Source: a virus | IMG/VR virus record: IMGVR_UViG_3300005253_000004 | Span: 55,471 to 119,470 of that record | DNA length: 64,000 nucleotides | Reading direction: 5' to 3' (one strand) | Shown here: positions 1 through 64,000 of the stretch, one piece after another | Numbering within the stretch: the first letter of the stretch is position 1 | Layout: every line of letters begins with the position of its first letter | Translations under genes and position numbers: made by a program | Notes under the pieces: generated by a model | Seen by the model: the letters and a program-made list of their open reading frames with translations, nothing else | Told to the model about the DNA's origin: nothing | The model's database searches: none

Positions 1-247
1 TCCCCTCAGGGGGGAGATAGCTGGAGTCATGTACCGCAGTACAATTATTCCTATTCCCAACTATCTCAATAGAGAACCACTGTTCTTGTTGTAGTTCTTC
101 ATGTTGTTGTTGTTTATGTTGTTGTTTACCTTTTGGTGTGCCCTCTGGGCGTGTTGGTCTGATTGTTACCCTTTTCGAGCCAGGAGCGTGGATCTCCCAG
201 TCTCTAGGCGAGGGTGCGTCCCGACGCGAAAACCTAAATGCGTTCAT
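1..247 (-). CDS. Partial small protein with Gln/His-rich segment, cut by window edge
   Basis: An open frame starts at ATG 247 and runs past base 1, giving about 82 visible codons. The start is preceded by a GGGAGGT ribosome site and lies about 55 nt below the promoter at 307-335. The N-terminus is basic and Pro-rich (MNAFRFSRRDAPSPRDW). A Gln/His-rich stretch (KQQHKQQQHEELQQEQW) follows. No family is recognised. Promoter and ribosome site support a real gene; the product is unknown. Confidence 0.55.
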   Translation of the reverse strand, partial: MNAFRFSRRDAPSPRDWEIHAPGSKRVTIRPTRPEGTPKGKQQHKQQQHEELQQEQWFSIEIVGNRNNCTAVHDSSYLPPEG

Positions 248-306
248 ATCCTACCTCCCTTTGTTTGGAGCCTCCCTCCACAGGGACTCTCCCTTTCTTC
301 TACTAC

Positions 307-335
307 ATTATAGCTTATCTTTCAAACTTTTGCAA
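307..335 (-). promoter_or_regulatory. TTGCAA-N17-TATAAT promoter, leftward
   Basis: Read on the minus strand: TTGCAA at 335-330, a 17-nt spacer ending AAGC, and TATAAT at 312-307. It lies immediately after the helicase stop codon and points at the partial gene at the left edge. Confidence 0.7.
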
Positions 336-336
336 C

Positions 337-1737
337 CTACCCTTTATTAGCCTTCGCTTTCTTCTGCGCTTGCAGCTCAGCAGGGGTGTACTTCCGCTTA
401 CGTGGGCCCTCATCAACCTCGCAAGTGTCTGCTTCTACTTCGTTATTCGTGATACTCATCCTGCTAAGGTCCACCTCAAGGAACACGCTCCGCTTGGAAC
501 GCTTGGCGAACCGCTGCTTGAGGTCAACCAGCTCCATCACGATCTCTTCATCGGATAGTTCTTGTTGCCGCATCCCAATGATGCAGGCTGCCTCTTGCAG
601 ATGCTTGACCGAACCTTGTGCCATCTCCAGGCTGAGAGGATCCCTCTTCTTCGGGTCCCTCCCGAACCCTGAGCGGTTGGTCTGCGCTGCTGTCCATACT
701 AGTATGTTGTGGCGCTTCGCAAAACGGGAGAGATCACGGCTGATCGCACCCAGCCAATCCCATACCCTATCCCTACTGTACCCGGTATCACAAGGCCGCA
801 TCCTCTCGATGAAGTCCAGCACCAGCACGTCAGGCTTCCACCCGAGTAGGTTGACCCACTTCATCATCTCGGATTCGAGATCGTCCACGCTAACCTCTCG
901 GTTTACCTCAGTAATCCGGAGCTTTTCATGTAACCCTTCTCGCCACTTCCGCTCCAGCTCTGGTGTGTACGCCACGCCTGGGTCATCGATGATGTCTTGC
1001 ACCTTGACGCCTGTGATCTTAGACAGCACACGTTCTGTCTGCTCCTCAAGCGACAACTCATTGGTGACCAGCCATACCCTGCGCTCCTCTACTGCGGACA
1101 TCTTGTGCGCCATGTTCACCAGCATGCTGGACTTACCATCCCCCGTGGGGGCCATTATGATACCGAGCTGCTTCGTTCGCAGCCCACCCCCTGTCCACTT
1201 GTCGATGACGTGGATCCCACACGGGATACGCACTAGCTCTGGTGTGAACCCATGGCTATCAATGAGGTTGTCGATGGCCTCGCGCACATCCATCGTCCTG
1301 TCCTCGTTCAGATCCCCATGCTTAGTGAGGAATCTGTACAAAGCTTTAAGCATGTCACCACCCTCAAGCTCCGCCTGCTTCTTCAAGAAACCTTGGTCTG
1401 CGCTCAATTCTTGGAAGTCACGCACCACACCCGTATCCCTCGCCTTACCTAGCGTGTAGAGCTGGGTGGACCGGTCAGGTATGGTTTCTGTGATGCTGTC
1501 GAGTGCAGCTTTGTACCTCAAGTCGTACGCTTCCTTGTCTTTGTCTTCGAACACCTTGTGTAGTGTGTTGATGGACGGCTGCTCTCCGTGCTTTCGGGTG
1601 AAAGCAAAAAGCTCAGCCAGGATAGGTACCAGCTCAGAGGTGTTGAGCCACGAGGGCTTGAATGATGTCGCAAACTTGCGAGCGTCCTCCGGACGTGCGG
1701 TCAAGGCATAGAGGAAGGCCTTCTCATCGAACTTCAT
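337..1737 (-). CDS. DnaB-like replicative DNA helicase
   Basis: This 466-aa protein has the RecA-fold core of DnaB/gp4-type hexameric helicases, which unwind DNA ahead of the fork. Walker A is near residues 195-204 (MAPTGDGKSS) and Walker B near 303-311 (DVLVLDFIE). A sensor-like WTAAQTNRSG segment and a late KQRFAKRSKR basic stretch also match the family. The first 170 residues would be the DnaB-like N-terminal domain but are divergent. The start overlaps the upstream small gene by ATGA. It is the last gene of the long leftward array. Confidence 0.9.
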   Translation of the reverse strand: MKFDEKAFLYALTARPEDARKFATSFKPSWLNTSELVPILAELFAFTRKHGEQPSINTLHKVFEDKDKEAYDLRYKAALDSITETIPDRSTQLYTLGKARDTGVVRDFQELSADQGFLKKQAELEGGDMLKALYRFLTKHGDLNEDRTMDVREAIDNLIDSHGFTPELVRIPCGIHVIDKWTGGGLRTKQLGIIMAPTGDGKSSMLVNMAHKMSAVEERRVWLVTNELSLEEQTERVLSKITGVKVQDIIDDPGVAYTPELERKWREGLHEKLRITEVNREVSVDDLESEMMKWVNLLGWKPDVLVLDFIERMRPCDTGYSRDRVWDWLGAISRDLSRFAKRHNILVWTAAQTNRSGFGRDPKKRDPLSLEMAQGSVKHLQEAACIIGMRQQELSDEEIVMELVDLKQRFAKRSKRSVFLEVDLSRMSITNNEVEADTCEVDEGPRKRKYTPAELQAQKKAKANKG

Positions 1738-2012
1738 ACTAGGCTCCCTGCCGCTCTAGCGTAGTACGCTTTACCTACGTCTTTCTCTGAATTAAGGAGC
1801 AGCCAAACTATTACTATGCTCTCTGGCATAGAGAGACCACACTCATTACATTTTAAGTATGCAGGATTCATTGAGTGCCGTTTCCAGCTAGCCTCGCAGG
1901 CTAGGTGTGTAATTCCTGATCCTTGTTTTTTCCAATCTGCCCAACGAGGTTCTAGTATAGCCCACTCCCCTATCCTTATCAATTCTATTACATCTTTACC
2001 ATTAGCTTTCAT
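1734..2012 (-). CDS. W-HxC-CxxC family small protein, copy 1
   Basis: 92 aa. Trp17 starts the N-terminal strand. The histidine/cysteine site is spaced as HLAC (36-39), one residue longer than usual. CNEC is at 55-58, followed by the Pro-initiated helix MPESIVIVWLLL. A 20-residue tail follows the helix. A strong AGGAGG site precedes ATG 2012. Function unknown; probably binds a metal through 1 His and 3 Cys (inference). Confidence 0.75.
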   Translation of the reverse strand: MKANGKDVIELIRIGEWAILEPRWADWKKQGSGITHLACEASWKRHSMNPAYLKCNECGLSMPESIVIVWLLLNSEKDVGKAYYARAAGSLV

Positions 2013-2072
2013 GCTTCCTCCTTGTACCGGGTCAAATATTTCCCATAGTGGTACACGTTTTCATGCTCGTCA

Positions 2073-2101
2073 ATTCGAGCGAATAAACTGTTTAGGTGTA
2101 G
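2073..2101. repeat. 29-bp direct repeat, copy 1
   Basis: ATTCGAGCG followed by ACTGTTTAGGTGTAG, separated by a few variable bases. It lies in the gap between two W-HxC-CxxC genes and recurs at 2398-2426. Read leftward, the frame through both copies gives LHLNS..ARI, so it may be a remnant of coding sequence. Confidence 0.55.
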
Positions 2102-2108
2102 CCTCTGC

Positions 2109-2384
2109 TTACGGTAGATCTTCTTCGTTGTTCCACATGTACAAGTTATGGAAGCCTACTATCTCATCTGGCTCAGAGGTTTCGCACTGGCCGCACACCC
2201 TATCGTAGTATAAGCAAAACGACCACTCTTCTTCGCTAAACCTAGAGATATCCCCACCACAGCGGTGTTGAATGACTACCCACTTACCATACTTAGGGCC
2301 GCTATCTGGCGCCGTGGCACGCACCATCCGCCAGTCACCCTTTGTAAATAGTATTTCAAATACCAGTCTGGGTTCTACTTTCAT
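2109..2384 (-). CDS. W-HxC-CxxC family small protein, copy 2
   Basis: 91 aa with the full family layout: GDW (16-18), QHRC (39-42), CGQC (64-67), then EPDEIVGFHNLYMW and an acidic tail. It is most like copy 3 at 3849-4112, sharing the GFHNL.MW.N.ED ending, so the two look like a recent duplication now split by RtcB. Function unknown. Confidence 0.8.
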   Translation of the reverse strand: MKVEPRLVFEILFTKGDWRMVRATAPDSGPKYGKWVVIQHRCGGDISRFSEEEWSFCLYYDRVCGQCETSEPDEIVGFHNLYMWNNEEDLP

Positions 2385-2397
2385 TTCTTACCTTTCG

Positions 2398-2426
2398 ATT
2401 CGAGCGGACACACTGTTTAGGTGTAG
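2398..2426. repeat. 29-bp direct repeat, copy 2
   Basis: Second copy of the 2073-2101 repeat, lying just upstream of the copy-2 gene and overlapping its leader. The middle five bases differ; the flanks ATTCGAGCG and ACTGTTTAGGTGTAG are kept. Confidence 0.55.
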
Positions 2427-2432
2427 GTTTAA

Positions 2433-2585
2433 TTAGGATCCTCCGTCGAAGCGCGCTTGACGCTGGTACCTACCACACCTCTTGCAGTACCGTTCTTGCA
2501 CGATCGCCTTCGCATTGCTATCAACCATGTCCACTACAGTTATCTTGCTCCACTTAGCCCAGTCATGCCAGATCCAACACTTCAT
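2433..2585 (-). CDS. Small CxxC protein, 50 aa
   Basis: ATG 2585 is preceded by AAGGGG at good spacing and the gene starts two bases after the RtcB stop. The sequence begins MKCWIWHDWAKW and contains YCKRCG near residues 34-39. A Cys/His near the N-terminus plus a distal CxxC resembles small zinc-binding phage proteins with an 'H-W-x-K-W ... C-x-x-C' layout. It is not an obvious member of the main paralogous family, since the His/Cys order differs. Confidence 0.65.
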   Translation of the reverse strand: MKCWIWHDWAKWSKITVVDMVDSNAKAIVQERYCKRCGRYQRQARFDGGS

Positions 2586-2587
2586 GT

Positions 2588-3841
2588 TTACCCCTTTATA
2601 CACACCAAAGCCTTAAGCGTGTGCTTGATCTTCACAAGATCCTTCTGTGCTGCCATGACAGCTTCGATGTCCTTGTAGCAGCCGGGTGTCTCATCTATCA
2701 CATCCTTGTCCTTGCGGCACTCGACACCTTCAGTAGCCTTGATGTGGTCCTCTACTGTGAAGGTTCGCTTGGCTTCCGACCTCGACATAACTCGGCCAGC
2801 GCCGTGACTGCAAGAGTTGAAAGATAGAGGATTACCCAGACCTTCCACAATGTAGCTCCGAGCGCCCATAGAACCAGGGATGATACCGAGATCACCAACC
2901 CTAGCACGAACGGCGCCCTTTCTTGTGACGAATACGTTCTTCCCATAGTGGTTCTCCTTCTGTACATAGTTGTGGTGGCAGTTGATCGCCGTATCTGCTG
3001 TAGTACCCACTTTGTGGGCATCCCAGTCCGCTCGGCGTCCAATCGCCGTGTACAGAGCGATCAGTGCCTGCTCCATCATGATGGCGCGGTTGGTGAGTGC
3101 GTAGTTCTGCGCCCACCCTACCGCCTCAACGTAATCGTCGTGGTACTCTGTACCCTCAGGCAGGTACGCCAGATCCTTATTGGGCAAGTCGATGTTCCAC
3201 GTCTCACACTCACCCTGTGCCAGCTTGATGAAGTGCGTGCCGATCCGATTCCCGATACCCCTGGAGCCTGAGTGGAGCATGCACCACACGTCATCGTTCT
3301 CATCAGCGCACACCTCGATGAAGTGGTTGCCGCCTCCTAGCGTGCCTAGCTGGTACAGTGGGTCACCAAACTGTTGGATACGTGGGTACTTGCACCCTAT
3401 CTTGTCGAACCCACCACTCAACTCATTGTGCCAAAGCAGGCAGGCCGAGTTGGGGATGGTGTCCCGCCACCGCCCCTTGTCGGCGAGCCCGCCGTTGTCT
3501 GTCCTGCCGTGGGGTACAGCCGCCACGATTCCGTCGTAGATCCCCCGTCGGAACTCGTACACCTCGTCCAGCTTGATGGCGGGGATGCGCTGGGCCACCA
3601 TACCACACCCAATGTCCACACCTACCGCAGCGGGGATGATCGCCTTCTTCGTAGCGATGACGCTACCTACAGTGGAACCCGTGCCCCAGTGTGCATCAGG
3701 CATGACAGCCAAGTGCTTGTGAATGAAGGGGAGTTGAGCTGTTTGACGTAGCTGTATCTCAGCCTTGATGTCTAGCTCCACGCCATCCACCCATGCCTTG
3801 ATCGGAACCTTCTGCTTGTTACCAGTTAGCACTCGCATCAT
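2588..3841 (-). CDS. rtcB: RtcB-type RNA ligase
   Basis: RtcB joins RNA 2',3'-cyclic-phosphate or 3'-phosphate ends to 5'-OH ends using GTP and Mn2+. At 417 aa it has the family length and all motifs: MPDAHWGTGSTVG (47-59), GVDIGCGM (74-81), LGTLGGGNHFIE (165-176), HSGSRG (190-195), NCHHN (287-291), GSMG (323-326) and SHGAGR (345-350). His346 corresponds to the guanylylated histidine. No archease gene is visible nearby. The likely role is repair or re-joining of tRNA cut by host nucleases (inference). Confidence 0.95.
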   Translation of the reverse strand: MMRVLTGNKQKVPIKAWVDGVELDIKAEIQLRQTAQLPFIHKHLAVMPDAHWGTGSTVGSVIATKKAIIPAAVGVDIGCGMVAQRIPAIKLDEVYEFRRGIYDGIVAAVPHGRTDNGGLADKGRWRDTIPNSACLLWHNELSGGFDKIGCKYPRIQQFGDPLYQLGTLGGGNHFIEVCADENDDVWCMLHSGSRGIGNRIGTHFIKLAQGECETWNIDLPNKDLAYLPEGTEYHDDYVEAVGWAQNYALTNRAIMMEQALIALYTAIGRRADWDAHKVGTTADTAINCHHNYVQKENHYGKNVFVTRKGAVRARVGDLGIIPGSMGARSYIVEGLGNPLSFNSCSHGAGRVMSRSEAKRTFTVEDHIKATEGVECRKDKDVIDETPGCYKDIEAVMAAQKDLVKIKHTLKALVCIKG

Positions 3842-3848
3842 ACTCTCC

Positions 3849-4112
3849 TTATACTGTATCTTCTTTGTTGTCCCACATCATTAAGTTGTGGAAGCCTATC
3901 ATCTCTTTAGGCTCAAGCATCTTGCAGCAGCTACATCGCCGATTACTATGATAACAAAGTGACCACCCATTATCACTAAATAGCTTCTCTTCATATACAC
4001 TTGAGTCACAACGATGTTGAACAATGAGCCACTGCCCGTAGCCTCCCGGTCGTGTTACACGGACTAATCGAAAGTCACCTTTATCAACCAGTATGTTAAA
4101 CTTGTAACTCAT
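3849..4112 (-). CDS. W-HxC-CxxC family small protein, copy 3
   Basis: 87 aa. ATG 4112 overlaps the ligase stop (TGATG). The usual Trp is replaced by Phe (GDFRLV, residues 12-17). HRC is at 33-35 and CSCC at 60-63, followed by EPKEMIGFHNLMMW and an acidic tail. Closest visible relative is copy 2. Function unknown. Confidence 0.8.
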   Translation of the reverse strand: MSYKFNILVDKGDFRLVRVTRPGGYGQWLIVQHRCDSSVYEEKLFSDNGWSLCYHSNRRCSCCKMLEPKEMIGFHNLMMWDNKEDTV

Positions 4113-5071
4113 CACATGTCATCCCTTGAACGCCACCCTAACCAAACCGGGAACCGAGGCTTCGCTGTCTCTCCGCTTGGCTGATGCTTGTACTTAGCGA
4201 TGTACCCTATGTAGATCTGCTTGTTATTCCACCATTCTTTGCGTTGCTTTTTCGTCACTCCCTTCATGGTGCCTATAGAGAACTCGATGCCTGTCTTGAG
4301 GTCACGACACAGCCACTTGCCGAGGTGCCCGTTGGGTACCTTGCCTGCCTTGGCGCTGGACCTCTCCGATCTACCATGAGCATTGGTTTTCTTGGGGTTG
4401 GTGTTGGTACACATCTCTTCAAACCCAATGATCTCTGCCTCATCATCTTGGAAATGCTTGTACTTACCCATACCACCATGAGTCATAGTGCTGCGACCGT
4501 GGAGATACACATGTCCTTGCCTTGCGATGACCCCTTCATACCCCTCGTCCACACACTTGTTCCAATACTTCATGAATCCTTCAGAATCAAAGACAAGGGT
4601 TGGTTTTACCAACTTGATGCACGCTGGCTTAGGCCTGGGCAGCTTGTCCAACTGCTTCACTCTCTGGTTATAGAAGTCAGGGTTATCATAGATATCGAAC
4701 ACGTAGTAGATAAAGTCAGGCTCACCCTCTACCTTCATGATAGGACCGGAGGACTCACCGAATGTCTTGGCACCCTTGATGAACAGCTCACCATCCATGC
4801 CCTCTACCCCGTACTCTTCCAGCACCTTGCGGATGTGGAGGTTGGGGATGGGCTTGAGTTTGAAGCTCATAGGTGTCCCGTTTGGGTACGTGACACACCG
4901 GATCCCGTCAATCTTGGGGGTGCATAGCGATGGGTACTGCACGTCTACCTTAGGGTCACGAATGGTAAACGGTTTCATAGGCCTGAAGGGGCCTTGTAGT
5001 TCTGCTTCTGTCTTGTTTACCGGCTTCCTGTACTTGGGCTTGTACTTCTTGAACGTCTTAGACTTTTTCAC
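4112..5071 (-). CDS. ATP-dependent DNA ligase
   Basis: 319 aa, the length of small phage ligases such as T7's. Motif I is KIDGIR with adenylated Lys53. MDGELF, FDIYD (motif III) and EGVIAR (motif IV) follow. A KYKHFQDDEAEI segment marks the start of the OB domain. The enzyme seals nicks during replication and repair. The start is GTG at 5071, with GGAG 10-12 nt upstream, overlapping the previous gene. The N-terminus is very Lys-rich. Confidence 0.9.
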   Translation of the reverse strand: MKKSKTFKKYKPKYRKPVNKTEAELQGPFRPMKPFTIRDPKVDVQYPSLCTPKIDGIRCVTYPNGTPMSFKLKPIPNLHIRKVLEEYGVEGMDGELFIKGAKTFGESSGPIMKVEGEPDFIYYVFDIYDNPDFYNQRVKQLDKLPRPKPACIKLVKPTLVFDSEGFMKYWNKCVDEGYEGVIARQGHVYLHGRSTMTHGGMGKYKHFQDDEAEIIGFEEMCTNTNPKKTNAHGRSERSSAKAGKVPNGHLGKWLCRDLKTGIEFSIGTMKGVTKKQRKEWWNNKQIYIGYIAKYKHQPSGETAKPRFPVWLGWRSRDDM

Positions 5072-5345
5072 TTTTATCTATCTCCTTCCAATTCATCATA
5101 GCCACCAGCCCTACGATTTCTTTAGGCACGGGTTTTTGACACTCCCAGCATCTATCCTCTTTATTAGGTTCCGCGTCCTGCCACTCCCAACACCAGTGAG
5201 CCTCCTCCCCATCGAATCTAAAGCCACACCCTACTATATGCTCACCATAGATTGTAGCATTATCATCATCATCCCCGCTGTGGTGGTACTTAACTACCGC
5301 CCACCCTTTTATGTCAGGCACTAAAATCTCTCTCGCAGAGCGCAT
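5058..5345 (-). CDS. W-HxC-CxxC family small protein, copy 4
   Basis: 95 aa. GW at 14-15, a stretched His..Cys site (HIVGC), CWEC, then PVPKEIVGLVAMMNW. The middle has an extra Trp-rich acidic segment (CWEWQDAEPN). The start overlaps the upstream stop (TGATG). Function unknown. Confidence 0.75.
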   Translation of the reverse strand: MRSAREILVPDIKGWAVVKYHHSGDDDDNATIYGEHIVGCGFRFDGEEAHWCWEWQDAEPNKEDRCWECQKPVPKEIVGLVAMMNWKEIDKSEKV

Positions 5346-6040
5346 CAGTCCACCACAAAGCCAGTGCTGTCACCTCTGGCACGGCCCCTTGCGAGTAGTC
5401 CTACGATGGACTCCTTAGGGTCACGGAACCTGAAGTCATGCTCCATACCACTGATTACCTTGTGACCCCAGAACTTCTCAGGGATCTCCTCTCTGAATAC
5501 CACAGCCACGTTGCCGCCGTAGTAGAGGATCCTCCCTACTTGTTGGGGTGTGGTGTGTTCATTGAAGCTGTAGGTGAGGTAGTAGTTGGGTGGGAAGCTG
5601 TTCTCGTTGAGATACTTGAACATCCTCTTGCGCCCCTTGGTGTAGTCGTAGAACTGGATGTTGGGGAGGGCTTCCATGTCGATGTAATCTTCCCATTGGA
5701 TGTCACTTGTACCATTCAGCCTAGCTACTGGGGTGTACCCCTTCTTGATAGCCCGTGCCTCAAGGTTGATGAGTTCCCCAACCAACCTGTCTGTGTACCC
5801 TTGCCTATCCTTGAAGAACTCTCGCGTCTTGCGGATGCGCGCAGCTTGCACCATACGCATGGCGCCCCGGCCAGCGGTGTATAGGCAAGACTCACGGCAC
5901 CCTGGTGTTGAGTGTGGGCACATGGTGTGCTTTCCATCAGCCACCTTGTCGGGCGCGAGGTACTGTATCACTGCTTCGTAGCCGAACTCGTCTAGCATCT
6001 TCACTGTCTTAGCGTTTGATCTACTGTTGCTGAGTAGCAT
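5345..6040 (-). CDS. Phage GP88-like Cys-motif protein
   Basis: 231 aa. It begins MLLSNSRSNAKTVKM and has a cysteine cluster MCPHSTPGCRESC followed by LYTAGRGAM near residues 40-60. It resembles a family of phage proteins I know as gene-product-88-like, seen in actinophages and others; biochemical role not established. The remainder is a mixed alpha/beta domain with KGYTPVARLNGTSDIQW. Placement between ligase and HNH genes suggests a nucleic-acid-related role (inference). Confidence 0.6.
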   Translation of the reverse strand: MLLSNSRSNAKTVKMLDEFGYEAVIQYLAPDKVADGKHTMCPHSTPGCRESCLYTAGRGAMRMVQAARIRKTREFFKDRQGYTDRLVGELINLEARAIKKGYTPVARLNGTSDIQWEDYIDMEALPNIQFYDYTKGRKRMFKYLNENSFPPNYYLTYSFNEHTTPQQVGRILYYGGNVAVVFREEIPEKFWGHKVISGMEHDFRFRDPKESIVGLLARGRARGDSTGFVVD

Positions 6041-6049
6041 TGGCTGCTC

Positions 6050-6505
6050 CTATATGACGTGCTTCCAAGTTTTGCGTTGTTTGATACGTCCTATTACACC
6101 GTGACTCACTCTATAATCTTTGGCCATTACACGCTGCGATCTAGGATCACAGCGGATAGCCTTTACTTGTGTTTCGGTGAGTTTTGCTCTCCCACTTCGA
6201 ATTCCACGCGCTGGCCGACGACGCCCTTTATTTACCATGTCTGTCATGTTGTCAGCTTGTGTTCCTAAGAACAGATGTGAGGGTCTCACGCAAGGTGGGT
6301 TGTCGCAGGTATGTAAGACACACAGCCCTTCAGGAATATCATAGCTCATTGCGTAAGATACACGGTGAGCCTGATGTTTTCGATCCTTAAGCCAAAACGT
6401 ACCATACCCATTAGGATTATAGTAAGCCTGCCATTCCCAGCATCCTGATCCTTTTTGTACCTTGTTCCAGAATCTTTTCCAATCTTTAGTCCCTCTCTTT
6501 AACAT
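6050..6505 (-). CDS. HNH homing endonuclease with HTH tail
   Basis: 151 aa. An HNH_3-type core (GCWEWQ, HRVSYAM, LHTCDNPPCVRPSHLFLGT, ADN) is followed by a helix-turn-helix (KLTETQVKAIRCD ... VIGRIKQRKTWKHV). It is closely similar to the nuclease at 35198-35638 on the other strand. Such enzymes cut specific DNA and spread their own genes. Its start overlaps the end of the UvsW-like gene. Confidence 0.88.
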   Translation of the reverse strand: MLKRGTKDWKRFWNKVQKGSGCWEWQAYYNPNGYGTFWLKDRKHQAHRVSYAMSYDIPEGLCVLHTCDNPPCVRPSHLFLGTQADNMTDMVNKGRRRPARGIRSGRAKLTETQVKAIRCDPRSQRVMAKDYRVSHGVIGRIKQRKTWKHVI

Positions 6506-7955
6506 CGAACCCCTCCTCCTCCCATATTTTCTTCCTTGCGGCCGAGTGTCGCTTCAAGATCGCTCCCGTCTGATCATTAAAGTCTATTACCAAAACCTCA
6601 TGTTTCCCTGCTGCTTTTCTCAAGCCTCGGCCAATCTTCTGAAGCGCTGCCACTTTGGACTTCCCACCTCCAGCCAAGATGAGGGTGCGTAGGTTGGGTA
6701 TATCCACACCCTCTTCGTAAATACCTGTCGCAATTATAGCACTTATTTTCCCAGATTGCAAGTCAGCTATCCCTTTGGTTCTATCCTTGTTCTTTGTAGC
6801 CCCGTTATGAACTGCTGGAACTGGAATCCCCTTATTTATCGCCATTCTTCGGAGGATACTTGCATGTCCTAATCTAGATGTCATCACTAGTGCAGGCTTC
6901 GGACACTTGACCAGCTCCTCTATGATTCTCTTGTTCCTGTTCAAGTTCAGTACGATGGCATGGTCGTAGACATCAGGCCAGCTTTTTGGGCGTCCGATAT
7001 CTGGCATCTTAATTATCACCACCCTAGGCGGCGTAAGGTAGCCAGCTTTGATGAGCCGTTCATTGGTAATATGAGCGAGTCTGTCACCAGTACACCCCAT
7101 GAGGAGCTGGTTGCTGTACTCGTCCTTCAAGAACGGAGTCGCAGTGAGTCCAAATCTATAGTAAGCACGGCGGAATTGCCGAGACACCGAAACAAGCTGA
7201 TTACCCACCGCTATCTTGCTGGCTGCGAGGTGAGCCTCATCGAAGAAGATCTGCTCTGCCCCAAGGAACTGTTTAATTTTCTCGTTGTCACCCTCTTTGA
7301 AGAGCCTATCTAGTGTCTGCACCGTAGCTACAGTAACTCCTGACGTGTTAGGATCAAACACTCCGTCGCCTATCTGCCCTGTGTCTATGCCGTACTTCTT
7401 GAACCTTTCCCTTGCCTGGGTAACGAGGTGCTTACGATGTACTATAAACATGGTGGGTACTGGTATCGCTTGGCATAAGGCTACAGCCAGCTCAGTCTTA
7501 CCGCCTCCCGTAGCTATCTGAAGCACACCTTGAGGCCAGTGGTACCCTGCGGTAGTGCCCATGAATACTTTGTTGTTCACCGCAGCAAGAAAGGCATCGG
7601 CTTGGTAATCTCTTAGAGGTACGCTATACTCATAGCTAGGCATCTGCGGCCTATGCCTTAGGTCGTTGAAGGTGAAGGGCATCGTAGCCAGTGCTGCCAG
7701 CTCTGCGTGGATGTAGGGTAACAACCCTGTAGGAAAGAAGGCACTACCATTGCTAGGGTGTGGCTTACTGAGGATGCTTGTGCGTCCATCCCATCCTTTT
7801 GCTCCCTTGGTCTGGAGCCATAGCTTGTGTTGCCTCATGTACCGGGCACCAGGGGCCATCGTCTTGACAGCCTCCCGTACCTGAGCATACATCTCTAGCT
7901 CACCGTCACCTTCTGGCTTGACCAGGGCTATGGTGTTGTCGAATTCAATCAGCAT
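6486..7955 (-). CDS. UvsW/SSL2-like superfamily 2 DNA helicase
   Basis: 489 aa. Walker A is IATGGGKTEL (147-156), then FFDEAHLAAS (motif II), FGLTATP (motif III), and a C-terminal helicase domain with ILAGGGKSKVAALQKIGRGLRK (motif VI region). The layout matches T4 UvsW and related SF2 helicases that migrate branched DNA and restart forks. It is next to HNH and small W-HxC-CxxC genes. High confidence in the family, moderate in the exact role. Confidence 0.88.
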   Translation of the reverse strand: MLIEFDNTIALVKPEGDGELEMYAQVREAVKTMAPGARYMRQHKLWLQTKGAKGWDGRTSILSKPHPSNGSAFFPTGLLPYIHAELAALATMPFTFNDLRHRPQMPSYEYSVPLRDYQADAFLAAVNNKVFMGTTAGYHWPQGVLQIATGGGKTELAVALCQAIPVPTMFIVHRKHLVTQARERFKKYGIDTGQIGDGVFDPNTSGVTVATVQTLDRLFKEGDNEKIKQFLGAEQIFFDEAHLAASKIAVGNQLVSVSRQFRRAYYRFGLTATPFLKDEYSNQLLMGCTGDRLAHITNERLIKAGYLTPPRVVIIKMPDIGRPKSWPDVYDHAIVLNLNRNKRIIEELVKCPKPALVMTSRLGHASILRRMAINKGIPVPAVHNGATKNKDRTKGIADLQSGKISAIIATGIYEEGVDIPNLRTLILAGGGKSKVAALQKIGRGLRKAAGKHEVLVIDFNDQTGAILKRHSAARKKIWEEEGFDVKERD

Positions 7956-8226
7956 CTGTCTCCGATCCCCATCGTTGAAGTTTTAGTAGCCCCACGATCC
8001 CATCGGACGGAGCTGCATTACACACATTACATTGTGGGGAGTTATCTTCTACGTTCACCGCGTTTGTACCTAAAGTACACCGATGTATGATGTGATACCT
8101 ACCACTCATGTCTGCTGGTGTTCTTTTGTAGAGGCACCATAACCCTTCTTCAAACAGGATGGCTCTATCCGCAGATTCCGCACCACTGCGGTGCGGTGGA
8201 CTAAAGATGTCTTTAAGCTTTATCAT
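7945..8226 (-). CDS. W-HxC-CxxC family small protein, copy 5
   Basis: 93 aa. EEGLWCLYK strand, IIHRC, CNVC, then PSDGIVGLLKLQRW. The end overlaps the start of the UvsW-like gene, and the start overlaps copy 6. First of three consecutive copies (5-7). Function unknown. Confidence 0.8.
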   Translation of the reverse strand: MIKLKDIFSPPHRSGAESADRAILFEEGLWCLYKRTPADMSGRYHIIHRCTLGTNAVNVEDNSPQCNVCNAAPSDGIVGLLKLQRWGSETDAD

Positions 8227-8524
8227 TTAGTGCCCACCTTGCAAGCGTTATGTAACCTTCCATCTCATCAGGCACACGCTCACCGCATCGCCCGCACTTC
8301 CATGTACTTCGGAAAGAGGGTCCGTCAGCAGCGTCAACAACCACACAGTACCATCGCTCGCCATGTTGGTGGTACCTCCTACTTGTTACTATTGCTTTGC
8401 CGGTGTTCAAGACTAGCTGCCAATCTCCTTGGATAACGGGGGTAGACCCGGGCCACAGTATGACGTCTGCTTCGTATAGTTTTCCTAGGTCATCCCTTCT
8501 AGACCACGTATTTCTAGTTGTCAT
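8213..8524 (-). CDS. W-HxC-CxxC family small protein, copy 6
   Basis: 103 aa. QGDWQLV strand, then HQH in place of HxC, WKCGRC, VPDEMEGYITLARW. Nearly the same ending as copy 7, so the pair is a tandem duplication. The HxH form shows the first metal-site position accepts His or Cys. Function unknown. Confidence 0.8.
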   Translation of the reverse strand: MTTRNTWSRRDDLGKLYEADVILWPGSTPVIQGDWQLVLNTGKAIVTSRRYHQHGERWYCVVVDAADGPSFRSTWKCGRCGERVPDEMEGYITLARWALNDKA

Positions 8525-8885
8525 CTACCGCCCACCTTGCGAGGTTGATGTAGCCTTCCATCTCTTCGGGCACTTGCTCGCTGCAATGCCCACACTTCCA
8601 CTTATCCTCCCCTGGATAATCTTCCTTGGGTGATGATGATTTAAAGTAAGAGATTACAGTGTACCATCGCTTACCATGCCTGTGGTATTGCCTGTACCTT
8701 AATCTTTTGCCGGGGTAGACACATAGCTTCCAGTCACCTTGGATTATAGGCGTAGCGTTACTCTGGTGGTACTTCTCCGCCTCATGATCCTCTCTCTTCA
8801 AAGGGTCTTTGCGGTACGCCTTCCTTGACCTCGGGTGCCTGTCATTTGTCGGTGCCACAGACCCTGCGACGGACTTCGTTTTCAT
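8514..8885 (-). CDS. W-HxC-CxxC family small protein, copy 7
   Basis: 123 aa. A 40-residue basic extension (MKTKSVAGSVAPTNDRHPR...) precedes the family domain: QGDWKLC, HRHGKRW, WKCGHC, VPEEMEGYINLARW. Closest to copy 6. AAGCTGGAG precedes ATG 8885. Function unknown. Confidence 0.8.
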   Translation of the reverse strand: MKTKSVAGSVAPTNDRHPRSRKAYRKDPLKREDHEAEKYHQSNATPIIQGDWKLCVYPGKRLRYRQYHRHGKRWYTVISYFKSSSPKEDYPGEDKWKCGHCSEQVPEEMEGYINLARWAVDDN

Positions 8886-9304
8886 GTCTTCTCCAGCTTA
8901 GCCTTGACTGCGATCAGTTCTTTGTTGAGTCTGGTTTGTGTCCGTTGCAGTTTGGTTTTGGCTGTCGCTTTCTTCTTCGCTACGTTGTGTTTGGTGATCT
9001 CCTTCTTGTACTTCACCTGCCATGCTTTATATGATTTGTATTCGATCTTGTACTCTTGTAGTTTCTCTTCGTAGATTTCCCTTGACTGCGGCGGTGCGGT
9101 TAGGCAAAACTCTGAGCCGCTATAGCATCTGTAATCTACCTCAATCTTTATGTCTTTTGAGTCCACCTCTGGGTTCTCGTTCTTGAACTTCTCGACAGCC
9201 ACCAGTAGCTTGGGGAGCGAGATACAATCTTCACCCAAGCCCACGTCTACCTCTGTCGGCTTGGTCGGCTTCTTCGGTCGGTTACGCATCTTGAAACTAC
9301 TCAT
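8882..9304 (-). CDS. Hypothetical coiled-coil protein
   Basis: 140 aa, unrecognised. The N-terminus is Pro/Lys-rich; residues 20-60 form a mixed segment with Cys at CYSGSEFC. From about residue 75 the chain is Lys/Glu-rich and helical (YEEKLQEYKIEYKSY..., then KKKATAKTKLQRTQ), predicted to form a coiled coil. ATGA overlap with the HNH gene upstream and the W-HxC-CxxC gene downstream shows it is co-transcribed. Confidence 0.6.
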   Translation of the reverse strand: MSSFKMRNRPKKPTKPTEVDVGLGEDCISLPKLLVAVEKFKNENPEVDSKDIKIEVDYRCYSGSEFCLTAPPQSREIYEEKLQEYKIEYKSYKAWQVKYKKEITKHNVAKKKATAKTKLQRTQTRLNKELIAVKAKLEKT

Positions 9305-9989
9305 CAGTTGGCTCCCTCATAATCCTGTACTGTTTGGTTGTGACTGCTTGCTTCACCTTGTTGGTGATAGCAGCCTTCGTATCCTTGCCTTTGCCCATGC
9401 CCTCCAGTGCCTCGGCCATCGTGTTCTGCCCTTCGACCAGCTTCTCCATACCCTTAGGCACCCAATCATGGGTGATGACATACCTCATACACGTAGCTAC
9501 GTCGGTCAGCCTTGTGTTGAGCCGCTGCTTTAGCATGTCTATCTTGCCTTGAGGTTGCCCGTCCCTTACCGCTACGAACAACTCTTCACAACAGTCAGCG
9601 AAGCTATCAAGCCCGGTGATATCCTGTCGTAGCTTGCGTGTACTTCGGTACTCCTGCTTACAGGGCGCACACACTACGATGAGGTTGTCAGGTCGTGCCT
9701 CACCACCCACCTTGAGTGGTACGTAGAACATCAGCCGTGCTGCGTTCAACGTCGCCCTGCCTAGATAGCTGAGGCGTGTGTCGCAGAACACACACTTGCC
9801 ACGGTACTGGTGGAAGCACGCTTCTGCGTCTGACACCTTGATCTTTTCATACGTCTGCCATAGCTTGTCCTTCCCTGTCACCTTGGAGTACGCCTTCTCT
9901 ATCTCGTTGTTGATCTCCTCTATGCCGTGCTTCAGGAAGGGTGTGTTCAACCTCTTAGGTACACGCCTTGTCCGTTTCTTAGCCTCCAT
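9297..9989 (-). CDS. HNH-type nuclease domain protein
   Basis: 230 aa. A zinc-linked HNH-like core lies at about residues 60-120: GKCVFCDTRL, then ARLMFYVPLKVGGEARPDNLIVVC and APCKQEY. The usual His before the loop is replaced by Tyr (FYVPL), so catalytic activity is uncertain. The C-terminal 100 residues are helical. It may be an HNH relative or a repurposed DNA-binding protein. Confidence 0.6.
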   Translation of the reverse strand: MEAKKRTRRVPKRLNTPFLKHGIEEINNEIEKAYSKVTGKDKLWQTYEKIKVSDAEACFHQYRGKCVFCDTRLSYLGRATLNAARLMFYVPLKVGGEARPDNLIVVCAPCKQEYRSTRKLRQDITGLDSFADCCEELFVAVRDGQPQGKIDMLKQRLNTRLTDVATCMRYVITHDWVPKGMEKLVEGQNTMAEALEGMGKGKDTKAAITNKVKQAVTTKQYRIMREPTDE

Positions 9990-10326
9990 ACTGTAGTACC
10001 TCCCAGTTCTGAAACTTCCACACCGCTATCATGCCCTCGGGTATCTCTTTGGTGCAGCGCCAGCAATGTGAGCTGTCGTCGGGGTATACCACTACTTGAT
10101 ACACGTAGTTACCTCTCTTATGTGGGTAAGGTTCCTGCCCCTCGTACCCATTAGGGTAACACACATGCTTGAGCAGCGAGTAGTATTTACTCCGACTTGA
10201 CCTGAAGCTTTGTCCTTCTTCCGGCTGACGTAGCTTTTCGATAGTCCAGTCTCCATCGTTAAGTAGCACTTCCGCATCAGCTTGCGCGTCTCGCGCTGCC
10301 ATGTAGTTAACGAAGGGCTTAATCAT
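9979..10326 (-). CDS. W-HxC-CxxC family small protein, copy 8
   Basis: 115 aa. NDGDWTIEKL strand, KHVC, a 30-residue insert (YPNGYEGQEPYPHKRG...), CWRC, then EIPEGMIAVWKFQNW. A helical 17-residue lead precedes the Trp strand. Function unknown. Confidence 0.75.
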   Translation of the reverse strand: MIKPFVNYMAARDAQADAEVLLNDGDWTIEKLRQPEEGQSFRSSRSKYYSLLKHVCYPNGYEGQEPYPHKRGNYVYQVVVYPDDSSHCWRCTKEIPEGMIAVWKFQNWEVLQYGG

Positions 10327-10328
10327 AC

Positions 10329-10571
10329 CTATACCTTTGCGTCGTGCAACACATCCGTTCCAGCATGGACGACCAGCTCAAGCTGTGTTGCATTGAGGAA
10401 CACACCAGCTTCATCTACGTCCTCGTTCAACTTGGAGTGGATTACTACTAGGTAGTTGCCCAACTTACTTGAGTAATAAATCACTACCTTCTCTGCTCCG
10501 TTGAAGTTCTCCGATGTAGCCTTGTGGTTGTACCCAGGGGGTACTTCGTACTTGTTAATGTCACCCATCAT
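10329..10571 (-). CDS. Hypothetical protein, 80 aa
   Basis: Not recognised. It reads as an alternating beta-rich small protein (AEKVVIYYSSKLGNYLVVIHS) with an acidic middle and no Cys. Two adjacent ATG codons follow AAGAGGTG. It overlaps the upstream stop, so it belongs to the same transcript. Confidence 0.55.
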   Translation of the reverse strand: MMGDINKYEVPPGYNHKATSENFNGAEKVVIYYSSKLGNYLVVIHSKLNEDVDEAGVFLNATQLELVVHAGTDVLHDAKV

Positions 10572-11002
10572 GCACCTCTTTTGAACGGTTTGTGTAATGA
10601 AGTTGAATGAATACCTGCTGGTTTGTTACAATCACACTGATCGAAGTCGGAGTCACCTTCCTCTGGTTCGATTTCTATAGGGCAATGACAATCCTCAACG
10701 ATTGACCCTTTGTCGAACTCCATCGTCCTGTACTTCAGGTCAACGTCACCGTTTTCTTCGATCTTCTCGTCCTCATAAGGCGCAGCCTTCTGTCTGTCGA
10801 ACTCAGCGATAGTACCAAGGAGCACACCTCTGATACTTGCAATGGTATCATAGCACGGGACACTTTTGAACCATCGAGCTACGATCATGTAGATCACATA
10901 GGTAACGTGCCCTGCCGAATACCCGTGCTCATCCAGTACGAGGCATAGATCATCTAGCCTCTCATCATACTCTTGCCTATAATCTTGTGTGATATACGGC
11001 AT
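10568..11002 (-). CDS. Small phage protein resembling DUF6899
   Basis: 144 aa. The first 90 residues have the pattern MPYI..R..(Y/D)..L..L, then VTYVIYMIV, Y..I..IRGVL....EF, and APYEDEKIEENGDV. This is typical of a family of short phage/archaeal proteins I believe is DUF6899; function unknown. A C-terminal tail adds a cysteine cluster (EDCHCPIE ... FDQCDCNKP) that may bind metal. The assignment is from memory of the motif only. Confidence 0.6.
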   Translation of the reverse strand: MPYITQDYRQEYDERLDDLCLVLDEHGYSAGHVTYVIYMIVARWFKSVPCYDTIASIRGVLLGTIAEFDRQKAAPYEDEKIEENGDVDLKYRTMEFDKGSIVEDCHCPIEIEPEEGDSDFDQCDCNKPAGIHSTSLHKPFKRGA

Positions 11003-11325
11003 TAGATATAGTTACCTCCTATGTTTGCTTGCTTGGTGTCTGCTGGTGGTGCCGGTGCCGCTGCCCTCGCTGCCATAGCCTGAAGGTCTGTCATGCTGAT
11101 TGGTCTCCCGCCAGCACCAGCGCCACCCATCAGAGCGGACAAGGGTATCCCAAAGGCACCCTCCTCACTGTCATCCTCGCTTACTTTTTCTGTCACCGTC
11201 TTGATGTTGTTGTAGATCACCACCAGCATCACCAGTATGCCGGTAACAATTACACCAGCACCGAAGCCGAGCAGTCCTGCCATGATCCAGGTATTTAGTG
11301 CTACCACAGTCGTTTGACCTCCCAT
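11002..11325 (-). CDS. Single-pass membrane protein, Gly/Ala-rich tail
   Basis: 107 aa. One strong transmembrane helix at about residues 12-38 (IMAGLLGFGAGVIVTGILVM). A polar segment and a Gly/Ala/Pro-rich C-terminus (MGGAGAGGRP, AARAAAPAPPAD) follow. The start lies inside the last codons of the sigma-factor gene, preceded by AAGGAT. Function unknown. Confidence 0.6.
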   Translation of the reverse strand: MGGQTTVVALNTWIMAGLLGFGAGVIVTGILVMLVVIYNNIKTVTEKVSEDDSEEGAFGIPLSALMGGAGAGGRPISMTDLQAMAARAAAPAPPADTKQANIGGNYI

Positions 11326-12563
11326 AGATCCTTGATTTTAGCCAAGGCTGTCTTTTCAATCTTTCGTATGCTTTCTCTGCTGTAATCCTTACCACCGTAC
11401 ACTGACATAAGCAGCGGGCCTATCTCCTTCAGTGCCTTAGGCACCCTGTCCGCTGGATCATGGAAGTATCGAAGTGATATGATCTGGAACTCTATCGTAT
11501 CTAGGTTGTCTTGAAGTAACTCAAGCAGTTGCTCCTTCCTATCCTGTGTTTGGATCAGCTCCGTGACATCGGGGTCATCGTTGCTAAGCATCTCACCGAT
11601 GGTGGTAGGGTTGTTCTTATTACGGTTAAAGGGTTGATCCAAGTGGATGTAGTTGCTCATGAGTATCTTAATGAGTTCGTCTATCTCTTTAACTGTGAAG
11701 GTATTGCTGTCTACCAAGACACCCTTCTCTTTTTGAATCTTGTTCGCCTCGTTGGTCAGTGCATACAAGTTAAGGTTGTCACTCTCCAGCAGCTCATACG
11801 CCTTGACTACGATGAGTATCCTACCCATTTTGTTTCGAGGTACACGCACCAACCTACTGTTGTTCAGTATCCATTCCTGTATCAATCGCTCGCCTCTGCT
11901 GTAGGCGTAGGTACATAGCTTCACTCGCTTCCCTTCAGGTGTTTGGAAGCAAGGATCATACTTGCGTATGGATTCAAGGAAGTACATCTGTACCTCTTGC
12001 ACCGCATCGTTTTCATCAACACTCAAGATGCTAGATGAACTGCTGTTTGCTATCTCATGTGCTGCCATGAGCATGGAGCGGAGCAGCGTGTCCTCTATCT
12101 TCGCTACCTCAGCCTGCATACGGGCTAGGATCTTGGTGGGAGTCACTAGCTTCACCATCTCAGAGTAGCAGTACTCGGAGGGTAGCATATCAAAGATGAA
12201 GTGACTTGCTGCTCGATGCCCAGCAGGGTTACGTGTTCCTAGGCGCTGAAGTATACCCTCCATCTCTGTTTCTAGCTGAGCACTTAGCCCCTTCACTCTG
12301 GTATTGAAGCGAGCACACAGCTTGGCTACTGATCGGCCTTCTGCCTTTGTTTGCCGGTATAGATCTAGGTACCATTGCCTGCACTTTCTCTTGGAGAGGA
12401 TGTACATGCGTAGCTTTTGTCGTGCTATCGTGTACTCGTAGACCAGTCTGATCTCTTCTCCTTCGGTGAGGTATACTTGGTTGCGTCCTACCTCCTGATA
12501 CTGTCGATACTTGTAGTGGTTCTTGTGACTGTCGTACTGCCCTGTATCAGCGTTCACACTCAT
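11301..12563 (-). CDS. Sigma-70-family RNA polymerase sigma factor
   Basis: 420 aa. Region 2 is visible at about residues 180-245: DAVQEVQMYFLESIRKYDP, then LCTYAYSRGERLIQEW and RLVRVPRN, matching the core-binding and -10-recognition helices. Region 3 is spread over 250-330 and region 4 ends in a helix-turn-helix (LKEIGPLL...YSRESIRKIEKTALAKIK). The long N-terminus has no clear motif. It probably redirects host RNA polymerase, perhaps to the TTGCAA/TATAAT promoters in this window (inference). Confidence 0.85.
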   Translation of the reverse strand: MSVNADTGQYDSHKNHYKYRQYQEVGRNQVYLTEGEEIRLVYEYTIARQKLRMYILSKRKCRQWYLDLYRQTKAEGRSVAKLCARFNTRVKGLSAQLETEMEGILQRLGTRNPAGHRAASHFIFDMLPSEYCYSEMVKLVTPTKILARMQAEVAKIEDTLLRSMLMAAHEIANSSSSSILSVDENDAVQEVQMYFLESIRKYDPCFQTPEGKRVKLCTYAYSRGERLIQEWILNNSRLVRVPRNKMGRILIVVKAYELLESDNLNLYALTNEANKIQKEKGVLVDSNTFTVKEIDELIKILMSNYIHLDQPFNRNKNNPTTIGEMLSNDDPDVTELIQTQDRKEQLLELLQDNLDTIEFQIISLRYFHDPADRVPKALKEIGPLLMSVYGGKDYSRESIRKIEKTALAKIKDLWEVKRLW

Positions 12564-13573
12564 AGTTTAATCCTATTGACTTTGGAGTCAAGTTTGTACC
12601 AGCTATCCAACTTTTGTTTGTTATCCCAATCCTCTTTGTTTGTGATAATGCCTTTTACAAACACACCTTCCGAGGTTCGGAGGATAGCGCCGGTTCTCTC
12701 ATATCTGGTGGCGTTGAGCGAATACCTGTTCTTCTTGATTGTCAATCCTTTGTACTCTGGAGGTACCCTCGTCGTGAGTGCATTACATGTCTCATTCCAG
12801 GTATCCCGAGCATCAAGGTAACCCTTAGCTCGACTGTCGAGCGAACTATCAAGCAGTTCTGGATAAGGAACCAGTGTTTGAATGGTGCAATCCGGACTGC
12901 CACCGGCGTAAATGGAACAATCTTCAAGCTTGTACCCGTGCTCAAGTGGATTAACAGGGCCACTAAGTACCTTGAGGATAGAGTCATCTAACGCAGGTGG
13001 TTGGAACCCAACAGGCTGCTTGTGTGCCCACCAGATACCACACAGTTGTACTGCTCCCGGCGGATCCTTTATCAGTTCTTTAGCTTCGCTGATGGTGGCT
13101 GCCCTTGCTGGGATCGCATCCAACTCACTGAATGTGTTGACACCTTCCCATAGCACTACAGCATCTTTGACCCCCTTCTTTCTGTATAGGAGGTAGGGTT
13201 TGTCTCCTATCTCAATGAGCATTTCATTATCATTGAAATCAATGACACCTGAGGCTAGGAGTTCACCGTCAGCCTCGTTTAGCACTGTAGCAGGTAGCTT
13301 GGGTGAGGGGTAGGTGTCCAGTACTTTATTCATTCTGTATGTAAAGCAACTCGTATTATGCGAATGAAAGAAACTCACACGCTCTTTAGCGGTGTCTAGG
13401 TTGATGGCAATGAGGTCATTGCCACTAGGTCTACCATAATTAGTCGTTGCTCGCACCAGTACCTTACAATGGTCACCATCAAGCACACGGTAGGTACCAT
13501 GCACTCTCTTCCTTCCAAGCTTGCCCTGTAGGAAGGCTTGAATGAAAGTAATCGTTGTCCATTTAGTAGCCAT
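12560..13573 (-). CDS. Hypothetical protein, 337 aa
   Basis: Unrecognised. The start is ATG 13573 (MATKWTTITF), preceded by GGAGGT, rather than the longer frame opening at 13627. The chain is soluble and beta-rich with scattered Cys and no clear catalytic motif. It lies directly upstream of the sigma factor with an ATGA overlap, so the two are co-translated and may work together (inference). Confidence 0.6.
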   Translation of the reverse strand: MATKWTTITFIQAFLQGKLGRKRVHGTYRVLDGDHCKVLVRATTNYGRPSGNDLIAINLDTAKERVSFFHSHNTSCFTYRMNKVLDTYPSPKLPATVLNEADGELLASGVIDFNDNEMLIEIGDKPYLLYRKKGVKDAVVLWEGVNTFSELDAIPARAATISEAKELIKDPPGAVQLCGIWWAHKQPVGFQPPALDDSILKVLSGPVNPLEHGYKLEDCSIYAGGSPDCTIQTLVPYPELLDSSLDSRAKGYLDARDTWNETCNALTTRVPPEYKGLTIKKNRYSLNATRYERTGAILRTSEGVFVKGIITNKEDWDNKQKLDSWYKLDSKVNRIKL

Positions 13574-13574
13574 T

Positions 13575-13805
13575 CTATCTACCTCCGATTTCAACGGTGG
13601 GCTCATCCGGCTGATGCTCAGCACCACACGCTATGCACACTAGCACCTCGGAATTTTCCTTAGTTTCCGTGGGGTTGAACCATTTGGTCAGCTCTACCTG
13701 TGTCTCTTTCGGCTTGTTGTTTTTCTTCTCGTCCGTTGTACCTCCGCAGAAGTGGGTTACTTTCTCATCCATTGAAAACCAATCACTAAGCACAGCTTCA
13801 CTCAT
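13575..13805 (-). CDS. Small CxxC protein, 76 aa
   Basis: ATG 13805 overlaps the upstream stop (ATGA) and follows AGGAG. The sequence starts MSEAVLSDWFSMDEK and has HFC near residue 20. It ends with a CIACGAEH knuckle near residues 57-64. The His-x-Cys... no: order is HFC then CxxC, as in the main family, but the Trp strand and Pro-helix are missing, so membership is doubtful. Possible distant or degenerate relative. Confidence 0.55.
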   Translation of the reverse strand: MSEAVLSDWFSMDEKVTHFCGGTTDEKKNNKPKETQVELTKWFNPTETKENSEVLVCIACGAEHQPDEPTVEIGGR

Positions 13806-14206
13806 GTCAACTCCTGTTGTCCTTTCCATTCGGCTATGGCTGCTAGTACCTGCTCTCTGTCAATCGACTCAGGTTCTATCGCTGAGTCGTTCCAGATGTC
13901 TCGGAGATGCCCGTTGTAGACAAAATCTAGGATTTCATTCGAAGGGTCCACGAAGTACTCATCGTCCGTGGCTTTGTTGTAGTTGAGCAAACTAAACCCT
14001 GAGATCATGCTGTTGGGTATACCAGCACCACAACAGCGACACATCGGAAACTCACGGTTCAAGTTTACGATGTAGGCATCACCCTCACGGCCGCTGAAGC
14101 GGCAGTTGTGCAGGATGACGGGTCCCTCGTCCGTGGGGTGGTCCTCAAGCTGCCAGTCTCCATCGACTTGAAGGACTTCACCTGTACCAGGTTCATTTCT
14201 ACTCAT
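13802..14206 (-). CDS. W-HxC-CxxC family protein, copy 9, with C-terminal extension
   Basis: 134 aa. DGDWQLEDH strand, LHNC, CRCC, then GIPNSMISGFSLLNY. About 50 extra residues follow the family domain (acidic, helical, ending AAIAEWKGQQELT). The extension suggests a fused partner or a longer interaction surface. ATGA overlaps on both sides. Confidence 0.78.
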   Translation of the reverse strand: MSRNEPGTGEVLQVDGDWQLEDHPTDEGPVILHNCRFSGREGDAYIVNLNREFPMCRCCGAGIPNSMISGFSLLNYNKATDDEYFVDPSNEILDFVYNGHLRDIWNDSAIEPESIDREQVLAAIAEWKGQQELT

Positions 14207-14496
14207 TTCATTATGTCCCCATTCTGTAGCTTGAACAACGCCACGATACTAGGTGGCATTCGCTCAGCGCAGTAAGGACACGCTGTCTTATTACTGTGAT
14301 GCTCTATCAGCATCCGACAAGGAGCGCTAGACACTTTACAGTCGTGTGATATGACTGACTGCCATCCCTCTGTGTCAGCCCAAGAGGTGGGGTGGGGCTT
14401 GTGTAGCCCCCACTTTCCTTCCTCGAATAGAACTTCAGTCGCCTTGATGGCTTCCTTGTGACTGTCTGCCTTCAATGAAAGACCAGAGAGGCTCAC
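14203..14496 (-). CDS. W-HxC-CxxC family small protein, copy 10
   Basis: 97 aa. EEGKWGLHK strand, ISHDC, CPYC, then MPPSIVALFKLQNG. Immediately downstream of the VWA metallopeptidase gene with an ATGA overlap. Function unknown. Confidence 0.8.
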   Translation of the reverse strand: MSLSGLSLKADSHKEAIKATEVLFEEGKWGLHKPHPTSWADTEGWQSVISHDCKVSSAPCRMLIEHHSNKTACPYCAERMPPSIVALFKLQNGDIMK

Positions 14497-15710
14497 AACG
14501 TCAGGTCCACCTTGACCTTGGTTCCGAACGGCACGCTATGCCCCTCGTATCCAGGTGGGTGAGCCCAGAGTACTGGGAACTCAGGCGGTATCGGAGGGAA
14601 CGATGTCTCTAGGTCAGTGAAGGCGATCACCATACCTACCTTGTCACGGCTTTCTTCCACCTTCTCAAAGACATCAACGTGTGAGGTGCCACCCCGTGTG
14701 GCCTTGATCTTCTTGATGGTGTTGAGGTCATACTCTTCTACGTGGTAGCACTCAACGTCATGGAAGTAGATCTTGAGGAACTGACACCCTGTCTCTCTCA
14801 GGATACCGGAGCATTCCGATACGAACTGAGACAGGTTGTCATCACTGATAGACCCAGAGGTGTCGATCATTATGATGGCACCGTTGGGGCTACGTGTCCT
14901 TGAAGGGAGCTTCATCCCGAATGCACGGGACCGCCTGTTGTCACGATGGTAGCTGTATCTACCACGGAACATCGAGGTAGCCTGCCTTCGGAGGTACTCC
15001 TTCCATGTTACGCTGGGTCTGCGGATATCAGCCAAGAAATCATCAGCAAATCCAGGGCACTTACCCCTGTTCTTTGCATTGATAGCGGCGGCGATAACGT
15101 GTTGCTTCCACTTCTCCACCGTCTCGCTGTCTATCTTCGCACCATGCAAAGCACCCGAGGTACAGCCACGATCACCAACTTGGCTACCGGGTTTGACATC
15201 AGGGCCTTCGCCCCCTTTCCCGTCTTTGTGCGGGCAATCACCAAAGGCTTTCTGATCCTCTGGGTTTTGGATCAGATGGTAATAGATCTGCTCCGTGGTC
15301 TTGCCTTTGTACTTCTCCATGAGTTCATCGGTGATGTTCTTCTTGCTCACCTTGGACTGTGTCATCCCTGCATCAACGAGGATACTATCCACCTTGATAT
15401 CAGCAGCGATATTCCACACCTGATGGTTGCCGCCGTTAGGAAACCGGACGGTGCATCGCTGAACAAGGTGTAGCACTTCGTGCGCGAGTTCAAACATGAC
15501 TTCTTGGGTCGAAGTCATCTTCTTTATCCAGTCAGGATGGTACCACATGTTACCTTTATGATCCACGCAGGTAGTACCCACCCCTGCTGTCTTACTCTCG
15601 TGGAAAACCATTCGCATTACTAATTCTCCGAAGAAAGGAAAGGCCATCAACAATTGCATGCGGGCCTTAGTTAGTTTCTCTCTCGGATCGTCGGTGTCAA
15701 TCTTCTTCAT
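14493..15710 (-). CDS. VWA-domain metallopeptidase-like protein (DUF2201 type)
   Basis: 405 aa. The N-terminal half has a zinc-metallopeptidase motif HEVLH (77-81) and the extended WNIAADIKVDSIL segment of the DUF2201 putative metallopeptidase family. The C-terminal half is a von Willebrand A-like domain with a metal-site motif, MIDTSGSIS. Such proteins are typically encoded beside MoxR AAA+ ATPases; the partner here is at 16639-17787, with three small W-HxC-CxxC genes between. The substrate is unknown. Confidence 0.85.
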   Translation of the reverse strand: MKKIDTDDPREKLTKARMQLLMAFPFFGELVMRMVFHESKTAGVGTTCVDHKGNMWYHPDWIKKMTSTQEVMFELAHEVLHLVQRCTVRFPNGGNHQVWNIAADIKVDSILVDAGMTQSKVSKKNITDELMEKYKGKTTEQIYYHLIQNPEDQKAFGDCPHKDGKGGEGPDVKPGSQVGDRGCTSGALHGAKIDSETVEKWKQHVIAAAINAKNRGKCPGFADDFLADIRRPSVTWKEYLRRQATSMFRGRYSYHRDNRRSRAFGMKLPSRTRSPNGAIIMIDTSGSISDDNLSQFVSECSGILRETGCQFLKIYFHDVECYHVEEYDLNTIKKIKATRGGTSHVDVFEKVEESRDKVGMVIAFTDLETSFPPIPPEFPVLWAHPPGYEGHSVPFGTKVKVDLTL

Positions 15711-15763
15711 ACTTTACCCTTTCCCTTAGGATTAGCTATCAGACCCTAGTTCAGTTAAAACCC

Positions 15764-15871
15764 TTAAACTTTTGATCTCAGCGAGGGCCTCTTCACACTC
15801 TTGACGTAGTAGTGAGAGCGCTCTTCCGTCGCTTGTTTGATAAGACCCTCTAGCTTTTCTATGATGTCCAT
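15764..15871 (-). CDS. Microprotein, 35 aa
   Basis: ATG 15871 follows GGGAG at a 7-nt spacing and sits right behind copy 11's stop. The N-terminus (MDIIEKLEGLIKQATEE) is amphipathic helix; the C-terminus is basic. The ribosome site and first codons match those of the gene at 23421-23591, which also follows a W-HxC-CxxC copy. Region 15711-15763 downstream holds nothing obvious. Confidence 0.45.
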   Translation of the reverse strand: MDIIEKLEGLIKQATEERSHYYVKSVKRPSLRSKV

Positions 15872-15872
15872 G

Positions 15873-16142
15873 TTACTTCTCCCACTCAAGTAGTTTCTCG
15901 AAGCCTTGCATTTCCTTTGGTGCCTCGGCTCTACACCTCGAACACACAGGCATAAGGACTAGCTGTCTAATCCAGGTCTCTTCGTGTTTGTGATACACCC
16001 TGTAGTAGCTATCACGTCCTGTTATTACTGTCCCAACTCTATCATATCCAACTCTATCATATAGCTCATAAAGCCTCCACTGTTCTGTCTCATCCTCAAC
16101 GACTATCTTAGGGACATTGGGTACCTCTTTACCTTGTCTCAT
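15873..16142 (-). CDS. W-HxC-CxxC family small protein, copy 11
   Basis: 89 aa. EQWRLYEL strand, YHKH (HxH variant), CSRC, then EAPKEMQGFEKLLEW. A near-duplicated YDRVG(Y)DRVG segment lies in the loop after the Trp strand. First of a run of three between the MoxR and VWA genes. Function unknown. Confidence 0.8.
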   Translation of the reverse strand: MRQGKEVPNVPKIVVEDETEQWRLYELYDRVGYDRVGTVITGRDSYYRVYHKHEETWIRQLVLMPVCSRCRAEAPKEMQGFEKLLEWEK

Positions 16143-16378
16143 ACCTTTCCTCTATCCCATGACATTAGGTTCATAAAGCCTTGCATCTCCTTTGGTGGTA
16201 GCTCACCACAAGTATTGCATGAACCAGGGTGCCAATCCTCAGCGTAGTCGCGATCACAACGTGACCAAGACCCTCTGTGGCCACCAACTCTACTATGCCA
16301 GTGCATAATATAGAGGAGGCCTGACCCCGATGTTGCTGTGTGTAGCCTCCAATCACCTTGTCGTACCAAGGCAGGCAC
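16139..16378 (-). CDS. W-HxC-CxxC family small protein, copy 12
   Basis: 79 aa, near the minimum size of the family. RQGDWRLH starts at residue 5. MHWH is the HxH variant, CNTC follows, then PPKEMQGFMNLMSW. Almost the same helix as copies 11 and 13. Function unknown. Confidence 0.8.
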   Translation of the reverse strand: MPALVRQGDWRLHTATSGSGLLYIMHWHSRVGGHRGSWSRCDRDYAEDWHPGSCNTCGELPPKEMQGFMNLMSWDRGKV

Positions 16379-16379
16379 G

Positions 16380-16637
16380 TTACCGCTTCCAATTCGTAAG
16401 GTTCAGAAACCCTTGTGTCTCAATAGGGACAGGCTCAGAACAATCCTGACAGTGGGTTGGACCACACCTAGCTAAGTACGGAGGTCCGTTACGACCACCA
16501 CCATACCTATCATCATGCCTATGCCACACGGCATAGTAATCGGTGGGGCTCTTACATATAACCCACTCATCCTTGTCTAGCACCACCTCAGATTGTGACC
16601 AAGGTAGTGTATAGTACAGAGCCACAGTGTTTGCCAT
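16380..16637 (-). CDS. W-HxC-CxxC family small protein, copy 13
   Basis: 85 aa from ATG 16637, chosen because it lies just after the MoxR stop at 16639. DKDEWVIC strand, WHRH, CQDC, then PVPIETQGFLNLTNW. Function unknown. Confidence 0.8.
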   Translation of the reverse strand: MANTVALYYTLPWSQSEVVLDKDEWVICKSPTDYYAVWHRHDDRYGGGRNGPPYLARCGPTHCQDCSEPVPIETQGFLNLTNWKR

Positions 16638-16638
16638 C

Positions 16639-17787
16639 CTATGTTCCACTGTTAGCGAGGTACGAGCCGTACTCAGCATACATTAGTTTGAAGTATTTAT
16701 TCTTAGCTGCCTTCACCCTGTCCGCCTCACTCAATTTACTGAGTGCGATGATGGTTGCCATCTTGGCGATGAGCAACCCGAACTCAGCCTCCAGCTCGGG
16801 GCGCAGCACATACTGGAGTGCCTTGCTCCACTTATTCCAGTTCTCCTCGATGTTGATGTGATGCTCAAGTGCAGAGATCGTAGCGTACAACACATCAACC
16901 TCTGTCTTGGGCGGGATCGGAGCGTTCGCCGGGTCCTTGCAGATAACCTCGGGAGCGATCAGCTTGGTCGTGTTGTTGGCGAAGGCAGAGAACGCAATCC
17001 CGACACCCGAACCGATGCAACCAACGGCTGTCTTGTAGAGCCACTCACCTGCGACACCACCCTTCGGATCCATCTTGTACATGGCCTTGCTCATCATCTC
17101 CCAAGTCCTCGGCGTAGCAAAGGCTTTCTCTGCTGCTGCGAGCTTGACCACCTCGGCAAAGGTGTTCAGACATTGAGGCATTCTCCGAATGAAGGCAGTA
17201 ATCAGGGGGTTGATATGGTTATCAATCGCCCACTCCAACCACGAGTCTACGTCTGTCTTGGCGTAGTAATGCTTCATCCGATTAGCTAGAGCCATCGGCA
17301 TCTCAAATGCCGCTGACTTGTCCTCGACCCTGTTCCCCGCAGCTATGATATAGACGTTATCACGGAGCTGAAGGTTCCCTACTTTCTTCTCACCGAACAC
17401 CTTGAAGCAGGCAGCCTGTGTCTGCTCATGCCCTGTCACGATGTCATCAAAGAAGATAACCATCTTCTTCTTCTGCCATTCGGGAGGTGCCTCGGTGCTG
17501 GCATGGTACGCCCAGATGGGAGCGAGGATCCGAGTAGCCACAGCCTCACCCTTGTGCTTGTACTCAAACGGCACACCACTGATATCGGTGGGCTCCGAGC
17601 ATCCAGCGAGAACCAGCACGATCTCATGCGGATCCTCTTTCCTTGAGAACACAGCCTTGGTTGCCTCGGTCTTGCCAATACCGGGAGGACCCCAGATCAT
17701 AGTGGCAAACTCAGGCCCTAGCCTGTACACGATGTCAAGGATCTCACTCACATTCTGCTGGCAGATTTCCTGTCCTGCTGTTCCCAT
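16639..17787 (-). CDS. MoxR-type AAA+ ATPase
   Basis: 382 aa. Walker A is GPPGIGKT (33-40), Walker B VIFFDDIV (110-117), with AAGNRVEDKS as sensor region and a following arginine-rich LANRMKHYY. MoxR ATPases act as chaperone-like remodelers with VWA partners, here the gene at 14493-15710. The usual context is metal insertion or complex assembly; the phage role is unknown. Confidence 0.88.
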   Translation of the reverse strand: MGTAGQEICQQNVSEILDIVYRLGPEFATMIWGPPGIGKTEATKAVFSRKEDPHEIVLVLAGCSEPTDISGVPFEYKHKGEAVATRILAPIWAYHASTEAPPEWQKKKMVIFFDDIVTGHEQTQAACFKVFGEKKVGNLQLRDNVYIIAAGNRVEDKSAAFEMPMALANRMKHYYAKTDVDSWLEWAIDNHINPLITAFIRRMPQCLNTFAEVVKLAAAEKAFATPRTWEMMSKAMYKMDPKGGVAGEWLYKTAVGCIGSGVGIAFSAFANNTTKLIAPEVICKDPANAPIPPKTEVDVLYATISALEHHINIEENWNKWSKALQYVLRPELEAEFGLLIAKMATIIALSKLSEADRVKAAKNKYFKLMYAEYGSYLANSGT

Positions 17788-17788
17788 T

Positions 17789-18031
17789 TTACTTCTCCTC
17801 TTTGGTGTTGTTGTTGAAGCGTGATTCGTCTGCTGCGTCCATGAAACCTACACCACCTGGGGGCATGTTACCCCATAGGTACTCGGTTATTTCTTCTGCG
17901 GTGTCACCAGGTATACCTATAGAAATCACATACCTTTTTACTTGCTCTGGCTTTCGTTTCATTGCGGCCTTTACGAGGTTACTTAGCATGTCTTTAGTCA
18001 TTGCTTTACCCGATGGTTTAAATCTACTCAT
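17789..18031 (-). CDS. Hypothetical protein, 80 aa
   Basis: Unrecognised. Starts at ATG 18031 after a strong GGAGGA site. The N-terminus is basic and helical (MSRFKPSGKAMTKDM); the C-terminus is Gly/Asn-rich and acidic. It directly precedes MoxR and is probably translated with it. Confidence 0.55.
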   Translation of the reverse strand: MSRFKPSGKAMTKDMLSNLVKAAMKRKPEQVKRYVISIGIPGDTAEEITEYLWGNMPPGGVGFMDAADESRFNNNTKEEK

Positions 18032-18324
18032 GTTCCTCCTTCGAGCCCCCAGTTTCTTAAGCGTACAACTGCTTGTATCCCATCAGGTACAGGCGCCTCG
18101 CAATGCAAACAAATTGGATCGCAATCTATCTCCCAACAATACTCACCATAGTAGAATTTAGGGTCGCCGGGTGCAGGCTTATTAGGGTTGTAGCTAAGAG
18201 TACACGCTTCATGCGATCCATAAACGTGCTGTGTTCTGTAATCGGTTCCGCTGTCGTGTATGACAGCCCATCCTTCAGACTCAAGGAGCAACTCTTCTTT
18301 GTCTAACAACTCAATTGCCTTCAT
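18028..18324 (-). CDS. W-HxC-CxxC family small protein, copy 14
   Basis: 98 aa. ESEGWAVIH strand, SHEAC (one extra residue in the His-Cys site), CLHC, then PVPDGIQAVVRLRNW. A Tyr/Trp-rich insert (FYYGEYCWEIDCD) lies between the two metal sites. Function unknown. Confidence 0.78.
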   Translation of the reverse strand: MKAIELLDKEELLLESEGWAVIHDSGTDYRTQHVYGSHEACTLSYNPNKPAPGDPKFYYGEYCWEIDCDPICLHCEAPVPDGIQAVVRLRNWGLEGGT

Positions 18325-18326
18325 GG

Positions 18327-18677
18327 TTACTTCCCCACATCTGAGAGTAGGACGTAGTGTACCAACTCCTTGAAGGCATCACTCATCTCACTCAGTTCTT
18401 TCTGACAGTCACACAGTTCCTCTCCAGGTTCTTCGCTGGAGTCTTTGGAACACGCTGATACCCCTGCTCTACCGTACCTGTGGGAATCCCAATCCTTTGC
18501 TGACACCACCTTGAGGGTGGTCGTGCTGATGCTGTCACCTTCAAAGACATCGAGAATCTTGAGTACAGTGCCGGGTTCAAGCACATCGTTGGTTGTCACG
18601 ACGGCGGGGTAATAGATATACATGGTGTTCGTACCCGGCCTGATCTTCCTCGGTCGCTGTAGTAACGATAGGTTCAT
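18327..18677 (-). CDS. Hypothetical protein, 116 aa
   Basis: Unrecognised. The first 70 residues look like a small beta domain (MYIYYPAVVTTNDVLEPGTVLKI). A Cys/Glu-rich link (ACSKDSSEEPGEELCDC) and a helical C-terminus follow. Contiguous with the leftward transcript. Confidence 0.5.
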   Translation of the reverse strand: MNLSLLQRPRKIRPGTNTMYIYYPAVVTTNDVLEPGTVLKILDVFEGDSISTTTLKVVSAKDWDSHRYGRAGVSACSKDSSEEPGEELCDCQKELSEMSDAFKELVHYVLLSDVGK

Positions 18678-18707
18678 TGGTTTTTCTCCATTCGCTCGAC
18701 ATACAGC

Positions 18708-19058
18708 TTACTTGATTTCGGGCAGGTTGTCAAGTCCACCTCCCTTGGTGTCGTACTGTAGGCTATAGAGTGTAACCCCAAAGAGGTTCGTCTCCTCTTT
18801 GAGTACACCCTTAGCTATGTACTCGTCCTTGATGATGGTGAACTCCTTGCTGGTGCAACCGCAATGCTTTCGTATGTCCTCCTCGTCAAGAGCAGCACCT
18901 CCACCCTTGACAACCACCGCCTCCAAGAACATGTACCTGTTGAACACACCGTGTGTGATAGCCGGAGGCATCGCCTTCATCAGCCCTTCGATTGCCTCAG
19001 TCACCACCGGGTTGAGGGTAGGTCCTTGGCACGCCTCTGCTTCTGCTCGTTCACTCAT
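18708..19058 (-). CDS. Hypothetical protein, possible winged helix
   Basis: 116 aa. After a 30-residue lead, helices and a strand pair (FNRYMFLEAVV ... DEEDIRKHCGCTSKEFTIIKDEYIAKGVLKEE) look like a small winged-helix fold, ending in a beta hairpin (LFGVTLYSLQY). This is a fold guess from the sequence pattern. Its start overlaps the next gene upstream. Confidence 0.5.
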   Translation of the reverse strand: MSERAEAEACQGPTLNPVVTEAIEGLMKAMPPAITHGVFNRYMFLEAVVVKGGGAALDEEDIRKHCGCTSKEFTIIKDEYIAKGVLKEETNLFGVTLYSLQYDTKGGGLDNLPEIK

Positions 19059-19333
19059 CCCGACACCTCAAGGCAGTACTGGTACAAGGGGCGCTGCCGT
19101 TGGTTGGTATGCATCCTACCCGTGCCGACCTTGCGTGCCTTACGGTCACGGGACTCAGCCCTTGCGTTCTCTTTTTCCAAGAGATTAGAAACAAGCGCAT
19201 GACCTATCGGGATCTCGGTTGCCGGATCCTCCTCTCCGTAGTGGTCGATGTACCTGTGTGTGGGCATCTGATGTATCTTCTTGCACACCCGACACCGCCT
19301 TGTAACATAGACACGGAACTTAACTTTCGTCAT
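19055..19333 (-). CDS. Small basic CxxC protein
   Basis: 92 aa. RRCRVCKKIH near residues 12-21 is a zinc-knuckle-like site, and the rest is Arg/Glu-rich helix (ENARAESRDRKARK). It likely binds nucleic acid (inference). A GGGAG site precedes ATG 19333. Confidence 0.5.
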   Translation of the reverse strand: MTKVKFRVYVTRRCRVCKKIHQMPTHRYIDHYGEEDPATEIPIGHALVSNLLEKENARAESRDRKARKVGTGRMHTNQRQRPLYQYCLEVSG

Positions 19334-19360
19334 GTCGTTCTCCCTTTCTGTGGTTGTACC

Positions 19361-19525
19361 TTACACCTTCTTAGGATAGAAGTGATCTCGTAGATCAAAC
19401 TTATCATCCTCATCGCAATGCTTCTGCCAATGGAAATCACACACACTAACACACCGAGTGCGCTTTTTGAAGGCAGCGTACTCTAAGTAGAAGAATCGTC
19501 TACACCTCTTAACATCACAGTTCAT
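19361..19525 (-). CDS. Small Cys/His-rich protein, 54 aa
   Basis: The start is ATG 19525, overlapping the upstream stop (ATGA), rather than the longer frame. Cys residues and HWQKHC give a candidate metal site, e.g. CDVKRC, CVSVCDFHWQKHC. Function unknown. Confidence 0.5.
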   Translation of the reverse strand: MNCDVKRCRRFFYLEYAAFKKRTRCVSVCDFHWQKHCDEDDKFDLRDHFYPKKV

Positions 19526-19752
19526 TGTCCCTTCTCTCTGTTCTTCTTGATTAGTTTGTTGGCGTAGTCTTGAAACCACTCAGCCCATTCTTCATCCTCG
19601 ACCCAAGTATGGTCCTCTTCACGTTGGGCAACGTGGAGGCAGAACATATTGAATACTGAGTCCACTTCAGGCTCAGACTCAAGGCAAAACTCCAACAAAT
19701 CCAACACCTTACGCCGGTGCTTGTCCATCAAGGGCTTGCGTGTGATACTCAT
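19522..19752 (-). CDS. Hypothetical acidic helical protein, 76 aa
   Basis: Unrecognised. Mostly helical and acidic, with Trp-rich EDHTWVEDEEWAEWFQDY in the C-terminal half. Ends in a basic KKNREKG tail. Overlaps the membrane microprotein upstream. Confidence 0.5.
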   Translation of the reverse strand: MSITRKPLMDKHRRKVLDLLEFCLESEPEVDSVFNMFCLHVAQREEDHTWVEDEEWAEWFQDYANKLIKKNREKGQ

Positions 19753-19844
19753 AGCACTGTACTACACAGCGCACCTGCTATAGCGATGAACGCCAACTCC
19801 CCGAGGAGTATGATCCAACCACTCGCTCGCTGTAGTCTACTCAT
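19749..19844 (-). CDS. Membrane microprotein, 31 aa
   Basis: ATG 19844 overlaps the upstream stop (TGATG) and follows GAGGGG. After a short basic lead, one hydrophobic helix fills the chain (GWIILLGELAFIAIAGALC). One of nine such tiny membrane genes in this region. Real by position and overlap; function unknown. Confidence 0.5.
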   Translation of the reverse strand: MSRLQRASGWIILLGELAFIAIAGALCSTVL

Positions 19845-20068
19845 CACACATCCCCTCTGAATGATGCTGACTTTTCCCACTCAACAGCCACCTCAACGAT
19901 GGACCCTGCATCAATACCACCAGCAAGACGCTGCGCTTCCTTGCAATGCCCATGCCCGCTGAAGATGAGCTTCTTTAGTTGCTGTTCATTGGTACGCTTG
20001 CCCCGCTCAGCTTGTCGTGCCTCTGCTGCTGTGCGTCGTGCCTCCTTAGCAACTCTACCTTTTCTCAT
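19844..20068 (-). CDS. Hypothetical basic protein, 74 aa
   Basis: The N-terminal half is a strongly basic, Ala-rich helix (KEARRTAAEARQAERGKR). The C-terminal half contains FSGHGHCKEAQRLAGG. It may bind nucleic acid (inference). It overlaps the upstream HTH gene. Confidence 0.5.
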   Translation of the reverse strand: MRKGRVAKEARRTAAEARQAERGKRTNEQQLKKLIFSGHGHCKEAQRLAGGIDAGSIVEVAVEWEKSASFRGDV

Positions 20069-20252
20069 CGTCCTCGTCCTTTCTTGTCTCTACGCTGTGA
20101 AGTATCTCTTTCTGTAGGCTATCGGGCTGTGTCACCTTGCGTACCCGGCGTAGCCCTGCCTCATCGGGGCGTCCGATCTTGCGTGCTATCTGCTCGTCAG
20201 TCATCCCTTTCAGTGCCATCTTCTTGATCCGCTCGTCGGTTTGATTGAACAT
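20055..20252 (-). CDS. Small helix-turn-helix protein, 65 aa
   Basis: ATG 20252 is chosen because GGAGAAAG precedes it. The first 45 residues look like a helix-turn-helix: DERIKKMALKGMTDEQIARK followed by a recognition-like RRVRKV. The tail is acidic. Possible DNA-binding regulator. Its start is nested inside the end of the membrane gene upstream. Confidence 0.55.
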   Translation of the reverse strand: MFNQTDERIKKMALKGMTDEQIARKIGRPDEAGLRRVRKVTQPDSLQKEILHSVETRKDEDDEKR

Positions 20253-20571
20253 CTTTCTCCTCCGCAACCCGCATCGCCTGTGTCAGCTCAAGTTCGACCT
20301 CTTTCATGGTAGCATGGAAAGCTTCGGTTGCTTCCTTGATCCTCTGCTCTTGGTCATTGGTGAGCTTCACGCTGACTTTATTGGTGCTTTTGTTTTTGAG
20401 GGCTTTGCGTGCCTTGTACACCCACCACATAACACACGCAGCCATTGCGATAGCCCAGCCTGTGCTTGGGTCCTCGTCGCTCAACTGCAAGACCATAGCC
20501 AGTAGGCACCACACCGCTGCGAACAGCGCACCTTGGAATGTTTCGAACCATGTAAAAAACCTGTGAAACAT
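20197..20571 (-). CDS. Two-helix membrane protein
   Basis: 124 aa. Two hydrophobic segments at about 12-32 (GALFAAVWCLLAMVLQL) and 39-55 (WAIAMAACVMWWVY), then a basic turn and a long charged helix. The topology is holin-like, but it is not near the lysis genes, so its role is open. Confidence 0.55.
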   Translation of the reverse strand: MFHRFFTWFETFQGALFAAVWCLLAMVLQLSDEDPSTGWAIAMAACVMWWVYKARKALKNKSTNKVSVKLTNDQEQRIKEATEAFHATMKEVELELTQAMRVAEEKDVQSNRRADQEDGTERDD

Positions 20572-20575
20572 TACG

Positions 20576-20746
20576 TCACTCCTCTTTGTCTGTCAAAGCA
20601 AGCACGTCTGTCACGTACCTAAGGCACGATGGGTGGTGATCGTTGATACAACCAACATCATCGCATCCGTTTACTCTGCTCTTGAAGCACGCTATTACAC
20701 CCAAGAGACAGGTTCGTATCGCTTTGTACTTCTCTTTGTCTGTCAT
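20576..20746 (-). CDS. Small Cys-rich protein, 56 aa
   Basis: ATG 20746 overlaps the stop of the membrane microprotein upstream (ATGA). Contains several Cys (RTCLLGVIACF, GCDDVGC, HHPSC) that could form disulfides or a metal site. Function unknown. Confidence 0.45.
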   Translation of the reverse strand: MTDKEKYKAIRTCLLGVIACFKSRVNGCDDVGCINDHHPSCLRYVTDVLALTDKEE

Positions 20747-20850
20747 ATACTTATGCCGCCTGTGATTCGGGTGAACATTGATGTGATCTGCTCTGCGTAA
20801 TGGACATGAGCAAGCCACCCTAGTACTACTCCGACGATCAGTCTTAGCAT
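20743..20850 (-). CDS. Membrane microprotein, 35 aa
   Basis: ATG 20850 overlaps the upstream stop (TAATG) with AGGAG upstream; it ends by overlapping the next start. One hydrophobic helix (LRLIVGVVLGWLAHV) then a polar tail. Confidence 0.5.
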   Translation of the reverse strand: MLRLIVGVVLGWLAHVHYAEQITSMFTRITGGISI

Positions 20851-21257
20851 TACTTATCTCCTTCCTCTTTGAATGTGAACGAGTAGCTCTTGCCATCGAC
20901 AATGCACAGTGCTTCCTTTTCCTTCTTCTTCTGCTCCTTTAGGTGCTTGGCGAGGCTCTTGTCGTATGCCTTCTTGTTCTTGCTGGTCCACTCAACGAGG
21001 TAGTCCACCACATCGAGTGCCGAGTGGCAGCACGCATTACAGACATGGTGTCTTTCCAGATTCCACTGGTTGTTTGGGTGCGTCCACGAGCAGTACCTAG
21101 TGGGTCCGACCTCCCACTGAGCCATGAAGTATGTCTCGTCACGCAACCAATCTTGGCACCGCTCACACTGGACCCAGTATTTCTCTTTCTCCTTCCACTC
21201 CGACTGGTTGATCTCTTTGATCTCGGCCGCTTGGTGATGCCGTGTGTCTAGTCTCAT
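20850..21257 (-). CDS. Zinc-finger-like protein, 135 aa
   Basis: ATG 21257 overlaps the upstream stop. CERCQDW near residues 32-38 and HHVCNACCHS near 71-80 form a likely four-ligand metal site about 40 residues apart. The C-terminus is a Lys/Glu-rich helix. Resembles small phage HNH or zinc-ribbon proteins without catalytic residues. Confidence 0.55.
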   Translation of the reverse strand: MRLDTRHHQAAEIKEINQSEWKEKEKYWVQCERCQDWLRDETYFMAQWEVGPTRYCSWTHPNNQWNLERHHVCNACCHSALDVVDYLVEWTSKNKKAYDKSLAKHLKEQKKKEKEALCIVDGKSYSFTFKEEGDK

Positions 21258-21403
21258 CACTTCTCCTCATTGGACAACGAGCCATCGCTCTTGCTCATGT
21301 AACAGTCACCGATGGCCTTCATCGGTGCGTAACACCACGCGCATGGTTGGTTGTTCTTCACGCATTGTGCCTCATGGTGGCATTCAGTGCAATGTATTGT
21401 CAT
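21257..21403 (-). CDS. Small Cys-rich protein, 48 aa
   Basis: ATG 21403 follows GGAGGTAGT. HCTECHHEAQC and CAWCYAP give two candidate metal-binding pairs. The CAWC...P spacing is faintly like the family's CxxC-Pro helix, but no Trp strand is present. Function unknown. Confidence 0.5.
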   Translation of the reverse strand: MTIHCTECHHEAQCVKNNQPCAWCYAPMKAIGDCYMSKSDGSLSNEEK

Positions 21404-21404
21404 A

Positions 21405-21476
21405 CTACCTCCGTGCTGTGACGGTAAAGAACAACCAAGATACCAAAACAATTCCTACAAAATGATACCACTCCAT
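21405..21476 (-). CDS. Membrane microprotein, 23 aa
   Basis: ATG 21476 has a TGGAG site upstream, and the stop overlaps the ribosome site of the next gene. Almost entirely one hydrophobic helix (FVGIVLVSWLFFTV) with a basic end. Very short, so only tentative. Confidence 0.35.
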   Translation of the reverse strand: MEWYHFVGIVLVSWLFFTVTARR

Positions 21477-21491
21477 AGCGTACTCCAGTGA

Positions 21492-21560
21492 CTATGATGC
21501 TTCATGCAGCATAGACCAATGGCTACAAGGCCCGGAGACCCCGTGCCATTGAGCTATGCT
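21492..21560 (-). promoter_or_regulatory. CATAG switch-like RNA element, copy 1
   Basis: On the minus strand GCATAG-CT-CAATGGC pairs with GCCATTG-GT-CTATGC across a 21-nt loop: 6 bp, a 2x2 internal loop, then 7 bp. The 3' CTATG can instead pair with a downstream CATAG (loop GCATGAAG). The two hairpins are mutually exclusive. The element lies between the GKARW gene and the microprotein start. Confidence 0.6.
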
Positions 21561-21561
21561 A

Positions 21562-21948
21562 CTAGCTGGCCTTGAAAGTACCGGCCTTGTTCTTCGTGCC
21601 CATCACCACAAAGCTCGGAACGTGCTCAGACTGGATACTCCAAGCACCTTCGCTCTTTGAGAAACGAGCCTTGCCTCGGCCAGATGCACCGAAGCGGATC
21701 TTCTTGATCTCTTTCAGCACGGCCTCGGCCTCCGGGTTACCCCGAGGTGAACCGAGCGGCATGTCATTGGAGTCCACGAACTCCATGAATACGTACTCCG
21801 TGCCGTACTCGTCGCTGTTCTTGTCGTTCCGGTACCCGATGACTCGTCCGAAACTCCCTTTGGACTTCGGGCTTTCGCTCTTCTTGATGAAGGCTTCGAG
21901 GCGAGCGAGTTCCGCTTTCTGCTGCTTGAGTGTCATCTTCTTGGGCAT
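21562..21948 (-). CDS. GKARW-family small protein, paralog A
   Basis: 128 aa. Helical N-terminus (LKQQKAELARLEAFIKK), a strand pair (YVFMEFV), then the signature IRFGASGRGKARFSK and W..Q...PSFVVMG. It is paralogous to 27835-28128 and 28412-28708. Function unknown; the basic GRGKAR segment could touch nucleic acid (inference). It has its own promoter and structured leader. Confidence 0.65.
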   Translation of the reverse strand: MPKKMTLKQQKAELARLEAFIKKSESPKSKGSFGRVIGYRNDKNSDEYGTEYVFMEFVDSNDMPLGSPRGNPEAEAVLKEIKKIRFGASGRGKARFSKSEGAWSIQSEHVPSFVVMGTKNKAGTFKAS

Positions 21949-21961
21949 TTGGATCTCCTAT

Positions 21962-22056
21962 TGAGGGCCTCTAGTGTGGCACTATGCCTCACTAGCTAAC
22001 CCTCAGCGTGCTGGTCCCATTGACCAACACATCCATTGAGGCACACCACCTCAATG
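21962..22056 (-). promoter_or_regulatory. Three-hairpin leader RNA
   Basis: Read leftward: CATTGAGG/CCTCAATG (8 bp, 22056-22034), TGTTGGTC/GACCAGCA (8 bp, one wobble, 22029-22009), and a long branched stem TGAGGG...CCCTCA enclosing CTAGTG/CACTAG and GGC/GCC (22005-21962). All lie between the promoter at 22080-22108 and the gene at 21948. Confidence 0.65.
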
Positions 22057-22079
22057 AATCTGCCGGTCGATCTGCCTAC

Positions 22080-22108
22080 ATTTTGACATAACTTGAGCAG
22101 GTTGTCAA
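22080..22108 (-). promoter_or_regulatory. Sigma-70-like promoter, TTGACA-N17-CAAAAT
   Basis: Minus strand TTGACA (22108-22103), 17-nt spacer, CAAAAT (22085-22080). The -35 is a perfect consensus; the -10 is 4/6. Expected start near 22073, leaving a leader of about 125 nt containing three hairpins. Confidence 0.5.
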
Positions 22109-22239
22109 CTCACCTCCTTAGCATTACAGTCAGTGCAAGTGTGCTTCCTCCCTGTCCAATGATAGTAGCAGCCAACGGAACAGATAAAATCATACCTTCT
22201 GACCGGATAGAATACCCACGGATACTGAAGGACCTTCAT
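22105..22239 (-). CDS. Small CxxxC/CxxC protein, 44 aa
   Basis: ATG 22239 follows a TGAGGTG site. The chain has CSVGC (20-24), His27 and CTDC (35-38), a four-Cys arrangement that could bind zinc. Aromatic-rich N-terminus (YPWVFYPVRRY). Function unknown. Confidence 0.5.
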   Translation of the reverse strand: MKVLQYPWVFYPVRRYDFICSVGCYYHWTGRKHTCTDCNAKEVS

Positions 22240-22249
22240 AAACGACACC

Positions 22250-22480
22250 TCAGCCAGTATCATACGCACCCTTCCTTCGTACCACGTTGTGCATCGTCAC
22301 ACCAGACACCTTGTAATGGGTGGCTAGGGCCTTGAGTGTAGTACCCTCGACGAAGAACTCCTTGCGGCACCGAGCCACCTGTGAGGGTGTCAGCTTCTTT
22401 CCCTTGTCTTTGGAACTCATGTTCTTGTTCAGACCAAGCAAGTGCATGGCTTCTCCTATTTCGATGGGCTTGTGTCTCAT
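22250..22480 (-). CDS. Helix-turn-helix protein, 76 aa
   Basis: The C-terminal half is an HTH: KLTPSQVARCRKEFF, TTLKALATHYKVS, VTMHNVVRRKGAY, much like the DNA-binding tails of HNH homing nucleases. The N-terminus contains AMHLLGLNKN. Likely DNA-binding. AAGGAGCTGAA precedes ATG 22480, the same leader as the next two genes. Confidence 0.65.
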   Translation of the reverse strand: MRHKPIEIGEAMHLLGLNKNMSSKDKGKKLTPSQVARCRKEFFVEGTTLKALATHYKVSGVTMHNVVRRKGAYDTG

Positions 22481-22490
22481 TTCAGCTCCT

Positions 22491-22805
22491 TCAGTCGTCG
22501 TTCATGTTACGGCCACAGAATATACGCAGCCACCAAGGCTTGCGAAGCTTCTTGAACACCGCTCTACCACAAGCGCAGTGCCAATCTACCCAGTGCCAAT
22601 CTACCCACCACCCAGGCCACCGCTCTCTCAAGGATCTGACTATTCTCTCCGCCGGTTCAGCAGTTAGATAATCATAGAACAGTACCTCTCCAGCCATGTA
22701 AACGGAGTTCTTACAAGGTTTGTACTTTTGTGCCTTGTCATAATCATGCGCTGCACACAAGCACTCGACGTTGCAGCTTACATCCTCCGATAGATTGTGT
22801 CTCAT
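22491..22805 (-). CDS. Hypothetical protein with WVDWH repeat
   Basis: 104 aa from ATG 22805, preceded by AAAGGAGCTGAA. The N-terminal half is Cys-rich (CNVECLCAAHDYDKAQK). A 15-bp tandem duplication gives WVDWHWVDWHCACG, then a basic Trp-rich end. Function unknown. Confidence 0.5.
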   Translation of the reverse strand: MRHNLSEDVSCNVECLCAAHDYDKAQKYKPCKNSVYMAGEVLFYDYLTAEPAERIVRSLRERWPGWWVDWHWVDWHCACGRAVFKKLRKPWWLRIFCGRNMNDD

Positions 22806-22818
22806 TTCAGCTCCTTTC

Positions 22819-22938
22819 TTACAGTACACTGAGTAGCAAGCAGGCTAGCACACCTAGTAATGCGGCGCGTAGCCGTAGTATTGTATCTCGGTTCTTGAAT
22901 CTTTCTCCTATGACCTCAAGCAACTGTTCATCGCTCAT
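22819..22938 (-). CDS. Membrane microprotein, 39 aa
   Basis: ATG 22938 follows AAAGGAGCTAAA. Amphipathic N-terminus (MSDEQLLEVIGERFKN), C-terminal transmembrane helix (ALLGVLACLLLSVL). Tail-anchored layout. The ATG chosen removes a 31-residue extension without ribosome site. Confidence 0.55.
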   Translation of the reverse strand: MSDEQLLEVIGERFKNRDTILRLRAALLGVLACLLLSVL

Positions 22939-22939
22939 T

Positions 22940-23128
22940 TTAGCTCCTTTTACACACTCTGGAGAAGCATAGCTTAGCAGACGAGGACAGTCCTCGTTGC
23001 GTAGAGTCAGTGCAGACCTTGCCTCTCTCATAGGTGATGATGTTGCCTAATCTTTGGTTCTCTTCGATGTCGAGGCAGCAGCCTGAAATCCAAGGCAGCA
23101 GCAGCAGTACAACGATCAGGTATCTCAC
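22940..23128 (-). CDS. Small lipoprotein, 62 aa
   Basis: GTG start at 23128 overlaps the upstream stop (TAGTG) and follows GAGGAG. A signal helix (RYLIVVLLLLPWISGC) ends in a lipobox-like ISGC. The mature part is about 45 residues with further Cys. An exported lipoprotein; it could be an outer-membrane spanin or an envelope-exclusion factor (inference). Confidence 0.6.
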   Translation of the reverse strand: MRYLIVVLLLLPWISGCCLDIEENQRLGNIITYERGKVCTDSTQRGLSSSAKLCFSRVCKRS

Positions 23129-23424
23129 TATGTCTCCTCGTTCTCGCAACGGTTGCCATACCAAACCAACTCTTGCATTCCTATTACTTGGTCGGGTGCT
23201 GACTCTCCGCACACCTGACAAGACCAGCCCTCCTTGAAATCGTAGTTGCAGTAGGCATACACAGAGTCTACTGAGTTGGCTTCGGTACATCTTGCATCAT
23301 TAATGTGCTTGTGTCTAGCACCAGCATTCCATTGGCGTCCCATGTGCCGATACCTATGGATCACCCAGTTATCTTCCAAATCTAGGTAGGTATCCTCTAT
23401 AAAGCTTTTGAAGTGCCTGCTCAC
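23128..23424 (-). CDS. W-HxC-CxxC family small protein, copy 15
   Basis: 98 aa. LEDNWVIHRY strand, RHKH (HxH variant), CQVC, then SAPDQVIGMQELVWY. Acidic C-terminal tail. Extra Cys at ARC and AYC in the loop. Function unknown. Confidence 0.78.
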   Translation of the reverse strand: MSRHFKSFIEDTYLDLEDNWVIHRYRHMGRQWNAGARHKHINDARCTEANSVDSVYAYCNYDFKEGWSCQVCGESAPDQVIGMQELVWYGNRCENEET

Positions 23425-23591
23425 TGTATCTCCAAATCATTCCAATGAAAGTTCGGATGACATGCCAAGATACCAGCACGGTACGCCAACACTATGGCAT
23501 CATCCATGTCACACTCCAAAGCAGCTAGATTCTGTTTTGCTACCTCTGCCTTGAGTTGTTTGATCTTTGCTGCCAGTGTGTCGTTGTCCAT
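23421..23591 (-). CDS. Small helical protein, 56 aa
   Basis: ATG 23591 follows GGGAGAAGTAAC, the same leader as at 15871. N-terminal Lys/Ala coiled coil (AAKIKQLKAEVAKQN), then a Cys/His-bearing tail. Like 15764-15871 it follows a W-HxC-CxxC copy ending in WEK, so the two-gene unit was probably duplicated. Confidence 0.5.
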   Translation of the reverse strand: MDNDTLAAKIKQLKAEVAKQNLAALECDMDDAIVLAYRAGILACHPNFHWNDLEIQ

Positions 23592-23592
23592 G

Positions 23593-23841
23593 TTACTTCT
23601 CCCATGCACACAGGTTGATGAGCCCTTTGAAATGCTCGGGTATCTCAGCCATGCATACACTACATTGGACTTCACGCTTCAAAGCAGCCCCGTAGCACAG
23701 CGTGTCACAGTGGTGTAGATAATACCATGCTTCGTTGGATGGTGGATACTTTGTATCTCGGGTATACTTTATTATACCCCAACCATCAACCAATGGTGTC
23801 TTAGTAAAAACTAAGCCGGTTACGACAAGACCATGAGTCAT
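23593..23841 (-). CDS. W-HxC-CxxC family small protein, copy 16
   Basis: 82 aa. VDGWGIIKY strand, LHHC, CSVC, then EIPEHFKGLINLCAW. Ends in WEK, as copy 11 does. Function unknown. Confidence 0.8.
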   Translation of the reverse strand: MTHGLVVTGLVFTKTPLVDGWGIIKYTRDTKYPPSNEAWYYLHHCDTLCYGAALKREVQCSVCMAEIPEHFKGLINLCAWEK

Positions 23842-24023
23842 TCAGTCACCTCGATCTTAGCTACACGGTGCCAGAACACAGCACCGTACCTTTGCTTAGC
23901 CCCTTCGGCTAGCCACACATGGGCTTGGCCCTCGTTCTTGAACCCCGACTCGATGATGACCTGAGTACAAGTCACCTCGCCGGTAACATCCTTGTCCTCC
24001 AGAGTGAAGATTACTTTAGCCAT
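23838..24023 (-). CDS. Hypothetical protein, 61 aa
   Basis: Start at ATG 24023 (MAKVIFTLED), overlapping copy 17. It looks like a small alpha/beta protein: ITFTLED-like strand, CTQVIIE, helix GQAHVWLAEGAKQRYG, strand AKIEVTE. Unrecognised. Confidence 0.55.
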   Translation of the reverse strand: MAKVIFTLEDKDVTGEVTCTQVIIESGFKNEGQAHVWLAEGAKQRYGAVFWHRVAKIEVTE

Positions 24024-24288
24024 CACTGACCCCTTTGGCACCTGCCATGAGCAGCACCATCAAGCCTTGTATCTCATCAGGCACGGGCTCTTCGCAGTAG
24101 TAACAAACACACGGATCGTCGGAGGTGAACCATGCGTAGCTTCCAGGTCGAACAGTTGTGTTTTTGGATAGCTTACGTACCTTACTGTAAACTTTGAGGT
24201 CACACTTATGGTTTGCATAGTACTCAAACAGGTGCTCTTCTTCGTTATTTATGATGTTCCAATTACCTAGAGTAAACAAGGCCATCAC
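24016..24288 (-). CDS. W-HxC-CxxC family small protein, copy 17
   Basis: 90 aa. TLGNWNIIN strand, ANHKC, a Lys-rich loop, CYYC, then PVPDEIQGLMVLLM. The helix lacks the usual terminal Trp. Function unknown. Confidence 0.78.
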   Translation of the reverse strand: MMALFTLGNWNIINNEEEHLFEYYANHKCDLKVYSKVRKLSKNTTVRPGSYAWFTSDDPCVCYYCEEPVPDEIQGLMVLLMAGAKGVSDG

Positions 24289-24295
24289 CTGTCTC

Positions 24296-24451
24296 CTACC
24301 CCCTGTTGAGGTACTCGGCCATAGCTAAGGCACCTACCTCATCGTCCCATTTGTCATACACCACCAAGCCACCCGTTGTATCATCTTGAAGCACAACAAG
24401 GTACTTGTTGGCTCCCGTTGCCACCTTGACCGTCAACACGTAGTACTCCAT
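24296..24451 (-). CDS. Small hypothetical protein, 51 aa
   Basis: ATG 24451 has a near-perfect AAAGGAGG site. Sequence begins MEYYVLTVKVATGANKYLVV and reads as two beta strands, a turn (DDTTGG), another strand and a C-terminal helix. Unrecognised. Confidence 0.6.
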   Translation of the reverse strand: MEYYVLTVKVATGANKYLVVLQDDTTGGLVVYDKWDDEVGALAMAEYLNRG

Positions 24452-24531
24452 GTTACCTCCTTTGTTGACCTGTATTCTACGAAATTGGCCCGTCTAGTAC
24501 GAATACAGTGGCCTGTCGTACAGGCATGTCA

Positions 24532-24882
24532 TCAAACTTCTCCATGCTGTTCAATCACAGTGTTGATAACCAACAAGTCACCCTCAGCACGGAGCTTGCT
24601 ACCCTCAGCATAGAGCTTTTCACCCTCAGCACGGAGCTTGCTACCCTCAGCATGGAGGTTTTCACCCTCAGCATAGAGCTTGCTCCCCTCAGCATGGAGG
24701 TTTTCACCCTCAGCATAGAGCTTGCTCCCCTCAGCATGGAGGTTTTCACCCTCAGCATAGAGCTTGCTCCCCTCAGCACGGAGCTTGCTACCCTCAGCAT
24801 AGAGCTTGCTCCCCTCAGCATAGAGCTTGCTCCCCTCAGCACGGAGGTTTTCACGTCGTTTCTTTGCTTCTTTGATTGTCAT
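24532..24882 (-). CDS. Heptad-repeat protein (LxAEGSK repeats)
   Basis: 116 aa. After MTIKEAKKRREN come about 13 seven-residue repeats of the form L-(Y/R/H)-A-E-G-(S/E)-(K/N). Each is 21 bp. The regular Leu spacing suggests a long helix or coiled coil. Similar AEGxKL repeat proteins occur in many phages with unknown function. The 21-bp repeats vary in two positions, so copy number may change between strains. Confidence 0.7.
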   Translation of the reverse strand: MTIKEAKKRRENLRAEGSKLYAEGSKLYAEGSKLRAEGSKLYAEGENLHAEGSKLYAEGENLHAEGSKLYAEGENLHAEGSKLRAEGEKLYAEGSKLRAEGDLLVINTVIEQHGEV

Positions 24883-24927
24883 GTTATCTCCTATGTTGTA
24901 CTACAGCAGCTCGCAAGGGAACACCCC

Positions 24928-25026
24928 TTACGGCAGAGTGCTACGGTACTCTGAGATGTCGAACGACATCGCAAGGTAGAAAAACCCAGCGACCACAGCT
25001 ATGAACACCGCCATCGCAACCCTCAC
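24928..25026 (-). CDS. Membrane microprotein, 32 aa
   Basis: GTG start at 25026 overlaps the upstream stop (TAGTG). One hydrophobic helix (VAMAVFIAVVAGFFYLAM) near the N-terminus, then a polar end. Tentative but in series with its neighbours. Confidence 0.4.
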   Translation of the reverse strand: MRVAMAVFIAVVAGFFYLAMSFDISEYRSTLP

Positions 25027-25190
25027 TACCACCTACCTCTGACCAGCCCTCGGGACAGGCTGTAGTTCGGATGCACCAGTGTCGGGCTCTTGTCGTTCTC
25101 CAAGTACAACCAGATACCCTTGCTACCCTTGGGACCTCTGGTTGCCAGTCTCAGGGCCTTCTTGAACCACATCGCTTCGATTTGTTTCAT
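25026..25190 (-). CDS. Small basic protein, 54 aa
   Basis: ATG 25190 follows ACGGAGG. Sequence starts MKQIEAMWFKKALRLATRG and is basic throughout, ending RGRW. Overlaps neighbours on both sides. Unrecognised. Confidence 0.5.
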   Translation of the reverse strand: MKQIEAMWFKKALRLATRGPKGSKGIWLYLENDKSPTLVHPNYSLSRGLVRGRW

Positions 25191-25315
25191 GTTACCTCCG
25201 TCTTATCCATGAGTCTCTTCAGACTCTTGAGTTTGCGTATTGCTACCTCTATGCAAGCCCACAGTATAGCAGCAGCACCAACAAATACACCAAGACTAAA
25301 ACAAAACCAGTCCAT
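25187..25315 (-). CDS. Membrane microprotein, 42 aa
   Basis: ATG 25315 overlaps, by its stop (ATGA), the next gene. N-terminal hydrophobic helix (FSLGVFVGAAAILWACI) then a basic helix (AIRKLKSLKRLMDK). Single-pass layout with a cytoplasmic basic tail. Confidence 0.5.
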   Translation of the reverse strand: MDWFCFSLGVFVGAAAILWACIEVAIRKLKSLKRLMDKTEVT

Positions 25316-25316
25316 G

Positions 25317-25598
25317 TCAGCTCTGTACTACATGCTTACAATGGCAGCAACCCTCGGCCTTCACCTCGGATGCCGCTGGGTCGCGCAGGAACTTAGCCCT
25401 GGGGCGTTCTATCACGGTGACGTAGTAGGACATTGATCCTTTGCTTCCAATACCAGGATCACCAGGATCACCAGAGTCCTCACGTTCCCTCATGTTCTTG
25501 ACCATGCGGTTCCGGCACTTGTCGGCCGCTTGGTAGTTATCGAACGGTCCGAGTATGTTGACTCCGGTCCACGTTTGACTTACAATTACATGCTTCAT
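25317..25598 (-). CDS. Hypothetical protein with GDPGDPG turn
   Basis: 93 aa. The N-terminus (HVIVSQTWTGVNILGPFDNY) and the middle (SYYVTVIERP) look like a small alpha/beta domain; a short GDPGDPG repeat sits in the linker and CCHC near the end. Preceded by the CATAG RNA element. Confidence 0.5.
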   Translation of the reverse strand: MKHVIVSQTWTGVNILGPFDNYQAADKCRNRMVKNMREREDSGDPGDPGIGSKGSMSYYVTVIERPRAKFLRDPAASEVKAEGCCHCKHVVQS

Positions 25599-25613
25599 TG
25601 TGTACTCCTGTGG

Positions 25614-25662
25614 CTATGATGCCTCATGCACCATAGACCAATGGCCGAAGCCATTGAGCTAG
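25614..25662 (-). promoter_or_regulatory. CATAG switch-like RNA element, copy 2 (UUCG loop)
   Basis: Minus strand: CAATGGC-TTCG-GCCATTG, a 7-bp stem closed by a stable UUCG tetraloop, extended outward by CCTAG/CTATGG. The 3' CTATG can instead pair with CATAG 13 nt further on. Ends a few bases above the ribosome site of 25317-25598. Confidence 0.65.
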
Positions 25663-25670
25663 GGTGCAAC

Positions 25671-25928
25671 TCAGCTCCTATATATTGAGTCCAACGTCAC
25701 GTTCACCACCATTTCAATTTTCTCTGCCTTCTCAGGTGTTACCCCCAAGAGCCCTTCAAACTCCGTGAAACCATAGCCTATGCCTGTCCTGAACGATACC
25801 TCTTCATTGAACACGATGCCCAACGCAGACCCGTCGCTCTTCAGCGTCATCATAGCCATATCCAGACCGTCAAGCCACCAGCCATCTGGTAGGCTAGGCT
25901 TACAGGTACGACGTACTCCTTGCTTCAT
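25671..25928 (-). CDS. Hypothetical protein, 85 aa
   Basis: Unrecognised. A small mixed domain with WWLDGLDMAMMTLKSDGS and GYGFTEFEGLLG, ending in a helix and strand (KIEMVVNVTLDS). AGGAGG precedes ATG 25928; the leader is the repeated box A. Confidence 0.55.
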   Translation of the reverse strand: MKQGVRRTCKPSLPDGWWLDGLDMAMMTLKSDGSALGIVFNEEVSFRTGIGYGFTEFEGLLGVTPEKAEKIEMVVNVTLDSIYRS

Positions 25929-25948
25929 TGGAGCCTCCTTGCTAGTCT

Positions 25949-26001
25949 CCTGTCAAAGGAAAGGTAGAAAACTGACCGTAAAAGCCCACTATGAGCCCAA
26001 G
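25949..26001 (-). promoter_or_regulatory. Repeated leader box, copy A
   Basis: Minus strand: GGGCTTTTACGGTCAGTTTTCT then TTTCCTTTGACAGGAG, directly above a ribosome site. Shares TTTACGGTCAGTTTTCT with copies B-D. Confidence 0.55.
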
Positions 26002-26208
26002 TCAGCTACCTTCCCTGATGATACGCTTGTTCTCAGCGTCCCACTTGGCAACAGCCGTCTCAGCCTCGTCGAGCGCGTGCTTCACCAATGTGTGTAGCTC
26101 TGTGGGTAGTAGAGTCCAAGGATCCTCAGATACCACCCATTCAGGGTCACAGAACAGCTTTGACTCAGCCTTCATCACTACCAGCTTAAACCTCTGCTTG
26201 GCGGGCAT
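26002..26208 (-). CDS. Hypothetical protein, 68 aa
   Basis: Unrecognised. Strand-rich N-terminus (RFKLVVMKAESKLF) with DPEWVVSEDPWTLLP, then a C-terminal helix (LVKHALDEAETAVAKWDAENK). AGGAGG precedes ATG 26208. Confidence 0.55.
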   Translation of the reverse strand: MPAKQRFKLVVMKAESKLFCDPEWVVSEDPWTLLPTELHTLVKHALDEAETAVAKWDAENKRIIREGS

Positions 26209-26308
26209 GGTACCTCCTCAGGTCCTCATAGAGCCTCACCAAACGTGCCTTCGACGCTATCAGCGCCGCGATCTCAACCTTCAAGGCTTTGATATCCTTA
26301 TCCAACAT
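26186..26308 (-). CDS. Small helical protein, 40 aa
   Basis: ATG 26308 follows AGGAGGTACC. Sequence MLDKDIKALKVEIAALIASK then RLVRLYEDLRRYHARQ: one long amphipathic helix, probably a coiled coil. Its last codons overlap the next gene by 23 bp. Confidence 0.5.
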   Translation of the reverse strand: MLDKDIKALKVEIAALIASKARLVRLYEDLRRYHARQAEV

Positions 26309-26381
26309 GGTACCTCCTATGCTTCGTCCACGCCCAGATCTCGGTTATGCCACCCACAACCACAATCAGTGCTAGTACCAT
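26298..26381 (-). CDS. Membrane microprotein, 27 aa
   Basis: ATG 26381 (or the TTG just before it) sits 9-14 nt below AGGAGG. One hydrophobic helix (VLALIVVVGGITEIWAW) then a basic end. Confidence 0.35.
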   Translation of the reverse strand: MVLALIVVVGGITEIWAWTKHRRYHVG

Positions 26382-26393
26382 CAATCAATCAAT

Positions 26394-26441
26394 CCTCCTG
26401 TCAAAGAAAACGTAACAAACTAACCGTAACAACCCCTACTA
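26394..26441 (-). promoter_or_regulatory. Repeated leader box, copy B
   Basis: Minus strand GTTACGGTTAGTTTGTTACG, then TTTTCTTTGACAGGAGG. The most diverged copy of the box. Lies above microprotein 26298-26381 and supplies its AGGAGG. Confidence 0.45.
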
Positions 26442-26621
26442 GACCCACCCCCTCAATACCCTAAGCTGGGACAAGCACACTTCTCTGTTCCTATAGGCCA
26501 GAGCTAACTGCTGCTCTCTCACCCCAGCGATGCACAGTCGAACGTCCTGCCAGTAATCAATGCCTCTGCTGAACCACTTTACACCCATCAGAAGCTCTCG
26601 GATCAGGCTGTCGTGCATCAT
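26439..26621 (-). CDS. Small helical protein, 60 aa
   Basis: GGAGG precedes two adjacent ATGs at 26621/26618. Sequence MMHDSLIRELLMGVKWFSRG then YWQDVRLCIAGVREQQLALAY: two helices, basic at the end. Unrecognised. Its leader carries CATAGCTCAATG, the left half of the CATAG element. Confidence 0.5.
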   Translation of the reverse strand: MMHDSLIRELLMGVKWFSRGIDYWQDVRLCIAGVREQQLALAYRNREVCLSQLRVLRGWV

Positions 26622-26659
26622 GGTGCCTCCTTATCACCTCCCTGAGTCATTGAGCTATG

Positions 26660-27043
26660 TTATAGGAGACCCTTCAACTGTTCCATCAGGAACAATCTCG
26701 GAGCGAGGATGATCTTTGCCACGGTGAACAGACAGACAAGGAACCCAGCAAGCGTAGCCCCACCACCGAAGAGCCCCAGCATGAAGGCAAAGCACGGATC
26801 TTCGCCGTTCTTTGATGTATCGAGGATGCGCCACAGCTTCACAGTTGCGTACATCACACCACCAAACGCCAAGCCCCAGAACACACTCCAGACTCCGTTG
26901 TAGAACAAACTGTAGGTCAGGATCTCTTGGACCAGCAGCGGAGCCTGCTCCACTACGAAGCTCTCCGTTGATTCCACATACTCCATGACCTTGGCGATGG
27001 CCTCGCCGCCTTGTACCAGCAGTTTCTCAGTGACCTCGTTCAT
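26660..27043 (-). CDS. Multi-pass membrane protein
   Basis: 127 aa. After a 45-residue amphipathic N-terminus there are two to three hydrophobic segments, about 50-68 (GVWSVFWGLAFGGVMYATV) and 85-110 (FMLGLFGGGATLAGFLVCLF). The N-terminal helix (LVQEILTYSLFYNG) resembles small phage membrane proteins. Candidate holin or envelope protein; no lysis gene nearby. Confidence 0.6.
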   Translation of the reverse strand: MNEVTEKLLVQGGEAIAKVMEYVESTESFVVEQAPLLVQEILTYSLFYNGVWSVFWGLAFGGVMYATVKLWRILDTSKNGEDPCFAFMLGLFGGGATLAGFLVCLFTVAKIILAPRLFLMEQLKGLL

Positions 27044-27050
27044 TTTGTAC

Positions 27051-27110
27051 TCCTATGGCAAAGAAAACCAAAATTACATTAAAAACCCCTAGTACCCACT
27101 AAGAGCCCAA
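27051..27110 (-). promoter_or_regulatory. Repeated leader box, copy C
   Basis: Minus strand: TAGTGGGTACTAGGGGTTTT, TAATGTAATTTTGGTTTTC, then TTTGCCATAGGAG. Ends in the ribosome site of the membrane gene 26660-27043. Confidence 0.5.
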
Positions 27111-27112
27111 TG

Positions 27113-27322
27113 CTACTTCTCGACGAAGATCTGGCCCCGACTGTCAACCAGAAGCCCCGTCACTGTCTCATTGACCCCTGCGACAAGGCGTACTACGTTG
27201 CTGTTGTTCGTGAATGCCAGCACAAGGTACCCATTGACAATCACATTCACACCTAGAGCCGTGTTCTCCAGCTCCACCTTACCCAGAGGCTCTGCTACCT
27301 CTTCCTTCGTTACGAATCTCAT
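27113..27322 (-). CDS. Hypothetical beta-rich protein, 69 aa
   Basis: Unrecognised. Mostly alternating strands: VNVIVNGYLVLAF, NVVRLVAGVNETVTG, GQIFVEK. Suggests a small beta-barrel or sandwich. Its leader is the CATAG element copy 3. Confidence 0.55.
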   Translation of the reverse strand: MRFVTKEEVAEPLGKVELENTALGVNVIVNGYLVLAFTNNSNVVRLVAGVNETVTGLLVDSRGQIFVEK

Positions 27323-27337
27323 AATACTCTCCTGTGG

Positions 27338-27466
27338 CTATGATACCTCATGCATCATAGACCAAGAACACAGAGCCAAAGCAAGCATACTCGGAGTCAC
27401 TCAAGCAACAACGCTCCACTTGAGGCTAGCCTTTCGCCCTTCGACCCTGCGCCCTTGGTCTATGCT
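27338..27466 (-). promoter_or_regulatory. CATAG switch-like RNA element, copy 3
   Basis: Minus strand: CATAGACCAAG (from 27463) pairs perfectly with CTTGGTCTATG about 100 nt later (11 bp). The same CTATGAT can instead pair with ATCATAG just downstream (7 bp). Then CCACAGGAG leads into gene 27113-27322. Confidence 0.6.
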
Positions 27467-27528
27467 GCTCAGATCAATTGTCGAGCTTCTCCTCTGTGCC
27501 GTGCTCCATGTATAGCTTATACGCTTGG

Positions 27529-27630
27529 TTATGGACCAAATGGAACGCCCATAAGCCAGCCAAAGGCCCAGGTAACACCGCTGATAACGACTACATTGAT
27601 GAAAGACACCGGATTTCCGAACTCGTACAT
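27529..27630 (-). CDS. Membrane microprotein, 33 aa
   Basis: ATG 27630 follows ATAGGAGATTGAAC. Sequence begins MYEFGNPVSFINVVVISGVT and continues hydrophobic (WAFGWLMGVPFG). An overlapping frame (GTG start) also stays open, so the exact product is uncertain. Confidence 0.4.
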   Translation of the reverse strand: MYEFGNPVSFINVVVISGVTWAFGWLMGVPFGP

Positions 27631-27638
27631 GTTCAATC

Positions 27639-27742
27639 TCCTATGGCAAAGGAAAAGCAGAAAACTGACCGTAAATACCCCTACAACATAGACCAAAGGC
27701 TACAGAGCCTCTAGTACCGCCTCTGCGCCCTTGAGCTATGTT
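27639..27742 (-). promoter_or_regulatory. Composite leader: CATAG hairpin (copy 4) plus leader box D
   Basis: Minus strand: ACATAG-CT-CAAGGGC pairs with GCCTTTG-GT-CTATGT (27742-27685). Box D follows at once: GGGGTATTTACGGTCAGTTTTCT, TTTTCCTTTGCCATAGGAG. Here the CATAG that can compete for CTATG lies inside the ribosome site. Only place where both element types join. Confidence 0.6.
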
Positions 27743-27757
27743 ACTTCGGGGGTCAGC

Positions 27758-27838
27758 CTAACCTCCCATGAGGTATTCTAGCCCTCTGATGGCTGTGTAG
27801 ACTATGACTCCGAGGCATATGATCTCGAAGAGACTCAA
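27758..27838 (-). CDS. Possible membrane microprotein, 26 aa
   Basis: TTG start at 27838 overlaps the upstream stop (TTGA). One hydrophobic helix (SLFEIICLGVIVYTAI) then GLEYLMGG. No clear ribosome site, so weakly supported. Confidence 0.25.
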   Translation of the reverse strand: MSLFEIICLGVIVYTAIRGLEYLMGG

Positions 27839-28128
27839 GACCCGAACACGGTGCCCTTGAGAGCCGATGCCTTGATGCTCCAGAGGCTATCCTCGCGGCA
27901 CCAACGCGCTTTGCCCCGTGACGAAGCGCCGTAGCGGATCGCCTTGAGCTGCTTACGCAGCTTCAGGTCGTCCTTGGGGATGCTGACGAACACGTACCGC
28001 TCACCGTAGGCCTCGGTGTTCTTTGCGTTCTCAGTGATAACGATGCCATTGTCCTTGCCAGCAGCGGCTATGACGGCATTGAGCTTCTTCAGCTCTTTGT
28101 GTGCTGCCTTCAGTTCGGTCTTGGTCAT
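27835..28128 (-). CDS. GKARW-family small protein, paralog B
   Basis: 97 aa. MTKTELKAAHKELKKLNAVI start, then ERYVFVSIPK, LKAIRYGASSRGKARW and LWSIKASALKGTVFG. Very similar to paralog C, including the first residues and the GTVFG end. Function unknown. Confidence 0.65.
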   Translation of the reverse strand: MTKTELKAAHKELKKLNAVIAAAGKDNGIVITENAKNTEAYGERYVFVSIPKDDLKLRKQLKAIRYGASSRGKARWCREDSLWSIKASALKGTVFGS

Positions 28129-28361
28129 TATGTCTCCTTTTTAGTGAACCCCAAGTTGATCTCTCTGTCCCATCGTTGCTTCGTGAGCCTACGATGTTGT
28201 CGCTCTGCTACCGCGACCCTGTGCTGTTGAGCCTCCACCGCAGCTTTCAGAGTCTCCAGCTTGGTGCTTTGTACCTCGATCCTGGCTTCTTGGCGTCTGA
28301 GGTTGTCACACGCTCTGACGTACAAGTCCATAGGGCTTTCTCTCTTGGAGAGTTTATACAT
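28128..28361 (-). CDS. Basic coiled-coil protein, 77 aa
   Basis: Arg/Gln-rich helix throughout: DNLRRQEARIEVQSTKLETL then AVEAQQHRVAVAERQHRRL. Predicted coiled coil with positive charge. CCTGTGGCCTT leader with AGGAGG. Unrecognised. Confidence 0.55.
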   Translation of the reverse strand: MYKLSKRESPMDLYVRACDNLRRQEARIEVQSTKLETLKAAVEAQQHRVAVAERQHRRLTKQRWDREINLGFTKKET

Positions 28362-28411
28362 TTAGGCCTCCTGTGGCCTTGGACAAGGGGGCGAAAGGTC
28401 AATGAATCCGG

Positions 28412-28708
28412 TTACTTGCCGAACACGGTGCCTTCAAGGGCCGAAGTCAAGACGCTCCAGGCAACTTCGTCCTTGTTCCAGCGGGCCTTACCGTGCGCAA
28501 ACCGGCCCCAACGCAGCGCCTTGATCTGCTTACGCAGCTCCGTGGAGGTCTTGGGGATCTTCACGAAGCTATAATCACCGAATTCGGCGTTCTTCGCGTT
28601 GACGTAGACCTCGATCTCCGTGTTGCCTTCGGCAATCTCGTGCTTTGCGATGAAGGCATTGAGTCGTTTGAGGTCAGCCTTAGCCTTGCGCAGTTCTGTC
28701 TTGGTCAT
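28412..28708 (-). CDS. GKARW-family small protein, paralog C
   Basis: 98 aa from ATG 28708 (MTKTELRKAKADLKRLNAFI), chosen for its AGGAG site; a longer frame to 28786 lacks one. Signature LKALRWGRFAHGKARWNK and AWSVLTSALEGTVFG. First gene of the long leftward transcript, about 57 nt below a promoter, so probably expressed early (inference). Confidence 0.68.
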   Translation of the reverse strand: MTKTELRKAKADLKRLNAFIAKHEIAEGNTEIEVYVNAKNAEFGDYSFVKIPKTSTELRKQIKALRWGRFAHGKARWNKDEVAWSVLTSALEGTVFGK

Positions 28709-28771
28709 TATGTTCTCCTGTCGGGGTATAGTGTTACCGTAGCAGCGGACTGCCCGCCGCTCGACAAAACG

Positions 28772-28800
28772 AGTATCGCACGTCAAGTCGAGAAAGTCAA
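28772..28800 (-). promoter_or_regulatory. Sigma-70-like promoter, TTGACT-N17-GATACT
   Basis: Minus strand TTGACT (28800-28795), 17-nt spacer, GATACT (28777-28772). Located at the head of the 28-kb leftward gene array, with no plausible alternative gene upstream. Probably read by host sigma-70. Confidence 0.6.
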
Positions 28801-29355
28801 ATCCTCAACAAAATCAACTACTTACACGACCGACTTGCCGGTTCATACATGGTAAACCCCCCGCTAAGCTGCTGTTAATAACACTTTTTAGTGATACTGT
28901 TTAGTACTGATAATACCCTAGACAGGACGTGGGGTTACAGCAATAGTGCTTCAATGCCGTGGAGTTACAGCCTTGAGTACCTACTACTGTTTCCAAGGGG
29001 GGGGTGGGTCTATTGGTGTTGCCATCAGCTTAATATATCCAACTAGATCGCGGGGTTAGCCCAATCTGTGTAGTTTTAGACCCTTTTTGCTCTTTATGTG
29101 CTTTAATTAGACCGGTCATTCGCAAGAATGCCTTTATTTACGTGTACTTAGCCTTATTCCTTAGTGTATACCCACAAGAACCCAGAGGACAAGAGGTCTA
29201 GAGAGCCTAAGTAGTGGTTATAACGTACACATGGGGGTTTATGGTGGTAGTAGGGGTGTTTATGGTAAGTGTTCGTTGTTTCTTACGAATCTCTTGACTT
29301 GGTTGAGTCCGGACTCGGGTATCAGACCCCCGAAAAGGGGCCATTTAGGTGTTAT
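28801..29355. other. Gene-free region with short direct repeats, possible origin or control region
   Basis: No convincing open frame. Contains CGTGGGGTTACAGC (28928) and CGTGGAGTTACAGC (28958), 30 bp apart, and CGCGGGGTTAGCC (29049). Also GGGGTTTATGGT twice (about 29232 and 29254), a perfect 12-bp palindrome GAGTCCGGACTC (29305-29316) and a GACCCC-GAAA-GGGGCC hairpin (29325-29342). AT-rich in the middle. Function inferred only from the repeats. Confidence 0.4.
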
Positions 29356-29670
29356 TTAGGGGGCTTTTTGAGCAATTTGCATTATGGCGTACGCATGTTC
29401 TGATTCGAGCATCAAATACAAACATTCCAGCTCCTCCGGAGGCGATCTCAGACAGCGGGAGCAAGCCCAGCAGGGATCGGGGTGTCTTGCTCTCATGGGG
29501 AACTCGGCGTTCAAGTACAATACTAGTAGGTACTCAAGGCCCCCTTTGAGCACCGGTTGGCACAGGTGGTACATGTGGTGTAACCCCGAAACACTCGAAA
29601 CACTCGATTTCGCTATCACCCAGTCGTTCATTTCGAGCTTGATTTTTAGTCTGGAGCCGTCTTTAGTCAT
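29356..29670 (-). CDS. W-HxC-CxxC family small protein, copy 18
   Basis: 104 aa; last gene of the dense array. MNDWVIAK strand, YHLC, an extra Cys before CSRC (PCWACSRC), then SPPEELECLYLML. A 20-residue helical tail follows. The stop runs into a GC-rich hairpin. Function unknown. Confidence 0.75.
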   Translation of the reverse strand: MTKDGSRLKIKLEMNDWVIAKSSVSSVSGLHHMYHLCQPVLKGGLEYLLVLYLNAEFPMRARHPDPCWACSRCLRSPPEELECLYLMLESEHAYAIMQIAQKAP

Positions 29671-29912
29671 GCTCCCTCCTTCAAGAACCAGAACATGGCC
29701 TGGATGCCCTCCGGAGGAGCCTCCCTACATGCGAAACACGGGATACCCCGGTAGCAAAGACCGTAAACGAACGGATGCCATTCCAAATCGCTTCCGCATT
29801 TATGCCTACTGCAGGAACCACGGCATCTATGCTCGATGCTGATCGCCCGGATGGAGTTCAAATTGCGCCAGGCAAGCCGGAATGCCCCGATAGTGATTAG
29901 AGGCTCAGTCAT
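29667..29912 (-). CDS. W-HxC-CxxC family small protein, copy 19
   Basis: 81 aa. IGAFRLAW replaces the GDW strand (Phe first, Trp later). EHRC, CFAC, then APPEGIQAMFWFLKEG. Ends right after the helix. ATGA overlaps on both sides. Confidence 0.78.
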   Translation of the reverse strand: MTEPLITIGAFRLAWRNLNSIRAISIEHRCRGSCSRHKCGSDLEWHPFVYGLCYRGIPCFACREAPPEGIQAMFWFLKEGA

Positions 29913-30183
29913 TTTCCCTCCTAGAGTCCATATCTCCGGTCAGCATGACAAACAGCGCCTGAAGACCCTCAGGGACACGGGAGTGACATTGCGTGCAAGG
30001 ATATTGGAAGTACCGATAGATGTCTCGCCGAGCTGTCCACCACGAATGTTCACAGTTATGCCACAGATAATACAAGTAAGGGGTTCCTTGCTGGTGTTCT
30101 GGCGTTCCTTCTGTTTGCTCGTACAGCCCCCACCCTGCTTCAAAGGCGATGGGGTCAGGTTGCGGTTTCGGTTCAGTATCCAT
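29905..30183 (-). CDS. W-HxC-CxxC family small protein, copy 20
   Basis: 92 aa. EAGWGLYE strand, LWHNC, CTQC, then RVPEGLQALFVMLTGDM. The LTGDM ending is shared with copy 25. Pro-rich lead. Function unknown. Confidence 0.8.
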   Translation of the reverse strand: MDTEPKPQPDPIAFEAGWGLYEQTEGTPEHQQGTPYLYYLWHNCEHSWWTARRDIYRYFQYPCTQCHSRVPEGLQALFVMLTGDMDSRREND

Positions 30184-30186
30184 AGT

Positions 30187-30408
30187 CTACTCCTCCTTCA
30201 TGAATAAGAGCATCACTTGGATACTGTCCGGAGCTCTCTCTTGACAATTCCGACAAGGGCGATGACAAAGGCTAGGGGTTCCGCTAAACCCTTCCCATCG
30301 GTCCTTACACCGGTGCTCGATGAACCACCAGTCATATCCGCCCTTGTACCTGTACCGGGATAATCGGAAGTTTCCATATTCAAAGCGGACCGTTTTGTAG
30401 TCAGCCAT
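30187..30408 (-). CDS. W-HxC-CxxC family small protein, copy 21
   Basis: 73 aa, the shortest copy and close to a minimal domain: YGNFRLSRY (Phe for Trp), WFIEHRC, CRNC, APDSIQVMLLFMKEE. Useful for modelling the core fold. Confidence 0.8.
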   Translation of the reverse strand: MADYKTVRFEYGNFRLSRYRYKGGYDWWFIEHRCKDRWEGFSGTPSLCHRPCRNCQERAPDSIQVMLLFMKEE

Positions 30409-30640
30409 TGGGCTCTTCCTTCATAATCCAGAATATCGCTTGAAGGCCGTCTGAGGGACGACTCTTACACCAAGAGCACTTCCACCCCCGCGCCTGGACG
30501 CTGAAGATACGTCCGCGCCAGCAACCTTCATCGTCGTGGCCTTCTGGCACGGGGCACTTGTGCTCTAGGTACGTGTGCCGCATTATTGTCCCCATGTGCC
30601 GGCGGACCAGTCGGTAATCATTGTCAGTTTTGAGAACCAT
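30401..30640 (-). CDS. W-HxC-CxxC family small protein, copy 22
   Basis: 79 aa from ATG 30640, preceded by GAGG. TDNDYRLV (Tyr for Trp), LEHKC, WKCSWC, then RPSDGLQAIFWIMKEE. The 50 codons upstream in frame belong to the neighbouring gene. Function unknown. Confidence 0.75.
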   Translation of the reverse strand: MVLKTDNDYRLVRRHMGTIMRHTYLEHKCPVPEGHDDEGCWRGRIFSVQARGWKCSWCKSRPSDGLQAIFWIMKEEPNG

Positions 30641-30654
30641 CAAGGTCGCCTCAA

Positions 30655-31080
30655 TCAGTAGGCCCTTCCTAAGGGGAGTAAAACCCCGCCTGACCAAGGC
30701 CCAAATGTACCCGGCGGGTCGTCTTCTTCCACGCGCCTGCGCAGTTCCAGGACTTCGCTTACCTCCAAGGAGGTGTTGTCCGGCTCCAGCAGGCACCAGA
30801 CAGCAACGATGCTTGCGGGTGGAACTGCGAAGCAGTTCTCGCAGTGCCAGTTGGGCTTGATCTTCCGGGTCCCGTTGATAGAGAAGTCAGACCCTATGTC
30901 GGCTCGGTACTCACAGAGGTACATATCCCATTCAGTCTTTTCGCACTGGTGCCAGAGCCCATGCGTGGTGAACCTGTTATGATACTGGAGGATCCTCCAC
31001 CGGCCTCGTTTGAGCTTCTCAGCACCGTACTCTGTTTCGATGTACTCTGCTTGGGACTTCCATACGCCTTTCAGACTCAT
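30655..31080 (-). CDS. W-HxC-CxxC family protein, copy 23, with C-terminal extension
   Basis: 141 aa from ATG 31080 (ATGA overlap). RGRWRILQY strand, LWHQC, WHCENC, then VPPASIVAVWCLL. About 40 residues follow (acidic, then PGTFGPWSGGVLLPLG). One of four copies with an added tail. Confidence 0.75.
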   Translation of the reverse strand: MSLKGVWKSQAEYIETEYGAEKLKRGRWRILQYHNRFTTHGLWHQCEKTEWDMYLCEYRADIGSDFSINGTRKIKPNWHCENCFAVPPASIVAVWCLLEPDNTSLEVSEVLELRRRVEEDDPPGTFGPWSGGVLLPLGRAY

Positions 31081-31343
31081 GACCCCTCCATCAAGAACCA
31101 GAAACACGCCTGAAGCCCTTCGGCGGGGCGTTCTTTGCATAAGGGGCATTCCGTGCCTCGGTTGCCGGTCGTGTAGATCATCCCACGCCATTGTTCTTCC
31201 CATTTAAGGCCAGCAACAGAGCACTTGTGCTCGATGAGGATTACTGCGGGGAGATACACGGCGCCCATCCCGGTTTGACGGGTGTACTGGCGAATTCGCC
31301 ATCTGTCGATCTGGAGGTGGACTGTCGATCCGAGGTCACTCAT
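31077..31343 (-). CDS. W-HxC-CxxC family small protein, copy 24
   Basis: 88 aa. IDRWRIRQY strand, LIEHKC, CPLC, then RPAEGLQACFWFLMEGS. The strand resembles copy 23 and the helix copy 19, in line with local duplication. Function unknown. Confidence 0.8.
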   Translation of the reverse strand: MSDLGSTVHLQIDRWRIRQYTRQTGMGAVYLPAVILIEHKCSVAGLKWEEQWRGMIYTTGNRGTECPLCKERPAEGLQACFWFLMEGS

Positions 31344-31579
31344 GGCTTCATATCCCCTGTCATCAGGACGAACATTGCTTGGATCCCTTCGGGGACTGCT
31401 TTATGACACCAACCACAAGGGTGGTGTAGCCCTCTATACCTATACCGAGTAGCCACTAAGCCAGTGGTGTCTAGACATACGTGATGAAGAAAGTGACTCA
31501 TTTGCCAGCTAGGGCTCTGGTCTTGTGTGACGCAGAGGTCCCAGGTATCCTCAGACCAGATGACGTCTTTGGTCTTCAT
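31340..31579 (-). CDS. W-HxC-CxxC family small protein, copy 25
   Basis: 79 aa. SEDTWDLCV strand, LHHVC, CGWC, then AVPEGIQAMFVLMTGDM. Close to copy 20 in the helix. ATGA overlaps on both sides. Confidence 0.8.
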   Translation of the reverse strand: MKTKDVIWSEDTWDLCVTQDQSPSWQMSHFLHHVCLDTTGLVATRYRYRGLHHPCGWCHKAVPEGIQAMFVLMTGDMKP

Positions 31580-31959
31580 GGCTTGTACTCCCAGATCTGT
31601 CCAGGCTGCCCGATCGGTGTGCCACTACCCATGTAGAAGAAACCCCCTGGGACTAGGTAGAGGTAGTTCGAGGAGTAGAAGGGTGAGAGCTCTTCTTGGT
31701 ACTGGGGTTCTTCTAGGAGGTCGAAGTTCTTCAGCTTCCATAATCCCATGATCGAGTCCGGGATATCTGCTCCACAATGCATACAGGTCTGCATCGTCTT
31801 CATTTCCCAGGTGCTGATCGGCTTGTACTGGAGCAGAAAGTTCCACTTCCATTTGCACTTGTGATAAACTGTATCGAACATATCCTCGTACCCAGGGATA
31901 CCCTTGATGATCCAGCCTTGATCCTTAAATAGAACTCCTTCGTCACGCAAGCGACTCAT
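31576..31959 (-). CDS. W-HxC-CxxC family protein, copy 26, with aromatic extension
   Basis: 127 aa from ATG 31959, preceded by CAGGAG. DQGWIIKG strand, VYHKC, CMHC, then DIPDSIMGLWKLKNF. About 48 extra residues are rich in Tyr, Phe and Gly (FYSSNYLYLVPGGFFYMGSG). Function unknown. Confidence 0.75.
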   Translation of the reverse strand: MSRLRDEGVLFKDQGWIIKGIPGYEDMFDTVYHKCKWKWNFLLQYKPISTWEMKTMQTCMHCGADIPDSIMGLWKLKNFDLLEEPQYQEELSPFYSSNYLYLVPGGFFYMGSGTPIGQPGQIWEYKP

Positions 31960-32231
31960 CCGTGCTCCTGCCCGTATCGCACCAGCTCCCAAAACCCAAC
32001 CAGCTCAGTAGGAACGTCGGCGCAACAGTGGCTACAGCGTGGGTCGCCTTGAGGGTCATGTATCATGTTGGCATCCTTCTTCCACACGCTGGAGCATCGA
32101 TGCCACAATGTGGCAGTCGGTTGCCTCGCTCTGCCCTTCGACGGCGGGCCTAAGTATTCATCGTTGATGATGAAGAACCCATCATCCTCCCACAGGATTT
32201 TCCGATCGAGAAACTTAGGCACGGTAGTCAC
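31956..32231 (-). CDS. W-HxC-CxxC family small protein, copy 27
   Basis: 91 aa, GTG start at 32231 directly after the upstream stop. EDDGFFIIND replaces the Trp strand, LWHRC, CSHC, then DVPTELVGFWELVRY. No good ribosome site, so translation is probably coupled to the upstream gene. Confidence 0.75.
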   Translation of the reverse strand: MTTVPKFLDRKILWEDDGFFIINDEYLGPPSKGRARQPTATLWHRCSSVWKKDANMIHDPQGDPRCSHCCADVPTELVGFWELVRYGQEHG

Positions 32232-32582
32232 TCAAAACGGCATGCCGCGCAGCGAATCGGCCCAAGGATCCGGCTCCGAAGCGTCTGCTATTTCATTTGT
32301 ACTGCGGTCCCAGTCTAGCATGATGTAGGCCCCGGTTAGTCCTTCGGGGCTGAGAGCGTTGCACATCGTGCAGCGCCAGCCCTGCTCATCCGGACTAGAA
32401 TCGAAGCTCCTCCACGCGCCGTACCTGCACTCATAGATGGTACGGTGCTTGACGAGTTCTTCATCGCCGTAGTCATCGCAGTTGTGCCAGATCCGGACGT
32501 CCTTGCTCAATGCACTTTTCAGTAGCCGAAACCGACCTTCTCGCATCAGCATTTGCATGTATGCCCTAGGTTGGTGCGTCAT
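32232..32582 (-). CDS. W-HxC-CxxC family protein, copy 28
   Basis: 116 aa from ATG 32582 (ATGA overlap, GGAGG upstream). REGRFRLLK (Phe for Trp), IWHNC, WRCTMC, then LSPEGLTGAYIMLDW and a 23-residue acidic tail. Function unknown. Confidence 0.76.
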   Translation of the reverse strand: MTHQPRAYMQMLMREGRFRLLKSALSKDVRIWHNCDDYGDEELVKHRTIYECRYGAWRSFDSSPDEQGWRCTMCNALSPEGLTGAYIMLDWDRSTNEIADASEPDPWADSLRGMPF

Positions 32583-32857
32583 CCTAGCATAGCCTCCATA
32601 TGTGTCATCTGCCATAAAGCTTGGATACTCTCGGGGATTTCTTCTTCGCACAACCCACAGCGAGGGGTGTTCTTCATGTTATCAGAGTGGACTACGAGTT
32701 CTTTTCGATCATCCTTAGGGCATTCATGAAGCACGATAGGTGCCTCGGAAAGGTGCTTCCACTTCACACCCCACTTAGTGGGTGCGAGGAGTTTCCACGT
32801 TCCTTCTTGGATTATAGGCGTATCGTTGTACAAGTAGCGATCATCTTCTAGTCCCAT
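32579..32857 (-). CDS. W-HxC-CxxC family small protein, copy 29
   Basis: 92 aa. QEGTWKLLA strand, VLHEC, CGLC, then EIPESIQALWQMTHM. GGGAAG precedes ATG 32857. Function unknown. Confidence 0.8.
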   Translation of the reverse strand: MGLEDDRYLYNDTPIIQEGTWKLLAPTKWGVKWKHLSEAPIVLHECPKDDRKELVVHSDNMKNTPRCGLCEEEIPESIQALWQMTHMEAMLG

Positions 32858-32869
32858 GGGTTCTTCCCT

Positions 32870-33076
32870 TTATCGCTTCTGGGGGCCTTCCGGCACCTTG
32901 AGGATGGTCCTGCTTTTGTCTAGCTTGCAGCCCTCGTCACAGTGGAACTTCATACTTTTTCTGCCGAACAGTTTCACGGCCTTCACAGGCTTATTGTGAT
33001 TCCGACAGTAACGTATTTTCGAAAACCCTGCCGCACTCGGAAGGACTGTTCTCGGATTGCGCATTCGTTTACCCAT
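32870..33076 (-). CDS. Small basic Cys protein, 68 aa
   Basis: Unrecognised. Basic (MGKRMRNPRTV...), with YCRNHNK and FHCDEGCKLDK giving C-x2-H and C-x3-C, a plausible zinc site. It interrupts the family array but lacks the Trp strand and Pro-helix, so I do not count it as a member. Confidence 0.5.
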   Translation of the reverse strand: MGKRMRNPRTVLPSAAGFSKIRYCRNHNKPVKAVKLFGRKSMKFHCDEGCKLDKSRTILKVPEGPQKR

Positions 33077-33249
33077 TACCCCTCCGTAGGCTCCTTAATT
33101 CTGCGTTGGATCTCTCTGCGAATATCAGCCACTATATACCCGCTACCCGAGTCGTCGTTGAAATAATCCTCATTGTCGTCTATGTATTCTATAAGTTCCT
33201 TCAGCTCGGCTTTGACTGCCATCTCTGCCGCGTATCTATTAATTCCCAT
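33076..33249 (-). CDS. Small acidic helical protein, 57 aa
   Basis: ATG 33249 follows AGGAG. Sequence MGINRYAAEMAVKAELKELI then an acidic stretch (DDNEDYFNDDSGSG) and a basic helix. Unrecognised. Second of two non-family genes in the array. Confidence 0.5.
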   Translation of the reverse strand: MGINRYAAEMAVKAELKELIEYIDDNEDYFNDDSGSGYIVADIRREIQRRIKEPTEG

Positions 33250-33257
33250 GGTGTCTC

Positions 33258-33587
33258 CTATGAGATTGGTGCTTCGTAAAGTCTGACTGCCATCGCAATG
33301 CCTTTGTCGAGAACGAACCCACACCCTTCACACCAATACATCGGGCCGTCGTTGTTCTCGCGGAGCGTCATCTCTTTGTAGTCTTCTCGTCCTTCGCAGT
33401 GGTGGACGAGCATTTCGTGCGGAACTGTGTTGTACTTAACGAGGTACACGTTTTCGGCTATTTTCTTCACCGAAGATTCCGTCTTTTGCGTCTCTTCTTT
33501 GGAAGGGACTCGTTGGTAAACGGTGTCACCCTGACCGAAGAACGCGGGGCGAGCACGACGAATGATGCGAGCTATACCTTCCTTCAT
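33258..33587 (-). CDS. W-HxC-CxxC family protein, copy 30 (diverged)
   Basis: 109 aa. NVYLVKY in place of the Trp strand, LVHHC, YWCEGC, then LDKGIAMAVRLYEAP where Pro is lost. A 40-residue basic lead precedes. Included because the His-Cys and Cys-Cys sites and the order of elements are kept. Confidence 0.65.
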   Translation of the reverse strand: MKEGIARIIRRARPAFFGQGDTVYQRVPSKEETQKTESSVKKIAENVYLVKYNTVPHEMLVHHCEGREDYKEMTLRENNDGPMYWCEGCGFVLDKGIAMAVRLYEAPIS

Positions 33588-33943
33588 AGCTCCTCCTCCA
33601 TGATGATGATCCCTTTGATCCCATCAGAGAGGGTTTTCTCACAGCGACGGCACTTACCGTAGATGCTGATACCTCCTCCTTTGGTCTTGTAATACTCTAC
33701 CCATGACGGAGCCCTGATCCTATCGTCGTCACAGGCATGTGCCAATCGAGACCCTAGATCGTATTGTAGGGCCCTCCATGACGCGAACGAAAACCAGAGC
33801 GGGGAGTTCCTAGCAACGACGTTCAGCCGAGTGTACTCCTTCTGGACCCTCTCTACGATGACAGGCTTCGGGCACCAGTACCAGTCATCAATCTGAGGCC
33901 ACATCTCTTTGCGGATGAGCGTTTTCCGATGGTAGCTTCTCAA
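33584..33943 (-). CDS. W-HxC-CxxC family protein, copy 31 (diverged)
   Basis: 119 aa. I place the start at TTG 33943, overlapping the upstream stop (TTGA) with GAGG at 7 nt, rather than the longer frame to 34066. DWYWCP strand, AHAC, CRRC, then LSDGIKGIIIMEEE. A Trp/Arg-rich middle is extra. Start uncertain. Confidence 0.6.
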   Translation of the reverse strand: MRSYHRKTLIRKEMWPQIDDWYWCPKPVIVERVQKEYTRLNVVARNSPLWFSFASWRALQYDLGSRLAHACDDDRIRAPSWVEYYKTKGGGISIYGKCRRCEKTLSDGIKGIIIMEEEL

Positions 33944-34254
33944 GCTAATCCCTCGTCGCCTGTCCCTAAGCCATCGCTCCAGATGGCTCGAAGTCCATTT
34001 TCGTCTTCTGAGTCCCATATTTCTTTGCATCCTGTACAGTAATACCAGCCGTGAGTAAAGTCCCATCGGACCCTTTCAGTCAGGATCACCCATGTTGAGG
34101 GGTCCCCTGTATCTAAATCTTGCTCACAGATATGCAGAAGGGGCTGTACCCCCTCGTTATCATGCAGGTTCGGATCTCTGACAAACCACGCATCCTTAGG
34201 GAGTTCCTTGACTGGAACCTTGTAAACACCAGTACCCTCTATCCATTCTTCCAT
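33940..34254 (-). CDS. W-HxC-CxxC family protein, copy 32, first gene of the array
   Basis: 104 aa. KDAWFVRD strand, LLHIC, YYCTGC, then an acidic segment and NGLRAIWSDGL. The ATG at 34254 lies only 7 nt below the TATAAT of its promoter, so the mRNA is probably leaderless. Opens the run of 15 family copies. Confidence 0.68.
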   Translation of the reverse strand: MEEWIEGTGVYKVPVKELPKDAWFVRDPNLHDNEGVQPLLHICEQDLDTGDPSTWVILTERVRWDFTHGWYYCTGCKEIWDSEDENGLRAIWSDGLGTGDEGLA

Positions 34255-34260
34255 ATCTTC

Positions 34261-34289
34261 ATTATAGCTTTTCTTTCAAACTTTTGCAA
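34261..34289 (-). promoter_or_regulatory. TTGCAA-N17-TATAAT promoter for the family array
   Basis: Minus strand TTGCAA (34289-34284), 17-nt spacer ending AAGC, TATAAT (34266-34261). The spacer is nearly the same as that of 307-335. Drives 33940-34254 and the array. Confidence 0.72.
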
Positions 34290-34300
34290 CCCCCGAAAGC

Positions 34301-34329
34301 TTGCAATTTTCTGCGGGATAAGCTATAAT
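34301..34329 (+). promoter_or_regulatory. TTGCAA-N17-TATAAT promoter, rightward
   Basis: TTGCAA 34301-34306, 17-nt spacer ending AAGC, TATAAT 34324-34329 followed by GG. Divergent from 34261-34289 with 11 bp between the two -35 hexamers. Confidence 0.65.
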
Positions 34330-34336
34330 GGTATAC

Positions 34337-34365
34337 GTGCAAAGAAAAAGGAGAATTCCTATAAT
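34337..34365 (+). promoter_or_regulatory. GTGCAA-N17-TATAATTAAG promoter, rightward
   Basis: GTGCAA 34337-34342, spacer ending ATTCC, TATAAT 34360-34365 then TAAG. Second of two tandem rightward promoters; the ATTCCTATAATTAAG core recurs at 53562 and 61131. Confidence 0.7.
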
Positions 34366-34444
34366 TAAGTAGGAGCAACGATATCCACCCAGGAGACTCC
34401 AGTCTCCCTGCTTCGCGAGGACGTGCCAATCTAGAGGTACGGTC

Positions 34445-34612
34445 ATGGGACAGCCCAGCAGAGTTTACCTCGCGCAGCCTTTTAGGAGAATCATGATACT
34501 CTTTTTCAAATACTGGATCGAAGTCCTGAAACTGACCAAGGATCAGGCGTATAGGGTGCTCTACAGGTTCGTCCGGTTTTCGGCAGGTACAAAGGAAGAT
34601 GACGTTGTATAG
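34445..34612 (+). CDS. Small protein, 55 aa, start ambiguous
   Basis: ATG 34445 follows GAGGT; an internal ATG at 34493 has a better AGGAG and would give 39 aa. The shared part (MILFFKYWIEVLKLTKDQAY) is hydrophobic at the start, then basic. First gene of the rightward operon; it is followed by an 11-codon mini-frame. Unrecognised. Confidence 0.5.
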   Translation: MGQPSRVYLAQPFRRIMILFFKYWIEVLKLTKDQAYRVLYRFVRFSAGTKEDDVV

Positions 34613-34731
34613 GAGGCAACTCGTATGCTTAACGAACTTCAACTCAGAAGAAGGAGGTGATCTTTGTTTACGGGCCGTGGTGGCTCCGTGTACAGGTCAC
34701 CATGGTCCGCCCCTCGGGGCACAGGGAGAAT

Positions 34732-35208
34732 ATGAGTGATCAAGTAGTCCGTTATGAGACGGAAGAAGAGTACATCGAATATACAAATCATCGCCGCTGG
34801 CTCGCTACTGGTACACTGGTATCCTTCCCTGATTGGGCCAAGGATCCGGATGCTTACTGGAACGCGCACGCTGCCTACATACAGAAGCACCCCACCGCTG
34901 TCTTAGAGATGTGGACGCTGCTTCATAAAGAGCACATTGACCCCGGCACAGGCGAACTCCTCAGTCAAGACTGCAGTTATACCACTCTTGCGTATGAAAA
35001 TCTTGAGATAGGGAAAGTTTCTAGACAGCTCGTCAGAGACAACGAGCTGTCGGATCCAGGTACCCCTGTGTCTATAGAGTTTAGCGACATCAAAGAAGCA
35101 CAGAAAATGAGAGCGTTTCTGATGCAAGGAACGCCAGGATATTATTACGATATTAAGCATCGGGTGGGTGTGGCTATCATAGACAGGGAGACCAAAAATG
35201 CTGAATAA
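34732..35208 (+). CDS. Hypothetical protein, 158 aa
   Basis: Start at ATG 34732 (MSDQVVRYETEEEYIEYT) with GGGAG; a GTG at 34657 would add 25 residues. Soluble, acidic, with aromatic-rich DWAKDPDAYWNAHAAYI. Ends in a strand-helix unit (YYYDIKHRVGVAIID). No motif recognised. Confidence 0.55.
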   Translation: MSDQVVRYETEEEYIEYTNHRRWLATGTLVSFPDWAKDPDAYWNAHAAYIQKHPTAVLEMWTLLHKEHIDPGTGELLSQDCSYTTLAYENLEIGKVSRQLVRDNELSDPGTPVSIEFSDIKEAQKMRAFLMQGTPGYYYDIKHRVGVAIIDRETKNAE

Positions 35209-35638
35209 AATGTTGAAGAGGTTTTGGGCTAAGGTTAAACAAGGACCTGGATGCTGGGAGTGGCAGGCTGTCTGTTTTCCCGATGGGTATGGTGCTTTTA
35301 GATTGAAAGGTTCGATGCAAGGTGCTCATCGTGTGTCTTATGCGATGGGGCATGATATTCCCAAAGGTATGTGTGTCTTACATACCTGCGATAACAGACT
35401 ATGCGTAAGGCCCTCACATTTGTTCTTAGGAACAAAAGCCGACAACATGGCTGACAGAGACGCCAAAGGGCGGCAAGCAAGAGGGGTTCATAACGGAAAA
35501 GCAAAGCTTACTGAAGCACAAGTGAGAAGTATCCGCTCTGATCTTAGATCGCTGCGTGTGATAGCCGAAGATTATGAGGTGTTTCATACCACAATAGGAT
35601 GCATTAAACGACGTGAAACCTGGAAGCACGTCAACTGA
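35198..35638 (+). CDS. HNH homing endonuclease, paralog of 6050-6505
   Basis: 146 aa. Same layout as the left-arm copy: GCWEWQ, HRVSYAMGHDIP, LHTCDNRLCVRPSHLFLGT, ADNM, then a KLTEAQVRSIRSD helix-turn-helix. On the opposite strand and 29 kb away, showing nuclease mobility within one genome. GGGAG precedes ATG 35198, which overlaps the upstream gene. Confidence 0.88.
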   Translation: MLNKMLKRFWAKVKQGPGCWEWQAVCFPDGYGAFRLKGSMQGAHRVSYAMGHDIPKGMCVLHTCDNRLCVRPSHLFLGTKADNMADRDAKGRQARGVHNGKAKLTEAQVRSIRSDLRSLRVIAEDYEVFHTTIGCIKRRETWKHVN

Positions 35639-35668
35639 AAGAGGCTGTTGTTGACAAGGAGATCAAAG

Positions 35669-36415
35669 ATGATGGGTAATTTGTTTAAGAAAGAACTGAC
35701 GAAAATGGCAGAGGACCAAACCTTTAATGTCGCCGCACCCGGTGCCTACTACACCTCCACAGGGAACGACCCGAACAGGAGTCACGGTGCTGTGGTCGCC
35801 AACATCCATACCAAGCACGGAAAAGGCTTCTGGTCTCATATCCAGATCCATGCAGATGATTTCATTCAATATAAGCTGTTTAACGGGGTACGTCTCGGGA
35901 TGCTTCTATACAAACTAAAGCTCCATGAGCCTCGGGATGAAGAAGGTTTACGCCCTGACTGGCACTACATCAAGAATCAAGAGAATGCTAACGCGAAGCT
36001 GGAGGCTACTCTTGGGAAGACCTTCCTAGCAATTGATGAAGATATCTCCGAATGGGCTGCTAAGGAGCAAGAAGGCAAAGGCCATAGAAAATTCATCAAA
36101 AGCATCGCCAAAACGGATCCGGAGAACCTGAAGATGATCGCTGGACTGAAGGACCTCCACGATGGGATGGAGGCCCCGTTGGGGGACCACAACCCGGAGA
36201 ATTCCCAGCCTATGTCGAGCGGCACTGTCCCGACTATTACTGGACCGGTTTCCGCCGGAGTGGTCTATAACTACCAGCCACAGCCCGCTGGGTTATCCGT
36301 GGGATCAGAAACTCTTATCTCGGTAGACCCTGAGAGTAACGTCACGCTCGGCGACGGTATGAAGAAAGCTATCAGGGACGTGCTAGACGAACCTGAGACT
36401 GGCAAGGCTCCATAA
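35669..36415 (+). CDS. Hypothetical protein, 248 aa
   Basis: Starts at ATG 35669 after AAGGAG. N-terminus MMGNLFKKELTKMAEDQTFN; a central domain with HGKGFWSHIQIHADDFIQYK and a helical EWAAKEQEGKGHRK. The C-terminal third is Pro/Gly/Ser-rich (GTVPTITGPVSAGVVYN). Possibly virion-associated (inference). Unrecognised. Confidence 0.55.
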   Translation: MMGNLFKKELTKMAEDQTFNVAAPGAYYTSTGNDPNRSHGAVVANIHTKHGKGFWSHIQIHADDFIQYKLFNGVRLGMLLYKLKLHEPRDEEGLRPDWHYIKNQENANAKLEATLGKTFLAIDEDISEWAAKEQEGKGHRKFIKSIAKTDPENLKMIAGLKDLHDGMEAPLGDHNPENSQPMSSGTVPTITGPVSAGVVYNYQPQPAGLSVGSETLISVDPESNVTLGDGMKKAIRDVLDEPETGKAP

Positions 36416-36525
36416 AGGGGCCCGAAGGGCGCGCCCTGCGTAAAGGGTGCAGTGCGAAGATGGAGTCGCTACCCCATCTTAGGACCGTAAGACCTCCTTG
36501 GCTATTGGTACGCTGGGGAGGTTTC
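36416..36525 (+). ncRNA. Structured intergenic RNA, possibly terminator or leader
   Basis: GC-rich stretch with several stems: AAGATGG/CCATCTT (7 bp), and AAGACCTCC paired with GGAGGTTTC (8 bp) enclosing TTGGCTATTGG. No long U-tract follows, so it is not a textbook terminator. It separates the upstream operon from the promoter at 36526. Confidence 0.4.
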
Positions 36526-36554
36526 TGGCATTTAAGGTAGAAAATTCCTATAAT
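36526..36554 (+). promoter_or_regulatory. TTGCAA-type promoter variant, rightward
   Basis: TGGCAT (36526-36531, 4/6 to TTGCAA), 17-nt spacer ending ATTCC, TATAAT 36549-36554. ATTCCTATAATTA core as in sister promoters; ATG of the next gene is 18 nt downstream. Confidence 0.6.
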
Positions 36555-36571
36555 TAGGTAGGAGGGTTGTT

Positions 36572-36919
36572 ATGAGTAAGACCAGTAAAATCGCTGTTTT
36601 AGATGAACGAAATGCCGAAGTGCTTGTAGAGCTTATTTGCGGTCCAAACATTAGCGAGACACTGAGAATTCAAGCTATGTCTAAGTTGACCGAATCTAAT
36701 AAAGACGACACGTTTTTTACCACCATGTTCAAAGAGAAATTGGATTGGGGGAAATGCCCCCACTGCAGCCATGAAAACTTCTGGCTGACGCCCGAAGACC
36801 AAAGCAATCAGATGGGCTGGGTGAGCCACAAAGAAGACAAGCGAGTGCCTGAAAATACGGATGCAAAGTCGTGTCCTCTTTACGAACAAGCTTGCAAAAA
36901 GAAGCGGATAGTAACGTGA
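36572..36919 (+). CDS. Small zinc-knuckle protein, 115 aa
   Basis: GGAGGG precedes ATG 36572. An N-terminal helical half is followed by CPHCSHENFW near residues 62-71 and CPLYEQAC near the end. The four Cys likely bind zinc. It overlaps the HNH gene by GTGA. Its role is unknown. Confidence 0.6.
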   Translation: MSKTSKIAVLDERNAEVLVELICGPNISETLRIQAMSKLTESNKDDTFFTTMFKEKLDWGKCPHCSHENFWLTPEDQSNQMGWVSHKEDKRVPENTDAKSCPLYEQACKKKRIVT

Positions 36920-37491
36920 AATCTGCTTCTCAAAAACAGAGAGAGTATGCTGAGCGGCACCCTGAGAGAATAAAAGAGTATCGTAAACAATGGATAGAAT
37001 CAGGTCGTTCTGCGGAATATCAGCGGCGGTGGAAGAAACAGAACCCTGAGAGTCACAAAAAGAACATGGATCGTTATAACGGTTCAGAGAAATCTAAGGC
37101 GTGTCAGAAAAGATACAACGATAATAATAAAGAAAAACGTAGAGCAGTAGGTCGACGCTGGTACCAGAAAAACAAAGAAAAAGCTAAGGCTCGTTCTGCT
37201 ACTTATTTCAAGACACCAAAAGGCAGATTGGTGAAACGGGCATGTGATAACAAACGTAGAGGAGCAGGAGGCACCTTCACAGCCGAGGACATCAAAGATT
37301 TATACGCGACCCAGGGAGGTCGCTGTTACTACTGTAGTGTTGAGATAGAAAGTGGGTACCACATCGAACATATGACTCCTTTGAGCAGAGGGGGAAGAAA
37401 CGATGTGTCTAATATCTGTCTAGCTTGTGCGCCTTGCAACTTGCAGAAGCACACAAAGACGGCAGAAGAGTTCAAAGGAGAACAGAAATGA
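36916..37491 (+). CDS. HNH endonuclease
   Basis: 191 aa from GTG 36916, overlapping the upstream stop. A long basic, Arg/Lys/Tyr-rich N-terminus (about 110 residues) precedes a classical HNH: CYYCSVEI, YHIEHMTPLSRGGRND, NICLACAPCNLQKH. The tail repeats resemble DNA-binding regions of phage HNH nucleases. Cuts DNA; may act near packaging or as a homing nuclease. Confidence 0.85.
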   Translation: MKSASQKQREYAERHPERIKEYRKQWIESGRSAEYQRRWKKQNPESHKKNMDRYNGSEKSKACQKRYNDNNKEKRRAVGRRWYQKNKEKAKARSATYFKTPKGRLVKRACDNKRRGAGGTFTAEDIKDLYATQGGRCYYCSVEIESGYHIEHMTPLSRGGRNDVSNICLACAPCNLQKHTKTAEEFKGEQK

Positions 37492-37694
37492 AGAAAGGAT
37501 TTCTCGCAGGATTGGTAGTGCTGGTGTTTGCGCTTGGGGGTTGTGGGACCCTCAGTTTTGGTCAGTTGGGTAGCGCCTTCTCGAAAGTAGGCGATGTGCT
37601 GTCTGATGAGTGCGCAGATGTTCCTACAAGCGAGGTTAAAAACTGCCTTGCGGCCCTCAAGGACAAGGTGACAGAAGACGAAGCGGTAGAGTAA
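37488..37694 (+). CDS. Lipoprotein, possible outer-membrane spanin
   Basis: 68 aa. A signal peptide (MKKGFLAGLVVLVFALGGC) ends in the lipobox LGGC, so Cys19 would be lipidated. The mature part is about 50 residues with two more Cys. It sits directly before an endolysin-like peptidase and an inner-membrane protein, as o-spanins do. Overlaps the HNH stop. Confidence 0.65.
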   Translation: MKKGFLAGLVVLVFALGGCGTLSFGQLGSAFSKVGDVLSDECADVPTSEVKNCLAALKDKVTEDEAVE

Positions 37695-37695
37695 C

Positions 37696-38073
37696 ATGCT
37701 CGCAGAGCTAAGTATAGGCATAGCCTTAGGGTGCTTGGTCCATATGCCTAACTTCTGCTTAAAGGATGACGTGCGTATTAATGGTGCTCACCTTGACCCA
37801 GTGATGGTTCGGATCATCGATGTGGCCCGTGAAACAGCACCAATGTTGGAGAAGGGTACTGTCTGGATCACCAGCGCGAACGATAGCGAACATATGGAAG
37901 GTTCATTACATTTTAAGAATCGAGCCTTTGATATTCGGATTAAGAATATTATCGGTGATGTTAAACACGAAGCAAGGTTATGGGCTGAGCGTATGCAGGT
38001 TTTATTGGGTGATAACTACGATGTACTACTGGAAAAGACCCACCTACATATTGAGTGGGACCCCAAGGAGTAA
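37696..38073 (+). CDS. M15-type peptidase, likely endolysin
   Basis: 125 aa. Zinc ligands of the M15 (D-Ala-D-Ala carboxypeptidase-like) family: SEHMEGSLHFKNRAFD, with His and Asp of the SxHxxGxAxD type, and later THLHIEW. Cleaves peptidoglycan cross-links to release phage. The N-terminal 20 residues are hydrophobic (SIGIALGCLVHM), perhaps a signal. Second gene of the lysis cassette. Confidence 0.78.
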   Translation: MLAELSIGIALGCLVHMPNFCLKDDVRINGAHLDPVMVRIIDVARETAPMLEKGTVWITSANDSEHMEGSLHFKNRAFDIRIKNIIGDVKHEARLWAERMQVLLGDNYDVLLEKTHLHIEWDPKE

Positions 38074-38075
38074 CA

Positions 38076-38333
38076 ATGGTAAACGGAAATGGGTGGGTAA
38101 AACCGGTATTGATTGGGGTCGCTGTTCTTGTCTTAGCTTCGGCCGTTATTGGTAGTACTACGAATACGATTGCCAACTCGATAGGTCGGCGTGGGTTAGA
38201 AGTCGAAGTCAGCGCCATCAAAGAAGATGTTGACGAACAGAAAGAAGCAGTCAGAAGCATCCCTGTGATGGCTTCGCAGATTAAGGACATTAAAGCTGAC
38301 GTTGGTAAGATCTTGGAGGAGCTAAGAAAATGA
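38076..38333 (+). CDS. Inner-membrane coiled-coil protein (i-spanin or holin candidate)
   Basis: 85 aa. One transmembrane helix near residues 8-28 (VKPVLIGVAVLVLASAVIG) and then a charged helix (EVSAIKEDVDEQKEAVRS, DIKADVGKILEELRK) typical of coiled coils. N-terminal anchor plus periplasmic coiled coil fits an i-spanin paired with the lipoprotein at 37488. A holin is not excluded. Confidence 0.6.
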   Translation: MVNGNGWVKPVLIGVAVLVLASAVIGSTTNTIANSIGRRGLEVEVSAIKEDVDEQKEAVRSIPVMASQIKDIKADVGKILEELRK

Positions 38334-38518
38334 ACGAACTGGAACTCACACAGAAGCTCCGAGAAAAGTACGTAGGAGACCTACCGAAGGCACACAAAGA
38401 GCGGAGTGTTGAGGATGCGCTGCAGGAGGCGCTAGACAACACCACCCCAGAGCGCGCAGGGGCACCGAATCAAAGCCACTATGCGTTTGAAGGTGATGAC
38501 GAACTGGAGTGGATTTAA
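38330..38518 (+). CDS. Small acidic protein, 62 aa
   Basis: Unrecognised. Glu/Asp-rich with N-terminal helix (LELTQKLREKYVGDLPK) and ending EGDDELEWI. Overlaps genes on both sides (ATGA, TAATG). Confidence 0.55.
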   Translation: MNELELTQKLREKYVGDLPKAHKERSVEDALQEALDNTTPERAGAPNQSHYAFEGDDELEWI

Positions 38519-38781
38519 TGATAAAAGAACAAGACGAAGACCGAATCTCAAAAGGATTACTCGGAACGGCTGCGAACGCCTACGAACCCTCGTACAACAC
38601 TCTGTCTAACCCTTACAACACACAAGCTACGCGGGATGTGTCAGCAGGCAAGAGCGGCATCGTAGGGAATGCTAAAGCTGGTGACAAGGTGTACAACCCC
38701 GATACTGCTGTTCGGAAGAAGATCTCGCAGAAGATAAAACAACGTCATAAGAGATTCGTCAAGGAGCAAAAACGTGGCTAA
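38518..38781 (+). CDS. Small protein, 87 aa
   Basis: Starts at ATG 38518 overlapping the previous stop. Polar and basic at the C-terminus (KKISQKIKQRHKRFVKEQKR), with NAYEPSYNTLSNPYNT in the middle. Unrecognised; may be a scaffold-type or DNA-binding protein (inference). Confidence 0.5.
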   Translation: MIKEQDEDRISKGLLGTAANAYEPSYNTLSNPYNTQATRDVSAGKSGIVGNAKAGDKVYNPDTAVRKKISQKIKQRHKRFVKEQKRG

Positions 38782-39136
38782 CACGAAGGCTAGGGTTAAG
38801 GCGTTGTTGAGAGGGCCTACCGCTATAGGGTCTACTTCTAGCAACCTATTCACGAACGCCACTACAATGCAAGGTACCCTTTTAAGAGGGAGAAGCGCAA
38901 ACACCGGTGGATACTCTAAAAGTAAACAGACTGACCCGTGGAGCCTCGCAGCCCCAAGAAAAAGAGAAACAAGCGGCTATTCTTCTCCATATACAAACGA
39001 ATTCGATTACACAGAGAACCGTGCGCGTGAAGCAGAGCGAATTAAGAATACACCTGCAACTACCACTGAGGAATTTCTGAAACAGAAGAAAAAGAAGACG
39101 GTTTTGAGTAAGCTGAATACGAATACAAAACCGTAG
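38774..39136 (+). CDS. Hypothetical Ser/Thr-rich protein, 120 aa
   Basis: GTG start at 38774 after GGAG. Low-complexity, rich in Ser, Thr, Asn, Tyr, with SGYSSPYTNEFDYTENRA and a Lys-rich end. Directly before the terminase. Unrecognised. Confidence 0.5.
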   Translation: MANTKARVKALLRGPTAIGSTSSNLFTNATTMQGTLLRGRSANTGGYSKSKQTDPWSLAAPRKRETSGYSSPYTNEFDYTENRAREAERIKNTPATTTEEFLKQKKKKTVLSKLNTNTKP

Positions 39137-39151
39137 CATGGCGAGGGAGAT

Positions 39152-41305
39152 ATGCCGAACAAGAGTACGACAAAGAACGCTCCGCGTAAGAAGGCGAAGC
39201 TAAAAGCATCTGAGAAGAAGTTCGCGGAGCTGATGGTCCTCGATAAGATGGGGTGCATCGAAGCCGCACGCTTGGCGTTCGGGTGGCCTTGCGAGCCTAA
39301 GTCGTCCACTGCACAGAAAGCCGTTAATCTTAACCGCGCCCAGCGGATCATCAAATACAAATTCCAAATAGCCCAGAAGCTTGACCAAGAAGTCACTGCT
39401 CAGCAGGTGTTGTCTGATACGTCGAATATTGAGTTCGACAGCCTGCGGCAGTTCATTTACCGCCGCCTGGAGGGTATCCGAGACGACCCCAACGCCCATG
39501 GGAACAGCCGCTTCAAGGCTATCGCCGCTCTGGAGAAGATGGTAGACCCTAGTGCAGATGTGAACCTCATCCTCATGTGGGTGGACATGATGTGGCGGGC
39601 TTCCATGGCGCACTGCCCTTGCTGCCACAAGACCTTTCCTTTGCGACATATCAAGAACGAGAAACTCAACAAGTTTCGTGAAGACGTGGACTTGGCTCCA
39701 GACGAAGAGGCGGAGACTCTGCTTGACCGCCGCATGACCATCCTAACTAGAGCTGATAACCGGAAGAAGCCACACCCCGGACAGATTATAGCACTCAACG
39801 CTCCAGAGCGCAACATCGCGGGCCTCGGGCCTGCGAGGTGTGGCAAATCGCTATTGCTCGCTATGTTCGCCTTGTTGGCGTTCTTGATCCCTGGCGTGGA
39901 GGTGTGGATCCTGGCCCGTATCTATGCTGATGCCGCTTCTGAGGTGGAATACCTCGACAAGTTCTTGAACACCCTGTTCTTTCCGTACACAAAACACATT
40001 ATCACCCGCAGGTACGATAGCAAGACCGAGGAGCTGACCCTTGAATCTAAGTGGGGCTCCGTGCTGAAGATCAAATCAGCTAAAGCCAAGGGATCCATCT
40101 CTGGTAGGGAACTGGAGCTAGCGTTGGTCGCTGAGCCCGGTTGGGTACCAGATGACATATATAATCACCTCCGAGCGCGGATGACGTCCCGGTTGGGCAG
40201 GACGCTGCTCTTCGGTACTCCGCAGGGTTTCGGCGGGATCCTTGGCAGGTTCACACAGATGACCGGGAAAGACGGGCAAGGGCGAGCACGGCGGATACCT
40301 ACCAACGAGCGTACTATTGAAGCAGGGTGCCCTTGGAACATCTCTCTTCTCAAGTACAGTATGGATCCTACAGAGAACCCTGAGTACGTCGCTTCTGAGC
40401 TGGCGGCGGCACGGCAGGAATTAACGGAGTCGGAGTTCGCCTCGGAGTTTGAAGGGTTGATGGCGTCTGCGGAAGGTGCGATCTTCGCTCAGCTTCAAGA
40501 ACGCCATATGACAGTGATACCCCGTGACCTTTATGAGAGGTGTGCGTGGGTCCTGGGGATTGATCAAGGCCCGAAGAACTTCGCTGCGTGTCTCTTAGGG
40601 TTTGATGGTCGGACAGTGGTCGCTGCGAACGAGTACTTCGACAACGACCCCCGTACCATGAAGTCGAAGATGGACATCGTCCGTGACCTAGTCCCTAACT
40701 GGATCCGGAAAGCCGGTGGTGACCCCAACCGCTGGGTGTTGACCATCTTCGACTGCGACCCCCCTATCCTGAATGAGCTAGATGAGTTCGAAGAAGATAA
40801 GCGGGAGTGGCCTACAGACGTGACGTTCCGGGTCAAGGACAAGAAGGGCCGTTGGAACCAGGAGAACTGGCGGCGTGAAACCTACGAGTACCTCAATTCT
40901 CTGGCTCAGCCTACACACCCTCACATCTACTTTGATGACTTGAACTGTGACTACCTCCACGACCAGCTTCTACGTGCCCAGACATCTAAGACCGATGAAG
41001 GGAAAGGCTGGGTTATCAAGGATCCAGTGCGTGGAGACCACGTACCTGATGCTTTCATCATGGCGTTGTTCACAATTCTTTCGGGCCAGTTCACGATGCC
41101 AGACAGGAAATTTGACACTGGTGATCCCTATGCTGAAGCGAAGAGAGCATTCGAGTTTTCGCTTAGGGAGGCCGAGAACAAGGAGCTTTCTGGATTTACT
41201 GAAAAAAGGCCTACCTCAGACGAGAACTTCAAAGACGTGTTTGGAAGACCCCGGAAAGGCGGGGGGTCGCGCTCCAAGAAGCATTGGAACTACAAGGATT
41301 ATTGA
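39152..41305 (+). CDS. terL: Terminase large subunit with fused small-subunit-like N-terminus
   Basis: 717 aa. Residues 1-140 resemble a TerS-type domain: SEKKFAELMVLDKMGCIEAA with following RAQRIIKYKF and VTAQQVLSDTSNIEFD. A CPCC...H insert (155-166) may bind zinc. The ATPase has Walker A GPARCGKS (226-233) and a Walker B region LALVAE (323-328) in which Asp is replaced by Ala before the catalytic Glu. The nuclease has VLGIDQGP (Asp471), IFDCD and DHVPDAFIMAL. Packages DNA into procapsids. No separate TerS gene is seen. Confidence 0.88.
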   Translation: MPNKSTTKNAPRKKAKLKASEKKFAELMVLDKMGCIEAARLAFGWPCEPKSSTAQKAVNLNRAQRIIKYKFQIAQKLDQEVTAQQVLSDTSNIEFDSLRQFIYRRLEGIRDDPNAHGNSRFKAIAALEKMVDPSADVNLILMWVDMMWRASMAHCPCCHKTFPLRHIKNEKLNKFREDVDLAPDEEAETLLDRRMTILTRADNRKKPHPGQIIALNAPERNIAGLGPARCGKSLLLAMFALLAFLIPGVEVWILARIYADAASEVEYLDKFLNTLFFPYTKHIITRRYDSKTEELTLESKWGSVLKIKSAKAKGSISGRELELALVAEPGWVPDDIYNHLRARMTSRLGRTLLFGTPQGFGGILGRFTQMTGKDGQGRARRIPTNERTIEAGCPWNISLLKYSMDPTENPEYVASELAAARQELTESEFASEFEGLMASAEGAIFAQLQERHMTVIPRDLYERCAWVLGIDQGPKNFAACLLGFDGRTVVAANEYFDNDPRTMKSKMDIVRDLVPNWIRKAGGDPNRWVLTIFDCDPPILNELDEFEEDKREWPTDVTFRVKDKKGRWNQENWRRETYEYLNSLAQPTHPHIYFDDLNCDYLHDQLLRAQTSKTDEGKGWVIKDPVRGDHVPDAFIMALFTILSGQFTMPDRKFDTGDPYAEAKRAFEFSLREAENKELSGFTEKRPTSDENFKDVFGRPRKGGGSRSKKHWNYKDY

Positions 41306-41829
41306 TGGCGTGGAATAAGAGAAAGGAAGGACGCCCTAAAAGAAGGGAGTTTGGTGGAGGCTCAATCAACCGAACTGTATACGATTACATCTTAGAGGTA
41401 CTCCCTGAAAATAAGACGATATTAGAACTGGGTAGTGGGTGGGGTTCTGGAGAGTTGATGCAGCACTGGAATTTGTACTCCATAGAGCACAAAGAGGCTT
41501 GGTTCAAACTTTACAACCCACAGTCTTTTTTAGTCCCGGTTACACATGAACTAGGATGGTATGATATTGAGATACTGAAGGAAGCGCTATCGGGGTTGAA
41601 GTATGATCTACTTTTGATAGACGGTCCTCATTATGGAAGAGAACACTTCCCTGCTAACCTAGACTTGTTTGATACAACTGTACTTATGATTTTCGATGAT
41701 GTGAATCGTAGTGTAGGACAAAACGTCATAAAGGAAGTATCTGAGTTAGTGTGTAGACCTTATGTGATCCATTATCCGAATACTAAAGAATCGTTTGGAG
41801 TTATAGAAGGGACACAAACATGCCCGTAA
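41305..41829 (+). CDS. Class I SAM-dependent methyltransferase
   Basis: 174 aa from ATG 41305, overlapping the terminase stop (TGATG). ILELGSGWGSGEL (residues 40-52) is the SAM-binding motif I; LLLIDGPHYG and LMIFDDV follow at the expected spacing. Similar in length and motifs to 42085-42633, so the two may act in turn. Substrate unknown; probably a glycan or small molecule given the island. Confidence 0.75.
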   Translation: MAWNKRKEGRPKRREFGGGSINRTVYDYILEVLPENKTILELGSGWGSGELMQHWNLYSIEHKEAWFKLYNPQSFLVPVTHELGWYDIEILKEALSGLKYDLLLIDGPHYGREHFPANLDLFDTTVLMIFDDVNRSVGQNVIKEVSELVCRPYVIHYPNTKESFGVIEGTQTCP

Positions 41830-42107
41830 CGGCGTTCGAGAAGAATATTGTTAAGTCTTGTGAGATGAGAACTATTTGTGAGGTGCTTCGTGAAATCTAT
41901 TGGCACACAGAGGATTCTGTTGTTCGTGAGAAAGTCTTAGAAGCTACTGTCATGGCTAAGAAGATGGATGGGAGACTAAGGAAGTACAAGAAGCACTGGG
42001 ACAAACAGGGTATGTGGGAACCTAATGAGGGTGCTGAAGGGAAACTGAAGCAAAGACAAGAACAGTATGAAAGGGAGAAACCTGATGGCGAAAAGCGAAT
42101 GCCTTGA
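41820..42107 (+). CDS. Small helical protein, 95 aa
   Basis: Mostly helical and basic, with KKMDGRLRKYKKHWDKQGMW. Small proteins of this shape occur in phage structural clusters, but I do not recognise the family. Overlaps genes on both sides. Confidence 0.5.
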   Translation: MPVTAFEKNIVKSCEMRTICEVLREIYWHTEDSVVREKVLEATVMAKKMDGRLRKYKKHWDKQGMWEPNEGAEGKLKQRQEQYEREKPDGEKRMP

Positions 42108-42633
42108 AGAGCTAGGTTTTGGAGACTGGTCGATTGACAAAGACCTTTATGATTTCATACGAAAGGTCCTACCAGAAGGCAGCACAATACTAGAGTTGGG
42201 CAGCGGGTTCTCTACAGGGGAATTGTCGAAGTACTACACTATGTTCTCTGTGGAGCACGATGTGGCTTTTCTAGATAAATACGACTCCACGTACCTACAC
42301 GCCCCTTTAAAGGAACACAAGAAGCTCAAGAACCACGATAGCACTGAGTGGTATGACGCTAGTATCCTCCATGACTTGTTGAAGGGGTTGAAGTACGATC
42401 TTCTGTTGGTAGACGGTCCTCCCCAAACAAGGTCAGGGTTTGTTAAGTACATCAACTTGTTCGACACTAGCGCCATCTGGGTTTTCGATGACGCTGGTAG
42501 AAGCATTGATAGAGCTGTAGTCAACTCAGCCGCTAGTGTACTAGGGGTTCCGTGGGTGAACTACCGCAGCGAGGCAGGCGGGAAGGTGTATTCAGTGCTC
42601 AACAACCCGCTACTTAGGAGTACTGATGAATAA
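42085..42633 (+). CDS. Class I SAM-dependent methyltransferase
   Basis: 182 aa from ATG 42085, preceded by GGGAG. Motif I is ILELGSGFSTGEL, then LLLVDGPPQ and IWVFDDAGRS. Clearly paralogous to 41305-41829. Probably methylates a sugar or other small substrate. Confidence 0.75.
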   Translation: MAKSECLEELGFGDWSIDKDLYDFIRKVLPEGSTILELGSGFSTGELSKYYTMFSVEHDVAFLDKYDSTYLHAPLKEHKKLKNHDSTEWYDASILHDLLKGLKYDLLLVDGPPQTRSGFVKYINLFDTSAIWVFDDAGRSIDRAVVNSAASVLGVPWVNYRSEAGGKVYSVLNNPLLRSTDE

Positions 42634-43366
42634 CTGGATTACGTTTATAGGGGAGGGGAGAAGTGGGCACACAATTGTTTCTGCTATATTGGATTCGCAC
42701 CCTAATGTCCGTTTGGCAGAGGAGCAGAAGCTCATCACTAAGTGGACACGGGATGGGTGGTCACGGGAGAAAATCATCGACGCCGTCAAGAACTGCGGGC
42801 ATGGGAAAGAGCGTAAACCGAAGGCTCTACCAGGGTCGCTGACGTGGGAAGAACCGCTGCTGGCGATAGGAGACAAGTGCGGCTGGGACGCTGTGAACCT
42901 CACTAGAAAGCACGGAGAGAGTATTGACGTTTTAGATAGGTTCAGCGAACACATGTTGATGCCAGTTAAGTTGATCCACACGATCCGGAATCCGTATGAC
43001 AACATCACCGCTTACCTCGACAGCCCCAAGTCCAACCGGATTTGGCGGGATGAGGATACGCTGCATCGTATGTGCATTCGGCGATACGCGAGGTTCTACA
43101 GCACAGCGATTAAGCTATTGGAAATTTACCCCAGGTTTGATCTCTACAACGAGGAGTTGATCAAGAATCCAGAGCGTACGTTGACAAAACTGTGTGCGTT
43201 TCTTGACCTCCCTGTTGTGGAGCCTTGGCTGACCAACGCAGCGAATGCTGTGTACAAGAAGCCGAATGAAAGATCTAAGCGTCGAGTATGGCCTGCTGCA
43301 TGGGAAGAGCAGATGCCATGGCGCATCATAGGGAAGTATGCTTTCTTTGAGAGGTACACAAAATGA
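42626..43366 (+). CDS. Sulfotransferase
   Basis: 246 aa. The 5'-phosphosulfate loop is FIGEGRSGHTIVSAIL (residues 7-22) and the 3'-phosphate site IHTIRNPYDNITAYL. PAPS is the sulfate donor. First of four sulfotransferase-like genes in the island. Acceptor unknown; neighbours suggest glycan. Confidence 0.8.
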   Translation: MNNWITFIGEGRSGHTIVSAILDSHPNVRLAEEQKLITKWTRDGWSREKIIDAVKNCGHGKERKPKALPGSLTWEEPLLAIGDKCGWDAVNLTRKHGESIDVLDRFSEHMLMPVKLIHTIRNPYDNITAYLDSPKSNRIWRDEDTLHRMCIRRYARFYSTAIKLLEIYPRFDLYNEELIKNPERTLTKLCAFLDLPVVEPWLTNAANAVYKKPNERSKRRVWPAAWEEQMPWRIIGKYAFFERYTK

Positions 43367-43983
43367 TTAGAGTGCGGGACGACGACGTGCTGCTGAGTTC
43401 TAGCAGCAAGGGAGACGAGTTTACGAAGTTTCAAATGGTGCATAATTGGATCTGTGAGGTGCCTGACCGTCTCATTCATGTACCTACCATTCTAGTGACA
43501 GAGATTCAGGAGTTCCCGAAGTGCATTGAGTACATCCGCGAAGAGGCAGCAGAAGGGCGTATGGCCCCTGAGATACATGGACTGAAGCACCATGACTACG
43601 CGGCTCTCACTTCAGCAGAGATCGTTCTAGAGTTGGATGAGTGCCAGGAGTGGATCTATAAGAACCTTGGTTGCACCCCCCACAAGTTTTACTCACCTTG
43701 GGGCGCTGGAGCGGATGAACGAGGCGCACACATCAAAGGAGCCGCGAAGTCACTGGGTCTTGAGTTAGTGACATGTGAGAGCATCCACAAGATGGACGGA
43801 CGGTATGGGGTAGTCCAGGCTTTGTTGGATGGCAAAGACATTAGCTACCTTGAAGATGATGAGATCTTTCTACATTGGTGGCAGAACGTGACTCGCCTCA
43901 AGAGGATCATAGAGGTCATCAAATTTGGTTCTTGGGAGTCGGCCAGGGCAGCGAACAAGAAGTTGTTCAAGGAGGAGAAATGA
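43363..43983 (+). CDS. Polysaccharide deacetylase-like protein
   Basis: 206 aa. IRVRDDDV at the N-terminus and APEIHGLKHHDY, then HKFYSPWGAG, match the metal and catalytic regions of NodB-type carbohydrate deacetylases (D-D, H-x3-H, and a substrate loop). Would remove acetyl groups from a glycan. ATGA overlaps on both sides. Confidence 0.7.
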   Translation: MIRVRDDDVLLSSSSKGDEFTKFQMVHNWICEVPDRLIHVPTILVTEIQEFPKCIEYIREEAAEGRMAPEIHGLKHHDYAALTSAEIVLELDECQEWIYKNLGCTPHKFYSPWGAGADERGAHIKGAAKSLGLELVTCESIHKMDGRYGVVQALLDGKDISYLEDDEIFLHWWQNVTRLKRIIEVIKFGSWESARAANKKLFKEEK

Positions 43984-44555
43984 GTTACGAAGAGTATATT
44001 AGAGATTTATTGAATCGAAGGGTCAAATCCTGGCAAGACCGCGCTGCCTACATAAATGCAAAGTGGGGACCGAAGCGCCTAGGTGTTGACAACCCGGGCA
44101 ATAGAGCAGACCGTGCGTTCCTAGAAGAATACGCCGTAGGCTTAGGTGTTGACATTTGCTGTGGTGACTTTCTTTTAGGTGACGAATCCATTGGCGTTGA
44201 CATCCGAAGAACGGTGCTCGGTGCTGACTATCACTACAGCGGGGATGACCTGGCTTTCTCTAAGACAAACGAGTTGGACTACGTTCTTACCAATTACATT
44301 GAGGCTATGCCCAATGTGATTAAAGCACTCAATGAATGGTTCCGTGCTTTGAGAGCAGGTGGTACAATGGCTATCGTTTGTAGAAATGCAGATGTATACC
44401 CAGGACCTGAAGGTGCTCTAAAGAACCGACATAGAGTACACACTTTCAGTAAGGTGACGTTGTCTCATTATTTAGGCCGGGTTGGGTTCGAAGATATTAA
44501 CATAAAGGAGACAGAACACCAAACGCTGCATGTGACAGCAAAGAAGCCAACATGA
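43980..44555 (+). CDS. Methyltransferase (type 11-like)
   Basis: 191 aa from ATG 43980. Motif I is GLGVDICCGDF (residues 51-61), followed by DYVLTNYIEAM and LRAGGTMAIVC. The order fits the methyltransf_11 group. Acceptor unknown. Confidence 0.7.
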   Translation: MSYEEYIRDLLNRRVKSWQDRAAYINAKWGPKRLGVDNPGNRADRAFLEEYAVGLGVDICCGDFLLGDESIGVDIRRTVLGADYHYSGDDLAFSKTNELDYVLTNYIEAMPNVIKALNEWFRALRAGGTMAIVCRNADVYPGPEGALKNRHRVHTFSKVTLSHYLGRVGFEDINIKETEHQTLHVTAKKPT

Positions 44556-45676
44556 TTAAGATTGTAGAATCAGAGGTCACATCATTCGATACCAGCAAAT
44601 GGGCTGATATGGTAATAGGGCCTGCCCGGAGGAGGTTCTTGACTCCAACAGGTGAGCATTACCGTCTTCTGATTCACCTCGCGCATAAGATCTCAGATGG
44701 TGTATTTTACGACGTAGGAACGCTTGATGGGGCGTCTGCGATAGCGTTGGGGTCGAACCTTAGTAATCTTGTTACATCTTGGGACATCAGCGAGGTTTCT
44801 AGAAAGACCGCAGGGTATGCTTACCCTAACGTACCTGGGATGGACAACATCGAGTTTCGTACCAAGAGTATCTTCGATGAGCCTGCGTGGATTTATGACG
44901 TAGCAGACATCATCTGTTTGGATATAGCTCCACATGATGGGATTAAAGAACGTCTGTTCATGGAAGTATTAGAGAAATCGAATTTTAAAGGACTTCTGAT
45001 TTGTGACGATATACGTAACCGACGCTTCCCTAATTTGTCAAAGTGGTGGGATGAGATTGACCATCCTAAATGGATTATCCCGTATGCTCACTGTAGTGGT
45101 ACTGGTATAGTTTCATATGGAGATGAGACCATCGTCAAAGGGTACCCAACTGTTTCTCACGGCATCAAAGGTCACTTGTCTAGAGTCGAAGCAAACTGGC
45201 TTAACGAGATGCCAGCACGGATTGGAGACGGATTATATGGTGAGTTAGGCACCTACAGAGGAAGGTCTGCGGCCTGTATAGCAGGCGGCATACAGACCAG
45301 TGGTATAAAAGCACACCTCATCACAGTAGACTCTTACGATGGTAGGAGTATGACTTCAGGAAGACCACACTCAATGGAGGATACAGTTGCCTGTTTCAAG
45401 GAAAAGGGGATCAGCGAGTATGTCACTTTCATGAAAGGGCTGACGGTCCCTATGGCTGATAAGTGTAGATCTCAAAGATTTGACTTCCTCTTCATAGATG
45501 CCGACCACTCATACGAAGGGTGTAAGGCTGACTTTGTGGCGTGGAGCCCTTTGGTTAGGTCTGGCGGGGAGATCGCATTCCACGATGCCAACTTAGATTC
45601 AGTACTCCAGGTAGTGAAAGAGAGCGGGTGGGAGTGGCATATGGTAGACACGATGGCGGTGGTAACAAAGCCATGA
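44552..45676 (+). CDS. Protein with two methyltransferase domains in tandem
   Basis: 374 aa. The first domain has FYDVGTLDGASAIAL and LDIAPHDG; the second has YGELGTYRGRSAACI, FLFIDADHSYEG and GGEIAFHD. Both look like the SAM-binding Methyltransf_24 type. Two modules in one chain suggest an internal duplication or two methylation steps. Confidence 0.72.
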   Translation: MIKIVESEVTSFDTSKWADMVIGPARRRFLTPTGEHYRLLIHLAHKISDGVFYDVGTLDGASAIALGSNLSNLVTSWDISEVSRKTAGYAYPNVPGMDNIEFRTKSIFDEPAWIYDVADIICLDIAPHDGIKERLFMEVLEKSNFKGLLICDDIRNRRFPNLSKWWDEIDHPKWIIPYAHCSGTGIVSYGDETIVKGYPTVSHGIKGHLSRVEANWLNEMPARIGDGLYGELGTYRGRSAACIAGGIQTSGIKAHLITVDSYDGRSMTSGRPHSMEDTVACFKEKGISEYVTFMKGLTVPMADKCRSQRFDFLFIDADHSYEGCKADFVAWSPLVRSGGEIAFHDANLDSVLQVVKESGWEWHMVDTMAVVTKP

Positions 45677-46344
45677 ATCGAACAATCGTCTCGTACCCGG
45701 GGAGTGGTAGAACTTGGCTTCGTGTTGTCATAGGAAAGCTGTGTTCCCTTCAGAACGGCACTTCAGATAAAGACTTGTTCAGGACCCCAGGATACAACTT
45801 CTTTCACATACTACCCCCGGAAGGACTCATGGGAAGGAACTTGTTTCTTCTGAGGGACCCTAAGGACGTTTTGAAGTCTAGCTACTATGAGTACAAATAC
45901 CGCCTGAAGAGAGGCGCAGATGATATTGGAACGTTTTCTGAGTTCCTTAGGGGCCCGGCGGGTGCTTCTCAGATAACGCGACGTTATAACAACTGGCACG
46001 ATGTGTGGGAAAAGGATAGTATCTCCGGGGTGGAGTTTTATGAAGACATAGTCGCAGACCCAATAGGTGAGTTCTCTGACCTACTTGATTGGTTCGGGCA
46101 GGAGTATAAACCAATGGATCTAGCCGAAGCTGTCAAGTTTGCAGAGTTTGAAAACCTACGTAGGCTTTCTAAAGAGCAGTACTTCAACTCAACGTATCTA
46201 AACGCTGAAAACCCTAACGATGCTAGAACCTATAAGTTTAGAGTAGGTAGGGTCGGGGAAGGTAACGCGTTCATACCAGAAGAAGACATGGAGTATGTTG
46301 AGAAGACGTTTAGCAAGATCAAATGGAGTAGGTACCGTGGGTGA
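45673..46344 (+). CDS. Sulfotransferase
   Basis: 223 aa. SYPGSGRTWLRVV is the 5'-PAPS loop and LLRDPKDVLKSSYYEY the 3'-phosphate site, typical of carbohydrate/alcohol sulfotransferases (Sulfotransfer_1 type). Acts with the other island enzymes (inference). Confidence 0.8.
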   Translation: MNRTIVSYPGSGRTWLRVVIGKLCSLQNGTSDKDLFRTPGYNFFHILPPEGLMGRNLFLLRDPKDVLKSSYYEYKYRLKRGADDIGTFSEFLRGPAGASQITRRYNNWHDVWEKDSISGVEFYEDIVADPIGEFSDLLDWFGQEYKPMDLAEAVKFAEFENLRRLSKEQYFNSTYLNAENPNDARTYKFRVGRVGEGNAFIPEEDMEYVEKTFSKIKWSRYRG

Positions 46345-46909
46345 CGGGAAGATCCTAATTATGGGTGTTGGGGGTTGTGGGTCTGGTTTCCTGTGGAAGC
46401 TACTTGATGATTGTGGTCTTGAGACTCTTGGTATCAATGAGTGGATGCGGCACAGCGGCATCAGGCAGGCAGTAAAGGAAGGCGTTCATGCTGAATTTAA
46501 GTCCCCCAAAGTCATCAAACATCTTGGAGGGTTTCTTACCAATTTGAACTATCATATTGACCAACACAATTGGGAAGTCGAACACATTTTCTTTGCCGTG
46601 GCGTCTCTAGGTATGCAGATGCAGAGCTTTAGGGAGCGTACCCGCCGAGGGCCTTTTGATTACGATACCTATCTGGATAAGTACAGGTATCAGCTAGGCA
46701 CGGGCCTGATCCAACTAATCGAAAGAGACCATCCCTTCAGCCTTATTGAGTGCCCCCGTTCTTTATCAGATTCTAAGTACTGCTACAACAAATTGAAGAT
46801 CGTCCTACCAGATACATCGTATGAAGAGTTCGCTGAAATCCATAAAGCTAGAGTGAACCCTGTGCGGTTGAAGAATAGGCTAAAGGGTTTGGAGGAACAG
46901 AATGACTAA
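46337..46909 (+). CDS. Sulfotransferase-like P-loop protein
   Basis: 190 aa from GTG 46337, overlapping the upstream gene. ILIMGVGGCGSGFLWKLL is a P-loop of the sulfotransferase fold. The 3'-phosphate motif is not clearly seen. Short C-terminus. Likely a diverged sulfotransferase. Confidence 0.6.
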   Translation: MGDGKILIMGVGGCGSGFLWKLLDDCGLETLGINEWMRHSGIRQAVKEGVHAEFKSPKVIKHLGGFLTNLNYHIDQHNWEVEHIFFAVASLGMQMQSFRERTRRGPFDYDTYLDKYRYQLGTGLIQLIERDHPFSLIECPRSLSDSKYCYNKLKIVLPDTSYEEFAEIHKARVNPVRLKNRLKGLEEQND

Positions 46910-47795
46910 GCTGATCGGGGTAATGTGTGTACGAGATGAAGCGGATTTACTTCCTGAGGTCTACCCTCATATTAAGGAACTGGTGGATGAAATTTACGTC
47001 TATGATGATGGCTCTACGGACGACACCTGGGGGCTGGTGAAGGACGCAGACTACGCCATTCGGCGGGAGGACGACATTAACCGCCTTAGTATTCCGCGAC
47101 CCAACTATCATCACCTCCTAGAGAAGATCAAGGAGAATCACAACATAGAGGAAGAGGATGTTTGGGCGATCATCACGATGGGTGATCGGTTTTTCCTGAA
47201 CAAGACACCGCGCCAGATTGTGAAGGAGGCAGGAGATTACGTGTCGGTACAGGGGATCCAGTTGGATTTCTTGCGGCACCGCAGGGACCCTTGGACGGAA
47301 GAGAATGATGGGTTCCCAAACTACTCACAGAGCCTACGTGAGCTTTGTCGAGCGGTGCGGGTAGATGAACGATGCACGGTGGCCTATAAGGTGACGAACG
47401 AGACCACCTATCAGCGGGCCAGATACCCCTGGCCTAAAGGAGCAGGCACGCCACAGTATTCAGATCTCGGGGATAAGATCTCATTGGACATGCCTTATCT
47501 CGAACACCAAGGAAGACGTTCACCTAAAGCAGCCCAGTGGCGATACAACACAGGGAGCCGCCCTATTGGGAGGAAGTATCAGCATTGGGACTTCAGCACG
47601 TTTGAATCTTCTATGAAGAGTATGCGCCGGTTTTATGAACCTTATCGGGTCTACCCTTGGGCGGGGTCTGAGTCGTTGGAGTTGATCATCAAGTGGTACA
47701 ACACTGAAGAACTGATGAATACTTCAAGTAGGCGATGGTTCTTCAAAGGTATGGAAGCGGTGTGGCCCGAACTGCCTCCGAGGACTGACATATGA
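46902..47795 (+). CDS. Glycosyltransferase, GT2-like
   Basis: 297 aa. [18 protein letters not shown], then [12 protein letters not shown], matches GT-A fold family-2 glycosyltransferases. No standard DxD metal motif is visible later (ITMGDRFFL is the nearest), so donor use is uncertain. Would add a sugar to an acceptor. Confidence 0.72.
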
Positions 47796-48331
47796 GCACC
47801 AAGCATTGTAGCTTGACAGGGGTTCATGAAGTAGGTCGCGGAACTTATGGAGAACCTGTTGTGAGGCACTGGAAAGAGAAGCCTCCTGCTAAGCTACGTG
47901 TGGGCGCATACTGTTCCTTCGCAACAGGAGTAACCATTTTCCTGGGTGGGGAACACAACACACACTGGATCTCTACCTATCCGTTCTGTTCTATGCTGCA
48001 CGCTAAAAGCAAAGGCCACCCTAAGACCAAAGGCGATGTCGTTATCGGGAATGACGTGTGGATTGGTAGCGGTGCAACCATCATGTCAGGGGTTACGATT
48101 GGAGATGGTGCTGTAATTGGGGCTGAGGCTGTTGTAGCTAAGGACGTGGCTCCTTACGCCATAGTGGTCGGCAACCCTGCGTGTGAGATACGTAAACGGT
48201 TTAATGATGATACTATTGTGTATCTCCTAGACCTGAAGTGGTGGGACTGGGACGAGGAAAAGGTGCTGGGGGCTGCTGATATATTCATGTCAGGTGACTT
48301 CGATAAGTTGAAGGAGTACGCAAATGGGTAA
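47792..48331 (+). CDS. Hexapeptide-repeat acetyltransferase (XAT-like)
   Basis: 179 aa. Left-handed beta-helix repeats ([18 protein letters not shown], then [17 protein letters not shown]) with [13 protein letters not shown] before them and the [13 protein letters not shown] ending. This matches xenobiotic/NodL-type acyltransferases that use acetyl-CoA. Forms trimers in the family. Confidence 0.85.
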
Positions 48332-48923
48332 GATCTTCGGCATAGGCTTGTCCCGCACAGCGACCAAAGGACTATCTACGGCTCTCAACAGCCTTGGAAT
48401 CAAAACGATCCACTATCCTGAAGAATACGATACGCTCAAGTTGTTGTCGAACGGGGTCTTCAAGCTGCCTATATTAGAAGAGTATGATGCCATCACAGAC
48501 ATCCAGACGGTTCCGTTCTACCCCCAGCTAGACGAGGAATACCCAAATAGTAAGTTCATCTTCACTGTGCGTGACATTGACTCGTGGCTGGAATCTACTA
48601 AGAAACATTTCAAAGGGGTAGAGCGCGAGGAACGCTTGGTGAGGGACATTAAGTACTCTGAGGTTTACTGGATGCGGTCTGCGGTGTACGGGACGTTGGT
48701 ATGGGATCGTAGTGTGTTCCGGCAACGTTATTACACTCACCATACAGCGGTCATGGACTACTTCGAAGGCAGAGACAATTTGTTGGTGCTGGATATCTGT
48801 GCTGGGGACGGGTGGAATAAGCTGTGCCCCTTCCTTGGTGTGGATACTCCTAATAGTAGGTTCCCGGATAACATAACCGCCGAGCGCCTCGTCAAGAGAG
48901 CTTGGAGAAACAGAAGCAAATGA
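48324..48923 (+). CDS. Sulfotransferase (Sulfotransfer_4 type)
   Basis: 199 aa. [19 protein letters not shown] is the 5'-PAPS loop; [12 protein letters not shown] the 3'-phosphate site; [14 protein letters not shown] the family C-terminal signature. Fourth sulfotransferase-like gene of the island. Confidence 0.8.
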
Positions 48924-49657
48924 AACACTATCTTATCACACCGTGGAATGCTGACAATCTCGACCCGGAGTGGTTGGACGAGAGGCATATCCTGTATGAG
49001 AAGTACTGTCTTCCATCTGTTCTCTCACAAGATAACGAGGACTTTGAGTGGCTCTTGATAGTAGACTCCCGAACTCCAAAGCAATACAAGAGTAGATTGG
49101 AATCCTATCCAGCTACGATAATCTATCATGACTTCGGGACTACTGAGTGGAAGTTCGACTTGGAAGGCAAGGGTAGGGGGCACCGTGCTGTCAACCTCGA
49201 ACACAGCGTGGCTGAGCCTCTACGAAACTACATAGGTACACCAGACACAGACTACGTGATTACGTCTAGGCTGGATAGTGATGACGCCATTAGCGTTGAC
49301 CACATTGCCAAAATACAGAGACATGCCAAACAGCGTGGTATAAGAAAAGAAAGGTTCTGGCTAAACATTGTCAGAGGTATGAAGCTGCACGAAGGAAACG
49401 TGTACCCGATCAACCGACAGAGTAACCCTTTCATCTCGTTTGTGGAGCCGCCGTACGATTTGTTGACTACCTATCAAGTCTCACACGTCGAGGCGGTGTG
49501 TACAGGACATCATATCGAGCAAGTACGAGAAGGAAGCCCTACTTGGTTACAAGTAATACACGGCGGAAACCTGTGCAACAGGCTGATGAGGTTTCGTGGT
49601 GAAAGACCTTTCTCAACGGTGAGCGACTGCTTCAAAGTAAAAGGCCCCGGATCGTAA
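48920..49657 (+). CDS. Rhamnosyltransferase-like glycosyltransferase
   Basis: 245 aa from ATG 48920. WLLIVDSRTPKQYKSRLESY, VITSRLDSDDAISVDH and a later WLQVIHGGNL match the putative rhamnosyl transferase family. The DSDD is the likely metal-binding DxD. Last gene of the island; its stop codon lies within the terminator hairpin. Confidence 0.75.
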   Translation: MKHYLITPWNADNLDPEWLDERHILYEKYCLPSVLSQDNEDFEWLLIVDSRTPKQYKSRLESYPATIIYHDFGTTEWKFDLEGKGRGHRAVNLEHSVAEPLRNYIGTPDTDYVITSRLDSDDAISVDHIAKIQRHAKQRGIRKERFWLNIVRGMKLHEGNVYPINRQSNPFISFVEPPYDLLTTYQVSHVEAVCTGHHIEQVREGSPTWLQVIHGGNLCNRLMRFRGERPFSTVSDCFKVKGPGS

Positions 49658-49667
49658 CCCGAGGCCC
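49634..49667 (-). terminator. Intrinsic terminator between convergent operons
   Basis: Stem GGCCcCGG / CCGaGGCC with a 7-9 nt loop. On the minus strand it is followed by TTTTACTTT. It lies between the plus-strand glycan island and the minus-strand block, so it may stop both; the minus strand has the better U-tract. Confidence 0.65.
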
Positions 49668-49695
49668 TTCCCTCCTTACACCGCTCTGACGAACC

Positions 49696-50061
49696 TTAGT
49701 CGATCTCCCCCTCCGACAAGAACCCTGGGTCGCCTACAGCTCTAGGCGACGGCCGAAGTCGTTTCGCGTCAACGGATATCCCAAGCGCTGACGTAATCGT
49801 CACCACCAGTTGATCCACTGTATTGAAAGCGAACTTGATCGATCCGCCTGGACCGTTCGACCTACTCACGATCAGCGAACCATCCTCAAAGAACTGAACC
49901 ACAAACTGCTCGTAGTCGATCTGAGGTGGTAGCTGAGGGATATCCTGCATAGCGCCAGCAAAACTGACAGCGCTCCTCAGGTTTTCCGCTTCAGCAGGTG
50001 CAATCGTGAGGCCCTCAATGGTGATGACCTCCGAGTCTGCTACTACCTTGAAGTCAGCCAT
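49696..50061 (-). CDS. Hypothetical beta-rich protein, 121 aa
   Basis: ATG 50061 follows AAGGAGG. Sequence MADFKVVADSEVITIEGLTI and YEQFVVQFFEDGSLIV, SIKFAFNTVDQLVVTI are strands. Acidic C-terminus. May be a virion component (inference). Unrecognised. Confidence 0.55.
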   Translation of the reverse strand: MADFKVVADSEVITIEGLTIAPAEAENLRSAVSFAGAMQDIPQLPPQIDYEQFVVQFFEDGSLIVSRSNGPGGSIKFAFNTVDQLVVTITSALGISVDAKRLRPSPRAVGDPGFLSEGEID

Positions 50062-50371
50062 TACTCTCCTCCTTTTCCTTAGTAAGTATCTCTGGAAGCT
50101 CCCCGCCCACTTCAAGACTGTTTTCTTCATTGTATGAGTCAACCACTGTTTGCGCCATTGCCTGAAACCCTTCGGGGTTTTCACGGAACTCATGCGCCAT
50201 GATGACCTTCGTATCGTGCTTCTTCCCAGCAGTTACTTTATCGTAATGTTTATCTTCTTGATGCACCCCATCTACAGGTGGGTTAGGAATGCGGTTATCG
50301 TCAGAACTTTTCCAACAACCCTCATTCGTCACCCTAGGGTCTTTCAGTGCTTGACGTTGCTTATTCCTCAT
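50054..50371 (-). CDS. Hypothetical polar protein, 105 aa
   Basis: Unrecognised. Lys/Asp/Asn-rich with KKHDTKVIMAHEFREN. Its end overlaps the start of the next gene. Could be disordered. Confidence 0.5.
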   Translation of the reverse strand: MRNKQRQALKDPRVTNEGCWKSSDDNRIPNPPVDGVHQEDKHYDKVTAGKKHDTKVIMAHEFRENPEGFQAMAQTVVDSYNEENSLEVGGELPEILTKEKEESNG

Positions 50372-50985
50372 TAGATGCTCTCCGTACTTTCAGCCGGTGC
50401 GGCCAACGCGTCGTGTTTCTCCTTGATCTCCGGATGCTCAGAAAGGAACATATTCAGAGCCGTCTTGGAAGGAAACTGCCGAGGCGGGTTGGTCACGAAG
50501 CAGCTTCTCTCCGGATCCAGTGTACGACTGATAGACCCCTTGGCTTTGTCTGTGCTTACCAGCTGCTCAAGGATCGCGATACGAGCCTGCACCTTGTCTA
50601 CCTTCTTCTGCATGTTGCCGTACCCAGCTTGATCCAACAGTTCCTGCATCACATCATCGTCAACGCTGACGCCTTGCTGCGAGCGGGAGCCCTTGGTTCT
50701 ATCAAGGAAGGTACGAATACGATCCTTGTGCTCTGCCACGTACGCCCTCAGGGTCTCAAGAGCTTGGAAGTCGTAGCTCAGATTCGAGTCCTGAAGGAAC
50801 ACGCCTTCAAAGTCCAGAATCTTCTTGGTCTCTTCTGACCCTGGCTTGCCGGGGCGGAAATCGTCCAACTGCTGCATGGTGATGTTCACCTCGCCATCGG
50901 CGGGGACATCAATGAAGATGCCCTGTTGATAGTCAATGCTCACGTCAAACGGGGTCGGGTTGATCAGATTTGCAACTACTGCCAT
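50371..50985 (-). CDS. Hypothetical protein, 204 aa
   Basis: Opens MAVVANLINPTPFDVSIDYQ with a strand-rich first 60 residues. A helical middle (MQELLDQAGYGNMQKKVDKVQ, split by one turn) and a C-terminal PPRQFPSKTALNMFLSEHPE motif follow. Plausible virion or scaffold protein. Unrecognised. Confidence 0.55.
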   Translation of the reverse strand: MAVVANLINPTPFDVSIDYQQGIFIDVPADGEVNITMQQLDDFRPGKPGSEETKKILDFEGVFLQDSNLSYDFQALETLRAYVAEHKDRIRTFLDRTKGSRSQQGVSVDDDVMQELLDQAGYGNMQKKVDKVQARIAILEQLVSTDKAKGSISRTLDPERSCFVTNPPRQFPSKTALNMFLSEHPEIKEKHDALAAPAESTESI

Positions 50986-50986
50986 T

Positions 50987-51181
50987 TCATTTCTCCTTCT
51001 TTTGTCTACCTTGTGATCTCAGCTTTATGCCCTCCTCCACCAGCAATATCCTGATGGTGCTCGCTGAGGTATCGAACCATTCTGCTACTTCCTTCAGAGA
51101 CCCACCTCCTTGGTAGGCCCCGATGATATTGTCCTTGAGCTGTAGCAACTGTCGCTTCTTGTTGCTGATGCGTCTACTCAT
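50987..51181 (-). CDS. Small HTH protein, 64 aa
   Basis: Basic with a helix-turn-helix: DNIIGAYQGGGSLKEVAEWF, TSASTIRILLVEEG. Likely DNA-binding. First gene below the promoter at 51205-51233 with GGAGGA 8 nt upstream. Could repress the inverted block (inference). Confidence 0.6.
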   Translation of the reverse strand: MSRRISNKKRQLLQLKDNIIGAYQGGGSLKEVAEWFDTSASTIRILLVEEGIKLRSQGRQKKEK

Positions 51182-51204
51182 TTCCTCCTCCTGCTCTCTT
51201 CTTA

Positions 51205-51233
51205 ATTATAGGAACTTTTAACTTTAATTGCAA
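51205..51233 (-). promoter_or_regulatory. TTGCAA-N17-TATAATTAAG promoter, leftward
   Basis: Minus strand TTGCAA (51233-51228), 17-nt spacer ending GTTCC, TATAAT (51210-51205) then TAAG. Drives the HTH gene at 50987-51181 and the genes below. Confidence 0.7.
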
Positions 51234-51241
51234 CTTAATGT

Positions 51242-51958
51242 TTAATGTTTAATCTCTTCCGTCACGACAGGCGGCTCTGCTGCTTGTGCTTCTTCAAGCT
51301 CCGCTTCTGCCGTTTGCACCGCATCTACAAAACTATTTGCGGCGCTCCGCAGCTCCACATTTTCCTTTTCTAGCTCTGTAACCCGCTTCTTAGCTTCGGC
51401 CGTGGCTTTCTCCTCCTTGAGGGAAGGCACCGGCTCCGTGGCGCCATCGGCCCGCAGCGCCCCAAAGCCGAGCTGCTCTCTCACCGTATTACCTACCGCA
51501 AATCCTACTGCAGTAGCGATTTTCGACTCAATGACACCAGCCAGATTCAGGGAAATGGCCTCGATCCGCTCTACCTGCTTGGGCTCCATGGCGATCCGAG
51601 CGGTCCGGAACATGTCGTAAAAAGCGTCCTTGATAGCCACGTCGAATGCCTTAGGTACTGGCTTTGCTGCTTTCGAAGGGTCTGGTGTGAAGATGGCCTG
51701 AGATTGGCCTCTGAAGAAGTCCGCGGTTGCGGCCCCGAAATCCTGAGCAGCCAGCTCTAGGAACTGATCGAGGTTCTTCTGGGTAGGTGCCTCTTTGAGA
51801 ATTTCCAGCCGATTCATCACCGGAGCTGAGTTCTTTCCTAATTCAAAATGCAGAGTCCCCGGGCGGTGTTGCCCTTCCCCACTGCACATATTTGCTATTT
51901 CTTGATCGACGTTCGCGAGAAACTGCACCAGCCTCTCCCTGTTGACTTCTTCGCTCAT
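51242..51958 (-). CDS. Hypothetical protein, 238 aa
   Basis: Helical throughout, with an N-terminal domain (MSEEVNRERLVQFLANVDQE), a middle KPVPKAFDVAIKDAFYDMF and a C-terminal coiled coil (RVTELEKENVELRSAANSF). Acidic. Possibly a scaffolding-like protein. GGGAG precedes ATG 51958. Confidence 0.55.
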   Translation of the reverse strand: MSEEVNRERLVQFLANVDQEIANMCSGEGQHRPGTLHFELGKNSAPVMNRLEILKEAPTQKNLDQFLELAAQDFGAATADFFRGQSQAIFTPDPSKAAKPVPKAFDVAIKDAFYDMFRTARIAMEPKQVERIEAISLNLAGVIESKIATAVGFAVGNTVREQLGFGALRADGATEPVPSLKEEKATAEAKKRVTELEKENVELRSAANSFVDAVQTAEAELEEAQAAEPPVVTEEIKH

Positions 51959-52094
51959 CTTGTCTCTCCCTTTGTTTGATTTCTTTCTTCAGTTTGCGGC
52001 TGCATCTCTGACAGACTAGCCGATTGTCTACGACCTTGATACCATCGATGACTTTGCATCGGTCACAGAGGTCGTTATCCTTGTGGTTGTGCAT
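51843..52094 (-). CDS. Small two-CxxC zinc-ribbon-like protein
   Basis: 83 aa. CDRCKVIDG (10-18) and CQRCSRKLKK (28-37) form a likely zinc ribbon, then a highly Arg/Glu-rich helix. Its last 116 bp overlap the start of the gene at 51242-51958 in another frame, so its end may be shorter in practice. Supported by the metal pairs. Confidence 0.5.
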   Translation of the reverse strand: MHNHKDNDLCDRCKVIDGIKVVDNRLVCQRCSRKLKKEIKQRERQDERRSQQGEAGAVSRERRSRNSKYVQWGRATPPGDSAF

Positions 52095-52695
52095 CTTGCT
52101 TCCTTGCGTTGGGTGAATTGTGTGTTTTGTGTTGCCTTAGGATGTGTGTCCTCACTCTGTGGCAGTTAGAACACACTAAATCACAAACTTTGATCTCTTC
52201 TTCTACGACTCTGATATTCTCCAAGGTTCTTTTGTATGAGTTGTGCTTTGATAGGGTAAATCCTTTCGATTCGTTTGGTCTGTGGTCGAAGTCCATTACA
52301 ACCCAATCGTAAGTATCTCCGCAGTCTAGACAAGGGGTTCTGGTGTACTTGTCTTCTAGATAGTGTTGGATCTTGTTTCTGTTCTTCTCATGTTTTCTGT
52401 GCCACGGCATACCATACTTCCTATTCTCAGTCTTAGTTCTTTCTGGATTGTCTTTTCGCCATTGCCGTTTTCGTGCTACAGCAGCTTTTCGTACGGCTGG
52501 GTCTGCTCTTCGCCTCGCAGTATCCCTGGCATCGGCACGGGCTCTGTTCTTCAAATACCAAGCAGAAGAACTTTCTGTATTACAAGCCTTACACCACGCC
52601 CTACGCTTTCCAGGTTTCTTTTTCTGCCACTGCCATGCGAAATAACCTAGAGGGTGCTCACATTTGCATTTCGTACAGATTTTGGTATCACTCAT
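52075..52695 (-). CDS. HNH endonuclease with zinc-ribbon
   Basis: 206 aa. CTKCKCEHPLGYF near the start and CKACNTESSSAWY form a first Cys cluster. A basic helical middle follows. The catalytic HNH is at the end: CLDCGDTYDW, VMDFDHRP, VCSNCHRVRTH. Common among phage free-standing nucleases. Overlaps the integrase stop. Confidence 0.85.
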   Translation of the reverse strand: MSDTKICTKCKCEHPLGYFAWQWQKKKPGKRRAWCKACNTESSSAWYLKNRARADARDTARRRADPAVRKAAVARKRQWRKDNPERTKTENRKYGMPWHRKHEKNRNKIQHYLEDKYTRTPCLDCGDTYDWVVMDFDHRPNESKGFTLSKHNSYKRTLENIRVVEEEIKVCDLVCSNCHRVRTHILRQHKTHNSPNARKQDAQPQG

Positions 52696-53482
52696 CCAAG
52701 AAGCCCATGTCGAGAGTTTCGGAGCTGGTATTCCAGTAAATATCCAAGGTTGTTGACACCGAAGAGTGTCCTAGTACCTTGGAGACAAGGAGCGGCGAAC
52801 TTCCTGCGTCCAATGCGAGGGTTGCGAACGAATGGCGTAATCCGTGGTACGTTATGGTTTTGATACCTGCCTCTTTACAGTACCTTTTGAGGTACGGGTT
52901 CGGATCGAAGATCGAAGGAATAACGTTTGACTTTCGTTTCTTCTTACAGCTATTATAGGTAATAAATGCTGGCTGTGCCACTATGATTTTCTCAAGAGCG
53001 GAACTTATTGGAACATAACGGCTTTTTCCACTTTTGGTTTCGCCTTCGTAGGACCGCTGCACCAAAATGCGGTTGCGCAACATGTCTAGATCCCCCCACC
53101 TGAGTCCGAAAGCTTCCCCTCTTCGGATGCCGGTGTTGATCCCGAGATGATACGCCAAGTACAAGGGACTGGAGGTTGGTATAACGGCGCTGAGAGCGAC
53201 GATCTCAGGACGAGTGAGGGCTTTGGGTGGGAGCTGTTGTTTCGAACGTCCTACGCGCTTTACGTGATCCCTGATATCCAGCTCTATTCCGGTTTCATCC
53301 CGGACGTGCTCTTTTGCTATATATAGCAAGCATTTCACAGTACCGGGCTGCAGATCGACCTCCCATAGATCGACGACCTCATCGAGATTGGACCCGTCGT
53401 CTGCGAGGTTGGGGCCTACCCAGTTACGGAATAAAGACTCTTTCGCTCTGATTGTACTCGGCCTGCCTCTTAGGTTTTTCAT
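52688..53482 (-). CDS. int: Tyrosine recombinase (integrase)
   Basis: 264 aa. Catalytic residues read: Arg120/121 in GIRRGEAFGLRW, Lys150 (KSGKSRY), His213 and Arg216 in YHGLRHSFAT, His239 in LGHSSVSTT, Tyr249 in LDIYWN. The N-terminus is short, with a basic start and little core-binding domain. Likely integrates the phage into the host chromosome or resolves dimers. No attachment site could be identified. Confidence 0.9.
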   Translation of the reverse strand: MKNLRGRPSTIRAKESLFRNWVGPNLADDGSNLDEVVDLWEVDLQPGTVKCLLYIAKEHVRDETGIELDIRDHVKRVGRSKQQLPPKALTRPEIVALSAVIPTSSPLYLAYHLGINTGIRRGEAFGLRWGDLDMLRNRILVQRSYEGETKSGKSRYVPISSALEKIIVAQPAFITYNSCKKKRKSNVIPSIFDPNPYLKRYCKEAGIKTITYHGLRHSFATLALDAGSSPLLVSKVLGHSSVSTTLDIYWNTSSETLDMGFLDE

Positions 53483-53515
53483 TGGTCTCCAAAGAATTAC
53501 ATTATCTCATGCTCC

Positions 53516-53544
53516 ATTATAGCTTATCTCTCAAAAGATTGCAA
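53516..53544 (-). promoter_or_regulatory. TTGCAA-N17-TATAAT promoter for the integrase
   Basis: Minus strand TTGCAA (53544-53539), spacer ending AAGC, TATAAT (53521-53516). The -35 hexamer is shared with the divergent promoter 53539-53567 because TTGCAA is its own reverse complement. Confidence 0.72.
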
Positions 53545-53567
53545 CTCTTAGAGGGATTTCCTATAAT
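53539..53567 (+). promoter_or_regulatory. TTGCAA-N17-TATAATTAAG promoter, rightward
   Basis: TTGCAA 53539-53544, 17-nt spacer ending TTTCC, TATAAT 53562-53567 then TAAG. Drives the tail-fibre operon; uses the same -35 hexamer as the integrase promoter. Confidence 0.72.
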
Positions 53568-53603
53568 TAAGAGAGAGAACAGCAGGTTACGGAGGGAGCT
53601 GCA

Positions 53604-53882
53604 TTGGACGAAAACAAGGAAGTTGAAGAAAGAACTCCAGGGCTGGTTCTGACCGGATTCGGGAAGCACAAGCTGAAAAACATGTTGGAGTGGATAGGTA
53701 CCGACAAAGAGATAGACCTCCTCACAGCCTTCCGGAAGTGGCCTGCCGTGTACCGAGAGGAACGGATAGCCGACGAAGAGGACCTAGAGTACGCTTGTCG
53801 GTTTCTAGCCTTCCTTCAGGATGCCGTTTTAGAGTACGAACTACAGAGCCCCCCAGAAGGGGGCAAGGAGAACACCGAATGA
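53604..53882 (+). CDS. Small acidic helical protein, 92 aa
   Basis: TTG start at 53604 with GGAGGGAG upstream. Helical with KHKLKNMLEWIG and DEEDLEYACRFLAFLQDAVL. Acidic. First gene of the virion operon. Unrecognised. Confidence 0.55.
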   Translation: MDENKEVEERTPGLVLTGFGKHKLKNMLEWIGTDKEIDLLTAFRKWPAVYREERIADEEDLEYACRFLAFLQDAVLEYELQSPPEGGKENTE

Positions 53883-54181
53883 GTTTAGGACAAACTGCTG
53901 CGCGAAGAACTGACAGTCAATACGCTGCTTCTGGGACTATGACCGTGGCGACTGGAGCGCCCGTCAAGGTCTACTGTGTAGAGCTGGCTGCTGATATTAG
54001 TAATGCCACGGTCTTCACGATCTATGACGGTGACGGAACTACAGTAAGAGGAAAGGTACATCTCGCTGCCAACACCAGCCTCAGTTGGGGCTGCTGTCAC
54101 ATCGCTGACAAAGGAATCGCTGTTAATTCTGACAAAGCTGCTGCCTCCTGTACGGTATTCCACGACAGTCCCGGTAATTGA
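53879..54181 (+). CDS. Small beta-rich virion-type protein, 100 aa
   Basis: ATG 53879 overlaps the previous stop. MSLGQTAARRTDSQYAASGT, VKVYCVELAADISNATVFTI and DGTTVRGKVHLAANTSLSW read as a small beta-sandwich, like head-fibre or decoration proteins. This is a fold guess. Confidence 0.55.
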   Translation: MSLGQTAARRTDSQYAASGTMTVATGAPVKVYCVELAADISNATVFTIYDGDGTTVRGKVHLAANTSLSWGCCHIADKGIAVNSDKAAASCTVFHDSPGN

Positions 54182-54196
54182 TCGAGAGCACAATGA

Positions 54197-54715
54197 ATGG
54201 CCTTCTACGTTGGCTCCTACCTGATCCTACAGGATTCGATAGATCTAAAACACGACTCTGATAATTGGGAGTTGCCGGATACGACCGCCCATCAAGGGCA
54301 CATGGGCCAGACATCCAACGTTGAAGAGCTGCTGATCAAACCAGAAGACATGGATCTACTCCCGACCCAGATCCAATTCGGGATAGATGAATGGAGCGCA
54401 GATGAGGGGTTTTCACCTGACCATGAGGCATTCAGACAATTCTATGTGCGAGACGAGGCATTCTACGTTCGAGGTTTTGTGCCGCGTGATTACTGGACGC
54501 CGACGTTTTACCCAGCCGGAAACTTCTACGTCAGAGGATTCACTCCTATCGACTACTGGACACCCATGTTCTACCCAGCAGGGAATTTCTACGTACGAAA
54601 CTTCGTTCCTACTGACCACTGGGTGCCAATGTTCTACCAAACCGGAAACTTCTACGTGAGAAACTTCACCCCTACAGATTTGTGGTCTGAGTTCTACCCG
54701 GCGGATTACTCGTAA
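54197..54715 (+). CDS. Protein with 20-residue aromatic tandem repeats
   Basis: 172 aa. About five repeats of the pattern FYVRxFxPxDxWxPxFYxxGN (residues 80-165) follow an acidic N-terminus. Each repeat is 60 bp. The aromatic strand repeats suggest a fibre or adhesive tip. It precedes the large tail fibre by a one-base overlap, so probably part of the same assembly. Confidence 0.6.
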   Translation: MAFYVGSYLILQDSIDLKHDSDNWELPDTTAHQGHMGQTSNVEELLIKPEDMDLLPTQIQFGIDEWSADEGFSPDHEAFRQFYVRDEAFYVRGFVPRDYWTPTFYPAGNFYVRGFTPIDYWTPMFYPAGNFYVRNFVPTDHWVPMFYQTGNFYVRNFTPTDLWSEFYPADYS

Positions 54716-57700
54716 TGGCAGGTAACGACACAACGACTTCTGTAGAATTCTACGCCCCTTGGCCCGACTTCGGTAGGGCACTTAACCAGCAATGGGGGGA
54801 GATACGCCACGACATGGCTGCGCTCGCTCCGCTCGTTCGGGGCGCAGGCCTTGACTCGGACGGCGACTTCTCTACTCTGGACGACGTAGAGAAGACAGCG
54901 TTACAGGCGTGGGAGCTGGGTGAAGACGGCTTCCATAACAAGATCCGGCACTTCTGGAACAAAGCCACCGACACCCTTGAGATCCAAGCCAACATCCCGC
55001 CTGGAACCGAGCAGGCCCCAAACTGGTACACTGTGTGGTCGGTTGGCGACGACGGACAAGTCACTCAGCAAACCACCCCCACTACTGCAAGCAACGTAGG
55101 CACCGGAGCAGACGTCTTCAAACAGAAGACTGGCGTGGACCTACAGTTTAGAACCATTAAGGCTACCGGCGTCCTGTCTGTAGCGGAGAACAGCCTCGAC
55201 CTCACCCTAACCAGTACTGCGGAAGCCAACACAGCTAGCAGCCTTGGGGGTGCTTCGCTGGTTGGTACGAAGGTTGGCGTGGATCTCCCGTTCAAGGGCC
55301 TCACGGCTGGGGACAACATGGAGCTTACAATCGGGGCTAACTCGATCACGTTGAAGTCCACGTCCCAGATCGTTGAGTTCTACGGCATTGTGGTTGCTCA
55401 TTCTGATGACAGTTACACAGCCCGGGGCACACACGTCCTTAAGGTCAATGTAGACCACTTCTACCTGACAGGTAGCGGGCGCTCTAACGAAACCCTCCTC
55501 AACCTCAGAGGAGAGATCTTCAACTCTGATCTCTACGTTGCTGTGGCAGGAGACACCATGACAGGTGCTCTCCTCCATCCTGACGGTTCTGCTGGTGCTC
55601 CTGCCGTATCCTTCTCAGGGGACACAAATACTGGTATTACTCGCCTAGCTTCTGACGATCTGGCGCTGGTGTCTGGTGGTGCTGCTGTCTTGCGTGCTCT
55701 CACTGACCGCGTGTACCTCCCTAAGAACCTCCAGATCCTGGCCGATGGTACCGCTGCTGCTCCTGACTTATTCTTCTTCCCTGATACTGATAGCGGTATC
55801 TATCAGGAAGGCGTGGATAGTGTCGCTTTTACTACAGGCGGTAAACAAGCCGGGTACTTCGACTCCTCTCAAAACCTACATGTATTTAATGATCTTAGGT
55901 CTAGTAGAGTAGAAGCGGGGGTTGGTAACTTTTATACATCGTTGATTGTAGGTAGCACTGCTACTCTGAAGTACGATGGTAATCTTCTTATAGATCCGCA
56001 GGGCTTAGGAGGCAGCGGTTACACTGATTTCACGGGTGGGATCTTTGTAGCCGAGGATGAAACCTCATTCAGTAGGTTCGGCGGCGATCCGACGGGCCTC
56101 AACCCAAGCGACACGCAAGACACACTGGCCGCACGCATGGTTCGGTCTACTACGGGTAGTGGTTCGAGACGCGCTGGACTATTCGTTATGGATCTCGACT
56201 GGACCGGGACCAATGCTGGCGGTCTAAACATGGGTGTGAATGGTCTGGTCTATACCGACGTAACCACCGACGCTGGTAACACAAAGACAACCGCATTCGG
56301 CGGCGGCGTTGGCGGCAGATACGCTTTTCGACATCTGAGTTCTGGTTTGTTCTCGATGGCGGGTGGAATCTCATCGATGGCAGCAATCACTGGTGCCGAT
56401 GAAGAGGGGACAATCACAGACGCCTACGCCTTTCTCAGTGAGGGTGGGGATGGCGGTGCCGCCTCTGGCGAAATTACCAACTACTATGGATTCTGGCACA
56501 AGGGGTCCGGTGGGAATGTTGTCAATGAGTTCGCCATCTACATCGAGGATATGGGTAACGCGAACCTAGGCGACGCTGCCCCCATCAAGATTGACCAACA
56601 AACCGGGCCGGGTGGCGCGGCGATCTGGTTGTCGGCAGATAATGCGACCCCGAGCGGAGTAGCAAACGGCATCGCGTGGGGAAGCAATCAGCAGATTAAT
56701 ATCTATCCCAGCAGCGGCGATCTGACTACGGACGGCAACTTCTTACTGACCTCTGCCTCAGAGCTGCGGTTCAGGCAAGCCACTACCGGCATCTATTCCC
56801 AGGCCAGCGACTTCCTAGACCTCTTTGCTTCCGGGGCCGTCCGAATCGGCAACAGCGACGGACAAGCGCCGACCACCTATTTATCTGTCGAACCTGACGG
56901 TGACGTTATCTGGACCACCGCTGCTGGAACTAGCAAGATATCCCTCCGGTCGGACAAGTTCTTGCTTATGGATGGCGTCTTGGGCTTAGACGGGGGGGTA
57001 CTCTACTTCACCGAAACCACCACCCCGACGCCCATCGGCAACGCGGGTGCCATTTACACCAAGGCCAACAATGAACTCTTCTTCCAAGACGGCGCGGGCG
57101 CGGAGCACAGCGTCGCCCTCCTCGACTCAATCTCGCAGTTTTATGCTGTGACGTTTAGAGAGTCGGGCCCTGGGCGTGTGTTGCAGTCGGATACTGTCAC
57201 GTTCGATACTGCTGGCTTCTACGTTTCTATAGGCGGTGATGGTAAACCTTTGGTTTCCCCACAGGGTACTATCATCCGGACTGATACACATGAGGGTATT
57301 TATAATCTGATACATCTAAATGATGGTGGGTTGGGGGACGATGAAGCATTAGGAATGACCGTATCTTCGGATGGCGCTACAATCACACTTACTATCACAA
57401 ACACAGCCCCAGGTAAAGCGGCAACCGATCCGCTAGAACTTCAGTTTGAAGGACAGAACTACACATATACTCCTAGCGGTGGTGCAGAGACTCTTACTCT
57501 GAGTGCTGGTTCCGCTACAGTTCCGGTTGAGAACTTTGTTGTTTTTGAACTTAGCGGCGGGGTGCCTTTTCTTGCTACTTCTGCCACAGACTGGCCTAGT
57601 GACACCTTGGGCGAACACCACGGTAGAGTCTGCTCGGTTGTTGTTCAAGACGCGGCGAGCGTTCAGACCCACGGTGCTCTAAAGATACATGCGTGGACAG

Positions 57701-59394
57701 ACCATATTGAAGAAGTACACGGAGCCGGTTCCGGAGAACGAGGGGAGCGGGGGCACCTCCACTCAATCGCTGAACGCCTTCGAAACGAGCCTGCGGTTTG
57801 GCGTAGTGGCTCTGCTATTACCGTTGACAACAGCGGTACAACCAACCCACTGTACGTGCATATCACCAGCGGAACCGGGTACCAAATGCACCGGCACTCT
57901 AGCCCTGCGCTAGACACAGACGCCTCTGATAGCATCTGGGTAGTAAACGACGACACCACCCCGTATCGCAAGATTGATAGTCTAGATGATGTAACTCGAT
58001 ATGCTACTGGTGGAGACGGAGCAATTGGAGTTTCAGCGAAGCTAACTGTTGTTCTTTGGATGGTTGTCAATGAGAACTCAAGCGATACAAAGCTCTTCCT
58101 TAATGTCCCAACCGGAGGTTACAACACAGTATCAGCAGCCCAAACGGACTCTTCTAATAAAAGAGTACACAATATTCCTCAGGCGTATGTTGGAACGTCT
58201 ATTCTTTTGTATGAGCTTGTGCTTAGTAGATCTGGTGGCGGTAGTACTTGGACTGTTGAAGATACTATTGACTTGCGCGGCGTCCCTGGCGTAGCTGTTG
58301 GCGGTGGTGGGGCAGCCACTACTGGTGAGGTTAATACAGCCAGCAACGTGGGTGCTGGTGCTGGGGTGTTCGCCCAGAAGAACTCCATTGACTTAGAATT
58401 CAAATCCCTCAAGAGCCAGGACTCTACTATCTCTGTGACCAACGACGCCGATGAGATCTTTATTGGAGCTACGGGGTCGTTCTACACTAACGTCACTGTA
58501 GAAGGTACCGGGAAGGTTGGGATTGGTACAAATAATCCACAAAGTAAATTACATATTATCGACGCAACTGAAGCTAGTATTTCTTTACTGGAAGATGAAT
58601 CTTCAGGAGCAGACGTTTGGTACGACGGTGCAAATAACCTATTTAAGATTAGCACAGGTACTGGCGGTGCTGGAAACCAAACGGATCGTTTCTCAATACA
58701 AAGAGATACGGGTAACGTCGGGATTGGAACGACTACTCCTCAAAGAGGTTTTCATTACGAAGGGATATTTCTAAAGGTTGATAGGATAAATAGTGACCCA
58801 CATTTTGAGATAGGATTCCAAGGAAACCCAGGAACAAATACTATACTGGGAAGAATGAAGTTTGGTGAATCTGTTAGTGGCGCAACAACTTTTAACGTAA
58901 GAGCGACAATGGAGGCAATAACAAGTCCCACTAATTCAGATTTAGGAGAATTGTTATTTAAGACTGGATCCGGTCCACTCGAAGCGGGGCGCTTCGACGC
59001 AGATCGAAACCTCCACGTCCTCAACGACGTCAAGGCTAGTAGGGTAGAAGCAGGCCACGGTAGCTTTTACACTGCGTTGAACGTGGACGGACCAATTACT
59101 GTTGACGGAGGTGCTGCGAAGTTAACTGTTGGTGATAGTGAAACCGGAAACGATAGTATTATCTCTTACTATGATGATGGTGCCCTCGCTTGGACTGTTG
59201 GGTTCGATAATACTGCTACTGAATTTGTCATCACCAGTGGTGCTATGGATGGAACTAATAATGAGATCAATCTTGCACCGGATAAGATTGGATTCTTTAA
59301 TACCGCGCCGATAGCTAAACAAACAGGTGTTGGTGTGGATGCAGCTTCCATACATGCTGCGCTTGTAGCTTTGGGGTTAATAAGTGGACCGTAA
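54715..59394 (+). CDS. Large tail fibre protein
   Basis: 1559 aa. N-terminal 60 residues (TTSVEFYAPWPDFGRALNQQ) may attach to the virion. The body has repeated fibre modules: GVDLxFxxxKATG, GDTMTGALLHPDGSAGAPA, SFSGDTNTGITRLASDDLAL, VGIGTTTPQ-type motifs and several GFDAxLHVxND copies. It ends with APDKIGFFNTAPIAKQTGVG. Such proteins form trimeric beta-helical fibres that bind the host. No chaperone domain is seen. Confidence 0.8.
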   Translation: MAGNDTTTSVEFYAPWPDFGRALNQQWGEIRHDMAALAPLVRGAGLDSDGDFSTLDDVEKTALQAWELGEDGFHNKIRHFWNKATDTLEIQANIPPGTEQAPNWYTVWSVGDDGQVTQQTTPTTASNVGTGADVFKQKTGVDLQFRTIKATGVLSVAENSLDLTLTSTAEANTASSLGGASLVGTKVGVDLPFKGLTAGDNMELTIGANSITLKSTSQIVEFYGIVVAHSDDSYTARGTHVLKVNVDHFYLTGSGRSNETLLNLRGEIFNSDLYVAVAGDTMTGALLHPDGSAGAPAVSFSGDTNTGITRLASDDLALVSGGAAVLRALTDRVYLPKNLQILADGTAAAPDLFFFPDTDSGIYQEGVDSVAFTTGGKQAGYFDSSQNLHVFNDLRSSRVEAGVGNFYTSLIVGSTATLKYDGNLLIDPQGLGGSGYTDFTGGIFVAEDETSFSRFGGDPTGLNPSDTQDTLAARMVRSTTGSGSRRAGLFVMDLDWTGTNAGGLNMGVNGLVYTDVTTDAGNTKTTAFGGGVGGRYAFRHLSSGLFSMAGGISSMAAITGADEEGTITDAYAFLSEGGDGGAASGEITNYYGFWHKGSGGNVVNEFAIYIEDMGNANLGDAAPIKIDQQTGPGGAAIWLSADNATPSGVANGIAWGSNQQINIYPSSGDLTTDGNFLLTSASELRFRQATTGIYSQASDFLDLFASGAVRIGNSDGQAPTTYLSVEPDGDVIWTTAAGTSKISLRSDKFLLMDGVLGLDGGVLYFTETTTPTPIGNAGAIYTKANNELFFQDGAGAEHSVALLDSISQFYAVTFRESGPGRVLQSDTVTFDTAGFYVSIGGDGKPLVSPQGTIIRTDTHEGIYNLIHLNDGGLGDDEALGMTVSSDGATITLTITNTAPGKAATDPLELQFEGQNYTYTPSGGAETLTLSAGSATVPVENFVVFELSGGVPFLATSATDWPSDTLGEHHGRVCSVVVQDAASVQTHGALKIHAWTDHIEEVHGAGSGERGERGHLHSIAERLRNEPAVWRSGSAITVDNSGTTNPLYVHITSGTGYQMHRHSSPALDTDASDSIWVVNDDTTPYRKIDSLDDVTRYATGGDGAIGVSAKLTVVLWMVVNENSSDTKLFLNVPTGGYNTVSAAQTDSSNKRVHNIPQAYVGTSILLYELVLSRSGGGSTWTVEDTIDLRGVPGVAVGGGGAATTGEVNTASNVGAGAGVFAQKNSIDLEFKSLKSQDSTISVTNDADEIFIGATGSFYTNVTVEGTGKVGIGTNNPQSKLHIIDATEASISLLEDESSGADVWYDGANNLFKISTGTGGAGNQTDRFSIQRDTGNVGIGTTTPQRGFHYEGIFLKVDRINSDPHFEIGFQGNPGTNTILGRMKFGESVSGATTFNVRATMEAITSPTNSDLGELLFKTGSGPLEAGRFDADRNLHVLNDVKASRVEAGHGSFYTALNVDGPITVDGGAAKLTVGDSETGNDSIISYYDDGALAWTVGFDNTATEFVITSGAMDGTNNEINLAPDKIGFFNTAPIAKQTGVGVDAASIHAALVALGLISGP

Positions 59395-59403
59395 GGAGAG
59401 GCT

Positions 59404-59814
59404 ATGCCTAGAATAACAGACATAATCAATAAAGCAAACCCATTAATAACATGGAAGATTTATTATCACGACCCAAATTCTAAAGATTACTACTCCACGT
59501 TTTCTAATTTAGACGGAACAGCAGAGCAAGCTCCGGTTAACGGCGTGATCGTGATTCAACAACCCATAGAAAACGGCAGGGGTATTGATCAAGTTACAAA
59601 TGGGGACTACTACGCATTAGACGAAGAGAATAAGTGGATTGGTATGGATGTGTTGGGGCTACAAGATCGTATAGATAATAACATTCCGTTTACTGCACTC
59701 AAAGAAGGGCGGTGGATAAATCTTGAACGCTTTTGGGATATTTTGTATTTGGCGGGCGATGACAAAGATTTTGTAAGTGAGCCAGAAGGAAGAATATCTA
59801 GGATTCCTAAATAG
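59404..59814 (+). CDS. Hypothetical tail-associated protein, 136 aa
   Basis: ATG 59404 after GGAGAG. Beta-strand-rich: TWKIYYHDPNSKDYYSTFSN, GVIVIQQPIENGRG. No Cys. The context, between fibre and other virion genes, suggests a fibre accessory protein. AT-rich compared with the fibre. Confidence 0.55.
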   Translation: MPRITDIINKANPLITWKIYYHDPNSKDYYSTFSNLDGTAEQAPVNGVIVIQQPIENGRGIDQVTNGDYYALDEENKWIGMDVLGLQDRIDNNIPFTALKEGRWINLERFWDILYLAGDDKDFVSEPEGRISRIPK

Positions 59815-59826
59815 GAGTAATTAGTT

Positions 59827-60450
59827 ATGGCTGGTGGTGGTCCTGGGATACAAGGTCAAATTGGATTTAGAGGAAGAGAAGATACTGTTGTAGAGGGCTC
59901 GGATACTACTTGGTTTGCACCGACCAATACTAATTGGACGGCCCCTGCTCTTGATACAAACTTTAGAGTAAGGTTTGAGATAGAAGTACAGTCACTTACT
60001 AACAATTGGGACACTGGGCAATTTACATTGTGGTATTCACATAATAGTGGTTCATTTACACAAGTTACAACTACTACTTCTTCTGTAATCAAAAGTGTGT
60101 CTTCTAGTGTAGCGGGTTATGATGATGACGATGATACAACTCAATTAATAGGAAGCGGGTTCTTTAAAATAGATAATAATCAGGTTAATGAAGGTGATAA
60201 CTTTACTTCTTCTTTTACATGGCTGATAGCAGACGGCACCCCTCAGTATACAGAAACAGAATGGGTGTTACAGTTTATTAGCGCCGACCTTAAGAGTGGC
60301 GATACCGTTGAGTTAAGAATACGAAGGTTTGGGGGAGCTGTTTTCGGCGGTGGCTACGCACAGTTCCCAGTCATCTCTATACAAGACCCGCAAGTAGAAA
60401 TAAGAGGAAAAGAAGTAATAATCAACGGGAAAGAAATAGCTATCAAATGA
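59827..60450 (+). CDS. Hypothetical Gly-rich beta protein, 207 aa
   Basis: Starts MAGGGPGIQGQIGFRGREDT. The body is beta-rich with FRVRFEIEVQSLTNNWDTG and FTLWYSHNSGSFTQV; ends IRGKEVIINGKEIAIK. Resembles a phage minor tail or appendage protein by composition only. AT-rich like the gene before it. Confidence 0.55.
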   Translation: MAGGGPGIQGQIGFRGREDTVVEGSDTTWFAPTNTNWTAPALDTNFRVRFEIEVQSLTNNWDTGQFTLWYSHNSGSFTQVTTTTSSVIKSVSSSVAGYDDDDDTTQLIGSGFFKIDNNQVNEGDNFTSSFTWLIADGTPQYTETEWVLQFISADLKSGDTVELRIRRFGGAVFGGGYAQFPVISIQDPQVEIRGKEVIINGKEIAIK

Positions 60451-60460
60451 GGAGAGAAGC

Positions 60461-60709
60461 ATGGCAAGAACAGAAACATACAGAAAAGACGCGAATGGGG
60501 ACGTCTTAGTCAGGCGTGTGCATACACAAGAAGATATTCATGGGGTTACTTTCACTGTACGGGACACAGAAGAACCAATTAATAAAAAAGCATTACGCCG
60601 TCTTAAGGAAGCACTCAAGACTATTCGTGAAGAGCTACAAGAACTACAAGAAGAAAAAACAATACTTGTAGACAACATAGCAAAAATAGAAACCGCAAGA
60701 GACAGCTAA
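60461..60709 (+). CDS. Coiled-coil protein, 82 aa
   Basis: ATG 60461 follows GGAGAG. N-terminal strand region (TYRKDANGDVLVRRV), then a long charged helix (ALRRLKEALKTIREELQELQ). Likely coiled coil with a virion role. Unrecognised. Confidence 0.6.
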   Translation: MARTETYRKDANGDVLVRRVHTQEDIHGVTFTVRDTEEPINKKALRRLKEALKTIREELQELQEEKTILVDNIAKIETARDS

Positions 60710-60719
60710 GGAGGGAGTC

Positions 60720-60959
60720 ATGGTAACAAATGAAGAGCTAGGTAAAGCAATGCGATGGGTTATCCGAGGGTTGACCGAAGACAAGGTTGATACCAACAAC
60801 GTCCAAGCAGTAGTGACGTGGATGATCGAAAACCCAATGCCAGTGAAAGAGGTGTGGTTGGCGGAAACCGAAGAGAAAGACGAGCAGGATAGGCTTGCTC
60901 ATATCGAAGCACTCAAAGCAGAAATCGTTAAACTAGAGGGAGGTCTCGTCAATGTTTGA
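60720..60959 (+). CDS. Small helical protein, 79 aa
   Basis: Starts MVTNEELGKAMRWVIRGLTE and is helical to the end (DRLAHIEALKAEIVKLEGG). AAGGAGGGAG precedes ATG 60720. Unrecognised. Confidence 0.55.
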   Translation: MVTNEELGKAMRWVIRGLTEDKVDTNNVQAVVTWMIENPMPVKEVWLAETEEKDEQDRLAHIEALKAEIVKLEGGLVNV

Positions 60960-61098
60960 TTTGAAGGAACTACAGCAACTGAGCTATTTCCTCACCAGGG
61001 CACAGCTCAACGGCAACGAGAGCATCGCTCACGCCACGCTCCTCGTCAAGCTTCAACGGCTGATCGAGAAGGCAGCCTCCCCGGAGGAGCAAGAGTAG
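60952..61098 (+). CDS. Small helical protein, 48 aa
   Basis: ATG 60952 follows GAGGGAGG; it overlaps the previous stop. Helical: MFDLKEL..QQLSYFLTRAQ, NESIAHATLLVKLQRLIEKA. Unrecognised. The stop lies just before the next promoter. Confidence 0.5.
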   Translation: MFDLKELQQLSYFLTRAQLNGNESIAHATLLVKLQRLIEKAASPEEQE

Positions 61099-61107
61099 CC
61101 CCAACGC

Positions 61108-61136
61108 GTGCAAAAGATTGAGGAAATTCCTATAAT
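61108..61136 (+). promoter_or_regulatory. GTGCAA-N17-TATAATTAAG promoter, rightward
   Basis: GTGCAA 61108-61113, 17-nt spacer ending ATTCC, TATAAT 61131-61136 then TAAG. Drives 61162-61419 and the portal gene; ribosome site AAGGAGG follows. Confidence 0.7.
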
Positions 61137-61161
61137 TAAGTAGACTACAAGGAGGACAACT

Positions 61162-61419
61162 ATGTCTGACGGACAAGCGACCATGGATAAGTGGGGCCGT
61201 AAGATGGAACGTCGAGAAGACGAGGGCCGAAAAGCCAAGCAGAGTCTGAAAGCAGCTATCTCTGCGGCTATGAAGGATCCTGACACTCACACCAATATCA
61301 CAAATCAACTCAAGAAAGCCCGCCTAGGCGGCGAGCCAATGAAACAGCGCGCAGGGTTCGGGGATGACGGTGAGATCATCACCGGGAAGCCTGAGGACAG
61401 CCCCTGGCTGAGAGACTAA
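61162..61419 (+). CDS. Small basic helical protein, 85 aa
   Basis: Starts MSDGQATMDKWGRKMERRED. Charged helix for the first half, then ITNQLKKARLGGEPMKQRAG and an acidic end. First gene below its own promoter; unrecognised. Might be a scaffold-like helper for the portal. Confidence 0.55.
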   Translation: MSDGQATMDKWGRKMERREDEGRKAKQSLKAAISAAMKDPDTHTNITNQLKKARLGGEPMKQRAGFGDDGEIITGKPEDSPWLRD

Positions 61420-61422
61420 TCA

Positions 61423-61800
61423 GTGCGAGGTAAACGGGATATTGAGAGGGAGCTGATACACGCGGAGGCGAAGATAGAGTCTCTACAAACTCTACTGGAA
61501 TCGGCACAGACCGATAGACAAGAGTTGAAGTCTCAAGTCACCAAACTTCAGGATGCCCTGGTTGCAGCCAGGGCCCCTGAGGCGTACCGTGACCAACAGA
61601 TAGCGAAGGAAGAAGAGAACCGTACCCCTAGGGATCAAGCGCAGATTGATAAAAATCGACTGATTCAGAAGACTACAGAAGGGTACATGCATGCGCTGGA
61701 GAGGCCTATGGATGTGGATGATCTAGATGCTCTCCTAGCTAGGAGTTCGATGCACGATATAAAAGGACCTCCTAGTCTACACGGGAACGATGAAAGCTAA
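61423..61800 (+). CDS. Coiled-coil protein, 125 aa
   Basis: GTG start at 61423. Helical (RELIHAEAKIESLQTLLES, RQELKSQVTKLQDAL), then a mixed tail (LERPMDVDDLDALLARSS). Its stop overlaps the portal start (TAATG), so the two are translationally coupled. Confidence 0.6.
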   Translation: MRGKRDIERELIHAEAKIESLQTLLESAQTDRQELKSQVTKLQDALVAARAPEAYRDQQIAKEEENRTPRDQAQIDKNRLIQKTTEGYMHALERPMDVDDLDALLARSSMHDIKGPPSLHGNDES

Positions 61801-64000
61801 TGGCTGATTCAAAAGCTACAGGCGCTGCTAATTCACAATGGATAAAAGGCAAGCTCCATACCCTAGACGCGATCCCTCAGGGGGATCCGAAGGTAGGGCT
61901 CGCCATAGCGGCCTACGCAGACGCAGTGAATACCAACCGGAATAGCCACCTCTGGGTGCGAGCTGTCCAATGGGTAGAGAACTTTCTCTTTTCTCTAGGG
62001 CGTCACTACATGGATGATATCCTCGTATCTCGACTAACCAATGACGCAGACTCAGGCCAACAGTCTGTAGTGCGGGAAGCGGCAAATAGCATCCCGAAGC
62101 CCGTCAACGATCTGTTGGGACGTTACGTCGAAACGAATATAGCCCTGCTGACAGAGAACAAGCCGATACCTCGGATTGACTCAAAATCAGGGAGAGCCGA
62201 GGATGAGGACGCAGCGCAGCTATCAGAACTGACCATGGAGTATATGTGGGAAGCCCTGGATCTGCCTGAGAAGCACAGAGAGATAGCCAGGATCATCCTC
62301 CACTGCGGTGTTTGCTGGCTGGAGGTGATCTACGACGAGACTCATGTCAGGCGGATGACGGTTCCGGAGACTGAAACCTCTGAATCCTCAACCGTACCGG
62401 GAGTGGGGGCCGGTCCTATCCAGCTACCCGTACCCAGAGAGACAGAGATCCATGACGAGCGCGGGAGACCCATCTACACGGATAAGGTAGAGTATGGGGA
62501 CATCGTTGCTACTATCGTGAGTCCTTTCGAGATGCACCTTCCTCAAGTCCATTGGTGGAACGGGGAAGATATGGGCTGGGTGATGCGCGAGTATTACACA
62601 GACATGGACATGTTAGAGGATCGATTCAAGGCACCGGGTCTGAAGCTGCACAAGAAAGATGGCTGGTACCTTGATCGATTGAAGAAAGCACAGACGGCCA
62701 ACACTCAGAACCTCCCGATCTGGTGGTGGGAGCGGATCGCTAACATGGTCGAAGGATCAGGCCCCTCGCTGTATGTAGGCACCTCTGAGACCTGGGACGG
62801 CTACACAACAGTCCGGATCTTCGATAGGAAGCCGAACGCGAAGTGGCCTCGTGGCAGGACAATAATGACGGCTGGAGATCAGGTGATCTATGATTCTCCA
62901 AAGAAGCGAGGAGCACGCGCATATGACCCTCGCTGGCCTGACCGATGGCATCCTTATGTCCGGTATCGCTGGGAGGCGATGGCTGGTAGTATCAATGGTA
63001 GATCGCTGGTGTGTAAGCTCCTTCCGAAGTTGAAGAGGGTGAACGCGATTGACACCACGATGATCATGTGGCGGCGTACAGTTCCGATGTCTGCGTGGGT
63101 TATTCCGAAGGGGTCTCAACCCGTCGAGGACCAGTGGCTTGGAGTCCCTGGTCAGATCTGGGAGTACGACCCACGGAGAACTGCGGGTGCTGCACCCGAA
63201 CCTATTTATCCGCCGCCCTACCCGGCTGCGGCTGAGCAAGAGCGCCAGCAACAGATTCAGGAGATGGAAGCTATCGCTGGTACGGAAGAGATTTTGAGAG
63301 GTCAACGCCCCACCGGTGTCAACTCGGCCGCAATGATCGATATCCTGCGGAAACAGGCACTGGCTGGGCGTTCCTCTATTCTACAAGAGTGGGATGAAGC
63401 CTTGCAGAAGGAAGGCTCGATCATACTCCAAGAAGTGATCAAGCACATTCGGAACGACGATAGGTACGCAGAGAGACTAAGGATTCTGGCGCGTGACAAG
63501 TCCAGCACTCTAGCTATCCGTAGCTTCAGTGGAGCGGACCTCACGGACAACGTCATTGTCCACATCGACACGGCCTCCATGGCGCTGTCGAGCAAGGAAG
63601 CGAAGCAGGCTAAGGCTATCGAATTGATCCAGTACTCAGCCGGTCTACAAGGGCTGCCACCTGGATTGCAGGCGAAGATCCTTGAGGAGATGGGCTACGA
63701 AGACGCTTTCATCCCGCAGGGTGCAGACGTGTCACGCGGTAAACGCATCATGGCCTGGATCCGACAGGAGGCATACGAGATGATCGTCCCGATGCCTGAG
63801 GACGACCCGTTCATCTTGTACGGTATGTTCGTCGAGGAAATGAAGTCAGATGGTTTCCATAACCTCAACGAGGAGCAGCAGTTGATACTCTTGTCGTTGG
63901 TGGACCTATACAAGCAAATGGCTGAAGAACGACAGCAAGAAATCATGCAGATACAGATGATGCAAGCAGAAATGGCTAGAGGCGGCGGTGGTGGCGGAGG
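61800..64000 (+). CDS. Portal protein, cut by window edge
   Basis: ATG 61800 overlaps the previous stop. The visible 733 codons read as a phage portal protein: NDLLGRYVETNIALLTENKP, then helical and strand motifs, IWWWERIA, and a segment of LRKQALAGRSSILQEWDEAL with AAMIDILRK before it. Near the right edge it has a long helix and ends in a Gly run (ARGGGGGGG) where the window stops. Forms the dodecameric DNA gate at the capsid vertex. The frame is open through base 64000, so the gene is truncated. Confidence 0.85.
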   Translation, partial: MADSKATGAANSQWIKGKLHTLDAIPQGDPKVGLAIAAYADAVNTNRNSHLWVRAVQWVENFLFSLGRHYMDDILVSRLTNDADSGQQSVVREAANSIPKPVNDLLGRYVETNIALLTENKPIPRIDSKSGRAEDEDAAQLSELTMEYMWEALDLPEKHREIARIILHCGVCWLEVIYDETHVRRMTVPETETSESSTVPGVGAGPIQLPVPRETEIHDERGRPIYTDKVEYGDIVATIVSPFEMHLPQVHWWNGEDMGWVMREYYTDMDMLEDRFKAPGLKLHKKDGWYLDRLKKAQTANTQNLPIWWWERIANMVEGSGPSLYVGTSETWDGYTTVRIFDRKPNAKWPRGRTIMTAGDQVIYDSPKKRGARAYDPRWPDRWHPYVRYRWEAMAGSINGRSLVCKLLPKLKRVNAIDTTMIMWRRTVPMSAWVIPKGSQPVEDQWLGVPGQIWEYDPRRTAGAAPEPIYPPPYPAAAEQERQQQIQEMEAIAGTEEILRGQRPTGVNSAAMIDILRKQALAGRSSILQEWDEALQKEGSIILQEVIKHIRNDDRYAERLRILARDKSSTLAIRSFSGADLTDNVIVHIDTASMALSSKEAKQAKAIELIQYSAGLQGLPPGLQAKILEEMGYEDAFIPQGADVSRGKRIMAWIRQEAYEMIVPMPEDDPFILYGMFVEEMKSDGFHNLNEEQQLILLSLVDLYKQMAEERQQEIMQIQMMQAEMARGGGGGG

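Follow-up and report, generated by a model that had tools for sequence, protein, structure and literature searches.

A run of 17 closely packed leftward genes, at least 14 of which are copies of one small-protein family carrying a W-HxC-CxxC signature, lies behind a conserved promoter of an uncultured phage. We suggest, at slightly less than even odds (a probability of about 0.45), that this array is an early-expressed cassette of zinc-stabilised small binding proteins aimed at the host, serving takeover or counter-defence.

The phage and its relatives

The window, i.e. the whole stretch of 64,000 bases that was analysed, covers positions 55471–119470 of a 119,470-base IMG/VR virus record (here G000). 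The leftward half of G000 encodes a DnaB-type helicase, RtcB, a ligase-like protein, a sigma factor and an AAA/VWA pair, and a terminase is encoded in the rightward half. Judged by this gene content, G000 is a tailed bacteriophage. No close relative was found among 50,697 named phage records. Searches with the terminase and the helicase retrieved several fragments and two larger relatives, G002 (IMGVR_UViG_3300037246_000990, 119,599 bases), which is collinear with G000 after reversal and rotation, and G001 (3300009506_000085, 49,073 bases).

RtcB was considered as a pointer to the host; its matches were spread over many bacterial phyla and no host was assigned. The loci around these bacterial RtcB matches contained zero copies of the W-HxC-CxxC family, and the DnaB-type helicase had no relative among the bacterial genomes searched. 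Gene direction and cumulative GC skew both flip at the head of the array. Two genes for HNH endonucleases are located less than 3 kb from this head.

Gene content and packing of the array

The preliminary description placed 17 packed leftward genes between 34254 and 29356, and its coordinates, strand and packing were all correct. Adjacent genes overlap at 11 of the 16 junctions, by 4 nt (ATGA or TTGA) in eight cases and by 1 or 8 nt in three, and the remaining five junctions are gaps of 0–14 nt.

Membership was assessed with a family profile that was seeded from a few copies and then iterated over six-frame translations. Fifteen of the 17 genes had been assigned to the family. This assignment is secure for 12 of them (E 2e-15 or better), and holds with profile support for the genes at 33584 (E 6e-11; hhalign profile comparison P 5e-6) and 33258, the latter being weak by sequence. 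The first gene, 33940, was missed by the family profile at E<1; it has the W, H-x-C and C-x-x-C in register, lacks the helix P, and gave an hhalign P of 0.002 (probability 13%), so that it is a likely member, mainly by its motif. Two small non-family genes interrupt the array, as had been described. The features are, from the array head leftward:

33940..34254, minus strand: array gene 1, likely family member by motif only; orthologs 80% (G002) and 38% (G001); ATG 7 nt after the -10 box
33584..33943, minus strand: array gene 2, family; TTG start with 4-nt overlap, ATG alternative at 33904; E 6e-11; orthologs in G002 and G001
33258..33587, minus strand: array gene 3, divergent family member; E 0.05 (0.002 in another profile search), hhalign P 3e-5; G002 ortholog 74%
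33076..33249, minus strand: non-family gene, 57 aa; in G000 only, none found in the relatives by tblastn
32870..33076, minus strand: non-family gene, 68 aa, with its own Cys/His pattern; orthologs 81% (G002) and 47% (G001)
32579..32857, minus strand: family copy; E 9e-20; G002 ortholog 69%
32232..32582, minus strand: family copy, slowest evolving; E 2e-18; G002 ortholog 82%
31956..32231, minus strand: family copy, GTG start; E 2e-18; G002 ortholog 63%
31576..31959, minus strand: family copy without clear ortholog; E 2e-18; best G002 match 33–36%
31340..31579, minus strand: family copy missing from G002; E 5e-19; no reciprocal best hit
31077..31343, minus strand: family copy missing from G002; E 9e-20; AlphaFold pLDDT 87
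30655..31080, minus strand: family copy; E 2.5e-16; G002 ortholog 71%
30401..30640, minus strand: family copy; E 2e-18; G002 ortholog 51%
30187..30408, minus strand: family copy; E 3e-19; G002 ortholog 58%
29905..30183, minus strand: family copy; E 5e-21; G002 ortholog 54%
29667..29912, minus strand: family copy; E 3e-17; two related G002 copies (37820 and 37927)
29356..29670, minus strand: last family copy; E 2e-15; G002 ortholog 48%
28790..29350, no strand: conserved non-coding stretch after the array, free of long ORFs; 83% identical to G002 DNA over 632 bp

A structured RNA was considered for the non-coding stretch and rejected, as there was no Rfam match and folding was no better than that of shuffled sequences.

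Family copies outside the array

In total, G000 carries one broken family copy and about 34 intact ones, the latter accounting for about 9% of the record by summed length. Every copy is located in the leftward half, together with the replication genes, and none in the terminase half. The scattered copies of the window are:

1734..24288, minus strand: 17 scattered family copies between replication genes, all with E about 7e-15 or better; ends at 1734, 2109, 3849, 5058, 7945, 8213, 8514, 9979, 13802, 14203, 15873, 16139, 16380, 18028, 23128, 23593 and 24016

Three further family sites were found in the record upstream of the window, one of them interrupted by an in-frame TAG. With the copies of the related phages, the family collection comprised about 112 members.

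Family motif and predicted fold

Identity between copies is about 20%. Nearly universal are a C-x-x-C and the helix that follows it, P-x-x-I-x-[G/A]-x-x-x-L-x-x-W, the P of the helix being in place in 77 of 96 scored copies. An upstream H-x-[C/H] was present by strict pattern in 96 of the 112 members, and most of the remainder have H-x-x-C. Of the 96 scored copies, 78 have Cys as their second ligand and the other 18 have His. Since metal sites tolerate such an exchange at one ligand, it is likely that the proteins bind zinc through H-x-[C/H]...C-x-x-C. AlphaFold models of one scattered copy and of the array copy at 31077 predicted a β-β-β-β-α fold with mean confidence of 86 and 87. The isoelectric points of the copies range from about 4 to about 10, which argues against a single common nucleic-acid role.

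Pfam gave no match beyond chance, with no zinc-finger family above its gathering score (best zinc-family match E 0.042, one member each), no PHROGs profile matched (E 0.01 at best, with a single member for each family), NCBIfam matches were absent or at chance level, and PADLOC, a library of defence proteins, gave none. Foldseek searches of the PDB and of viral models returned nothing at E 0.001 or less (best VIA-align Z 3.8, all within background), and a profile search of PDB sequences gave chance matches only. No relative of the family was detected in the 50,697 phage records, whether the query was a family member, a consensus made by hand or a core gene; weak consensus matches in Chi-like Salmonella phages ran antisense to an annotated gene and were rejected. 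The literature searched held no description of the W-HxC-CxxC family.

Promoters and transcription

A single promoter at 34261–34289 had been proposed for the array, and this site indeed belongs to a phage-specific promoter class, TTGCAA-17-TATAAT, that is kept in all three phages. The predicted elements at the array head are:

34261..34289, minus strand: leftward predicted promoter TTGCAA-17-TATAAT before the array; exact match to the 29-nt class (TTGCAAAAGTTTGAAAGAWAAGCTATAAT); kept in G002 and G001
34301..34329, plus strand: divergent rightward predicted promoter of the same class; exact match; kept in G002 and G001
34337..34375, plus strand: second-class promoter-like element GTGCAA-17-TATAATTAAGTAGGAG, ending in TAGGAG; shared by all three phages, with further occurrences at 36526, 53539 and 61108

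TTGCAA-17-TATAAT fits a sigma-70-type layout (-35 and -10 boxes spaced by 16–18 nt) and had 19 matches in the record against 1–5 in randomised sequence. The 29-nt core is nearly identical at several sites of the record and recurs at matching places in G002; at the G001 array the hexamers and the spacing are kept and the surrounding sequence differs. The predicted promoters of G000 fall into two or more classes, spread over about 15 sites.

Inside the array there was one poor promoter match, located within a gene, and no other good phage-promoter match was found on the leftward strand from 34261 until 6733. At the level of sequence, these observations support transcription of the whole array from the one predicted promoter at 34261–34289. 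The first ATG follows the -10 box by 7 nt in G000 and G002, with similar spacing in G001, and because of this distance array gene 1 may be translated from a leaderless message. No clear intrinsic terminator was seen after the array, and the transcript may therefore run past 29356.

Duplication history and rate of evolution

A tree of 112 copies was built from 91 columns, and many of its forks are unresolved. The proposal that the array grew by tandem duplication was supported in part: array copies cluster on this tree, closer together than expected by chance, so that the tree named beforehand as a refutation, with array members no nearer to each other than to scattered copies, was not obtained, but they do not form one clade. 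In G000 the label "array" or "scattered" changes 6 times on the tree, against a mean of 11.4 for shuffled labels (0 of 300 shuffles as low). G002 showed the same clustering, and G001 alone gave no such signal. The copies at 29667, 29905, 30187, 30401, 31077 and 31340 group with array copies of G002 in two clades (support 85 and 89%), and those at 31576 and 32579 are placed among scattered copies. Most duplications are older than the split between G000 and G002.

The closest pairs found within G000 are 30401/31077 (49% over 51 aa), 29667/31077 (40%) and 29905/31340 (39%), and a 45-nt DNA repeat persists at the ends of 29667, 30187, 30401 and 31077. Neighbouring copies in G000 resembled each other no more, at a significant level, than array members lying far apart did, and similarity showed no significant gradient with distance along the array.

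The array occupies the same place in G002 (17 copies) and G001 (about 14–15), as counted from matches. The head genes and the small gene at 32870–33076 are retained in all three phages, and the array body changes quickly. Twelve array genes of G000 have clear and collinear partners in G002, the gene at 31576 has a weak one, and each phage has private copies; G001 has little in common beyond the array head.

For reciprocal best matches of G000 with G002, the median identity was 63% among the 24 family genes, compared with 79% for 148 other open frames and 75% for the small ones among these (P 1e-5 and 5e-4, respectively); the comparison frames were picked mechanically, and some are perhaps not genes. 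The dN/dS ratio was 0.43 for the family, 0.22 overall and 0.26 for small genes. It was below 1 for every family gene (0.19–0.52), and the frames are intact in nearly all copies. Ratios below 1 yet above those of other genes show that the family copies are real proteins under purifying selection that evolve fast. Between orthologs, the ligands and the helix are conserved at 72–81%, compared with 54% for the stretch between the ligands and 45% for the tail.

Possible function of the array

In the proposed model each copy would have the same β-β-β-β-α scaffold, held by the H-x-[C/H]...C-x-x-C metal site, and its own loops and tails would face different host proteins, e.g. defence or takeover targets. 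New copies would arise by tandem duplication, diverge and be lost, and through this birth and death many specificities would be carried by the phage at once.

Several observations argue for such host-directed binders. The copies are confined to the leftward half with the DnaB helicase, ligase, RtcB and sigma factor, and the array comes first behind a conserved divergent promoter. Orthologs evolve fast under purifying selection, and from phage to phage the array gains and loses members behind a persistent head at an unchanged place. The exchange of Cys for His at the second ligand is compatible with a metal site; between orthologs the inter-ligand stretch and the tail vary more than the ligands and the helix; and the spread of isoelectric points speaks against one nucleic-acid role. 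Takeover and counter-defence genes of phages typically share the traits seen here: a head position on the replication side, small size, many divergent copies, turnover, and evolution that is fast yet constrained. On the other hand, no copy resembles a known anti-defence or takeover protein in the libraries searched (Pfam, PHROGs, NCBIfam, PADLOC), the many single copies among core genes would not be expected from a dedicated cassette, and dN/dS, below 1 throughout, lends no support to diversifying selection.

The small size and likely metal site would also suit zinc-finger-like transcription or RNA-binding regulators of phage promoters or transcripts, with paralogs tuning many operons. Many copies adjoin core genes that are potential targets, and there are at least two promoter classes; nevertheless, the copies range from strongly acidic to strongly basic and turn over much faster than the promoters, which are nearly identical between phages, and we consider this role unlikely. 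Equally improbable in our view are adaptors whose conserved C-terminal helix docks one machine (host RNA polymerase, a protease or a replication protein), the variable parts recruiting clients. The helix after C-x-x-C is the most conserved part besides the ligands (75% between orthologs), but core packing may be enough to conserve it. Less probable still are selfish or nearly neutral genes, duplicated and inserted between other genes while doing the phage little good: lone copies lie scattered between genes, their presence differs among relatives and one is broken, but the dN/dS values and intact frames indicate selection for the proteins, and the copies were not accompanied by any mobility gene.

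A more far-reaching form of the host-binder model is that the family is the phage counterpart of a multigene effector repertoire: about 34 specificities would have arisen on one new zinc-stabilised scaffold, many of the proteins would be made together from an early operon, birth and death would replenish the set, and each protein would neutralise a host protein of its own. We regard this as rather doubtful.

Comparison with known systems and significance

Tandem expansion of a phage locus is known from the T4 TifA locus, where counter-defence expands by tandem segmental amplification (PMC9391042), and from T6, where amplification is driven by SegB (PMC13096335); in G000, HNH genes are found near the array head. 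Unlike those recent, laboratory-selected amplifications, the G000 copies are old and strongly diverged, with about 20% identity, and are kept under selection. SIRV2-type archaeal viruses have early clusters of small genes, including anti-CRISPRs, with a strong common promoter, and this shared early promoter has served to find anti-defence genes (PMC11065993). A conserved promoter before small, fast-evolving genes is common to both systems, but most early genes of SIRV2 have their own promoter copy, whereas the bacterial phage G000 has one predicted promoter before a chain of paralogs. The paired Cys/His ligands and the small β-rich domain with a helix are reminiscent of zinc-ribbon and treble-clef fingers; the family matched no Pfam zinc family above chance and had no confident structural match.

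About 9% of G000 thus consists of one protein family that is absent from the standard libraries searched. The conserved promoter signature could help to find early cassettes of this sort in other uncultured phages related to G000. Should the copies prove to be binders directed at the host, the array would offer a library, made by nature, of phage inhibitors that share a single scaffold, and would exemplify how a repertoire evolves in a virus of bacteria.

Promoters and the start of the array

Two promoter classes were recognized in the phage, one of the form TTGCAA-17-TATAAT ending AAGCTATAAT and the other ending TTCCTATAATTAAGTAGGAG. Matches numbered 19 across the whole record, compared with 1-5 in randomised sequence, and many of the positions are kept in the related phage G002 (IMGVR_UViG_3300037246_000990). 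The sites in the window were:

307-335, minus strand
6733-6761, minus strand
34261-34329, both strands
36526, 51205 and 61108
53516-53567, both strands (the divergent pair 53516/53539 adjoins a tyrosine integrase-family gene, 52691-53482, minus strand)

At the array head, the first ATG begins 7 nt downstream of the -10 box (34254-34261), a spacing that is similar in two relatives and suggests that the first array gene may be read from a leaderless message.

Surroundings of the array

The following genes were located outside the array:

14496-17787, minus strand, DUF2201 metallopeptidase/VWA protein and AAA ATPase
27835-28128, minus strand, MTKTEL... gene
28412-28708, minus strand, MTKTEL... 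gene
35198-35638, plus strand, HNH endonuclease
36871-37491, plus strand, HNH endonuclease
42626-47795, plus strand, past the terminase, sulfotransferase-, glycosyltransferase- and polysaccharide-deacetylase-like genes

Both HNH genes lie less than 3 kb from the array head, and the first has a match in G002 at 62%; segmental amplification can be driven by homing endonucleases (PMC13096335). In 42626-47795, where methyltransferase-like frames were also spotted by eye, conservation between the phage and G002 is poor.

On the 3' side, about 560 bp of non-coding sequence (28790-29350) shares 83% identity with G002, more than several array genes do; an Rfam search of this stretch gave zero matches, and its folding was nothing out of the ordinary. 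The neighbouring MTKTEL... genes look like mutual paralogs, i.e. a second small duplicated family adjoining the array.

Outside the array, family copies sit between and next to the DUF2201/VWA and AAA ATPase genes, a MoxR/VWA-like pair. Another copy (L088, record 54218-54568) is interrupted by an in-frame TAG, and is apparently decaying.

Follow-up and report, generated by a model that had tools for sequence, protein, structure and literature searches.

At 53.5 kb in the window (64,000 nt; it spans 55471-119470 of G000, a virus record 119,470 bases long) two operons diverge from a short intergenic region, the flanking genes being those of a tyrosine recombinase and of a 92-aa protein; the adjoining repressor gene of a CI/Cro-type switch was not found in this place. 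A preliminary description of this DNA had assigned the two directions to an integrase and to a tail-fibre operon. Both the integrase and the virion character of the rightward operon stood up, and one product of the same operon in a related genome (G002) is a virion structural protein of 499 aa (PHROG 1645, E 5.5e-38). The fibre label is weak, and we refer to the 1559-aa product as a putative tail fibre. The features discussed are collected in Table 1.

Table 1. Promoters and genes of the window discussed in the text (window coordinates)
Feature	Position	Strand	Evidence or counterpart
Class E promoter	307..335	-	
Phage RNA polymerase sigma factor, 420 aa, in class E leftward block	11301..12563	-	PHROG 351 E 7.1e-22
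Class E promoter, divergent from 34301..34329, -35 boxes 11 bp apart, unshared	34261..34289	-	
Class E promoter	34301..34329	+	
Class L promoter, tandem, downstream of class E promoter	34337..34365	+	
Class L promoter	36526..36554	+	
Class L promoter within integrase-side leftward gene run	51205..51233	-	G001:C1:14716-14744
HNH endonuclease, overlaps integrase 3′ end	52075..52695	-	PHROG 2255 E 3.8e-21
Tyrosine recombinase (integrase), 264 aa	52688..53482	-	Pfam PF00589 Phage_integrase E 2.3e-23; PHROG 1 E 1.4e-35
Class E promoter, integrase operon	53516..53544	-	TTGCAA-17-TATAAT, AAGC before -10
Self-complementary -35 hexamer TTGCAA common to both promoters	53539..53544	both	
Class L promoter, virion/tail operon	53539..53567	+	TTGCAA-17-TATAAT, TTCC before and TTAAG after -10
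First rightward-operon gene, 92 aa, without family	53604..53882	+	orthologues in G001, G002, G008
Repeat-rich 172-aa protein, virion operon	54197..54715	+	orthologues in L135, L065 by position and sequence
1559-aa fibre-like protein	54715..59394	+	weak PHROG 692 virion structural, E 0.0095
Class L promoter	61108..61136	+	

The geometry reported in the preliminary description proved exact: TTGCAA is its own reverse complement and is separated by precisely 17 nt from a TATAAT box on either side (53521-53516 on the minus strand, 53562-53567 on the plus strand). Each promoter thereby matches 10 of the 12 consensus positions, with near-consensus hexamers spaced within the 16-18 nt of sigma70-type promoters. 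The two cores overlap on opposite strands by 6 bp, as expected of overlapping divergent promoters, while 40 bp (53522-53561) lie between the -10 boxes, which therefore do not overlap reciprocally as in bidirectional promoters with a shared -10. The integrase start codon (leftward, 53482) stands 33 nt past its -10 box and the rightward TTG start codon (53604) 36 nt past the other, and a purine-rich ribosome-binding site is present for both genes.

TTGCAA-N17-TATAAT with up to two mismatches occurred 14 times in the window against a mean of 3.73 (sd 1.88) in shuffled sequence, and none of 100 shuffles reached 14; a simpler count of promoter-like sites (7 against 5.5 expected) was by itself insufficient to show an excess over chance. 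Across the whole record the promoters fall into two recurring sets, class E (AAGCTATAAT, six sites) and class L (TTCCTATAATTA, seven sites), which have TTGCAA/TATAAT as a common core and are told apart by the bases flanking the -10 box. Sites carrying TTCCTATAAT, located by their -10 side only, all had GCA at the -35 place at 17 nt (7/7), and six of the seven AAGCTATAAT sites of the record had TTGCAA there. Weight matrices separated members from the next best site in the record (class E, 41.3-52.7 against 22.8; class L, 43.6-50.6 against 21.8), although these values show the gap only, each matrix having been trained on the sites that it scores. Among relatives, GCA was present in the -35 of 27 of 29 unique L sites and all nine unique E sites, many of the loci having been fetched with a pattern that contains GCA. 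Taken together, the shuffles, the matrix gap and the -35 constraint at sites found through the -10 box reject a chance match, and with class motifs and conservation in relatives both promoters look real, as had been proposed. The locus at 53.5 kb is thus one class E and one class L promoter fused back to back. Two further candidates were left out of class E: 6733-6761 (minus strand), which lies inside a helicase frame (6486-7955) and scores 16.7 in the E matrix, and the AAGCTATAAT occurrence at G000:84036, which has no -35.

The two classes front different genes. Class E precedes the leftward block, which encodes a DNA polymerase, DnaB-like helicase, ligase, UvsX-like recombinase and SSB (37 proteins scanned; among the 25 most frequent of 92 families) as well as the sigma factor. 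Class L mainly precedes rightward blocks, where a scan of 39 proteins matched 22 families and the products include terminase, major head, internal virion and tail proteins. Exceptions in orientation are the leftward L site at 51205 and the rightward E site at 34301. Because of this gene content E and L were labelled early and late, and such a timing is suggested by the sequence. At 34261-34365 three promoters are combined, a divergent E/E pair followed by a tandem L promoter, with a matching set at G001:C1:33234-33337. Behind the terminase lies a rightward cluster (41284-49657) whose cargo is unusual for a phage: the scanned proteins include members of sulfotransferase and glycosyltransferase families, and genes resembling those of methyltransferases and acetyltransferases were noticed by eye. 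Several small proteins encoded at 30655-34066 (minus strand) were seen by eye to end in Cys-x-x-Cys (CENC, CTMC, CRRC) and a short hydrophobic tail, and may form a zinc-ribbon-like family that arose by duplication; a frame at 24508-24954 (plus strand) consists of short tandem repeats, LSTELATLSIELFT and variants.

Two features expected of a sigma-factor cascade are present, namely a distinct motif before virion genes (class L, seven sites) and a phage-encoded sigma factor, assigned by PHROG 351. The latter is 87% identical to its counterpart in the related genome G001; its Sigma70_r4 match falls below the Pfam cut-off, its predicted structure is unusable (pLDDT 37), and it had no match among named phages or solved structures. 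The terminase gave one weak match among named phages. Pfam detected no CI-type repressor among 86 small proteins of the record, most of the larger ones having been scanned with PHROGs only; the sole helix-turn-helix family was HTH_58, in a 64-aa protein encoded nearby (50987-51181).

Orthologous integrase/tail loci were found in three relatives (G001, G002 and G008), with integrases 53-72% identical to that of the window, and all three have overlapping divergent promoters. G001, a 119,599-base record reached via the sigma factor, matches G000 in gene order around the integrase and in its kinds of promoter. In its intergenic region the L promoter is kept and the E promoter sits 10 bp nearer to it, each having its own -35 box, with the two boxes interleaved; GCCA replaces the GAAA of the E consensus in the E spacer, giving L a TGGCAA -35 at 17 nt. 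The overlap is consequently 16 bp, and the outer -10 edges are 42 bp apart, compared with 52 bp in G000, a difference of about one helical turn. The shared TTGCAA is retained in the other two loci, each with a 6-bp overlap: in G002 (integrase 56% identical) at L065:10025-10030 with 17/17 spacing, and in G008 (53% identical) at L250:1111-1116 with spacers of 18 and 17 nt. Since G002 is itself one of the loci from the scan for the shared pattern described below and hence biased, the unbiased cases are G001 (unshared) and G008 (shared), the latter found by way of an L site at another place in its record. Overlap is thus better conserved than the shared hexamer (3/3 and 2/3 loci, respectively), and the shared palindrome is not essential, the -35 boxes of G001 being separate.

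All four loci, the window included, carry an identical TTCCTATAATTA. The integrase promoters of G002 and G008 have AACA or AACC before the -10 box; with AAGC missing, their class E label rests on position, TTGCAA and spacing. In G008 the integrase is separated from the divergent promoter by a 109-aa gene (L250:1175-1504) that the other three loci lack. Further searches added little. An integrase search of viral contigs returned one relative, L009, in whose upstream region no L or E promoter was seen by eye, and terminase and tail-gene scans led to G001 and G002 again and to no further relatives. When 22 records (20 with L motifs and those of L065 and L009) were searched for the integrase, 19 gave no match, and orthologous loci among the three that did were those of G002 and G008 only. 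Integrase alignment in genome contigs kept 80 of 109 relatives, all of them distant.

An exact scan of IMG/VR for a central TTGCAA with TATAAT 17 nt away on each side returned 97 stretches, compared with nine for 14-nt spacers and one for an ATGCAT centre. Clustering at up to 10 mismatches in the matched core reduced the 97, which are not independent, to 40 clusters and the nine controls to four. A ribosome-binding site and start codon within 90 nt on both sides accompanied 59 of the 97 stretches and none of the nine controls, and the same two-sided signal occurred at 92 of 1940 random positions in the same loci; by crude gene calls, 15 of the 97 lay within open frames longer than 80 aa and four between convergent genes. 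An RHH-like frame was present within 700 bp at 51 of the 97 loci (14 of 40 clusters). RHH_3 was identified in 20 of 24 hand-picked small divergent proteins, and 38 hand-picked larger neighbours included 11 HNH, seven NUMOD3 and six IS605 OrfB proteins. These counts and neighbour families indicate that phages have the arrangement repeatedly, in settings unrelated to one another. In the unrelated phage contigs L021, L029, L041, L082, L087, L090 and others, TTGCAA lies between a gene for an RHH_3 protein of about 55 aa and one for a homing endonuclease or IS605 OrfB (e.g. L021:804-1801), which is possibly a self-regulated mobile-gene cassette; palindromes such as AGTCCAAGGACT or CTACAAGTAG surround the hexamer at these loci.

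RNA polymerase covers promoter DNA from about -55 to +20. Because the common -35 makes the two footprints overlap heavily, and those of G001 likewise, simultaneous binding is very unlikely, and the earlier proposal that two polymerases would not occupy both promoters at once very probably holds; the overlap is kept in all three orthologous loci. Transcription starts, the pairing of sigma factors with the two classes, timing and exclusion are here predictions from sequence. On balance we lean, if only slightly, towards reading the fused sigma70-type pair as a temporal handover in which integrase expression declines as that of the virion genes rises. The E promoters would be read first and yield replication proteins, the integrase and the phage sigma factor; the L class would be activated later, helped by the phage sigma factor or another phage factor. 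One polymerase on the central TTGCAA would exclude the other direction, and loading on L would occlude the integrase promoter, making the handover one-way. Experiments on E. coli bidirectional promoters, which share a -10, found no competition at basal strength but clear competition once either direction was made stronger or was activated (PMC12825309), and a one-way handover is favoured for this reason. Published work also supports polymerase exclusion at the overlapping divergent promoters Pc and Pr of plasmid pLS20, which form a switch in combination with a regulator (PMC4207663).

The preliminary description had gone further and seen a built-in either/or switch between integrase and virion genes. 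This goes beyond the sequence, since the E. coli promoters of basal strength just cited act without competition, and because the two classes front replication and virion genes, respectively, they may mostly act at different times and so hardly compete. Nor is a bistable choice between lysis and lysogeny established, given that competition depends on promoter strength and that a CI-type repressor was not found among 86 small proteins scanned; the integrase may serve another purpose.

An unlikely, though still sizeable, alternative is compaction without regulation, in which the near-palindromic -35 of both classes lets divergent promoters be packed at no cost, each remaining independent and exclusion being negligible. 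The intergenic regions are indeed short and alike (121, 123, 123 and 126 bp), class E ordinarily uses the palindromic TTGCAA as its -35, the two promoters of G001 exist without a shared box, and the E. coli work puts basal bidirectional activity too low for competition (PMC12825309). Against this reading, sharing spares only 6 bp, yet overlap is found in all three relatives, that of G001 involving a newly placed -35, and the second divergent pair of the phage (34.3 kb) has its -35 boxes 11 bp apart in G000 and G001 alike.

We regard it as improbable that a DNA-binding regulator over the central hexamer controls both directions together, a role that an RHH repressor could play at the endonuclease loci of unrelated phages. 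The frequent divergent RHH_3 genes and the palindromes around the hexamer in unrelated shared -35 phages are in its favour, as is the HTH_58 protein encoded nearby, but inspection of the four orthologous loci by eye revealed no conserved dyad around TTGCAA, mainly promoter elements and leader ends being aligned. Slighter still are the prospects of the notion that one promoter alone is real, the other being a chance match or driven by an extended -10 only. It could draw on the loose -35 boxes of class L, among which GTGCAA, TGGCAT and TTGCAC occur, and on the strong conservation around the L -10 box. Against it are the invariant GCA at 17 nt in the seven G000 sites found by -10 only, and the E matrix score of 50.0 for the leftward integrase promoter (class range 41-53), which has a counterpart in all three relatives.

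A shared palindromic -35 that joins two promoter classes would be a simple means of making two phage programmes mutually exclusive without a repressor, and the G000 and G001 loci, differing in overlap, would offer a natural test system for polymerase competition. A broader proposal, which we hold only tentatively and think rather doubtful, is that the palindromic -35 is a 'hinge' and a recurrent phage device: one TTGCAA would load polymerase in either direction, hard-wiring the passage from integrase to virion genes in one lineage and coupling RHH regulators to mobile endonucleases in unrelated phages.

Overlapping divergent promoters and bidirectional promoters with a shared -10 are already known; in phrase searches of the open PMC literature on shared, common, overlapping or palindromic -35 boxes, no description of a shared palindromic -35 came up. 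Lysis-lysogeny switches of the CI/Cro type use a compact divergent promoter pair, and the present locus resembles them in its compact pair with an integration gene on one side, whereas no CI-like repressor was found among 86 small proteins scanned with Pfam and its partner operon consists of virion genes. Another point of comparison is the phage sigma-factor cascade, of which T4 gp55 provides one example. In phiEco32 and phage 7-11 a sigma factor is likewise phage-encoded and replication and virion genes stand under different motifs (PMC4331800); here, in contrast, the core of both motifs is the same TTGCAA/TATAAT, and only the surroundings of the -10 box distinguish them. The pLS20 pair is alike in that divergent, overlapping promoters of sigma-A type make polymerase itself part of the switch. 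The favoured reading of that pair places one -10 on the other promoter's -35, and the two promoters, several hundred-fold apart in strength, are both under the control of RcoLS20 (PMC4207663), whereas at our locus both promoters have full -10 boxes. A further likeness is to the bidirectional promoters of E. coli and Salmonella described by Warman, Grainger and colleagues, in which one symmetrical element serves polymerase in both directions and binding is exclusive. There the -10 is shared and divergent starts are 7-25 bp apart (PMC10268837, PMC12825309), whereas in this phage it is the -35 that is shared and the predicted starts would lie about 65 bp apart.
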